Origin: a candidate division WWE3 bacterium GW2011_GWB1_41_6
GTDB lineage: Bacteria; Patescibacteriota; WWE3; UBA101185; UBA10185
Reading direction: 5' to 3'
NCBI GenBank assembly: GCA_000997355.1
Contig: LCBS01000009.1
Location: 1-32,260, forward strand
Length of the DNA: 32,260 nucleotides
Shown here: piece after piece, positions 1-32,260 of the stretch
Numbering within the stretch: position 1 is the stretch's first letter
Layout of the letters: every line of letters starts with the position of its first letter
The notes under the pieces: model-generated
Told to the model about the DNA's origin: nothing
The model's input: the letters and a program-made list of their open reading frames with translations, nothing else
Database searches by the model: none
Position numbers and translations under genes: made by a program

Positions 1-1
1 C

Positions 2-97
2 GGTTTCGATCTGACGATCCGCATAGCGAGGGCGGTTTTTCGAAGATTAAGCTTGGTTATATTTTCGGTAAAAGTACCGTTGCTGAAAAAACAATAA
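2..97 (+). CDS. 3' end of an unidentified gene (partial)
   Basis: Frame 2 is open from the left edge to TAA at 95-97, giving 31 codons of a basic, hydrophobic C-terminus that ends in LLKKQ. It stops 17 bases before a terminator-like hairpin, which is why I prefer it. Frame 1 is also open, to a stop at 196-198, but it runs straight through that hairpin. No family can be recognised from so short a tail, and even the strand is uncertain. Confidence 0.25.
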   Translation, partial: GFDLTIRIARAVFRRLSLVIFSVKVPLLKKQ

Positions 98-114
98 ACT
101 ACTTAGATAATACG

Positions 115-150
115 AGCGCTATGGTCCGATACTTGGAAGTAGCGCTTTTT
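115..150 (+). terminator. intrinsic terminator
   Basis: AGCGCTA (115-121) pairs with TAGCGCT (140-146) and a T run follows. A second imperfect copy of the tail (AAAGTAGTGC plus six T, about 152-168) lies just downstream. It would end the gene entering from the left edge. Confidence 0.7.
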
Positions 151-203
151 CAAAGTAGTGCTTTTTTATTTTCTTCAAATTTTGATATTATTCAGTAAAC
201 ATT

Positions 204-887
204 ATGTCTACGAAACCAATTGAATTCTCAAGAATATTTTTGATCTTTTTAGTCTTATTTATCGGGGTGGCAGCGTTATATTATTTCTTTGTCTACAAAG
301 AAAACGGGAGCGCCTCCTCCGGAGTAAATTCTTTTGACGAATGTGCGGAAGCCGGCTATCCAATCCTGGAAACATACCCGCTTCAATGTAAAACGTCCAA
401 AGGAGAAACGTTTGTTCAGGAAGTCCGTGAACCAATAATATCCGAAAGCTGGGAAACATATTTTGGAACAACATTTTCCTTTCAATATCCGGTATCATGG
501 AACCCCCAACCCACCGAACTGACACCAGGCAGTATAACTGAAACCGTTGATCTTGGTATCCCCGGAGTTGAAGTGGACAAAACAATGGGGTATTCAGCTC
601 TTACCGAACTTGAGAAGCCCGACGATGTGGCTGAAGAGTCCACGATCGAACTCGACAATACCTCGGCAGTAAAGTGGATAAGAAAAGGAACGGGTTATGT
701 TTCATACGATTACTACATAACAAAAGAGAACATCTTTAATATTCATGTAACAGTTCCTGAAGAAAATACCGATCTGGAAGACAAACTTGACTATATAATC
801 TCATCGTTGATCTTTTACGAACAGCAGCCCGCCGTTTTAGACAGCAGTGACACTGAGACACAAGAAACAACAGAGCCGGAACTATAA
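204..887 (+). CDS. membrane-anchored protein with Cys-pair motif and PsbP-like domain
   Basis: This 227-residue protein has one N-terminal membrane segment (about residues 10-30), so most of it should lie outside the membrane. After the anchor comes a compact motif with Cys47 and Cys62 (ECAEAGYP then YPLQC), seen in many CPR and archaeal surface proteins. Residues of about 86-210 read like a PsbP-type fold, starting with FGTTFSFQYPVSW, and the C-terminus is Thr/Glu-rich. There is no Shine-Dalgarno sequence. TATTAT at 186-191 lies 12 bases before the ATG, so the leader would be very short. The PsbP-like call is from pattern only. Function is unknown; a surface-exposed adaptor or substrate-binding role is speculative. 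Confidence 0.8.
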   Translation: MSTKPIEFSRIFLIFLVLFIGVAALYYFFVYKENGSASSGVNSFDECAEAGYPILETYPLQCKTSKGETFVQEVREPIISESWETYFGTTFSFQYPVSWNPQPTELTPGSITETVDLGIPGVEVDKTMGYSALTELEKPDDVAEESTIELDNTSAVKWIRKGTGYVSYDYYITKENIFNIHVTVPEENTDLEDKLDYIISSLIFYEQQPAVLDSSDTETQETTEPEL

Positions 888-901
888 AAAATAGCTAGTT
901 T

Positions 902-917
902 TGGTAAAATACTGCCA
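902..917 (+). promoter_or_regulatory. extended -10 promoter of a leaderless gene
   Basis: TGG precedes TAAAAT (905-910), an extended -10, and exactly six bases separate the hexamer from the ATG at 917. For a sigma70-type promoter the predicted +1 is then the A of the start codon. No ribosome binding site is present. Confidence 0.6.
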
Positions 918-1597
918 TGTGCGGGAGATACACATTGATAACACCGGGAAATATTCCCGAAAGATTTTCTACATCAAACACTTTAGCCGAACTAAGCGGT
1001 CCTCCGGACTATATAAGCAAGCCTAATTACAACGCCGCCCCAAGCTTTAACATGCCCGTTGTCACAAGGAATAGCCCTAATAAAATAGAAATAATGAAAT
1101 GGGGATTTATACCACACTGGGCAAAAGACCCTAAGATCGGCTTTAAAATGATCAACGCAAGAGATGACTCTGTTAACAAGAAAGCTTCGTTTAGAACTCC
1201 GTTCAATAAACAGCGCTGTCTTGTACCTGCCAATGGTTTTTATGAGTGGAAAAAAGACGGAACAAATAAAATACCATACTATTTTAAGTTGAAAGACGAA
1301 AGTTTGTTCGCTTTCGCAGGTATGTATGACGTGTGGAAAGACGCTGAAGGGCGCGAGATAAGATCCTACACGATCATCACAACCGGGCCCAATGAAATTA
1401 CCAAACCTGTGCACAACCGCATGCCTGTTATTTTAAAACCGCAGGACGAGGATGTTTGGCTTGATACAGAAACTGAAGAGAAGGTATTGTTAGAACTTTT
1501 ACATCCGTATCCCAAAGACGAAATGACCGCTGCCGTGGTTTCCCCTGAAGTTAATAGTCCCCGTAACAATACTCCGGAGCTTATAAAACCTATCTAG
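917..1597 (+). CDS. yedK: SRAP-domain DNA-protein crosslink protein (YedK/HMCES family)
   Basis: SRAP proteins form a covalent thiazolidine bond with abasic sites in single-stranded DNA and so shield them from breakage. The family signature is complete. Cys2 directly follows the initiator Met (MCGRYTL), which fixes the start at 917. Also present are the Asn of INAR (N80), the Glu of GFYEW (E110) and the His of VHNRMP (H166). Length (226 residues) is normal. The gene stands alone between a surface protein and a small membrane protein. It appears leaderless, with the ATG at the predicted transcription start. Nothing is degenerate, so an active enzyme is expected. Confidence 0.96.
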   Translation: MCGRYTLITPGNIPERFSTSNTLAELSGPPDYISKPNYNAAPSFNMPVVTRNSPNKIEIMKWGFIPHWAKDPKIGFKMINARDDSVNKKASFRTPFNKQRCLVPANGFYEWKKDGTNKIPYYFKLKDESLFAFAGMYDVWKDAEGREIRSYTIITTGPNEITKPVHNRMPVILKPQDEDVWLDTETEEKVLLELLHPYPKDEMTAAVVSPEVNSPRNNTPELIKPI

Positions 1598-1609
1598 AAC
1601 AAACATAGA

Positions 1610-1647
1610 CCTATAGTGTTGACTAGGTGTGGTTTTTGTTGTAAAAT
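1610..1647 (+). promoter_or_regulatory. sigma70-type promoter with upstream CCTATAG box
   Basis: TTGACT (1619-1624), a 17-base spacer and TAAAAT (1642-1647) form a near-consensus promoter. CCTATAG (1610-1616) sits two bases upstream of the -35, as it does at three other promoters in this window. It drives the gene at 1691. Confidence 0.8.
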
Positions 1648-1690
1648 CAAGGCAGATCAAATAAATCAATATCAAATAAGGAGACGAAAA

Positions 1691-2002
1691 ATGATAGCAG
1701 GACTGCTGGCTTGGTTGGTGATTTTGGGGTCAACTATCTTTTTTTACGTGATCCCTGGAAGTATTCTAGTCAAAGTTTTCGAACCCTTCTTTCCATGGCC
1801 ATACTTGGCCTTCGTGCTATGGTTCGTGGTGTTCAGCATCATAGCTGTCGCCATGGGATGGCTCGGAAGCCTGGTAAATGTCCGGGGGACTTTCCCAAAA
1901 CTAATATTTTGGGTTATCTGGCTACTGGCAGCATTCGCTGTTTGGCTCATTTTCATCGGGCCAAGTTTTCTCCTCATGACGTATGCGTTTGGCATGCAGT
2001 GA
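1691..2002 (+). CDS. small polytopic membrane protein
   Basis: This 103-residue, very hydrophobic protein has about three predicted membrane segments (roughly residues 3-24, 37-60 and 71-97) and almost no soluble part. The ATG at 1691 is chosen because AAGGAGACG lies just upstream. The frame can be extended to a GTG at 1616, but that codon is inside the promoter. It is a self-contained unit: promoter at 1610-1647, gene, then a strong terminator at 2021-2057. I recognise no family, and no charged or catalytic motif stands out. The same leader style (AAGGAGACGA) recurs at 3054, 3763 and, on the minus strand, before 12144, which suggests similar expression of these orphan genes. Confidence 0.8.
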   Translation: MIAGLLAWLVILGSTIFFYVIPGSILVKVFEPFFPWPYLAFVLWFVVFSIIAVAMGWLGSLVNVRGTFPKLIFWVIWLLAAFAVWLIFIGPSFLLMTYAFGMQ

Positions 2003-2020
2003 GGCGGAACCAAAAACGCA

Positions 2021-2057
2021 ACACACGGAAATTCTTCCAAGATTCCGTGTGTTTTTT
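2021..2057 (+). terminator. strong intrinsic terminator
   Basis: ACACACGGAA (2021-2030) pairs perfectly with TTCCGTGTGT (2043-2052), followed by a T run. It ends the unit of the gene at 1691. Confidence 0.9.
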
Positions 2058-2115
2058 ATTCATTTTGTTTAACCCGTTTATGCGTTATAATCTGAATAGT
2101 TGCCCAACATATTTT

Positions 2116-2202
2116 GGAGGGTTGGCAGAGTGGTAATGCGGCGGCTTGCTAAGCCGTGACGGTTAATACCGTCCACAGGTTCGAATCCTGTACCCTCCGC
2201 CA
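2116..2202 (+). tRNA. tRNA-Ser (anticodon GCT)
   Basis: The acceptor GGAGGGT (2116-2122) pairs with ACCCTCC (2192-2198), followed by discriminator G and an encoded CCA (2200-2202). The anticodon loop TTGCTAA holds GCT at 2148-2150, which reads AGC/AGU serine codons. The long variable arm (GACGGTTAATACCGTC) is the class II hallmark of tRNA-Ser. The T arm has the usual GGTTCGAATCC. The 3' end lies only 11 bases from the next start codon. Confidence 0.97.
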
Positions 2203-2213
2203 GCGGAAAAACT

Positions 2214-2798
2214 ATGAAACTGACCGACGTAACAAACTACATGGGAATTACGAACGTTAAACAGCCCGAACCGCCTGTTGAAGAGGAATTTCACCTCGAA
2301 GACCAAGCTCCAAAAGAAGTTTACTTAAGCTGGAATGAGGCCAACCGTCCTGAAAAAAAGCCGATGAATCACAGGTTTGTACGCACGTTCACGGTTATTG
2401 GCATAGTCATAGCGCTATTCCTTGCCATCATGGGAGAGTTCTTTCTGATACTGCTAATTGCAAGCATAATATTTATCAGCTACGCGCTCTCAATCACACC
2501 ACCCGAATCAATTAAATATGAGGTCTCCAGCCACGGACTGGAAGTCGCTGACAAAATCTATCACTGGCGGGAACTTAAACATTTCTTTATAACGGCACGA
2601 ACCGAAAGGGAAATGCTCGCTGTGGATACAAAAGAAAGACTGCCTGGAAGACTGTTCGTAGTATTTAACCACACTGACAAAGAACGCCTGATCGAAATAT
2701 TTTCACAGCATTTACCCCATATTAAAGAAGAGCCTATGAACGTGGCTGACAAAGCCATGTATTCCTTAATGGATAAACTGAACTTTGAAGATCGGTAA
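2214..2798 (+). CDS. CPR-type membrane protein with a two-helix hairpin and C-terminal PH-like region
   Basis: The 194-residue protein starts with about 55 acidic, proline-containing residues. A hydrophobic hairpin follows (about 58-75 and 76-95), then a cytoplasmic domain of about 95 residues with alternating strands (IKYEVSSHGLEV, IYHWRELKHFFI, GRLFVVFNHTDKERLIEIF). That layout resembles YcxB/bPH-type membrane proteins common in CPR genomes, but the resemblance is by pattern only. The ATG at 2214 is 11 bases after the CCA of tRNA-Ser, and neither a promoter nor a Shine-Dalgarno sequence fits in between. The message is therefore probably made together with the tRNA and freed by tRNA 3'-end processing. 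Function is unknown. Confidence 0.8.
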   Translation: MKLTDVTNYMGITNVKQPEPPVEEEFHLEDQAPKEVYLSWNEANRPEKKPMNHRFVRTFTVIGIVIALFLAIMGEFFLILLIASIIFISYALSITPPESIKYEVSSHGLEVADKIYHWRELKHFFITARTEREMLAVDTKERLPGRLFVVFNHTDKERLIEIFSQHLPHIKEEPMNVADKAMYSLMDKLNFEDR

Positions 2799-2835
2799 CT
2801 TTCTACTTCCCCCAGGATTTTCCGTTAATTAATAG

Positions 2836-2841
2836 TATAAT
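2836..2841 (+). promoter_or_regulatory. -10 element of the tRNA-Arg gene
   Basis: A perfect TATAAT lies 21 bases before the mature tRNA 5' end. No good -35 is found 17 bases upstream. Confidence 0.5.
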
Positions 2842-2862
2842 GTGGATGTTTTGAACATGCGT

Positions 2863-2938
2863 GTGCCCGTAGTTCAGAGGATAGAACGCGACGTTGCGGA
2901 CGTCGAAGTCGGGGGTTCGAGTCCCTCCGGGCACACCA
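2863..2938 (+). tRNA. tRNA-Arg (anticodon GCG)
   Basis: GTGCCCG (2863-2869) pairs with CGGGCAC (2928-2934), followed by discriminator A and an encoded CCA (2936-2938). The anticodon stem CGACG/CGTCG closes the loop TTGCGGA, placing GCG at 2896-2898. The D loop carries GGA with an A20-like residue, an arginine identity feature. Most bacteria read CGN codons with an ACG anticodon converted to inosine, so a genomic GCG anticodon is unusual. Confidence 0.95.
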
Positions 2939-2942
2939 CTAC

Positions 2943-2981
2943 CCTATAGTATTTGACTTTTGGTTCGAAATACAATATAAT
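2943..2981 (+). promoter_or_regulatory. consensus sigma70-type promoter with CCTATAG box
   Basis: TTGACT (2953-2958), a 17-base spacer and TATAAT (2976-2981) are close to ideal. CCTATAG (2943-2949) sits three bases upstream of the -35. It begins only five bases after the tRNA-Arg CCA and drives the gene at 3068. Confidence 0.85.
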
Positions 2982-3002
2982 ACAAACATTGATAATTCAT
3001 CC

Positions 3003-3060
3003 TGTGGTCTATAGCGAGATGCTGACCACAAACAAGTCGTAGCGAGATGCTACAAGGAGA
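3003..3060 (+). promoter_or_regulatory. structured leader: two hairpins with the same GAGAT loop ending at the RBS
   Basis: Hairpin 1 pairs TGTGGTC (3003-3009) with GACCACA (3024-3030) and has an inner AGC/GCT stem. Hairpin 2 pairs GTAGC (3039-3043) with GCTAC (3049-3053). Both present the identical loop GAGAT on an AGC/GCT stem, from the repeated 11-mer AGCGAGATGCT. The second hairpin abuts the Shine-Dalgarno AAGGAGA (3054-3060). Confidence 0.65.
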
Positions 3061-3067
3061 CGATCTG

Positions 3068-3517
3068 ATGGCACGGAATTTGAATCAACTCTTTTTGGCT
3101 GCGCTTAAGGAAGAATTTCCTTTCCTCAAAGCATGGAACCCTCAAGTTTATAACACGGCAGAACGCCCTGTTACCTTCGAGGTTAAACGCACTCTGGAAC
3201 CTACCGCCACATTCCACCTGGAGTACGGTCGGTACAACAATGATGTAGACGGTAGCTACACCTGTGGTATTACTGGTGTAGGTATTTCGGACGGCGAAAA
3301 CTGGAAGTGGATTGCCCTTGAAGAAGGGGCCACCGCTTTGTCAGATGTGATTCGCCCCGACACGCGGTTCATGTTGACCGAGCACGCCTACCGCAGCATG
3401 CTGGTTTACAACAACCCGGGCAGCATTTCTTTTACCCTCTATAAGGTCGTTCCAACAGGCGCGGTTATTGAGGGGGAAAAGAACGCTGCTGCGCGAATGA
3501 AAGCCGAACTGGCGTAG
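3068..3517 (+). CDS. orphan soluble protein, unknown function
   Basis: The 149-residue protein has no membrane segment or signal peptide and only one Cys. Predicted structure is an N-terminal helix (residues 3-17), a middle stretch of strands with aromatic and Gly residues (FHLEYGRYNN, GVGISDGENWKWIAL) and a C-terminal helix (about 137-149). I recognise no family. The ATG at 3068 is preferred over the upstream ATG at 3047 because AAGGAGA (3054-3060) lies between them; 3047 is inside a leader hairpin. The gene has its own promoter, an elaborate leader and a large downstream hairpin, so it looks independently regulated at the RNA level. Confidence 0.8.
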   Translation: MARNLNQLFLAALKEEFPFLKAWNPQVYNTAERPVTFEVKRTLEPTATFHLEYGRYNNDVDGSYTCGITGVGISDGENWKWIALEEGATALSDVIRPDTRFMLTEHAYRSMLVYNNPGSISFTLYKVVPTGAVIEGEKNAAARMKAELA

Positions 3518-3536
3518 CTGCAGGACTAGTCTCTCG

Positions 3537-3573
3537 CCGCCAAATTGAGGTTGGAAAACTGACTATTTGGCGG
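3537..3573 (+). repeat. inverted repeat after the gene at 3068
   Basis: CCGCCAAAT (3537-3545) pairs with ATTTGGCGG (3565-3573) around a 19-base loop. No T run follows, so it is unlikely to be a terminator by itself. It could stabilise the mRNA 3' end or bind a protein. Confidence 0.55.
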
Positions 3574-3604
3574 AAACCTAAGGTAATCATCACAAATGGT
3601 TGAC

Positions 3605-3650
3605 TTAGGACAAGCAACCACCTCAAAAAGGTGGTTTTTTGTTGTCCTAA
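3605..3650 (+). terminator. nested hairpin terminator
   Basis: AACCACCT (3616-3623) pairs with AGGTGGTT (3629-3636) and runs into a T tract. An outer stem TTAGGACAA (3605-3613) with TTGTCCTAA (3642-3650) encloses it. The outer stem closes only after the T tract, so the terminator sits inside a longer hairpin. Confidence 0.85.
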
Positions 3651-3659
3651 AGGTACCTG

Positions 3660-3680
3660 CCACGTCCCGTAAGGCACGCC
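3660..3680 (+). repeat. intergenic repeat CCAC..TAAGGCACGCC, copy 1
   Basis: CCACGTCCCGTAAGGCACGCC lies ten bases after the terminator of the gene at 3068. Related copies follow the terminators at 4187 and 4837. The intergenic stretch around it (3518-3774) holds no other gene. Confidence 0.5.
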
Positions 3681-3774
3681 AATGGGACACGAACTAGTGT
3701 TTTCCCTTCACTACAACATCTAGACTAGCAAATATGGTATTATTCTTTTCAAAATGTGATATAAGGAGACGAAT

Positions 3775-4131
3775 GTGAAAACACCTAAAGTTCTTTGGGT
3801 AGATCCCGACCACCTCTGGGCTTGGATTATAACCATTAACTTACTTAGAGAACGTTATGGATTTAAAATCACAACTTTAGATATATTTTTACGTAAAGTT
3901 ATTATCCATAACTGCAAGGATAAAGATGTGGTTATAATTCACAGCGGTACACTGACACCGCATCCACAACTAAAATCCATACTGGAAGAAATCAAACAAG
4001 TTTACCCGAGTATCAAAGTAGGTTTGGAAACTAATAGCGTAATCGGATCGGTACAGCACCTTATCGATTTTTATATTCATAAACTAATACCAGTTAGGGA
4101 GATTGCGGAGCTTATTAAATACTATATCTAG
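3775..4131 (+). CDS. receiver-like (CheY-fold) orphan protein lacking the phospho-acceptor Asp
   Basis: The 118 residues follow the response-regulator receiver pattern: KVLWVDPDH at the N-terminus (acidic pair near D10/D12), a hydrophobic strand VVIIHSGT, a later strand KVGLETN with Thr86, and a conserved-type Lys103. The phospho-acceptor Asp expected at the end of strand 3 is His56, so phosphotransfer signalling is unlikely. There is no output domain and no kinase nearby. The start is GTG at 3775, with AAGGAGACG just upstream; the overlapping ATG at 3773 runs into TGA at once. A perfect 14-bp terminator follows. The gene at 4390 has the same substitution. I infer a non-phosphorylated protein-binding role. 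Confidence 0.75.
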   Translation: MKTPKVLWVDPDHLWAWIITINLLRERYGFKITTLDIFLRKVIIHNCKDKDVVIIHSGTLTPHPQLKSILEEIKQVYPSIKVGLETNSVIGSVQHLIDFYIHKLIPVREIAELIKYYI

Positions 4132-4136
4132 CTATT

Positions 4137-4176
4137 AAAAGACCTTACTTCTGTATCATAAAGTAAGGTCTTTTTT
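4137..4176 (+). terminator. strong intrinsic terminator
   Basis: AAAAGACCTTACTT (4137-4150) pairs with AAGTAAGGTCTTTT (4161-4174) and continues into T residues. It ends the unit of the gene at 3775. Confidence 0.92.
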
Positions 4177-4186
4177 ACAATATTTC

Positions 4187-4210
4187 CCACTACAACCCAT
4201 AAGGCACACC
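4187..4210 (+). repeat. intergenic repeat, copy 2
   Basis: CCAC, then ACAACCCATAAGGCACACC, matches copies at 3660 and 4837 in CCAC and in TAA-R-GCAC-R-CC. Its GGCACACCA equals the last nine bases of the tRNA-Arg gene. The rest of 4211-4389 holds only a weak -10 (TAAAAT, 4346-4351) for the next gene. Confidence 0.5.
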
Positions 4211-4389
4211 ATTGAAACCTGCTGTGTCTGGCACTGGCAAATCCTTACAAAACACCGTCTGAACCGTTCCTAACTTAAGCAGTTACCGTATTATTTATTT
4301 CAGGCAAGAAACGGCTGAAAACGGGTCGTTTTTTGTTTTGAATGTTAAAATATCTCCAGATCTGAAATAAAGTAAAAGGAGAGAAACTG

Positions 4390-4749
4390 ATGGCAAAGGT
4401 TTTAATAATCGAAGATAAAAACAATCATGATGTTGTGGAGTCTTTAAAACCTTACTTAGAACATAGGGGACATCGAATAGAAATTGGGTTTTGGGACGGG
4501 GCAGACCTTGTGAGAGGTCTTAGAACAGACACGTTTGTAGGTAGACATAACCCGGAAATATTGTTGATTCACTTTGGCACTCACAATAGTATTAAAGGCG
4601 CGAAAGTGGTTCTAACAAGGCTAAAAAGGATACATCCCAAGATAAAGATTATAGTTGTTACATGCATTGATCCGGAGGAACTTATCGAAGACGTGTCTAC
4701 GATAGAAAAACCATTTGATTTGGACCTGTTCTTAAAACTCCTTAAGTAA
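4390..4749 (+). CDS. receiver-like orphan protein, acceptor Asp replaced by His
   Basis: This 119-residue protein is an even clearer CheY-like fold than its neighbour: KVLIIEDKNN (E8/D9), strand 3 EILLIHFGTH, strand 4 IKIIVVT with Thr91, and EKPFDLDLF with Lys107-Pro108. Acid pocket, Thr and Lys are kept, but the phospho-acceptor position is His61. The local motif I-H-x-G-T is shared with the protein at 3775, so they are probably paralogues. AAGGAGAG lies eight bases before the ATG. A weak TAAAAT (4346-4351) may be its -10. It has no output domain. A phosphate-independent switch or adaptor is the simplest guess. Confidence 0.8.
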   Translation: MAKVLIIEDKNNHDVVESLKPYLEHRGHRIEIGFWDGADLVRGLRTDTFVGRHNPEILLIHFGTHNSIKGAKVVLTRLKRIHPKIKIIVVTCIDPEELIEDVSTIEKPFDLDLFLKLLK

Positions 4750-4782
4750 AATGTTTGGAAACAAAATATAAGAACAGACAGC

Positions 4783-4816
4783 ACAGCCTTCCATAATAAA
4801 AACTATGGCAGGCTGT
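4783..4816 (+). terminator. hairpin after the gene at 4390
   Basis: ACAGCCT (4783-4789) pairs with AGGCTGT (4810-4816), and CCATA (4791-4795) pairs with TATGG (4804-4808) inside it. The T run is poor, so termination may be partial. Confidence 0.6.
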
Positions 4817-4836
4817 AATATTTCCAACAATCTCCG

Positions 4837-4857
4837 CCACATCCTATAAAGCACGCC
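4837..4857 (+). repeat. intergenic repeat, copy 3
   Basis: CCACATCCTATAAAGCACGCC is the third member of the set at 3660 and 4187. Like them it follows a terminator hairpin, here by about 20 bases. Confidence 0.5.
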
Positions 4858-4863
4858 TCAACC

Positions 4864-4901
4864 TAAAATAAAAACCGCACACGATGTTACATATGTGCGG
4901 T
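4864..4901 (-). terminator. intrinsic terminator of the YkgJ-like gene
   Basis: On the minus strand ACCGCACA/TGTGCGGT (4894-4901 with 4874-4881) forms an 8-bp stem followed by TTTTATTTT. It ends the gene at 4909-5439. Confidence 0.85.
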
Positions 4902-4908
4902 CACGCTA

Positions 4909-5439
4909 TTAAACCTCTCTCAATATAGCTTCGGATACAGTTTCCGCGGCGTACGTCATCCACCACCTAAAATATTGGTTATGTGCCCAAGCAATTTCAT
5001 AAGGAACAACTACGCCTCTATCTGCCAATTCCTCATGACAGTCGGGGCACATTGACGACGTTCCTCCCCGAAACGTTATGCCCATACGACGTTCTAGCAG
5101 ACCTTCCTGGGATGAGGAAGGCATAACACCAGCACCGGTCCACATACAAACAAGCGGTCTATCCGGATATATCAGACACGCTCCGTTAGCTAACAGCGGA
5201 CAGGACCCAAGCATTCCTTTAACTGCTTTCTTTGCCCTGTTTCTTATTTGTTTTTGGACTGGCCGGGGCAACTTCTTAAGCACCTTCTTTATTAAGTCTC
5301 CATCAGACTGACTAATCTTAAACTCAACGTTCCTGCAACACTTAGCCTTTCCTTTTCTGCAGGGATGTTCTGTAACTGATCTGAAAAAAGCACCGGAAAG
5401 ACGTAAGGCAATTCTACGCAATTCTGTGTAATCGGCCAT
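4909..5439 (-). CDS. YkgJ-family Cys-rich (CxxCxxCC-type) metal-binding protein
   Basis: The 176-residue protein has the cysteine layout of the YkgJ / zinc- or iron-chelating domain family: Cys27, Cys34-Cys35, Cys80, Cys88 and Cys98 (CPLLANGACLIYPDRPLVC), plus a C-terminal CPDC pair (131/134). Family members probably bind a metal or Fe-S centre; the reaction is unknown. The ATG at 5439 is chosen because GGAGGG lies five bases upstream. The frame extends ten codons further, but that would place the ribosome binding site inside the gene. A minus-strand TTGAAC and TAAGAT, 17 bases apart, lie upstream. The gene faces the surrounding orphan genes and has its own terminator. Confidence 0.85.
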   Translation of the reverse strand: MADYTELRRIALRLSGAFFRSVTEHPCRKGKAKCCRNVEFKISQSDGDLIKKVLKKLPRPVQKQIRNRAKKAVKGMLGSCPLLANGACLIYPDRPLVCMWTGAGVMPSSSQEGLLERRMGITFRGGTSSMCPDCHEELADRGVVVPYEIAWAHNQYFRWWMTYAAETVSEAILREV

Positions 5440-5541
5440 TGTACCCTCCATTTCTTCAAGTTGCGTCACATCTTATACTTATATGGAAATAAGTTCAACC
5501 ATTTTCTACTCACTGCACAGCACAGCCTGAACAATCCAACC

Positions 5542-5579
5542 CCATAGCCTTTGACCGTTTTTCCTTTCTACGATAGAAT
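5542..5579 (+). promoter_or_regulatory. promoter with upstream CCATAG box
   Basis: TTGACC (5551-5556), a 17-base spacer and TAGAAT (5574-5579). CCATAG (5542-5547), a one-base-shorter form of CCTATAG, sits three bases upstream of the -35. It drives 5618 and probably 5854. Confidence 0.7.
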
Positions 5580-5617
5580 ACCATCACTCAAATCACACGA
5601 AAAGAAGGGAGACTGGT

Positions 5618-5830
5618 ATGAAAAAACAGAGGCACAGGTACACGGTAGTGTTTTCCAGTAAGACATGGGATATTATTAAAAAAGTCGCCGATAACGAGGA
5701 ATGGTCTTTTGTTGCTGTCATCGAGGCAAGCGTGATTATGTTTTATAAAATATATGTGGCCTTGAAACAGAAAAAACCGGTAATTATTGACGGCAAACAT
5801 ATACTATCTCCATTCATTTCCAACGACTAA
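5618..5830 (+). CDS. small ribbon-helix-helix-like protein (candidate DNA-binding regulator)
   Basis: The 70-residue basic protein fits the ribbon-helix-helix plan: a strand RYTVVFSS (residues 7-14), helix 1 from KTWDIIKKVADN, a turn with EEWS, and helix 2 beginning FVAVIEASVIMFYKI. RHH proteins dimerise and insert the N-terminal strand into the DNA major groove, usually as autorepressors. About 20 residues follow the core and end in a hydrophobic tail. AAGGGAG lies just upstream of the ATG. The next gene starts 23 bases after the stop, so the two are likely one transcript. The RHH call is from pattern; no toxin partner is evident. Confidence 0.65.
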   Translation: MKKQRHRYTVVFSSKTWDIIKKVADNEEWSFVAVIEASVIMFYKIYVALKQKKPVIIDGKHILSPFISND

Positions 5831-5853
5831 TTTATCTAAAAAGGAGAAAGGAC

Positions 5854-6123
5854 ATGCCCCCATTCAAGGGAGCCTTCGGGCGGGAGTTTTGGGTCAAAAG
5901 GATCAGATGGATGTTGTGGGGATGGGTTGGAACTTTCCTCACAATATGCGGCATAATATTCTACGGATGGTTATCTAACCCCAACCGCCGACCTTTTTTT
6001 GAAGGCGCTGATATTGGCGGGATCTCCATGCTCCTGGCTACGTTCCTTGTTTTATCAGCCTTGCTGGGAGGGGCAATTGCGCTGCAACTATATGACGAAT
6101 TTCATCCCAGCGTCCTTGATTAG
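5854..6123 (+). CDS. small two-helix membrane protein
   Basis: This 89-residue protein has two predicted membrane helices (about residues 20-40 and 55-78) with a loop containing NPNRRPFFEG. AAAAAGGAGAAAGG precedes the ATG, supporting this start over an overlapping frame from 5787. It follows the RHH-like gene by 23 bases and a terminator follows, so the pair forms a small operon. No family is recognised. A small regulator next to a small membrane protein is a common arrangement, but there is no evidence that they form a toxin-antitoxin pair. Confidence 0.75.
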   Translation: MPPFKGAFGREFWVKRIRWMLWGWVGTFLTICGIIFYGWLSNPNRRPFFEGADIGGISMLLATFLVLSALLGGAIALQLYDEFHPSVLD

Positions 6124-6161
6124 TGATCAAAATTATCGGGTCTTTCAGGCAGTAAATTTCA

Positions 6162-6192
6162 CCCCATCGGTTAAAAAATCGGTGGGGATTTT
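6162..6192 (+). terminator. intrinsic terminator of the 5618-6123 unit
   Basis: CCCCATCG (6162-6169) pairs with CGGTGGGG (6180-6187, one G-T pair), followed by ATTTTAT. The hairpin reaches the stop region of the convergent glycosyltransferase gene. Confidence 0.75.
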
Positions 6193-7105
6193 ATCGAACA
6201 AAGCCCGAACCAACACTTGCAGCACGATGTCTGATCTCGTTCGTAATCGTAAAATAATCCATACCGTATAAAGAACCTTTACCTAAAGTACTGAGCGTCC
6301 AGTAGTATCTGTTCCACTTCCTGCAAAACTTCAACCCATTCAGAAATACTGATCTAAGTTTTTTATACTGGTGCTGATCTAAAGATATAGAGGCCCCGTT
6401 AGGACCTCCGTGTTCAACGAACGTTCCTCCATCCACAACTACTTTAAAACCCTCCTTCCGGACCTTCAGAAACAGGTCCAGGTCTTCGAACGTTCCATAA
6501 GCGTATCTTGTATCAAAATAGTCCACTTTTCTTAACAATAGCGTCGGGGAAACAATGCAAAATCCTATCAGACCATCGTAAATTTCGTAAGCTCTGCCAC
6601 TCATAATACCTTTCAACCACAAGCTAAACTGCTCGATCCGCTCAAGTTCCTGTGGTGAGTAATCTTTAAGCGGCGGGAAAAGGGAAGTTTTTTGAAACCC
6701 CCACGCAGTGTTAGTAACCGGTCCTACCATCCCATACGAACTATCTGACTTCAAAGTACCAACCAGCGATGAAACTGACCCTTGCGGCAGGCAGGTATCA
6801 TCATTAATTACCATCGTAACTTCTCCATCGGCCATTTTCATACCTTTTGTGTAACTTCCCGCAAATCCCAGGTTTTGTTCGTTACTTACGAACTTGAAAT
6901 CACCCGCTTTTGCAGTTATTTCAGATCTGTACTTTTCAATTAGTTCATTGGTTTCTTTTTGAAGCGGCGAACGGTCGTCTAGTACAATAAGCTGGGTCTG
7001 TGGTGTAATATTATTTAGAAGGCTTGGAAAGAACAGCTTATCTATAACTTCAAGAGTTTCAGGGCGGGAGTTATAAAGAGACACTACTATTGTTGTATTT
7101 ACCAT
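6191..7105 (-). CDS. family 2 glycosyltransferase (GT-A fold)
   Basis: A GT2 enzyme transfers a sugar from a nucleotide donor, here probably onto a surface glycan. The N-terminus TTIVVSLYNSRPETL is the classic first strand. D43-D44 (VLDDRSP), the NLGFAGSYTKGM segment and NDD at 101-103 (the DxD metal site) follow. E207-D208 (GTFEDLDL) matches the catalytic-base region, and a late VEHGG segment matches the acceptor loop. At 304 residues it is of usual size, with no membrane helix, so it is cytoplasmic or peripheral. On the minus strand TATAAT (7120-7125) lies 14 bases before the ATG with only a weak AAAGAGA ribosome site. Its promoter overlaps that of the divergent gene at 7218. No sugar-pathway genes flank it. 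Confidence 0.9.
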   Translation of the reverse strand: MVNTTIVVSLYNSRPETLEVIDKLFFPSLLNNITPQTQLIVLDDRSPLQKETNELIEKYRSEITAKAGDFKFVSNEQNLGFAGSYTKGMKMADGEVTMVINDDTCLPQGSVSSLVGTLKSDSSYGMVGPVTNTAWGFQKTSLFPPLKDYSPQELERIEQFSLWLKGIMSGRAYEIYDGLIGFCIVSPTLLLRKVDYFDTRYAYGTFEDLDLFLKVRKEGFKVVVDGGTFVEHGGPNGASISLDQHQYKKLRSVFLNGLKFCRKWNRYYWTLSTLGKGSLYGMDYFTITNEIRHRAASVGSGFVR

Positions 7106-7151
7106 AAAATAGTCTCTTTATTATACTTTAGTCTGTTCCTGCAAGCACTAC

Positions 7152-7188
7152 CCTATAGGTTGATATTTGCAGGTTTTTATTTTATAAT
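7152..7188 (+). promoter_or_regulatory. promoter with CCTATAG box
   Basis: TTGATA (7160-7165), a 17-base spacer and TATAAT (7183-7188). CCTATAG (7152-7158) lies one base upstream of the -35. The preceding GCACTAC matches the sequence before the promoter at 2943. Confidence 0.85.
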
Positions 7189-7217
7189 CGCTTCTACAAA
7201 AGAAAAAGGAGAGAACT

Positions 7218-7583
7218 ATGTCAACGGTAGCCCAGGACTCGCAGGAAGTAAGCTTATCAATTGGGGGGTTCGGGGATTTTACTTTTAATTACATATCAGA
7301 TGAAGAAAAGAAGAGTTACAGATTATGGGGAGCTTTTAAAGCAGACCGGCGCATAAGTATCACTATTATTGAAGTTGTGATGGAAACAATGTTCGGCAAC
7401 TTTGAATTTGTCCGTGGTTGCTACGTATTCTACACAGATCCAGGGTGTTTAAACTCAAAAGATCTATTTAGGAGAGCGCGGACTCTAGCCTTTAAAGCTA
7501 AGAATCTTTATTGGCTGCAAAAAAACGAACATAAAGATGCGCGGCTCCGTGGAAAACAAAATAAGATACATCCAGCGTATTAA
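7218..7583 (+). CDS. orphan soluble protein, unknown function
   Basis: The 121-residue protein has no signal or membrane segment. The first half is strand-like (SLSIGGFGDFTFNYIS, then the strand RISITIIEVVM). The last 45 residues are basic and helical (RRARTLAFKAKNLYWLQK), with many Lys/Arg, which could suit nucleic acid contact; that is speculation. AAAAGGAGAG lies five bases before the ATG. It is a stand-alone unit with a consensus promoter at 7152-7188 and a hairpin after the stop. I recognise no family. Confidence 0.75.
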   Translation: MSTVAQDSQEVSLSIGGFGDFTFNYISDEEKKSYRLWGAFKADRRISITIIEVVMETMFGNFEFVRGCYVFYTDPGCLNSKDLFRRARTLAFKAKNLYWLQKNEHKDARLRGKQNKIHPAY

Positions 7584-7590
7584 CAAACAA

Positions 7591-7626
7591 CCCCGGCAAG
7601 GTACCAACTAGCCGGGGTAACTTTTC
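7591..7626 (+). terminator. terminator of the gene at 7218
   Basis: CCCCGGC (7591-7597) pairs with GCCGGGG (7611-7617), followed after three bases by CTTTT. The T run is short, so efficiency is uncertain. Confidence 0.65.
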
Positions 7627-7683
7627 CCCTCTTACTCAAACACAACATCTCTCAAATGTATTTTTAATAATACGCATTATAAT

Positions 7684-7917
7684 GATGCTTGTAGATGTCC
7701 GGAAAAAGTGAATGTTCTGCTAAGCTACACTATTACGGGAATGGTGGCAGGTCAGATAGGGGTACTTATTGGTGGGGTTGTCTACTTTCTGTCTGCACCA
7801 TCAAACTTTTCCCATCTGATAGGGCGTTCTGGAGGAAATTGAGGATTCGAACGTCCGTACGGGGTGGGGGAGACTTATCGCCGGATTATGTGCCTCCAGC
7901 ATATCCGGCTCCTTTTA
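7684..7917 (+). ncRNA. candidate structured RNA or untranslated transcript upstream of valS
   Basis: The 424-base gap 7584-8007 has no convincing gene. It does hold a perfect TATAAT (7678-7683) and, about 200 bases on, a strong hairpin: GCCGGAT-(T)-ATG (7880-7890) with CAT-ATCCGGC (7900-7909), then TCCTTTTAT. This brackets a possible RNA of about 225 bases. It contains G-rich runs (GGGGTGGGGGAG) and GGATTCGAACGTCC. I could not match it to tmRNA, RNase P, SRP RNA, 6S or a T-box. One alternative is a 33-codon hydrophobic frame at 7741-7842 (MVAGQIGVLIGGVVYFL), which lacks a ribosome binding site. Confidence 0.3.
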
Positions 7918-7971
7918 TACATAACGCTATACCACAAGAACCATTGAGGAGCAATGTTACCATTGTAGTCA

Positions 7972-7999
7972 TTGTAAAAAACATTGCCAATATGATAAT
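7972..7999 (+). promoter_or_regulatory. valS promoter, near-leaderless
   Basis: TTGTAA (7972-7977), a 16-base spacer and GATAAT (7994-7999). The ATG at 8008 is eight bases after the hexamer, leaving a predicted leader of about two bases. No Shine-Dalgarno sequence is present. Confidence 0.6.
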
Positions 8000-8007
8000 C
8001 TTTGCCC

Positions 8008-10266
8008 ATGGATAAAACGTTCGAACATAAAACCGCTCAGGAAAAAGCACGCGAGATATGGGAAAAAGGTGGCTTTTTTAAAGCTCATGCAAACTCGGGC
8101 AAGGAGCCTTTTACAATACTACTTCCCCCTCCAAACGCAAGCGGAAAAATGCATACAGGAAACGTTCTGATGATCGCGTTAGAAGACCTTCTGATCAGGT
8201 GGAAAAGGATGCAGGGTTATGAGGCGTTGTGGGTTCCGGGAACCGACCACGCCGGATTTGAAACACAGACAACTTTTGAACGTGAGTTAAAAAAAGAAGG
8301 TAAGTCTAGGTTCGATTTTGACAGAAACACTTTATACTCTCAAATTGTAGATTTTGTTCAGCAGAATAAACACCAAATAGAAAATCAGATCAAGGAGATG
8401 GGCGCAAGTGTGGATTGGTCTAGGTATACATTTACTCTGGACGAACACGCAGTGAACGTAGTGCTTGATACATTCGAAAAAATGGTAAAAGATGGATTGA
8501 TCTACCGCTCCGACTATGTTGTAAACTATTCATTTAAGTGGGGAACCACTTTTAGTGACGCGGAGATTGTCTACAAAGAACAGAAGAGTCCTCTTTATTA
8601 TATTAGATATGGGCCGTTGACGGTTGCAACGGTAAGGCCAGAATCTAAACTAGGAGATACTGCGCTCGCTGTAAATCCTAATGACGATAGATATAAAGAG
8701 TATGTTGGTAAGGATATTGAATTTGAGGATGTTTTGGGGCCGAATAAACTTAAAGTTATCGCGGACCCATATGTTGATATAGAGTTTGGAACTGGTGTGT
8801 TAAAAGTGACTCCTGCGCACGATAAAAATGATTATGAGATAGGGCTGAGACATGGTCTGGAGATTAGGAACGTGGTAGGCATAAACGGAAGGATGACGGA
8901 AAATGCGGGAAAATATGCCGGGATGAAGGTTCTTGAAGCACGAAAAAAAGTGATTGAAGACTTGAACGGAATGGGTTTGATAGAGAAAGTGGATGAGGAT
9001 TATGAGAATTTAGTTCCGGTGGATTACAGAAGCGGAGATTATATCGAACAACTTGTAATGCCTAACTGGTTCGTAAAAGTGGAACCTTTGAGGAAACCTG
9101 CACTGGATGCAGTATTGGAGAAGAAAGTAAATATCTATCCTAAATGGAGAGAGATTACATATTTAAGGTGGATGGAAAATATGCGTGATTGGCCGATCTC
9201 ACGGCAGATTGTTTGGGGAATAAGAATTCCGGCTTGGTATAGCGTGGAGGAAAATCCTGATATAACAGTGACTTTTCTAAACGGAAAGGGTGCGATAACA
9301 AGCGGAAAAGTTGGGGAACTTCTGGGTTCGTATACGCTAAAAGAAATAGAGGATGGGCTGCAGTCACTGGTGGCACCAAAGAAAGCTGTTTATGTAATTG
9401 GCAAGGAAAAACCTGGAGATGGATTTTTGCCGGAGACAGACACGTTTGACACGTGGTTTTCCAGCGGGCAGTGGCCTTTGGTAACTTTAAAATATCCTGA
9501 CTCAGAGGATTTTAAGTATTTTTACCCGACTAGTGTTTTAGAAACCGGATGGGAGATTGTAACGCGGTGGGTTTCGAGGATGATAATGTTCGGAATATAT
9601 CTGACAGGACAACCGCCTTTTAAAGATGTTTATCTCCACGGACATATAAGGGCGATAGATGGTAGGAAGATGAGCAAGAGTCTTGGTAATGTTATTAACC
9701 CCGACGATTACATTGAGAAATATGGAGTCGACGCGTTAAGGATGGGATTGATCAACGGAACTGCTAACGGAAAAGATTTTAATTTCCCGCATGACAAAAT
9801 ACTAGGTTATAGGAATTTCGCAAACAAGATATGGAACATGGCGCGGTTCATGCTGATAATGACGGAAAGCTATGAGGAGGAAACGGGTGAAAAAGTGCCA
9901 TTTTTTGGAGATTTGGATCAGGAATTACTGCAGGCGGAGGATTTGGAAATAATGGAGAAACTGAACGGTTTGATCGGTGAGGTTGATAAGAATCTGGAAA
10001 AGTACCGTTTTGCCGATGCGGGCGATGCGATATATCACTTTATGTGGGATGAACTTGCCTCGGGCTATATCGAGAAGGTGAAGGGTAGGGAGGATAAAGT
10101 AGTAGCTTTGTGCGTTTTGCGTCATACGTACGTAACGTCTTTGAAATTGCTCCATCCTTTTATGCCTTTTGCGACCGAGCATATTTGGAGCCATCTTCCG
10201 GGATTGTCGAATGAGCCGCTGGCTATTAGCAAGTGGCCAGGAGACCAGGTTAAACCTAAAAAATAA
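8008..10266 (+). CDS. valS: valyl-tRNA synthetase, short form
   Basis: This class I synthetase charges tRNA-Val. The 752 residues show the Rossmann core with PPPNASGK and a HIGH-type motif reading HTGN (residues 49-52). The editing (CP1) domain has TVRPESKLGDTA and LKVTPAHDKNDYEIGLRHG. Next come the DWPISRQIVWGIRIPAWY block, KMSKS at 554-558 and an anticodon-binding domain to the end. It stops at the end of that domain, so the C-terminal coiled-coil arm of typical bacterial ValRS (about 860-950 residues) is missing. ATG 8008 is preferred to TTG 8002 because of the promoter spacing. A hairpin terminator follows. Confidence 0.95.
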   Translation: MDKTFEHKTAQEKAREIWEKGGFFKAHANSGKEPFTILLPPPNASGKMHTGNVLMIALEDLLIRWKRMQGYEALWVPGTDHAGFETQTTFERELKKEGKSRFDFDRNTLYSQIVDFVQQNKHQIENQIKEMGASVDWSRYTFTLDEHAVNVVLDTFEKMVKDGLIYRSDYVVNYSFKWGTTFSDAEIVYKEQKSPLYYIRYGPLTVATVRPESKLGDTALAVNPNDDRYKEYVGKDIEFEDVLGPNKLKVIADPYVDIEFGTGVLKVTPAHDKNDYEIGLRHGLEIRNVVGINGRMTENAGKYAGMKVLEARKKVIEDLNGMGLIEKVDEDYENLVPVDYRSGDYIEQLVMPNWFVKVEPLRKPALDAVLEKKVNIYPKWREITYLRWMENMRDWPISRQIVWGIRIPAWYSVEENPDITVTFLNGKGAITSGKVGELLGSYTLKEIEDGLQSLVAPKKAVYVIGKEKPGDGFLPETDTFDTWFSSGQWPLVTLKYPDSEDFKYFYPTSVLETGWEIVTRWVSRMIMFGIYLTGQPPFKDVYLHGHIRAIDGRKMSKSLGNVINPDDYIEKYGVDALRMGLINGTANGKDFNFPHDKILGYRNFANKIWNMARFMLIMTESYEEETGEKVPFFGDLDQELLQAEDLEIMEKLNGLIGEVDKNLEKYRFADAGDAIYHFMWDELASGYIEKVKGREDKVVALCVLRHTYVTSLKLLHPFMPFATEHIWSHLPGLSNEPLAISKWPGDQVKPKK

Positions 10267-10299
10267 CGGCCCTCAAAACCTTTCGGTGTTAAGAGCCGT
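10266..10299. terminator. bidirectional terminator between valS and the wall-hydrolase gene
   Basis: ACGGC (10266-10270) pairs with GCCGT (10295-10299). An inner stem, CTCAAAACC with GGTGTTAAG, has two mismatches. T-rich sequence follows on the plus strand and TATTTTTT on the minus strand, so it can serve both convergent units. Confidence 0.75.
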
Positions 10300-10369
10300 G
10301 TTTGTCGTTTATATACCGTGACAGAGGTTGGTTAGAACGCGACGGGACAGACCAAAATCAGGTTTAACC

Positions 10370-11233
10370 TTATTCGAAAGGCAGCCACTGACCGTCCAAA
10401 GTTAATCCCCCCGCTTCCTTGAGTGTGTAATACAATCCATGCGAATATTTCCCCTTATAGTAATACACCGCACGGTCCCAATTGCCGCCGCCTTTGTCTG
10501 GGTTGTTGTACATCCCTAGCAGGATAGAAATACCCTGCCGCATGGCATAGTCATAATCTACCAGATCAGCCACATCGATGCTGTCGTGAACAACGGCATG
10601 CCCGCCTGTTCCGTTTCTCGGTCTGTAGATCTGAGGGACTCCCCATGCAGGACCTATCGGGTTTACTTTCAATGTACACTTACCCTCGGGAACACCCTCG
10701 GCTTTTACCATGTGTACGTAGCCCGATTCGGATGCCATCAAAGCCCCCATTACCGGCTTCGGAATGCCATACTCCTGCGCAAGTTTCATCGAGATTTTGA
10801 ACGCTTCCACAGGACTTGGCCCGCAGTCTCCGATCACCAACAAACCTTTGTCGACTTTTCCGACTTGCTTGGTGGACGGCGAGGTGTCGATGATCACCTG
10901 CTTGTCCTCGATCTTGACGAACACGCCGGGAACTCGCACCGCCATGTAACCGGGATCTACGATCCCCAAAGCAATAGTAGGTTCAACAACCGGAGTCGGT
11001 TCCACGGTTAAAGTTGGTTCAACAGCTAGCGTCGGTGTTGGCACTGGCACCTCTACGATAACCCCGACCGGTTCAGTTGGATCAAGTACTTCTTCCTCAG
11101 AACCACTCCATTCGTCTAAAATGGCGTTGGCCGATTCTGCCAAAGCTTCCTTTGGTCCAGCGAGCTCGTTCAGAAACACTATCCCAAAACCAAGCACCAG
11201 GCCGATTAAGAGGTAGATGAACAGTTTTTTCAT
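10370..11233 (-). CDS. membrane-anchored lytic-transglycosylase-like protein
   Basis: The 287-residue protein has an N-terminal signal anchor (about residues 3-21), an acidic then Pro/Thr-rich spacer (PVPTPTLAVEPTL and similar, about 50-86) and a wall-hydrolase-like domain. Near residue 155 begins YGIPKPVMGALMASESGY, where E169 matches the catalytic Glu of SLT-type transglycosylases. GPAWGVPQIYRP matches the family G-x-x-Q block, and GISILLGMYNN then RAVYYYKGK matches its C-terminal part. Such enzymes cut glycan strands to let envelope machines through. It carries the motif ALGIVDPGYMAVR (88-100), shared with two upstream proteins. AGGAGG is embedded in the end of the previous gene, two bases away, implying translational coupling. 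A minus-strand T run past the stop terminates it. Confidence 0.75.
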   Translation of the reverse strand: MKKLFIYLLIGLVLGFGIVFLNELAGPKEALAESANAILDEWSGSEEEVLDPTEPVGVIVEVPVPTPTLAVEPTLTVEPTPVVEPTIALGIVDPGYMAVRVPGVFVKIEDKQVIIDTSPSTKQVGKVDKGLLVIGDCGPSPVEAFKISMKLAQEYGIPKPVMGALMASESGYVHMVKAEGVPEGKCTLKVNPIGPAWGVPQIYRPRNGTGGHAVVHDSIDVADLVDYDYAMRQGISILLGMYNNPDKGGGNWDRAVYYYKGKYSHGLYYTLKEAGGLTLDGQWLPFE

Positions 11234-11235
11234 AC

Positions 11236-12144
11236 TTACCTCCTGTACCTATCCGTGATGTTGAGTGCTTCATCGGCGGGATCGAGCCAGTAACATGACC
11301 CATCCGGCTTGCATTCGATGAGGAAGTAGTGTGCGTGTGACCCGTCGACATTATTCCCGGTCGCGCCGATCACTCCCCACTGTTCACCGGATTTGAACGT
11401 TTTGCCTAGCGAAACCAGATCGTAGGTCTTCGGATCCATATGCCCCGAACCGGCACGTAATTCCGCACCATCCGGATAGCGACAAGCTCCTACAACCGTG
11501 ATTCCGTCTGACCAAAGGTTGGAGTATACTTCTTGCTTAATTTGCTCGTTAGGGTACGGCCATTCCAAGATCGAAACAATCGCCATATCGCTTGGAAATC
11601 CCAAACGAAGATCCTGAGCGCCACTCTCCGTATAACACTTGGAATCTAACGCCCGGTGGCTGTTGATGTTAAACTTGTAACCTAGTCCAGTTTTAGAAAA
11701 CCTCGACCCGGGCACGCACGGAGGTTCAAGCGGAGTACAAACCGGAAGCTTTACATCCTTTGGAGCGGTACTTAAAGCTCCGCCGCTGTATAACATTCCC
11801 GTCGCACCTTTCGGCATAGCAGCACCGGCAACGATATTGTAGATATCATCGACAGACATCAGTTCAGCTCTCGCCTTTACAAGCATAGCCCCGGGATCTA
11901 CGATCCCGAGAAGCGCTTCAACTATTGGCGTCGGTTCCGCTTCTGAGTTTGATACCAACGGTAAGAGCACTAGCTCATTTTGCACCGTTCTGTTAGTAGC
12001 AACAGACTCGGTAGAGTTTGGGGTTTCCGACACCCCAGCCAGCGAGTTAAAAGCATCCGGATCTCCATCGGGGAGAAACCAAAAGCCTCCGACAAACACT
12101 GCGATAGCTGCAAAAAGAAGTAAGGGTTTAACCATTCTTCCCAT
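11236..12144 (-). CDS. membrane-anchored M23-peptidase-like protein, possibly degenerate
   Basis: This 302-residue protein has a signal anchor (about 6-24), a Ser/Thr-rich spacer, the shared motif LLGIVDPGAMLVK (78-90) and a C-terminal M23 (LytM-type) half. H235 (GSGHMD), the segment LGKTFKSGEQWGVIGATG and H270-A-H272 (GSHAHYF) then WLDP match the family. The first zinc motif HxxxD seems to read SGAQD (D178) with Ser in place of His, so catalysis is doubtful. Six Cys suggest disulphides. The ATG at 12144 follows GGAGACGAGAAAA; an earlier TTG at 12159 overlaps that ribosome site and is rejected. The next gene starts two bases after the stop. Confidence 0.7.
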   Translation of the reverse strand: MGRMVKPLLLFAAIAVFVGGFWFLPDGDPDAFNSLAGVSETPNSTESVATNRTVQNELVLLPLVSNSEAEPTPIVEALLGIVDPGAMLVKARAELMSVDDIYNIVAGAAMPKGATGMLYSGGALSTAPKDVKLPVCTPLEPPCVPGSRFSKTGLGYKFNINSHRALDSKCYTESGAQDLRLGFPSDMAIVSILEWPYPNEQIKQEVYSNLWSDGITVVGACRYPDGAELRAGSGHMDPKTYDLVSLGKTFKSGEQWGVIGATGNNVDGSHAHYFLIECKPDGSCYWLDPADEALNITDRYRR

Positions 12145-12277
12145 TTTTCTCGTCTCCAATCTATCTTATTAAGGTTTAAAAGTGCTGATCAATAGCAAGA
12201 TCAGTTATTAGTTTATTCGCAGAGTTTTACCTCTGTTCTGACATTCGAATTAAAAACTCAAATACCAAAACTGAAGT

Positions 12278-12321
12278 AAAAAGAGAGCTTTGCCTGCCCG
12301 TAATAAAAAGACAGGCAAAGC
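12278..12321 (-). terminator. terminator after the 462-aa protein gene
   Basis: On the minus strand GCTTTGCCTG (12312-12321) pairs with CAGGCAAAGC (12287-12296), followed by TCTCTTTTTAC. About 130 bases remain before the next start (12144). They hold a possible promoter (TTGATC with TAAGAT, 18 bases apart) and an ACTGATC/GATCAG inverted repeat. Confidence 0.85.
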
Positions 12322-12361
12322 TTCGAAAACAACCTTCACGATATACGCACGCAGGGACGGA

Positions 12362-13750
12362 TCAGTCGATCAGTTCGTACATCCACTGCATGATATAACC
12401 CATATCTCTGATATCCCCCTTGAATGTTCCCTTGGCATACCATTCCGGCGTGAAAGCTATGAACCACGGACGCCCGTCGTCACTTCCCGACCAGTCACCT
12501 GGAGATACAGGGAATGCATCCTCACCGTTTGCGTATTTCCTAAAGCTGTCTGTTCTTGGGTCAACCTCACATACTTTCCCGTAGTAGACCGGACAGACGC
12601 CAAAACGGCAGGACGTAGAAGGAACATCGGCCAAGACGCAGTAAAGCTGCGATACAGGCTCTCCCCCATTAAACACCTTTCTCATGGCCATCCAATTCCA
12701 AAGGACCGGATCAGGGCCCAACCCCATCAACCAGTTCGTCCTGTTGATGTCAGCTGGAACGGGTGGGGGAGCAAACTCCTGAACTTTCGCCAGATTAAGA
12801 TCGACCGGGGGATTTCCTGTATTGCCTGGAATGACCGGTTCTGGCTGCGGCTGCGGAACAGCGTTAGGGTCAGATAAAACATTCGGATCCGCATCAACCA
12901 ACGGGTCCGGCTGCGGATTAACGTCCGGGTTAGCAGCCAATTCCAATTCAGCTTGTTCCCTGGCCGCTGCCTCTCTCGCTGCCTGCTCCTGTGCCTCTTT
13001 CTCCCGCGCCAACTCGTTCCACTTGATGACGGAAGTAACTGATTTATCAAGCAAGTCCTGTGCCAGATCTTCCCGTCCGAGAGCCAGCAGTCCGTTGTAG
13101 ACACTGCCTACCGCATAAACGCTATCCTCTGTAACCGGAGGCCATACTTGAGGCAGGACCACCGAGTACATATCATTGATTAGCTGATCCCGAACTTCTG
13201 CACCTGCAGGATTCTCGTTCAGCCACGACGCAGCGTAGCTCAATTTTTCCCAGTCACCAAGTGCCATGGACATTTTAAACAAAACACCATAATCCTCGGC
13301 TTCGGTCGGAGATCCTTCAACCGGAGGGATTACTCCCGGTGGGATCCATGGCTTGATCGGTCCCTGGATCTCCATCTGAACAAACTCAGGAGAAACCTCC
13401 ACCCGCATCGTTCCTGCCCGGACAAGTCCCAAATTCACAGGGCCTGCAGGTTGCTGTTGAGGCATGGCCTGCAGATCAGGTAGGATCTCTTCCGGTTGGA
13501 TAACCAACGGAGGCTCTTCCACCAGCGGCTGAATGGCAGGTTCTTGCGGGAGCAACTGAGTCGCTGACCAGGCGTTACTATCGCTGATAACGTAGTAACC
13601 GGCCACCGCAACCACCGTGGACATAAACAACATTCCAAGATAGTATAGAGAGCGCGGTACTGTCCGCTTCCTCTTACCATACTTCCTTTTTTCACCGATA
13701 CGTGTCTCAACCTTTACAGGCCGAGGCTCCGGTTTCCTAGAGTAGTTCAT
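12362..13750 (-). CDS. 462-aa membrane-anchored ectodomain protein, unknown function
   Basis: A basic cytoplasmic N-terminus (KRKYGKRKR) leads into one membrane segment (about 35-53), then a Pro/Gln/Glu-rich spacer and the motif NLGLVRAGTMRVEV (106-119) shared with the two hydrolase-like neighbours. An all-helical TPR-like region (about 150-240) follows, ending in an Ala/Glu-rich coiled coil (AREKEAQEQAAREAAAREQ). A Pro/Asp/Asn-rich linker with PDPLVDADPNV-type repeats comes next, and finally a Cys-containing C-terminal domain (CVLADVPSTSCRFGVC). I recognise no family. ATG 13750 follows AAAGGAG; an earlier TTG is ignored. Upstream, a strong hairpin ends only about 25 bases away, so expression depends on read-through from the 799-aa gene. 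Confidence 0.8.
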   Translation of the reverse strand: MNYSRKPEPRPVKVETRIGEKRKYGKRKRTVPRSLYYLGMLFMSTVVAVAGYYVISDSNAWSATQLLPQEPAIQPLVEEPPLVIQPEEILPDLQAMPQQQPAGPVNLGLVRAGTMRVEVSPEFVQMEIQGPIKPWIPPGVIPPVEGSPTEAEDYGVLFKMSMALGDWEKLSYAASWLNENPAGAEVRDQLINDMYSVVLPQVWPPVTEDSVYAVGSVYNGLLALGREDLAQDLLDKSVTSVIKWNELAREKEAQEQAAREAAAREQAELELAANPDVNPQPDPLVDADPNVLSDPNAVPQPQPEPVIPGNTGNPPVDLNLAKVQEFAPPPVPADINRTNWLMGLGPDPVLWNWMAMRKVFNGGEPVSQLYCVLADVPSTSCRFGVCPVYYGKVCEVDPRTDSFRKYANGEDAFPVSPGDWSGSDDGRPWFIAFTPEWYAKGTFKGDIRDMGYIMQWMYELID

Positions 13751-13773
13751 AAACAACTCCTTTACTTGCTACT

Positions 13774-13819
13774 TAAAAAAACCGCCTCGGGATGCAAAAA
13801 CTTGCGCACACCGAGGCGG
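13774..13819 (-). terminator. terminator-like hairpin immediately before the 462-aa gene
   Basis: On the minus strand CCGCCTCGG (13811-13819) pairs with CCGAGGCGG (13782-13790) and seven T follow. It lies 30 bases after the 799-aa gene stop and ends about 25 bases before the next ATG, with no promoter visible between. Confidence 0.85.
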
Positions 13820-13849
13820 GTCTGTTGTTGTGATCTTGCCTAGAGCTTG

Positions 13850-16249
13850 TTAGTCGCCGGCCTCTACGAAAGCATAGGTGGCGCCGCCACTTTCGACCAT
13901 GATGTCCAGATCGGGGCTTGGAACACCCGGGATCATACGACACTCGGACGGAGTACTCTGGGAAACATATAATCCGTTCCCTTTGCTCAGCCACACAGCT
14001 CCACCGTAGCTATGCAATGCCGCTCTAACATTCTGGTAGGCTTCGAAGTCGCTCCAGCGAAGTTCCGAGCAGTTGGCTGTCGGATCATCCTGCCCTACCG
14101 GCGTCCCCAACCCTTTGACGGGTGAGAGATAACCACCAAGGTAAGTCTCAAACTTCGAACCAACCAGGATCATCTGCGGCGGATACGAGGGTGTATACTG
14201 GATGGCAAATCCACCACGTTCGCATTGGGCTTTGGTAGCCAGGTTTCCCCAGATACCGGACCAGTCGACCTTCACCATCTCACGGAAATTTCCTTGGTAG
14301 TCATACGTTTTAGTGAGAATGGTGGAACCACCCACAGGCTGACCTGAACCATCACACGGACCTTCAGCGATAGCCATGGTATAGCCTTTACCGCTTAAAT
14401 AACCAGGCAGGCTCGATGCCGTATGTGACTCAGGCTCCAACTGTGTGTTGGTACCACCGGTCGGCGCACCGCTACCACCCGCGTTGTCTGCCTGAGCAGG
14501 CGGTTCGGTCATTTCCCCATACCCAACGAGGGCGAACGAGTTGTCTTCCGAACGATAAGCGTGCCAACCGAGCGTCGAGATGTCAGGCTTCTGGAGTTTA
14601 ACGTCCAGACAACCTTCCTGCAAATCACCCAAACTATGGTCGCTGAGGTCAACATGAATGTCGACGTCGGGAGCGTTAATCGGACGAAAAATCATGTCCG
14701 ATGTGTTCGCCGAACCTTCACACCACTTCTTCTTGATCGTGAGGATCCCGTAGACATTTACAGCATCCTGCGGCTCCATCCACGTCAAGTCTTCAGCAGG
14801 TGCTTCCGGTTCCGGAGTGGGTTCCTGTTCATCGGCAACAGCATTCTCCTCAGCCTCGGCTATCAACTTGTCCAGTTGCGACTCATAGTTAGCCGCGGGA
14901 GCAGGAACTGCAGTTGCTTTTACTTCGATGGTCTTGGGAGCAAGCTCCTTCAATGTCGCGACGATCCGCACTTCGGGAATAACAGGAATCATGGAATCCT
15001 GCCCGTAGTACGTAACGTTGGTCACATTGAGCTTGGCAGCGGCTTCGTTCAAAGCGTCTTCCCGTTTCTGCGCCTCATCCCAGTTAGGAGGTGTGTTATC
15101 GTCAGGCCAGACTAAAGCGCGAACTAACTCGCACTCAGCAAGACCAACCTTATACAAACCGGCCGAGATCTGAGTCATGGGTTGAGTAACGAGAGGGTCG
15201 GTAATGTACTTCAAAAGCCGTTCATCGAACGACCCCAAAACCAGTTCCTTCTCACCACCCTCACCAATAACCCAAACACCCTCGGTATACCAGTCAGACA
15301 AGTAACCGCACCCTTTTTCTAGACCCAGCATATCCTCGCCACCACCGGTCAGAAAATCGTCAACTTTATAGACGTTCTTCCCACTGATCTGGAGTAAAGC
15401 AAGGTCTTCGTTCAGTCGAGCGACGTTCTGCGACCAATCTTGACCGATCGCGACGAGCTCGCTTAAACCAAGGTTTTCCGGGTCAAGCGTTACCGGCGTG
15501 TTTTGACGCGGCTCAGCCTGATACTCGTTAACCTCCGAAACAGGGAACGGGGTTGTTGTTGCAGCACTTTCAGCTTCAGATAAAAGACGCTCGAGAGCAT
15601 CATCATCTGACACCGGAGCATTCTCTGCACCTTGTCTACCGGAACCTCCGCCAAACAAAGTCAGACGGGTAAGCGGATTGTTACTGACAAGCCCGGGTGA
15701 TTCCATCACATACCATCCAGCAAGGCCTAAAGTCCCGCCTGCTGCAAGGATGAGCAGAACAAGCAAGGCCACTGGGATACGCTTGGCGCGAATCCATCCA
15801 CGGCCAAACCACAACATTAAACCACCAACCAAAAGCACCGATGCAATGATGGTAACAAACACCCCCATATTCATCGCAGTATTAAGCCCGAGCAGAACAG
15901 CAACAGCGATCGTAGCCTTGACACCGATAATGAACCACTTCTCCATCTCACTCTTACGTGACATAGGTTCACTGATGTCCACACCGGACTGTGCTGCCCA
16001 GGATTCCAAAGGCATCGGCTTTCGGGATTTATCGGTGTGGTGAGCCTCGCGCGAAGCTTTGCCGGACACATAACGATAGCCTGCAATAAACAGCAACGCT
16101 AATGCTATAGCCCCGGACCACTTCCACACACCTAAGCCATACATGTAAAACATGACGGCCGTTGCAGTAGCCCACACTAAGATATAAGGTGCGATCCGCA
16201 AGAATTTTCCGCGAACCACGGGACGACCAGATACAGTTGTACTAGCCAT
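13850..16249 (-). CDS. 799-aa five-TM protein with large multi-domain ectodomain
   Basis: The N-terminus holds five predicted membrane segments (about 19-38, 44-58, 105-123, 128-148 and 158-179). The remaining 600 residues should lie outside. A short helix repeat occurs twice, ALERLLSEAESAA (218-230) and QLDKLIAEAEENA (458-470), each followed by a Thr- or Pro/Glu-rich linker. This suggests two related modules separated by flexible stalks. Two further Cys-containing segments follow (about 495-580 and 600-799). I recognise no family; the architecture suits a structural component spanning membrane and wall. AAGGAG precedes ATG 16249. It is the largest gene of the locus, with G+C well above the flanks. 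Confidence 0.85.
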   Translation of the reverse strand: MASTTVSGRPVVRGKFLRIAPYILVWATATAVMFYMYGLGVWKWSGAIALALLFIAGYRYVSGKASREAHHTDKSRKPMPLESWAAQSGVDISEPMSRKSEMEKWFIIGVKATIAVAVLLGLNTAMNMGVFVTIIASVLLVGGLMLWFGRGWIRAKRIPVALLVLLILAAGGTLGLAGWYVMESPGLVSNNPLTRLTLFGGGSGRQGAENAPVSDDDALERLLSEAESAATTTPFPVSEVNEYQAEPRQNTPVTLDPENLGLSELVAIGQDWSQNVARLNEDLALLQISGKNVYKVDDFLTGGGEDMLGLEKGCGYLSDWYTEGVWVIGEGGEKELVLGSFDERLLKYITDPLVTQPMTQISAGLYKVGLAECELVRALVWPDDNTPPNWDEAQKREDALNEAAAKLNVTNVTYYGQDSMIPVIPEVRIVATLKELAPKTIEVKATAVPAPAANYESQLDKLIAEAEENAVADEQEPTPEPEAPAEDLTWMEPQDAVNVYGILTIKKKWCEGSANTSDMIFRPINAPDVDIHVDLSDHSLGDLQEGCLDVKLQKPDISTLGWHAYRSEDNSFALVGYGEMTEPPAQADNAGGSGAPTGGTNTQLEPESHTASSLPGYLSGKGYTMAIAEGPCDGSGQPVGGSTILTKTYDYQGNFREMVKVDWSGIWGNLATKAQCERGGFAIQYTPSYPPQMILVGSKFETYLGGYLSPVKGLGTPVGQDDPTANCSELRWSDFEAYQNVRAALHSYGGAVWLSKGNGLYVSQSTPSECRMIPGVPSPDLDIMVESGGATYAFVEAGD

Positions 16250-16356
16250 TGTTCACTCCTTCTGTATTGGATTTTTAGCGATAAGTTACAATCGCATGAT
16301 TAAAAAATTTGCTTCCCCTCTTTTAAAATCACAAGTTTAAACACAGCTTGCGATCT

Positions 16357-16396
16357 TAAAAAAGAGCCGGGTAAAGTTGAGTAAACTCAACCCGGC
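16357..16396 (-). terminator. terminator after the three-TM protein gene
   Basis: On the minus strand GCCGGG/CCCGGC with inner GTTGAGT/ACTCAAC forms a long stem, followed by TCTTTTTTAAG. About 110 bases remain before the next gene, where no clear promoter was found. Confidence 0.85.
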
Positions 16397-16430
16397 GTTG
16401 TTTATCACATCACACTAACTTAACCGAAAA

Positions 16431-16871
16431 CTAGGGTCCAAACGGGAACTGTATCCAGAACAATCCGAGAAAGGCAAACCAACTGTACCAAAAAGCAACG
16501 ACAGTGGTTACATTTGCCCTCTGGAAGTTCTCAATCAGGTTGCGTGGCAGTCTACGGTAAGAACCAGCCATGAACACCAACACGATCGCCATAAAGAACA
16601 ACCAGCGTCCCCAAGGCATTGGCGCTCCTGGTATAACCGGATACGCAAAGTCGAGGAACGGCATGAACGGTCGGTTCGACTGCTGCTCAAACGCCAGAAA
16701 GAACCGCCAGAATGTGAAGAAAGCCGGCAAAAACAACCCAAACATTTTCAACACTCCGGGGTTGTACAGCAGGACACGATCTATCCCCAAGTCGAAACCG
16801 GTAAATGGTGACGGTGGTTGACCTCCACGTTGACGTGCTTCCCTTCTCGCGCGTGCATTACTTTGTGTCAT
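16431..16871 (-). CDS. small three-TM membrane protein of the envelope locus
   Basis: This 146-residue protein has a basic, Arg-rich N-terminus (RARREARQRGG), then hydrophobic segments at about 38-60, 88-104 and 121-142. The loops contain aromatic and Pro residues (FMPFLDFAYPVIPGAPMP). No family is recognised. GAGGTGAG lies just before the ATG and overlaps the stop of the SPFH-like gene, eight bases upstream, so the two are translationally linked. A strong terminator follows, ending the first block of the locus (18689 to 16431). Confidence 0.8.
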   Translation of the reverse strand: MTQSNARARREARQRGGQPPSPFTGFDLGIDRVLLYNPGVLKMFGLFLPAFFTFWRFFLAFEQQSNRPFMPFLDFAYPVIPGAPMPWGRWLFFMAIVLVFMAGSYRRLPRNLIENFQRANVTTVVAFWYSWFAFLGLFWIQFPFGP

Positions 16872-16879
16872 AGCTCACC

Positions 16880-17488
16880 TCACTCACTTAGATCCGCAAT
16901 CTGAACGGTTGGTGTAATTTGAACACCGGAACCTTGCCGGAGAACCATCAACGCCTGTGCTAAAGAAATCCTTGCTATGGCATCAGCAGCCCTGTTCGGG
17001 GATACATCTGCAGCCACCAAAGCCCGGATTTGTTCGGCAATCGCGTGACCTTCACCTCTTCGCTCTAACACCCCACTGGGATCCTTAATTGAGGTGATCC
17101 TGATTTCTTCAGCCCAAAACCCGGTAATCGCAAGCAGCTTGCTACCCGCCCTGGTAATTAAAGCTGTTAGAAACGCTTCGTCGTCCAGCAAAGTATGAAC
17201 GTTATCCATCAGCGTTCTGGAAACCCACCGGGCAACAACTGCACGGATCGTTTCATCTACAACATCGTTGAGTCTCTGGTTATTGAGAACCCATCTTCCG
17301 TCCTCTTTAATCATATAGTTGTTGCGCTTAAACCTCGCTCCCATTATAGGTATCTTGGACAGAGTTACACCTACTCCAACATGGGCTGCGATCTGGTTTC
17401 TTGTCATTGCTTCAACTATTACGGTAAGGTTGGCAACCTCCTGCTCCCATCCCAGAAATCTGACGGCGAGTAACGCAAAAGGCGCCAT
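16880..17488 (-). CDS. SPFH/band 7-like (stomatin/prohibitin) membrane protein, N-terminus unresolved
   Basis: The visible 202 residues look like an SPFH domain: VIVEAMTRNQIAAHVGVGVT, then DVVDETIRAVVARWVSRTL, an LTALITRAGSKLLAITGFW block, and a helical C-terminus. SPFH proteins form oligomeric membrane scaffolds. The ATG at 17488 cannot be the natural start. The same frame stays open to 17635 and encodes convincing protein, including a membrane segment (AAYGWFLLLIAMAPFALLAV) that spans the supposed start. That 49-codon extension has no ATG, GTG or TTG, and 17488 has no ribosome site. Joining it to the lipoprotein frame upstream needs one frame change. An assembly error, a pseudogene or programmed frameshifting are all possible. 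Confidence 0.65.
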   Translation of the reverse strand: MAPFALLAVRFLGWEQEVANLTVIVEAMTRNQIAAHVGVGVTLSKIPIMGARFKRNNYMIKEDGRWVLNNQRLNDVVDETIRAVVARWVSRTLMDNVHTLLDDEAFLTALITRAGSKLLAITGFWAEEIRITSIKDPSGVLERRGEGHAIAEQIRALVAADVSPNRAADAIARISLAQALMVLRQGSGVQITPTVQIADLSE

Positions 17489-17580
17489 TGCAATAAGCAG
17501 TAAGAACCACCCGTATGCCGCGACCGGTATGATCGTGTGGATACTGAAAGGCTCCCTTACTTCGGATCCTACACCACCAA

Positions 17581-17835
17581 CTATTGGCTCACCCTCAGCC
17601 GTAAGCGGAATAAGGAAATAACCAGGCCATAATCTTCACGGTCGGATTCTATCGGAACTATCCCGCCCGCGACTGCATCGGTTTCAAGAACAACGTCCCC
17701 TTGGTAAAGATTCCCGCTCTCATCTTCGATAAACAACGGAGAACCGACTTCGGGAACCGGTAATGTACCTCCGCAGGCTGCCAGAAGCAACGCTCCCAGC
17801 ATCAGCAGCCCAAAGACAAACAATCGTTTCTTCAT
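17581..17835 (-). CDS. small lipoprotein, possibly the 5' part of the SPFH-like gene
   Basis: The 84-residue frame begins MKKRLFVFGLLMLGALLLAAC, a signal peptide with a lipobox (LAAC) and lipidation Cys21, then GGTLPVPEVG and an acidic region. The last residues (LFRLRLRVSQ) look out of frame. In the -1 frame the sequence continues as sensible protein into the SPFH-like gene. GAGGAGG, embedded in the end of the previous gene two bases away, serves as ribosome site for ATG 17835. The lipidated N-terminus is well supported; the C-terminus is not. If the two frames are one gene, the product is a lipoprotein with a later membrane helix and SPFH domain, which would be unusual. Confidence 0.65.
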   Translation of the reverse strand: MKKRLFVFGLLMLGALLLAACGGTLPVPEVGSPLFIEDESGNLYQGDVVLETDAVAGGIVPIESDREDYGLVISLFRLRLRVSQ

Positions 17836-17837
17836 TC

Positions 17838-18689
17838 TTACACCTCCTCAACCCCGCCGTTAGAAGATGACCAGCGCCACAAACCAAGGAGTAAAACCCC
17901 CAGTGTAGCGAGCACGGACGCGACTAGCCGGTTATCCTCACTCCAACCAGACGACAAACTCAACCCAAATTCCGCAGCCGGCCTAAACCATAGCTCATCC
18001 ACCCAACTTGCCGACAATAAGCCCGGACTCCAGATGGTCAGAAATGCTACTACAAGATGGGTGACGAAGAGGACCAAGATCGCATTGATCAGGAAATTCT
18101 TCAGCATTTGCCAACCAAAAAACAGCAGGACGATCACCAGGATCAGCGGAAGTATGGGACGAAGTGCATCAAAAGTTCCTTGCGCCCCCCGGTCCAGCGA
18201 CCATACAAAACTCCCAGCCAGCAACGCTACAAGGACAATCGAAGCCACACCCTGCCACGTGGAAAGAGATCTGGTAATGCTTTGTACCATCGCCATTAAA
18301 CCCCCCGCACGCCATGCCGTAAACAAACCAGCAAGTGCAATGAGCATGATCACCGCTACCCAGACCGTGTAATCTCCGAAGATTCCTACAACGCTATCCG
18401 CTAAGGATGGCACATAGGCTTCCGCGGCGTCTAATCCACGATCCAACTGCTGTAACGTTGATTCTCCGGATGGAGCGAGTGCCGGATTTGCACGCAGTGC
18501 GAACACCCAACCGGCGAATGCCGTTGCTGCCGGCCTACCGATCACAGGAATCGCACTCAAGGTGACTGCGATCTCCGGGCCCTTACTTGCAACTGCCTTA
18601 AGCACGAAAGGCCCGACCAGTGCAAGGATAACGTACAAACCGAAAAGGAACAGTAAAACCTTAGCCAACAACTTAAGAAACGTCCACAT
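17838..18689 (-). CDS. polytopic membrane protein, first gene of the envelope locus
   Basis: This 283-residue protein has about six or seven hydrophobic segments (near residues 5-28, 108-128, 148-164, 175-200, 205-222 and 252-270). A stretch of about 65 residues after the first is rich in Ala/Pro. The ATG at 18689 is chosen because AGGAGG lies six bases upstream. An upstream ATG at 18740 adds 17 residues that overlap this ribosome site and is rejected. Transcription probably starts about 150 bases upstream, at TTTACA-17-TATATT (18845-18873). The final codons (GAG GAG GTG TAA) double as the ribosome site of the lipoprotein gene. No family is recognised; VirB6-like or transporter roles cannot be decided. 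Confidence 0.8.
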   Translation of the reverse strand: MWTFLKLLAKVLLFLFGLYVILALVGPFVLKAVASKGPEIAVTLSAIPVIGRPAATAFAGWVFALRANPALAPSGESTLQQLDRGLDAAEAYVPSLADSVVGIFGDYTVWVAVIMLIALAGLFTAWRAGGLMAMVQSITRSLSTWQGVASIVLVALLAGSFVWSLDRGAQGTFDALRPILPLILVIVLLFFGWQMLKNFLINAILVLFVTHLVVAFLTIWSPGLLSASWVDELWFRPAAEFGLSLSSGWSEDNRLVASVLATLGVLLLGLWRWSSSNGGVEEV

Positions 18690-18873
18690 TTTTAACCTCC
18701 TAGGTTTGATTTGTGAGATGTATTTTGATGTAAGGTACAACTAGAATACCGGCTAGGCCGGTTAATTCACTCTAATCTTTTGTAAATCTTGAATTGCTAT
18801 TTAATTGTACGTGTATCTATCTTTCCTTTCCTTACTTGCCCGAAAATATACACTATGGGATTTTAAATGTAAA
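18690..18873 (-). promoter_or_regulatory. promoter and structured leader of the envelope locus
   Basis: On the minus strand TTTACA (18868-18873), a 17-base spacer and TATATT (18845-18850) form the promoter. The leader to 18689 holds a long imperfect hairpin whose core is ACCGGC-CTA-GCCGGT, extended by GAATTA/TATTC. Outside it, GTACAA pairs with TTGTAC. The core is also a near-palindromic DNA site, so either RNA structure or a repressor operator is possible. The rest of the gap up to 18967 is AT-rich and without a gene. Confidence 0.6.
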
Positions 18874-18967
18874 TACTTTTATCCTTTTAGCAAATGGGTA
18901 AAACAAATACCATACCCGGAATATTATGTATTTTGAAATTAAACTTGGGATTAATAAAAATCAACGG

Positions 18968-19663
18968 TTACTCTTCTTTACCTTTGTCTTTACCCTTATC
19001 TCCACCCTCAGCGCCAGCCTCGTCTTCTTCAGTCTTTTCCGCTTCCTCAGTAGCCTCAATGCCTTCTATAGCTTCCTCTTCGCTAACTTCCTCTTCAACC
19101 TCAGCCATCACAGCATAGTCAAGCTTTACAACCTGTTCGTCATCATCGTAGTCCAAAACTTCCACTTTTTCCCTGTCGTACTGCAGGTCACCAACCGTAA
19201 CCGCCTCCCCAACCTCAGTTATTTTAGATACATCAATAACGAATGCGGAAGGGAAGTCCGTAGGCAAAGCCTCAACGGCGATCTCGTTTAGCAATACAAG
19301 AACCAAAGCCTGACCGGACTTGACCAGTTCATTCTCTTCCTCACCGATAACCTCTACCGGGATTTCGGCCGTGATTTTTTCTTTTAAATTGACTTTGTGA
19401 AAACCTACATGAATAGGGGACATGCTAACAGGATCCAGTTGAACGTCTTTGACCAGCACTTTCTCATTCTTACCGTCGATAACAAGATCCACCAAAGAAG
19501 TTTCTCCTGCTTCATTAAATATTTTTACAAATGAGTTGTGGTCTAGGGTAATGGAAACAGAATCTATCCCTTTTGCGAACATAACAGCCGGCAGCTGCCT
19601 TTGTTTCCTTAAGGAGTTAGTTTTTTTACCGAATTTTTCCCTTTTTTGCGCAATAAGTTCCAT
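18968..19663 (-). CDS. rplY: 50S ribosomal protein bL25 (TL5/Ctc form)
   Basis: bL25 binds 5S rRNA on the large subunit. The 231 residues match the Ctc/TL5 form: an N-terminal 5S-binding domain (AQKREKFGKKTNSLRKQRQLPAVMF split as MELIAQKREKFGKK and RKQRQLPAVMFAKG), a linker with SPIHVGFHKVNL, and a beta C-domain containing VEALPTDFPSAFVIDVS. A 45-residue acidic, low-complexity tail ends GDKGKDKGKEE. The start at 19663 is fixed by the conserved N-terminus, although it overlaps the upstream gene by 55 bases and has no good ribosome site. Translation is probably coupled to the zinc-ribbon gene. No terminator is visible after the stop. Confidence 0.95.
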   Translation of the reverse strand: MELIAQKREKFGKKTNSLRKQRQLPAVMFAKGIDSVSITLDHNSFVKIFNEAGETSLVDLVIDGKNEKVLVKDVQLDPVSMSPIHVGFHKVNLKEKITAEIPVEVIGEEENELVKSGQALVLVLLNEIAVEALPTDFPSAFVIDVSKITEVGEAVTVGDLQYDREKVEVLDYDDDEQVVKLDYAVMAEVEEEVSEEEAIEGIEATEEAEKTEEDEAGAEGGDKGKDKGKEE

Positions 19664-19962
19664 ATTGTATCTTTTTCAAGCATCCTATGAAAATCCAAAA
19701 GTTCGTCGTAGGTTACGCTTTTTTCATCAATAAATTTCTTGATCTCAATACCGGTAAGGTCCGATACGAGGGGCACGACACCGCTCCCGGAAGGAGTTAT
19801 TGTCAACATGCTTTCCGATTGGCATTTAGGACAGACCGCATGAGCCACCAGAGCTACCGGGGCATCGCTTATAGTATGTAGTTTAGCCCCGCCCAAGCTT
19901 TCACCACATTTATAACAAGCGGCTCTTTCTAAGTGTTCTCTGATAAAACGTCTTTCTAGCAT
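19609..19962 (-). CDS. small zinc-ribbon protein co-transcribed with bL25
   Basis: The 117 residues contain two Cys pairs, CYKCGE (16-19) and CPKCQ (44-47), a typical zinc ribbon, then a helical C-terminal half (IEIKKFIDEKSVTYDELLDFHRML) and a basic tail. It may be a translation- or RNA-linked factor given the bL25 partner; this is inference from position. AAAGGAG lies eight bases before the ATG. Its last 55 bases overlap the start of bL25 in another frame. The promoter is TTGACC-17-TACAAT (20037-20065), and the leader has a 10-bp inverted repeat ending at the ribosome site. Confidence 0.85.
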   Translation of the reverse strand: MLERRFIREHLERAACYKCGESLGGAKLHTISDAPVALVAHAVCPKCQSESMLTITPSGSGVVPLVSDLTGIEIKKFIDEKSVTYDELLDFHRMLEKDTIWNLLRKKGKNSVKKLTP

Positions 19963-19977
19963 TAAAACGGCTCCTTT

Positions 19978-20022
19978 AAAATTAACGTAAGCTTCGCGGC
20001 TACAAGGACAGGCGTTAATTTT
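19978..20022 (-). promoter_or_regulatory. inverted-repeat leader of the zinc-ribbon/bL25 operon
   Basis: On the minus strand AAAATTAACG (20013-20022) pairs perfectly with CGTTAATTTT (19978-19987) around a 25-base loop. The 3' arm runs straight into the Shine-Dalgarno AAAGGAG. The position suits translational control. Confidence 0.6.
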
Positions 20023-20036
20023 CCGGAACGACTGCC

Positions 20037-20065
20037 ATTGTACGAATTAAAAACGGATTGGTCAA
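20037..20065 (-). promoter_or_regulatory. promoter of the zinc-ribbon/bL25 operon
   Basis: TTGACC (20060-20065), a 17-base spacer and TACAAT (20037-20042), read on the minus strand. The -35 abuts the stop codon of the preceding gene. Confidence 0.8.
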
Positions 20066-21892
20066 CTACTTAAGATCTATTTCATGGACTTTCGATCCGT
20101 CCAGCACATAAAGTTTCGTCTCATCCGCACTCACTCCAATCCCTTTCATGTTTCCCCAGGCAAGGGGATTCTCATGCTTGACTTCTTTTATGAACGTACC
20201 TTTTTTATCCAGTACTACTATTCTCCTGTTTCCCGCGTCTGCGATATACATATTATCAAAATCGTAATTTGTTTGTATCTGAACGGGGTTTGCCAGAGCG
20301 GTTTCCAGACCGGAAACCGAGAAGTTGTCTTTTGCTCCTGTTGTATAGCTTAACAAAGTTCCGTCTTTTTTCAGAACATATATGCTCACTGAGATCGCCA
20401 TAGAACCGGCGCCTTCCATTTCGGAAGACTGCGCCCATGTCGAAGACGTTCCATCAGATGTATATTTGGTAAGCGTATCCCCGGACAAGACATAAACATT
20501 TCCCAGATATGTAGCCATTACACCCGGAGTTGTTATTTTGATAGTGGGCGTTACTTCGTTCGTGGCCAAATCTACTACTTTATAACCTTCGCTGTCCGTA
20601 ACCCCAAGATCTCCGTCCGCATTCTCCAAAGCCGAAATCCCCATAAATGTCTTTTCTATCTGAGTGAATTTGGGAGTACTTATGTCAGATTGATAGATCT
20701 TCCCCGTACTGTGATCGGCAACTACTACTTTATCCTCCAGGATAGCTATTGAACCCGGATTGGCCGAGGCGTCGGCGAGTTTTAGATCATAGAAAACTGT
20801 CTCATCCACTACCGCAGGTTCACCGGGTGTTTCTTCAGTCTGTAAAGCGGGAGGGGAGTCTATATTTGTAGAAAGCACTTCTATATTTGGCTCATTAGCA
20901 CTGTTCTTGCCAAAATTACTCTTGACCGTATACCCTATAGAAACTAGTAGCAATATCCCAACGACAGCAATAATAATAGTACGGTTAGGTTTGAACTTTC
21001 CGGAACGGTCTTTTTTAAGTTTTATGCCGGTACCGGAACGCGGGGCGGAGGGCTGTGGTTCGGGAACCATTTGCGAAATGGTATTGATGTCGGGGGAGAC
21101 AGGCGGGCGTGCTTCCGGAACTTGTTCGGGTAGACCCTGAGGAGCTTGTGCTTGTTGTTTAGACCCTTTTTTTAGAGATTTACTAAACAAGCTTTTAGCA
21201 GCAAAATTCAGGTTTAACCCTTTTCCCTCCCTCGGCATGGGAAAATCCACAACTTCGGTTTCGGTAAAAGTAGTATCGATTGCGAATTTCAAAACAAGGC
21301 AGGAGGCATCGGGCGGGAGACTTGCCTGATCTATGTCCGTACTAAGCAGCTTGTCCGGAGATACTTTTTGCATAAACGGCAGGGTTGCGAACAACACCAC
21401 GTCATCCTCTTTTACCACTCCCGAAGCAGCGGAGAAGTGACCCTCGGTATTTGCATTTATCGCCTTTATATTCCCATCCCGCATCAGAAAGCCGCCGGAC
21501 TTACCGTACTGGACTACATAAATAACATTACCCCATAGAACCCCTGCCACCATATTAAAATCTACATTACCTTCGTTACTCCTGATGGATTCGTTCGTTA
21601 ACTTGGTCACCCTATCCCGGACCTCAACAATTGCTTTTTCCAGAGACTGAACCGGAGAAACGTTATCAGACTGGTAATAAGAATCATGTAAAACATCGTG
21701 AACCACCTTGGATACAAGATTAACGTCAAATTCCTGCGAACCTGTTATATGGAAAACGGCATAAACCGTTCCCTTGCGTTCCAATACGGCCGTGTCATCC
21801 GGATTTATTATCAGCACACCGGAAAAAGCACCTGCAGATTGAGGCAGACTAGCACTTATATTTTGGATCTTCGCAGTTAGTTTTCTTATCAT
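20066..21892 (-). CDS. PP2C-like N-domain, one TM and extracytoplasmic beta-propeller
   Basis: The 608-residue protein begins with a cytoplasmic domain of about 215 residues that reads like a PPM/PP2C-type phosphatase fold (VHDVLHDSYYQS, NMVAGVLWGNVIYVVQYGKSG, VVKEDDVVLFAT). The Asp metal ligands of active PP2C are not evident. A Pro-rich basic linker and one membrane helix (about 305-321) follow. The outer half consists of repeated propeller blades (GSIAILEDKVVVADHSTGKIY, then FDNMYIADAGNRRIVVLD). This layout is common in CPR genomes. The intracellular part may sense or bind a partner; catalysis is doubtful. The start lies three bases after the previous gene without a ribosome site. Confidence 0.85.
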   Translation of the reverse strand: MIRKLTAKIQNISASLPQSAGAFSGVLIINPDDTAVLERKGTVYAVFHITGSQEFDVNLVSKVVHDVLHDSYYQSDNVSPVQSLEKAIVEVRDRVTKLTNESIRSNEGNVDFNMVAGVLWGNVIYVVQYGKSGGFLMRDGNIKAINANTEGHFSAASGVVKEDDVVLFATLPFMQKVSPDKLLSTDIDQASLPPDASCLVLKFAIDTTFTETEVVDFPMPREGKGLNLNFAAKSLFSKSLKKGSKQQAQAPQGLPEQVPEARPPVSPDINTISQMVPEPQPSAPRSGTGIKLKKDRSGKFKPNRTIIIAVVGILLLVSIGYTVKSNFGKNSANEPNIEVLSTNIDSPPALQTEETPGEPAVVDETVFYDLKLADASANPGSIAILEDKVVVADHSTGKIYQSDISTPKFTQIEKTFMGISALENADGDLGVTDSEGYKVVDLATNEVTPTIKITTPGVMATYLGNVYVLSGDTLTKYTSDGTSSTWAQSSEMEGAGSMAISVSIYVLKKDGTLLSYTTGAKDNFSVSGLETALANPVQIQTNYDFDNMYIADAGNRRIVVLDKKGTFIKEVKHENPLAWGNMKGIGVSADETKLYVLDGSKVHEIDLK

Positions 21893-21895
21893 GGT

Positions 21896-22171
21896 TTAAA
21901 GTATTAGTGTTACCAAAGATACTACCACAAGAATTAAAGCAAGAAAAAGATGTATGTATGAAATCATGGTAAATATGAAGGCCAGGCCTGTTTTAAAATT
22001 CCTGTTCAATAGGTGAACCTGGCGTACCATGATCAGGGTGAAAACAGTATAGATCACTATAAGAAAAAGCAGAAACAGTGTCACTACCCACGTAAACGCT
22101 TCCGGCGTGAAAAAAGTGAACGGACTAATTATTGCATCGGTTGGAACCGGGTTGAGCGCGTTATCAGGCAC
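21896..22171 (-). CDS. small two-TM protein (CPR DUF5657-like)
   Basis: This 91-residue protein has a short polar N-terminus and two long membrane helices (about 27-49 and 62-90) joined by a basic loop (RQVHLLNRNFKTG). It resembles a small CPR-specific family that I recall as DUF5657, but I am not certain of the name. The start is GTG at 22171, with AAAAGGAC just upstream. Its first eight bases overlap the end of the bPH gene (GTGCCTGA), so translation is coupled. The gene lies between the bPH and PP2C-like/propeller genes, which suggests a joint role of all three at the membrane. Confidence 0.8.
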   Translation of the reverse strand: MPDNALNPVPTDAIISPFTFFTPEAFTWVVTLFLLFLIVIYTVFTLIMVRQVHLLNRNFKTGLAFIFTMISYIHLFLALILVVVSLVTLIL

Positions 22172-22727
22172 GTCCTTTTACCTCCCTGACCAGATCGGTC
22201 AAAATATCATGAACTTTTGCCGGATTAGAAACATTATTGAACTCAAACTCACGCCGCTCCGCCGCGGTCTGGATATAAATATGTCCCAGGTTAAACAAAG
22301 ACTCGAACGCACCTTGCTGCTGGTACGTAACATCTTCAATGTTTTGTAATGTTGCTTCGGAAACCCTCAAGTTCAGCATATGATAATAATCCATATCCAC
22401 AATACGCTTATTAGTAATAATATAAACATTAAAAAACCAGTGGATAAAACGTTCAAAAATAAAACCTAATACAAAAACGTACCAAAAAGCATTCGTCAAA
22501 AATATCAAAGAGGGCGACAACAGTCCTGAGATGTTAGCACTAAGGAAAACAAGAAAAATTGTAAAAACGATCGGAGCAAGCAGCATAAATAAAGCAATAA
22601 GCATCCAGCCTAAGTTCATCACAAAACTGGCACGGAAAATATAGAGTATTTCCTCATCGGTATCTTCTCCGTAAAAACGTACGTTATGCGGGTGGTTGAT
22701 GGTAGAAGATAAAATTTCCGGTGTCAT
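22164..22727 (-). CDS. bacterial PH-domain (bPH2/YdbT-like) membrane protein
   Basis: The 187 residues hold two membrane helices (about 36-63 and 73-93) followed by a PH-like domain: VYIITNKRIVDMDYY (101-115), then ATLQNIEDVTYQQQG and GHIYIQTA. This is the usual bPH2/YdbS-YdbT pattern. Family members are membrane proteins of poorly known function. The gene heads an operon with 21896-22171 and 20066-21892. It has an extended -10 (TGT-TATAAT, 22734-22742) exactly six bases before the ATG, so the message should be leaderless. Confidence 0.85.
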   Translation of the reverse strand: MTPEILSSTINHPHNVRFYGEDTDEEILYIFRASFVMNLGWMLIALFMLLAPIVFTIFLVFLSANISGLLSPSLIFLTNAFWYVFVLGFIFERFIHWFFNVYIITNKRIVDMDYYHMLNLRVSEATLQNIEDVTYQQQGAFESLFNLGHIYIQTAAERREFEFNNVSNPAKVHDILTDLVREVKGRA

Positions 22728-22733
22728 GATTAT

Positions 22734-22742
22734 ATTATAACA
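22734..22742 (-). promoter_or_regulatory. extended -10 promoter, leaderless start of the bPH operon
   Basis: On the minus strand TGT-TATAAT is followed by six bases and then the ATG at 22727. The predicted +1 is the A of the start codon. There is no -35 and no ribosome binding site. Confidence 0.65.
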
Positions 22743-22757
22743 CCAGCAATTTGAGAT

Positions 22758-24227
22758 TTATCTAGTTTGGTTAGAGAAATGGGGGTTGACTAATATTATT
22801 GCCGAATTGTCCTCGTAGTGAGTTGTCCAGTTTTTTTCTTCAACAAGGAATGTGGCAAACTTGGAACCATTCTTATGTATCACCCAGCCAATATTTTCGG
22901 CTTCCACATAACGGTCGAACTTACCCTCATACTCATCCGGGTAATAAGTGACGTTCACATATTCTTCAAGTATTGAGTAGTCTTCTTCTCTCCACGAAGT
23001 CATCCTGCCGTCTATAAAAGTTTTATATTCTGGTAGCTGCCAGATCAAATACCCGCCCCAGTTAAAGTTATTGAACATGTTACCGGATAGAGGGTTTTGT
23101 TTGATGTAGTTAACCGCATCGACAGGGTACCCTTTATCCCTCCAGGACTTCATCCCATTAATGGATTCAAGTTTAACCGCAAACGACTGAAATGATATTA
23201 GGATAAGTGCGGCTACAAAGTAGTAACCAAGTGCCTTCATCGGTTTTATATAATTTTTTCTCACTAAGTATTTAGATTCGTTGAGAAGGTAAGTCGACAA
23301 GGATATGAACGATAAGATACCTACAACTATTAGTACACGGCTAAAGTAAACGGACCTCAATGAAGCAAGGAAAAAGAAACTTCCTGCCAAAACGAGCCAC
23401 ATACCGCTTTTCTTTTGGATCACGAGATTTACCACAATAGATGCTATAAAAATTCCCGATAAGACCGTATACGCTATAAAAGAACTACCCGGATGCGTGT
23501 CCAAGGAAAACGGCATCCATTCGGTTATCAGACTGAACTGGTAAGGGTGCGTCTCTTTTAGCAGTGTTTCCCATAACCTAAGGCCGTAGGGGTTTATCAG
23601 CGTGACTAAAACACTTGCAGAGGAGTAAAGCAAAAGAGCGTAGTCCAAAACTTTCTGCTTATACATCGAATATATCTTAAAGGCTGTATATATTCCAAAA
23701 ACGAACAGGCCCAAAGTAAAATCGGCGTGCATGTTCGCCCATAACATAAACATCAGCGGAAGGTATTTTACGTACCCTTCTCTGTACAGGAGAACATAGA
23801 CTAACAAAAGCATGAACAAGGTGCTGTACAACAACGGCCTCGTTGCTATACTGAACCACCCAACGAAAGGAAAGAATAACAAAGAACCAAGCGACAAAAT
23901 TAGCTTATCTTTACTCAAACCGGAAAAGACCTTTAAAGTGGCCAAAGTAAACACCCCGTCGAGAATCAGACTAAAACCAATCACTCCTGTATACCGGATA
24001 AGCACATACATTATCAGCTGCGAGAGCCAGTAAGAGTTTGCCCACTTATATTCGGGCATAATATAAGAAAAAGTGTTATCTCTTAGAACCTGATGGTTAT
24101 TAACTATGTATTCACCGTAACGGAAGTGCCAACCGAAATCGTTATCAGCCAGGTCCCGAAATATAGTCATTACCCCAAAAAGAAACAACGATACAAAAAA
24201 TATTTTGTTGAGGTGTCTGGAGAGCAT
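22758..24227 (-). CDS. polytopic membrane protein, GT-C glycosyltransferase-like
   Basis: The 489-residue protein has about ten or more membrane helices. The first outer loop reads ADNDFGWHFRYGEYIVNNHQ and then NSYWLSQLIMYVL. This is the acidic/aromatic loop-1 pattern of bacterial GT-C-like membrane proteins that use lipid-linked sugars. A second signature, NMFNNFNWGGYLIWQLPEYKTF split across the last soluble region (about 385-410), is typical of the same group. The C-terminal soluble part is outside the membrane. It lies 31 bases after the SpoIID gene; TATAAA (24245-24250) and a weak AGAGG precede the ATG. Glycan or protein glycosylation is likely; the substrate is unknown. Confidence 0.75.
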   Translation of the reverse strand: MLSRHLNKIFFVSLFLFGVMTIFRDLADNDFGWHFRYGEYIVNNHQVLRDNTFSYIMPEYKWANSYWLSQLIMYVLIRYTGVIGFSLILDGVFTLATLKVFSGLSKDKLILSLGSLLFFPFVGWFSIATRPLLYSTLFMLLLVYVLLYREGYVKYLPLMFMLWANMHADFTLGLFVFGIYTAFKIYSMYKQKVLDYALLLYSSASVLVTLINPYGLRLWETLLKETHPYQFSLITEWMPFSLDTHPGSSFIAYTVLSGIFIASIVVNLVIQKKSGMWLVLAGSFFFLASLRSVYFSRVLIVVGILSFISLSTYLLNESKYLVRKNYIKPMKALGYYFVAALILISFQSFAVKLESINGMKSWRDKGYPVDAVNYIKQNPLSGNMFNNFNWGGYLIWQLPEYKTFIDGRMTSWREEDYSILEEYVNVTYYPDEYEGKFDRYVEAENIGWVIHKNGSKFATFLVEEKNWTTHYEDNSAIILVNPHFSNQTR

Positions 24228-24258
24228 TATCGTGTAAAACCTCTTTTATAAACCCCGG

Positions 24259-26091
24259 TTATTTAATAATGAAATCATATAGTGCGTTTCTAATGGAAAT
24301 GTAACCCGGTGCGCGGAGGTTGAATACTCTTTTGAACTCAGTACCGTCGATCTCAACCCTTCCCTGATTGGTGTTAAACACCACGTTAGATGTGTAACCT
24401 CCGTTACTAATGTCTACTTTCTCATACCTGACACTGGTAAATTTAGTGCCGTATTTTTCCGCTTTACTTGCCATATCGTCCAGTGAATACGGGTTACCGC
24501 CCCAACAGCTCGTTGTCACAGGAGAAATTCTATCTACCTCGGAATTTGAACCTCTTTCATATACGACCCACGCGTTAAGTATGTCCGCCATTTCTTTTTC
24601 ATTGAGCCACGGGCTTGAACGCCCGCACGTTGACGAACTCTCATTGTAAGTTTGTTTATACCAGGCTTTAAAGAACCACGGAGATTTTGCTTTTTTCTCA
24701 TAAGCGTCTCCCGGCCACTTACCCGAGGTATCCCACCCGACTCCGTCCAAAATAAACCCACCTGTTGTCGAGGAATACATGGCATGGGTATCCCCATCTA
24801 TTATCTTTCCTTTTGTGTCGTCAACCGCTTTCTTCCACCGACTGGGAGGGCTGTCGGATTTGCTTTTAAGGAAAACCTGACAGCTTTGGGACGTACATAT
24901 CGACTTTCCGGCCTTGTAGTATCTGTATGCGTATGTACGGGCAGCAATAGCCTGAGCTTTAAGAGCTTCCTCATGCCAACTGTCAGGCATCTCAGCAATA
25001 CCGTAAAGATACTTTTGAAAATCCATATTCCCATATCCGTCCACTTTTATTTCGTCCGGAAATCCGTCCTTTTTCACTACGCTTTGTTTGTAGTAAAACT
25101 TGATTATAGCGTCGTGTTTTTGCCCGCCCTCTGCGCGTGCTTTTGCCCCGTACTGACTCATCCCTCTACGATGCGTGTAAGCACCGTAACTACCTAACGC
25201 AAAAGCAGGACTGAAACCGGGGTCGGGTAGTTTCTGGCTTTCCGCTTCGTAATCACCAACGGTCCCAAAACCTTCGCCTGCTTTTTGTGCCAAGATACTT
25301 TGTTGTTTTGAAGAAAGTTCGCTTATATCTTTGGAAAGTTCTGAGAGTTTGCCCTCCAGATTAGACTCTTCATCTTTAAGATCTCCCAATACATTTTCCT
25401 CTCCTGCTTTCTGATTGGCCAATTGCGTTCTTAATGCTAGCAGGTCGGATTTAGCTTTTTCCAGATCGCTCTTTAATTCCTCCGCTTCTTTTTTATCTCT
25501 TTCAAAATTTGAGATCTCGGTATTTATGGAACCGATCAAACTGATGGTTTCGGATGTAAGAGATTTCTCGAAAATGTAGGAAAACGCGGAGAATTGAAAA
25601 CCGTTTAGATTATGAGAGGGAAGTACTGATAAGAAAATTTCAAGATCGTTCAAAACCCCTCGCTTGGAATAGTTGCGAACTACTTTGTTCCTAAGGGCGA
25701 TCTTTTCCCCAAGCTTCTGTTGCCTGTCCTCAATGTTCTTATCTAAAACATCAAGCTCCTCCTCCATTTGGGCGATGTCTGATTCCAACTCCCGTACCTC
25801 CGACTGAGTAACGTTAAGCTGTCCTGATAGCTGAGCGATCTTCTGAGCAACCCCATTTGCCTTATCTTTTATGGATGAAAGTTTCTTACTTGCTGACTGA
25901 TATTGTTGTTCCTTTTTTTCGATCTGTTCCGCATAACATTCTGCCCTGTCGTCCAGATCGGCAATGTCGTCACAGCTATCCGCGCGTACAAGCCCGGCCC
26001 CAAGAACTATTAGTACTGCAAGAATAACTGCAGCCAGGACCGGAATCACTTGACTATTCTTTTTATAATGCCGATAATTTAGGGTAGGCAT
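24259..26091 (-). CDS. secreted coiled-coil SpoIID/LytB-domain protein
   Basis: SpoIID-type proteins bind or cut denuded peptidoglycan strands. The 610-residue protein has a signal anchor (about 14-36), long coiled coils (about 52-135 and 185-270) and a SpoIID domain. The domain shows THRRGMSQYGAKARAEGG (306-323), YLYGIAEMPDSWHEEALKAQ (361-380), AIAARTYAYR and a late YSSTTGGF. The coiled coil resembles FtsX-activated hydrolase regulators. The C-terminus includes a pair of Cys-containing loops. Its ATG shares bases with the ATG of the divergent pilin gene. An extended -10 (TGA-TATAAT, 26098-26106) lies exactly six bases upstream, inside that neighbour, so the mRNA should be leaderless. Confidence 0.92.
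   Translation of the reverse strand: MPTLNYRHYKKNSQVIPVLAAVILAVLIVLGAGLVRADSCDDIADLDDRAECYAEQIEKKEQQYQSASKKLSSIKDKANGVAQKIAQLSGQLNVTQSEVRELESDIAQMEEELDVLDKNIEDRQQKLGEKIALRNKVVRNYSKRGVLNDLEIFLSVLPSHNLNGFQFSAFSYIFEKSLTSETISLIGSINTEISNFERDKKEAEELKSDLEKAKSDLLALRTQLANQKAGEENVLGDLKDEESNLEGKLSELSKDISELSSKQQSILAQKAGEGFGTVGDYEAESQKLPDPGFSPAFALGSYGAYTHRRGMSQYGAKARAEGGQKHDAIIKFYYKQSVVKKDGFPDEIKVDGYGNMDFQKYLYGIAEMPDSWHEEALKAQAIAARTYAYRYYKAGKSICTSQSCQVFLKSKSDSPPSRWKKAVDDTKGKIIDGDTHAMYSSTTGGFILDGVGWDTSGKWPGDAYEKKAKSPWFFKAWYKQTYNESSSTCGRSSPWLNEKEMADILNAWVVYERGSNSEVDRISPVTTSCWGGNPYSLDDMASKAEKYGTKFTSVRYEKVDISNGGYTSNVVFNTNQGRVEIDGTEFKRVFNLRAPGYISIRNALYDFIIK
26050..26078 (+). promoter_or_regulatory. promoter of the pilin cluster, inside the SpoIID gene
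   Basis: TTGACT (26050-26055), a 17-base spacer and GATAAT (26073-26078). The ATG at 26090 is 11 bases later, leaving a predicted leader of about five bases. It lies within the first 14 codons of the opposite gene. Confidence 0.75.
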
Positions 26092-26467
26092 GACAAAATT
26101 ATATCAGAAGTTAGGCACTAATTTCCGCTTCATACTATCTTTCGTTTTTGTGGCTATTTTTATGTCCGGGAATGCTCGGGCTGCCTTCACGATATGCGAC
26201 CCCACAAAAGATTACGGCACCTGCACTGACTTTAGCAAACTTCTCATCCTTATTTTTAATTTCCTAATTCCAACAGGAATCGCAGCAGGTCTGTTCTTTA
26301 TAATCAAAGCGGGGTATACTCTCATGACCAGCGAAGGAAACCCGCAAAAGACTACGGAGGGAAAAGAGGACTTGACTGCAGCTGTCGTTGGAACTTTGTT
26401 CATAGCATTGTCTTTAGTTACTCTTCGCATTATAATTTCTGTAGTATTAGGTGAAAAGCCGTTCTAA
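26090..26467 (+). CDS. T4SS-pilin-like (TrbC/VirB2-type) membrane protein 1
   Basis: The 125 residues hold a signal-like segment (about 11-32), then two membrane helices (about 50-75 and 95-118) joined by a loop TSEGNPQKTTEGKEDL. This two-helix layout with a short polar loop is the TrbC/VirB2-type pilin plan found in CPR genomes. The Cys pair (CDPTKDYGTC) after the signal suggests a disulphide. It is the first of four tandem paralogues on the plus strand, with a promoter at 26050-26078 and almost no leader. The next gene follows by 23 bases. It probably forms part of a surface filament or channel. Confidence 0.8.
   Translation: MTKLYQKLGTNFRFILSFVFVAIFMSGNARAAFTICDPTKDYGTCTDFSKLLILIFNFLIPTGIAAGLFFIIKAGYTLMTSEGNPQKTTEGKEDLTAAVVGTLFIALSLVTLRIIISVVLGEKPF
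26098..26106 (-). promoter_or_regulatory. extended -10 promoter of the SpoIID gene, inside the pilin gene
   Basis: On the minus strand TGA-TATAAT followed by six bases and ATG 26091. It lies within the first six codons of the opposite gene. Confidence 0.7.
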
Positions 26468-26490
26468 TTTTTGAAGGAGGTGTAAAAAGT

Positions 26491-26841
26491 ATGAATTTAA
26501 CTTTAGTTAAACCGGTGTATGCAGCCGTGCCTTCCGTGTTAACTGACCCGCTTGGTACAAAATACCGATCTTTGTCAGCGATTTTCGGTTTGTTAATTAA
26601 CGTTGTTATCGGTGTGGGGTGGGCATTGGTTTTTATTTTCTTAGCTTTAGGTTTTATTAAGTACATTACCTCCAGAGGAGAAACCAAATCAACGGACCAG
26701 GCCAGACAGTGGCTTACTTATGCGGCATTGGGAGGCGTGGGTTTATTCTTCTTAACAGCAATAAGGTTCATCATCATCAATATACTTGGATCATCGAGCA
26801 CGTTAGGACCGAGCGAAATTACAGGATTCTTGGGCAGCTAA
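26491..26841 (+). CDS. T4SS-pilin-like membrane protein 2
   Basis: A 116-residue paralogue of its upstream neighbour: a short N-terminus, helix 1 (about 29-56), loop TSRGETKSTDQARQWL and helix 2 (about 74-98), then a Ser/Gly-rich tail. The loop motif TSRG-(E/D)-x-K is shared with the third copy. A strong GAAGGAGGTG lies nine bases before the ATG, unlike copies 1 and 3. A perfect terminator follows at once, so copies 1 and 2 form one transcript and may be made in larger amounts than copies 3 and 4. Confidence 0.85.
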   Translation: MNLTLVKPVYAAVPSVLTDPLGTKYRSLSAIFGLLINVVIGVGWALVFIFLALGFIKYITSRGETKSTDQARQWLTYAALGGVGLFFLTAIRFIIINILGSSSTLGPSEITGFLGS

Positions 26842-26856
26842 TATCAAGATAATTAC

Positions 26857-26887
26857 AAAAAGCCCCGGCTTTACCCGGGGCTTTTTT
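26857..26887 (+). terminator. strong terminator within the pilin cluster
   Basis: AAAAAGCCCCGG (26857-26868) pairs with CCGGGGCTTTTT (26875-26886), followed by another T. The next ATG is only 15 bases on, so copies 3 and 4 need read-through or a cryptic start. Confidence 0.92.
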
Positions 26888-26901
26888 GAAAAATCAGAAA
26901 A

Positions 26902-27267
26902 ATGGCCAATATCTTTAAGGGATACGAAGAAAGCACATTTAACGAGTTGGAGGAGCTGGTAGCCAATCCAAATAAGCTATTCACTATTCCGGCGATCGAT
27001 TCTGTATCGGATCTTCTGGGAATGGTCGCCAACATAGTATTTGGTATCGGATTCGCATTTGGATTTATCGGTTTGGCTGTCTCGTTCGTCAAGCTCACGA
27101 CAAGCCGGGGGGACGCCAAGGCCGTGGACACCGCAAAGAACGGGCTAACGTGGAGTGTTCTGGCGATCCTGGTCACCATATTCGCTATTGCGATCAAGTA
27201 CATATTTTTAGACCTAGCCGGCGTTAAAGACAAGGACTTATTAAATGCTCTTCCCGAAAACATTTAA
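26902..27267 (+). CDS. T4SS-pilin-like membrane protein 3
   Basis: The 121-residue paralogue has an acidic N-terminus (EESTFNELEELVANP) without signal peptide, helix 1 (about 40-65), loop TTSRGDAKAVDTAKNGL and helix 2 (about 85-108), then an acidic tail. It lacks the cleavable signal of copies 1 and 4, so it may be a channel or base component rather than an exported pilin. Only 15 bases separate its ATG from the preceding terminator, and no ribosome site is present. The last 23 bases overlap the fourth copy. Confidence 0.8.
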   Translation: MANIFKGYEESTFNELEELVANPNKLFTIPAIDSVSDLLGMVANIVFGIGFAFGFIGLAVSFVKLTTSRGDAKAVDTAKNGLTWSVLAILVTIFAIAIKYIFLDLAGVKDKDLLNALPENI

Positions 27268-27760
27268 ATACATAACAATCGTATCTTTATTCATCTCTTT
27301 AATGCTAATACCTTTTTCTAATGTACTAGCCGTCGAGCCTCCTGCCATCCCATGGGGTGCTGTGTGCTCGAACCTGTCAATAACGGGGGAGGGAGGTTTT
27401 GGACCTAAAGTTACACATCTAAGCCCCATACAAATCCTCTGCCCTGTGGTCAGTATCTTGAACGTTGCTATCTATGCGGCAGGCGTTGTGTTTATGGTAA
27501 TGGTAGTATACGGAGGTATTAAATTGTCAATGGCTTTTGGAGATCCCAAAGCATTTGCGGCAGCAAAGAGTACATGGGTATGGGCGTTCGCCGGATTTGG
27601 TTTAATCATCGGTTCGATTTCGCTTTTGTTCATCGTAACCAATATGTTCGGGGTACCTTTTGATATACTGCGGCCTGTGGACGGTATGGCATGGTCTTTA
27701 GCACAGATAATGTGTGTCGCCGGGATAACTGATAATCTCGGTGTAATAGCGTGCCCTTAA
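27245..27760 (+). CDS. T4SS-pilin-like membrane protein 4, extended
   Basis: The longest paralogue (171 residues) has a signal peptide (about 8-28, ending VLAVEPP), a Cys-containing segment (CSNLSITG, then ILCPV), helix 1 (about 72-95), loop SMAFGDPKAFAAAKS and helix 2 (about 112-135). About 35 further residues include two Cys. The GDPKAxxxAK loop is the best match to the common CPR pilin motif. Its start overlaps copy 3 by 23 bases, implying coupling. It meets the convergent gene at 27764 with only three bases between, and no terminator is visible. Confidence 0.82.
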   Translation: MLFPKTFKYITIVSLFISLMLIPFSNVLAVEPPAIPWGAVCSNLSITGEGGFGPKVTHLSPIQILCPVVSILNVAIYAAGVVFMVMVVYGGIKLSMAFGDPKAFAAAKSTWVWAFAGFGLIIGSISLLFIVTNMFGVPFDILRPVDGMAWSLAQIMCVAGITDNLGVIACP

Positions 27761-27763
27761 AGA

Positions 27764-28360
27764 TCAGTTCCCCTCAGGCTCATACTCAAAGGACAGATCT
27801 GCTCCCCACGTTCTTAAAAACTCAGACCTCGTGGTTGGAGTAAAGTAACGGACAAAATGCACCTCATCTGAAAACTCACTGGCTTCGATGGCAATACCCT
27901 CATCCAGATATACATAGGTTTTTTCCCTGTATGTGCCCTCAAGATACATGTCAAGGTCGGGGTTGCCTAAGTTATTGTCCGCTTTAAATTTATCCAGCGA
28001 ACCTGCCTTAGTCACAAGTTCGGGAACTCTTACATACTCAACCGTGCCATTAAGGTCTGTACCAACAATAAGTGGGATATAAGGGGTTTTCCAATCATAT
28101 TTGTAAACGACTTTATTATTATTGGTGGTATTACTGGATAGCCGTTTCCCAAAAGTACTTTCCGCTTTTTCTAACGGAGTGACCCCCATCTCAACATTGT
28201 TCCACTTACTTACATACTCTTTGATAGTAAAAGGCGACAAAGTCGGAACGTCTTCTTCCCGGAACCTGCTACTTAAAAAGGCAGTTATCAAAAGCGCCAG
28301 CACCAAAAAAACAGCGCCGGTCTTTTTATTGAATATAATATTGAGCAGTTTATTGTTCAT
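27764..28360 (-). CDS. single-TM protein with extracytoplasmic domain, unknown function
   Basis: The 198 residues contain one membrane segment (about 16-31) and an outer domain. The stretch NVEMGVTPLEKAESTFGK followed by VVYKYDW recalls the helix-strand opening of BamE/SmpA-like folds, but this is weak. No Cys and no catalytic motif are seen. It lies 25 bases downstream of the giant metallopeptidase-like gene. It has its own extended -10 (TGT-TAAAAT, 28370-28378), nine bases before the ATG, so it is expressed nearly leaderless and perhaps also by read-through. Confidence 0.75.
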   Translation of the reverse strand: MNNKLLNIIFNKKTGAVFLVLALLITAFLSSRFREEDVPTLSPFTIKEYVSKWNNVEMGVTPLEKAESTFGKRLSSNTTNNNKVVYKYDWKTPYIPLIVGTDLNGTVEYVRVPELVTKAGSLDKFKADNNLGNPDLDMYLEGTYREKTYVYLDEGIAIEASEFSDEVHFVRYFTPTTRSEFLRTWGADLSFEYEPEGN

Positions 28361-28385
28361 ACTAGATCAATTTTAACATCAAACC

Positions 28386-31300
28386 TTAATCAAAAAAGCT
28401 TTCCGCCCAGGCTTTATGCTCGGGAAACGAATCCCACCAAGTCGTCCAATCGCCCCCATACGCCGCAACTCCCGGACAATCACAGGCATTTACGTGTACC
28501 CAGTTGCCGACAGTTTCGGAGAAATCTTCACTAAGGGAATTGTTTGAACCACAGTTTCCGGGGTAGGTCGGAAAGGTTCCCTCCGCCGCTATGACACCGG
28601 TTAGATTGTCGCTCCCAAGTCTGTTCCTATACACATGGCCGGTTTCATGAGCAAAAAGGTAATTAACATAGTTCTGTACGCTGTAAGTACAAAGGCTGGT
28701 AAAAACAATCGTATCAGCATCGATAACGTTTCCGCACCAACCGGGAGATGTTCCTGTTCTCAATAAATAGACGGGACCTGCGGAACATAGCCTGTCAACG
28801 TAGCCGCCCGTCCGCTCTCCAAGCACCTCTATGGCAGTATTAAAAGCAGCAAGGTTTGCTACCGACCAGTCTATCAATGTCCCGGAATAAGTTCCAGCGT
28901 AGTGGGATGAGGATGCCCCCTCAAATACAAAACAGTCGCCGGGTACGGACGACCCGCCTGACCCCTCTCCAACATAGGTATCTGCGCTGCAGCCATCGTA
29001 AGTTCCAGGGGTGCCCTCCCCAAAGGTATCTTTTGATCCTGCAAAACCTCCTGTCCTGCTTGGATCAAGAGGGTTAAGACCGGTGATGATGACGGCAAAT
29101 AACATAAACGCAATCAGAAAAAATACCCCCGGGATCAATGCGAATAGGCCCGCTGCCCTGGCAGTATTCCCAACAAACTTGTCCATAGTCTTCGCCCAAT
29201 CGGCAACACTGAATTCACCCTTCAGGATGTTCTTAAAAAAGGACTTTATAAGACCTTCTATTTTTGAAATAACGGCATTGACAAGAAACTTGATCACAGG
29301 CCTGAGAAGTTCCATCAGTTCCCCCGCACCGGCCGTAGCAGCAGCGGTTGCCTGAATAATCAGTTCCGTGATCGCATTAGATAGAGCATTCTTTAATTGA
29401 ATGTAGGGTGCAGCATACTTCCCAACTTTTTGTGCGATCTTTGTTTGAATTTGGTTAGCGTAAGAAGATAGATGCTGCAAATATCCTGCCCTTTCCCAGG
29501 TGATGCTAATGAAGTCAGGGCTTCTCAACCTCTTCCCCATCTGCTGGAAGAACTGGGTCATAATTTGAACATTTTCAGGGCTATCGGCAAGTTTGAATCC
29601 GTCAAATTTCAGTCCTAATTCATCTTTGTGCAGGTAAAGCCAGGCGCGGAACCTCATCATATCGTGTCTTAACTCTTTGACACCGGGTGCTTTTGTTTGA
29701 AATTTGGTTAGTATGAACTCGATACCCGGATCACCTCCGTTGAGAATCGCAAATAACGAGGCCCCCCCATCCCGGAATCCCAACAAGTGGCCCGTTCTTG
29801 GATCCAGCTCTGCTCCTAGCAACCCCGCAGCGCCTTTTGCGAATCCGGCAACTTCCTTATCAAAATGGAACTGCTTGTTTATTGTTTCAACCGCTTTAAA
29901 GTGCTTACCCCCATACAATTTAACCTTATTCTTAACCCCTCCCTGTTCCAGTGTAATGTTCCACGAATTCCTGGGCATTATCCTTGTAAAAAAGGTGCGG
30001 CCTGTCAGATCTCCCCGGTAATTTGCTTTTAAGGTACTTGGGTCTACCTTTACTCCCCCGCCTGTTACCGGAGCGCCAAAAGCGCCTTTCTGTCTGAGGT
30101 TAGCCTCAAGATATGCCGGATCGTATGCTAAACCAAAGTACTGATTCTTTTTTAGGAACTGTTCGGTAACATATGCGGGAGTAAATCCGTTCAACCTGAC
30201 CTTTATCAACGGCCATATCTGCGATTGGATCAAAGTACCTTTTTCGATTTGCATTACCAGGTCGTTTACATCGTTACGGTCATACATTCTATTCCCCGTC
30301 CTTAGCACCCTCTTAATATTTGTTATCCCGCTCGCTCTGTTCGGATCAGAAGCAGCTAAACCAACGGCATGCTCAAGAAGTTCTCCAAAGCTTCCCTGTC
30401 CCGCAAACATCGACTTGTTATCAAGTATCCCTCGATTAACCACTTGTTCTAACCAGTCGTGTTCAAGCCCTTTCTTAAAATAACCTGAACGAGACATCTC
30501 ATCGGACATTGTTTCTATTTCCGATTTCAGTTTTCCAAGAACCGTCTTACTGGCCAACGTTGAGCCGGACAGATCCTCGCCTTTGTAAGTTCTTGCAATA
30601 TCCCGGGTCCGGTCGAGTAACCTTCCATAAGACTGTACGATATTACTATTGCGAAATGCCGTCCGATCAGCACCCGTCGGCAATCCCTGAAGTATTGCCT
30701 CCAAACGTGTCTTTTCCTGAGCGACGGTAGACTCAAGGCCTTTAAGCACATCGTTCCCGTTCAAAAGCACAAGATCGAAGCTTTCTGGCACAGATATTGC
30801 CGCCTTGTCACCTTCTAATAATAGTTTTGAAAGATTTTTACTGGCCAAAGCCAGTCCTGCCTGGCTGGTCGGACCTGCCCTAAACTGCAGCATCGAGTTA
30901 GCAATATCTGCAGCGGCGTTAAAGTTCCTCAGTTCTCTGGCCATCTCAGGATTCGTAACTTTGGAAAGATCCAGAGCTTGGAATACCGGTATCGCGCTTA
31001 ATTTATCAGTCGGGTCTATAGCATCGGGAATTACATCGCCAACTGTAATTACAGCACCATGCTGAGGGTGTATGTAATCTTCTGTTTTATAACCAAGAGT
31101 GTCATTAAGTTCTGTTTTAACCGCATACAATGCCGATCCACGGAATTGGTTGTACGCACCGTTTCTCGGCCCCATAGCCTCAACCTTATCCGCAAGACTT
31201 AAGAAGTCCTGACCTGCTCTGGAATAAACATCGACCTTACCTTTAAAAGACCCATCCTCGGGGCCGCCGGGAATGTTTCCAACCGTCCTGGTCTTGGGTG

Positions 31301-31757
31301 GCTGACCTTGAGCGATAGCTGCCTCAACATCTGCAAGGGGATACTCGTCTATATAGAAAGCCGGGGCTGTGATCCCAATACCATCCAATTGGAAAGGTTT
31401 TAGAGTCTGCCCTGCTTTGCCGGCAGTGGGTCCGGGAAGCTCCATCAGTTCGCGGGCAAACTCTTCCGTTTGATGGTAAAGGCCTTCAAATGCCTGTGTT
31501 TTTGGAACAAGTTCGTCTCTACCGGAAATTATAGGTTCCCAAAAATACTTGCGCTCTGCCCAGTTCCTGATATCATCCCAATTTACAATACTTTTGCCCC
31601 AACCTTCTAAAGTTCTTGTTGCCTGTTTTCCGGGATCTTCTGCCCAGTCACGGGGATCCAAATTTAATCTTAAGTTAACGCCGGGGGTTTGTTCGATATC
31701 TCCGTATAGCAGTCCTAACTGAACATCGTAATCGGCCCTGGTAGGGGTGGCGGACAC
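28386..31757 (-). CDS. giant membrane protein with C-terminal HETGH metallopeptidase-like domain
   Basis: The 1123-residue protein has a huge N-terminal part (about 1-865) of mixed helices without recognised domain, amphipathic helices near 790-850, a membrane segment (about 870-893) and a C-terminal domain of about 200 residues. That domain holds HETGH at 1037-1041 and SEDFSE (1076-1081), a plausible third zinc ligand as in gluzincin-type peptidases. Eight or more Cys suggest disulphides and an outside location. The start is uncertain. GTG 31757 has no ribosome site, and the in-frame 20 codons upstream (VKEQLAGDFKRSLT) also look like protein but contain no ATG, GTG or TTG. It sits beside the pilin-like cluster, so a surface-assembly or contact role is inferred. 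Confidence 0.8.
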   Translation of the reverse strand: MSATPTRADYDVQLGLLYGDIEQTPGVNLRLNLDPRDWAEDPGKQATRTLEGWGKSIVNWDDIRNWAERKYFWEPIISGRDELVPKTQAFEGLYHQTEEFARELMELPGPTAGKAGQTLKPFQLDGIGITAPAFYIDEYPLADVEAAIAQGQPPKTRTVGNIPGGPEDGSFKGKVDVYSRAGQDFLSLADKVEAMGPRNGAYNQFRGSALYAVKTELNDTLGYKTEDYIHPQHGAVITVGDVIPDAIDPTDKLSAIPVFQALDLSKVTNPEMARELRNFNAAADIANSMLQFRAGPTSQAGLALASKNLSKLLLEGDKAAISVPESFDLVLLNGNDVLKGLESTVAQEKTRLEAILQGLPTGADRTAFRNSNIVQSYGRLLDRTRDIARTYKGEDLSGSTLASKTVLGKLKSEIETMSDEMSRSGYFKKGLEHDWLEQVVNRGILDNKSMFAGQGSFGELLEHAVGLAASDPNRASGITNIKRVLRTGNRMYDRNDVNDLVMQIEKGTLIQSQIWPLIKVRLNGFTPAYVTEQFLKKNQYFGLAYDPAYLEANLRQKGAFGAPVTGGGVKVDPSTLKANYRGDLTGRTFFTRIMPRNSWNITLEQGGVKNKVKLYGGKHFKAVETINKQFHFDKEVAGFAKGAAGLLGAELDPRTGHLLGFRDGGASLFAILNGGDPGIEFILTKFQTKAPGVKELRHDMMRFRAWLYLHKDELGLKFDGFKLADSPENVQIMTQFFQQMGKRLRSPDFISITWERAGYLQHLSSYANQIQTKIAQKVGKYAAPYIQLKNALSNAITELIIQATAAATAGAGELMELLRPVIKFLVNAVISKIEGLIKSFFKNILKGEFSVADWAKTMDKFVGNTARAAGLFALIPGVFFLIAFMLFAVIITGLNPLDPSRTGGFAGSKDTFGEGTPGTYDGCSADTYVGEGSGGSSVPGDCFVFEGASSSHYAGTYSGTLIDWSVANLAAFNTAIEVLGERTGGYVDRLCSAGPVYLLRTGTSPGWCGNVIDADTIVFTSLCTYSVQNYVNYLFAHETGHVYRNRLGSDNLTGVIAAEGTFPTYPGNCGSNNSLSEDFSETVGNWVHVNACDCPGVAAYGGDWTTWWDSFPEHKAWAESFFD

Positions 31758-31794
31758 GGTTAAACTACGCTTAAAATCCCCGGCAAGCTGCTCT

Positions 31795-31821
31795 TTGACA
31801 AAAGGAGGTAGACCTTATAAT
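31795..31821 (+). promoter_or_regulatory. possible promoter for the gene at 31868
   Basis: TTGACA (31795-31800) and TATAAT (31816-31821) are both perfect, but the spacer is only 15 bases. AAAGGAGGT (31801-31809) lies between them and has no start codon after it. Confidence 0.45.
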
Positions 31822-31867
31822 AAATTCCACTTGTATTTTACTTTTTTCTATGGAAAAATAGCTATAA

Positions 31868-32260
31868 ATGAATCCGCTCTTATTTACCAAGCAATTTTAT
31901 AAGCTTCTTACTCTTTTATTGGTAGTCACATCTCTATTGGCCATGCCTTTACCCAAAGTATATGCAGCAGAGGATGATCCGCCTACCGAGTTGTCGGATG
32001 TTATTTGCACCCCTGACAAAAATCTGTTCGATAAGATCCAAGGAGCGTTTAAAACACTTGATATCAGAAGAACTACCGTAAACATGTTCAACTCAATGCT
32101 GCTTGATGTAACTACGCATGCAGTTTTCAACCGCAGTTTAAAAGGTATTGCAGAGTGTTATATTTGGGAGCTTGAGCAATTGGACGGAACAGGGGCAGAT
32201 GTTTCCGGATTCCGGGCAATTTTTGAAGATGAATGTGGTACGGATATGGCGGTGGATTGC
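31868..32260 (+). CDS. secreted protein, 5' part only (runs off the window)
   Basis: The frame is open from ATG 31868 to the window edge, 131 codons. It begins with a signal peptide (about residues 10-32, MPLPKVYAAEDD around the cleavage site), then a mature part with Cys at CTPDKN, CYIWEL and near the edge (DECGTDMAVDC). The segment KIQGAFKTLDIRRTTVNMFN is helical. No ribosome site precedes the ATG. The gene diverges from the giant metallopeptidase-like gene. T4SS-type loci in CPR often carry such large secreted or multi-TM proteins, but the family cannot be named from this fragment. Confidence 0.8.
   Translation, partial: MNPLLFTKQFYKLLTLLLVVTSLLAMPLPKVYAAEDDPPTELSDVICTPDKNLFDKIQGAFKTLDIRRTTVNMFNSMLLDVTTHAVFNRSLKGIAECYIWELEQLDGTGADVSGFRAIFEDECGTDMAVDC

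Follow-up and report, generated by a model that had tools for sequence, protein, structure and literature searches.

SPFH/NfeD (flotillin) operons encode a membrane protein beside an SPFH-type protein. Patescibacteria possess a type IV secretion system (T4SS) (PMC12102498), and the Thermococcales carry VARTIG modules, hypervariable surface modules anchored by a common Ig-domain protein (PMC8416519). The ways in which CPR bacteria make contact with hosts and exploit them are still debated, and most of their surface proteins escape profiles. The locus analyzed here comes from the candidate division WWE3 (Katanobacteria); the window is the whole stretch of 32,260 nucleotides, in which a minus-strand block of 8.4 kb (10370-18740) lies between valS and rplY. 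In our assessment, there is about an even chance that this block represents one of the alleles of a variable envelope cassette, located in an rplY-valS hotspot of one WWE3 family and probably building a surface contact structure. Searches of the literature on WWE3/Katanobacteria peptidoglycan, on flotillin/SPFH proteins of Patescibacteria and on hypervariable regions of CPR genomes yielded no description of this locus.

Composition and gene content of the block

The G+C fraction is 0.511 for 10370-18740 and 0.431 in the rest of the window; with a sliding window of the size of the block, the G+C maximum coincides with the block, and GC3 is likewise higher inside (0.54) than outside (0.44). These values, computed along the window, bear out the G+C-rich locus of the original prediction, and the hand counts made there (36, 32, 22 and 17 G+C in samples of 60 bases) proved exact on recount. 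The extent given at that time, 10370-18873, was too long because the coding block stops at 18689/18740. The eight frames reported are all present at their coordinates but probably represent seven genes, with 17581-17835 and 16880-17488 being parts of a single, frameshifted one. Each block protein contains at least one hydrophobic segment.

8002-10266, plus: valS, valyl-tRNA synthetase, left border (open reading frame; tblastn, 36-70% identity in relatives; named by sequence reading)
10267-10298, minus: terminator of unit 4, with a U tract, between LT and the convergent valS (fold -20.6 kcal/mol; z -5.9)
10370-11233, minus: LT, anchored lytic-transglycosylase-like protein, 287 aa, with a transmembrane (TM) segment, Pro/Thr linker, shared module and SLT-like domain
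10943-10966, minus: shared module GIVDPGYM in LT (pattern search)
11236-12159, minus: anchored M23-like metallopeptidase, 307 aa (sister-cassette HMM, BLAST, residues)
11884-11907, minus: shared module GIVDPGAM in the M23-like protein (pattern search)
12282-12325, minus: terminator of unit 3, after the 462-aa gene (fold -23.1 kcal/mol; z -6.1)
12362-13750, minus: 462-aa anchored protein with one TM segment, Pro-rich linkers and the shared module (start by reading, ATG 13750)
13406-13429, minus: shared module GLVRAGTM in the 462-aa protein (pattern search)
13782-13820, minus: terminator of unit 2, after the 799-aa gene (fold -25.4 kcal/mol; z -4.7)
13850-16249, minus: 799-aa protein with about four N-terminal TM segments and a 600-residue exterior region
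16367-16397, minus: terminator of unit 1 (fold -18.7 kcal/mol; z -5.2)
16431-16871, minus: small TM protein, 146 aa (counterpart G010 L037:2933-3427)
16880-17632, minus: SPFH-like part, TM segment and C-terminal domain (open frame of 251 codons, reaching upstream of ATG 17488)
17581-17835, minus: 5' gene part with signal peptide, lipobox LAAC and ectodomain (84 codons to the stop)
17838-18689, minus: polytopic protein, 283 aa, six TM segments (ATG start after AGGAGG)
18968-19663, minus: rplY (bL25/Ctc), right border (relatives 43-63% identical; named by sequence reading)

Four strong terminators, stable hairpins with U tracts (z of -4.7 to -6.1), divide the block, which therefore comprises four transcription units rather than one operon. 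They escaped a simple terminator scan because their stems are interrupted or their loops lie beyond the model of the scan.

In unit 1, the 84-aa lipoprotein frame and the SPFH-like frame are probably a single gene split by a frameshift, given that the latter stays open ahead of its first ATG and is hydrophobic there, that this ATG falls within the transmembrane segment, and that there is no ATG, GTG or TTG start downstream of the preceding stop. An unbroken gene of the lipoprotein-SPFH architecture is present at the same site in a relative, G010 (L037:1830-2936), and the frameshift may mean that the platform gene is broken in the genome of the window. The SPFH assignment made previously comes down to a pattern: the protein has no match in Pfam, and a class-specific Band_7 HMM, although in the expected register, gives a non-significant E-value of 0.38. 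The G010 protein, in turn, is related to a genuine Band_7 protein that G014 has at this site (Z of 4.2-4.6). A Band_7 search over the class also detected other GC-rich SPFH genes, at other sites and without a cassette. The order of genes at the G010 site (polytopic, SPFH-type, small TM) is that of unit 1, with good sequence support only for the small TM protein, for which the alignment Z is 5.7 (0 of 1000 shuffles), or 3.4 with locally preserved shuffles. This protein, originally thought to have three TM segments, has one hydrophobic segment above threshold. The polytopic protein and its G010 equivalent (L037:990-1829) do not align significantly in sequence, and their hydropathy profiles correlate at 0.61.

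The 799-aa protein retains the 600-residue exterior region of the original prediction, with four hydrophobic segments above threshold instead of the five TM segments proposed. It has no relatives in 96 genomes or in viral contigs, and AlphaFold modeling of the exterior region without an alignment gave an unusable model (mean pLDDT of 34), as did a second such model in the analysis of the block (pLDDT of 40).

Two of the block proteins are putative wall hydrolases. In LT, SESG, GVPQI and YYKG (YYKGKY) occur in the order of the catalytic-Glu ES, GxxQ and YxxG-like motifs of SLT domains, and it is this reading that suggests a lytic transglycosylase; there is no Pfam match, and the class LT HMM gives an E-value of 1.1. 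The M23-like protein does not reach the Pfam threshold but contains, in order, HRALD, GHMD and HAH, which read as the HxxxD and HxH zinc/catalytic residues. Its E-value is 0.0024 with an HMM of the M23 domains of sister cassettes (in a 41-protein set), 0.002 with the M23 protein of G022 by BLAST, 3e-4 with LT and 0.51 with zoocin A. Across 42 WWE3 genomes, the pattern LG[IL]V[DR][PA]GxM occurs three times, each time in the genome of the window (in LT, the 462-aa protein and the M23-like protein), and its reversed form, used as a control, does not occur at all. The module common to these three proteins appears docking-like.

As originally predicted, profile searches of Pfam, PHROGs, NCBIfam and solved structures (by sequence) place the tested proteins in no known family. 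Single-sequence and two-row queries with the SPFH-like, 799-aa, M23-like, LT and small TM proteins, run against 45-380 CPR genomes, viral contigs, plasmids and GTDB genomes, found no credible relative other than those in G010.

The rplY-valS site in related genomes

rplY and valS are neighbors across the class, and most WWE3 families other than that of the window also have the two at a short distance from each other; rplY is present in 26 of the 27 genomes of the family to which the window belongs. The gap between the two genes measures 113-372 nt (0.1-0.4 kb) in 13 of these 27 genomes and is occupied in 12, with two more undecided, so that the conserved borders enclose either nothing or variable contents, as is characteristic of a hotspot. 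In G016 and G017, different genes that are not clearly cassette-like adjoin rplY. At ten occupied sites, the cargo consists mostly of envelope proteins with little or no sequence similarity to those of the window: M23 or lytic-transglycosylase hydrolases, polytopic and anchored proteins, and an SPFH protein. Pfam confirms M23 or SLT domains in the sister cassettes of G002, G008, G014 and G022, and the G012 cassette has a weak SLT match. Two cassettes consist of a single protein, an Ig-like anchored lipoprotein in G004 and a small TM protein in G015. Overall, 35 of the 41 cassette proteins have a hydrophobic segment, compared with 63 of the 129 open reading frames in a set of other loci of the family (Fisher p = 2.4e-5). 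In most cases, the G+C content of the cargo exceeds that of its surroundings, least so in G014.

Because the sites are either empty or filled with differing envelope cargo, the block is better described as an accessory envelope cassette in a hotspot than as a conserved operon. The whole gene order is not kept in relatives, where only unit 1 recurs, and in G010 only; the genes thus partly occur separately, a finding that the original prediction had named as counting against it. The G+C content and patchy occurrence suggest horizontal transfer of the cassette. The reported absence of an ATPase holds for the block but not for the site, given that in one genus the sister cassettes carry a Rho-family ATPase and a second P-loop ATPase; in PADLOC, the sister-cassette ATPase has only a weak match, to Mad8.

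Possible role and alternative explanations

The set of proteins in the window probably acts at the cell surface. The polytopic, SPFH-type and small TM proteins could make up a membrane platform, and the shared module would keep both wall hydrolases, together with the 462-aa stalk, on the outer side of the membrane, so that wall cutting would be confined to one place. The 799-aa protein would present a large lineage-specific exterior domain, and the parts would probably assemble into a surface structure extending through the wall, where this is opened locally, to a partner cell or surface. If the set is exchanged or diverges fast, little sequence similarity would be left between genera. The original interpretation is thus borne out in part, by the lack of family matches and by the recurrence of wall hydrolases with anchored and polytopic proteins at this site in relatives; the apparatus crossing the wall that was proposed there is no more than a possibility. 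A bolder and doubtful reading is that all rplY-valS cassettes are variants of one undescribed WWE3 envelope-spanning contact apparatus, comprising an SPFH-type ring platform in the membrane, module-docked hydrolases and an exterior protein that varies; a Rho-family hexameric ATPase would power it in one genus, and the others would have no local motor.

A cassette for cell-wall growth, division or a surface coat, remodeling or decorating the wall without any transport or contact function, would fit the nearly exclusive envelope direction of the cargo and the single-protein cassettes of G004 and G015. Half of the family, however, has nothing at the site, so that the cargo is dispensable for growth, and a class-wide SLT search located a housekeeping LT copy elsewhere in the genome of the window, beside leuS (G000:C42); we regard this explanation as doubtful.

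It is rather unlikely that the block is a divergent or accessory part of a T4SS, with LT and M23 as VirB1-like, the polytopic proteins as VirB6-like and the anchored proteins as VirB8-like components and the ATPases encoded elsewhere. A T4SS normally includes wall hydrolases and polytopic proteins, two ATPases are encoded in the sister cassettes of a single genus, pilin-like proteins are encoded at 26090-27760 of the same window, and a VirB4-type P-loop_TraG is present on contig C6 of this genome. Nevertheless, the VirB4 ATPase is conserved in 42 of 42 WWE3 genomes, including those with an empty rplY-valS site, and the T4SS thus does not need this locus; being universal and, here, encoded on another contig, this ATPase also implies that the block is not the T4SS core. 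In sequence searches, no block protein, LT and M23-like proteins included, matched any T4SS family, be it VirB4, VirB6, VirB8 or VirB10, and SPFH proteins, to our knowledge, are not T4SS components.

That the block is what remains of a decaying mobile element, either a conjugative element or a prophage, is improbable. The raised G+C and GC3, patchy occurrence and split gene would agree with such an origin, but ORF reading and Pfam revealed no integrase or transposase in the block and no relaxase, capsid or terminase, the borders share no direct repeat of at least 9 nt or inverted repeat of at least 10 nt, no relatives were found in viral contigs or plasmids, and the four terminators are intact, with the genes otherwise open. 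An assembly chimera, with a foreign stretch joined into a WWE3 contig, could likewise account for the raised G+C and the lack of near relatives but is extremely improbable because several independently assembled genomes, among them the single-contig G010, have analogous cargo within the same two borders.

Comparison with known systems

A fixed site that is either empty or holds envelope cassettes of constantly changing content suggests strong diversifying pressure on these genes, and it is among genes of this kind that one would look for host-range or contact factors; reading between rplY and valS is a simple way of collecting such cassettes. Like the patescibacterial T4SS (PMC12102498), the block belongs to an ultrasmall, epibiont-type bacterium and combines a wall hydrolase with anchored and polytopic membrane proteins; unlike it, the block has no VirB4/VirD4, pilin or relaxase, and the T4SS ATPase, found class-wide, is encoded elsewhere. 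As in SPFH/NfeD operons, a membrane protein adjoins an SPFH-like protein, but the SPFH match is not significant, no NfeD was detected, and wall hydrolases and large exterior proteins come after. The WWE3 cassette resembles the VARTIG modules (PMC8416519) in being lineage-restricted and fast-changing, with unique gene combinations; instead of a common anchoring Ig-domain protein, the WWE3 cassettes have only the chromosomal site and general make-up in common. The sister cassettes of WWE3 SURF_46 (QZJF01000017.1) and RIFOXYD1_FULL_39_9 (MEWG01000039.1) share with the block the site, the raised G+C, an M23 hydrolase and a polytopic protein; they differ in carrying a Rho-family ATPase paralogue and a second P-loop ATPase, and protein similarity to the window is limited to the M23 domain.

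The rplY-valS site across WWE3

The block of minus-strand envelope-protein genes at 10370-18740, flanked by valS (8002..10266, plus) and rplY (18968..19663, minus), is a variable envelope cassette that occupies a hotspot. In 13 genomes of the family, the site is empty, with 113-372 nt between valS and rplY, and in other WWE3 families, the two genes are close neighbors in most genomes where both were located. Counting the window's genome, the site (between or beside the two genes) is occupied in 12 of the 27 family genomes, two others being not judgeable; no comparable cargo was seen in the other WWE3 families examined.

Cassettes at the site in family relatives (by genome)
G010: genes for polytopic, SPFH-type and small transmembrane (TM) proteins
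G014: lytic transglycosylase (LT), 106-aa protein, TM protein, genuine Band_7 protein (E 4e-7), 4-TM protein
G002: M23 protein, anchored protein, TM protein
G012: M23-like, LT-like, polytopic and anchored proteins
G008: M23-LT fusion, anchored and polytopic proteins
G022 and G019: M23 protein, polytopic proteins, two ATPases
G004 and G015: a single anchored protein each

Pfam confirmed M23 or SLT domains in the G002, G008, G014 and G022 cassettes. A hydrophobic segment is present in 35 of the 41 cassette proteins, compared to 63 of 129 ORFs from the other fetched loci (p 2.4e-5). Two further sites differ in kind, one (G016) containing a VirD4-like protein and the other (G017) a reverse transcriptase, a pilin and others. 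Beside rplY in G017, a reverse-transcriptase-like gene lies near a type IV pilin-like gene (L040:3419-5479), possibly representing a retroelement or a diversity-generating element.

The window is an entire 32,260-base contig of a 938-kb genome in 54 contigs. The originally predicted frames at 10370-18873 are present, and the four hand counts of G+C were exact on recount. The G+C content is 0.511 in the block vs 0.431 outside, the block itself being the contig's maximum over 8.4-kb stretches; the rise affects all codon positions (GC3 0.54 inside vs 0.44 outside).

Several other genes were noted in the window and in relatives.
6191-7105, minus: gene resembling glycosyltransferases, located upstream of valS on the left flank
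26090-27760, plus: four small proteins with two to three TM segments, like VirB2/TrbC-type pilins; in G010, the neighborhood of valS contains counterparts of three of these and of the adjoining SpoIID-domain gene
28386-31757, minus: 1123-aa protein adjoining the pilin-like genes; it has a TM segment at about residue 880 and carries HETGH, an HExxH metallopeptidase-like motif, in the C-terminal part; the sole profile match is sub-threshold (DUF5700 peptidase, E 0.037)
L087:9035-10234, L088:10290-11483 and L096:9096-11233, in relatives: SPFH or flotillin-like genes adjoining secA and other housekeeping genes, with G+C of ~0.51 vs ~0.37-0.42 around

Transcription units and kinship between cassettes

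Four hairpins with U tracts, with folding z within -4.7 to -6.1, split the block into four units.
~16367-16397, minus: hairpin and U tract
~13782-13820, minus: hairpin and U tract
~12282-12325, minus: hairpin and U tract
~10267-10298, minus: hairpin and U tract
Unit 1: polytopic (most likely starting at ATG 18689, preceded by AGGAGG), lipoprotein/SPFH-like and small TM proteins
Unit 2: 799-aa protein
Unit 3: 462-aa protein
Unit 4: M23-like and LT-like proteins

The coding region for the 84-aa lipoprotein overlaps, in another reading frame, with that for the SPFH-like protein. The latter is open upstream as far as a stop near 17635, with no ATG, GTG or TTG start between that stop and 17488, and its ATG at 17488 sits within a TM segment. 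The G010 equivalent, in the same place, is an intact 368-aa gene (L037:1830-2936) encoding an anchor, an exterior part, a TM segment and an SPFH-type domain. The plainest reading is that the two frames are a single gene broken by a frameshift, either real or sequencing-derived.

Apart from the G019/G022 pair, BLAST between proteins of different cassettes detected similarity only in the hydrolase domains. The small TM proteins of the window and G010 align with Z 5.7 (3.4 under locally preserved shuffles), their polytopic proteins have similar hydropathy profiles (r 0.61) with no significant alignment, and an alignment of the SPFH-type protein from G010 to the Band_7 protein from G014 scores Z 4.2-4.6. 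Given these comparisons, G010 probably carries an equivalent of unit 1; the remaining units have no known counterpart.

Protein families and a shared module

None of the block proteins searched has a credible match in Pfam, PHROGs or NCBIfam; PADLOC likewise gave none for the five submitted, and for three of the proteins solved structures yielded nothing significant. The M23-like protein, which retains the expected histidines and aspartate, matched an HMM built from sister-cassette M23 domains (E 0.0024). The LT-like protein retains the Glu, GxxQ and YxxG-like motifs in order and was found by no profile. With an HMM from 23 SPFH proteins of the class, the SPFH-like protein gave E 0.38 in the expected register, so that the label denotes a sequence pattern only.

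The LT-like, M23-like and 462-aa proteins are built alike: an anchor at the N-terminus is followed by a linker rich in Pro/Thr or Pro and then by the module LG[IL]V[DR][PA]GxM, across which M23 and LT align with E 3e-4 (small sequence set). The module's DNA pattern occurs three times in the window's genome, always within the block, and in none of 41 other WWE3 genomes; the reversed pattern, used as a control, had no occurrence. We infer that the module serves all three as a docking or sorting element, by which both hydrolases would be held at the same location as the 462-aa protein. A proposed surface complex with wall opening under local control is the reading that makes use of the whole anatomy; the block may encode the originally predicted wall-crossing apparatus. 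Plain wall remodelling and decay of an element stand as rivals to the surface complex.

Motors and secretion systems

No ATPase is encoded in the block. The cassette shared by G022 and G019, two WWE3 genomes of one genus (L036:1264-7319 and L035:1-5222, between rplY and valS), encodes a 647-aa P-loop ATPase weakly matching Mad8 and a Rho-family ATPase paralogue, which matches solved Rho structures (E 6e-23) and type III secretion ATPases (E 3e-7). When GTDB contigs were scanned, the Rho-like protein turned up in these two genomes only, and none was found in viral contigs.

An accessory role in a type IV secretion system (T4SS) is a further rival. The core T4SS of Patescibacteria has been described (PMC12102498); because each of the 42 WWE3 genomes searched, even where the site is empty, has a P-loop_TraG (VirB4-type) protein, encoded in the window's genome on a different contig from the block, the block is distinct from the core T4SS of WWE3.
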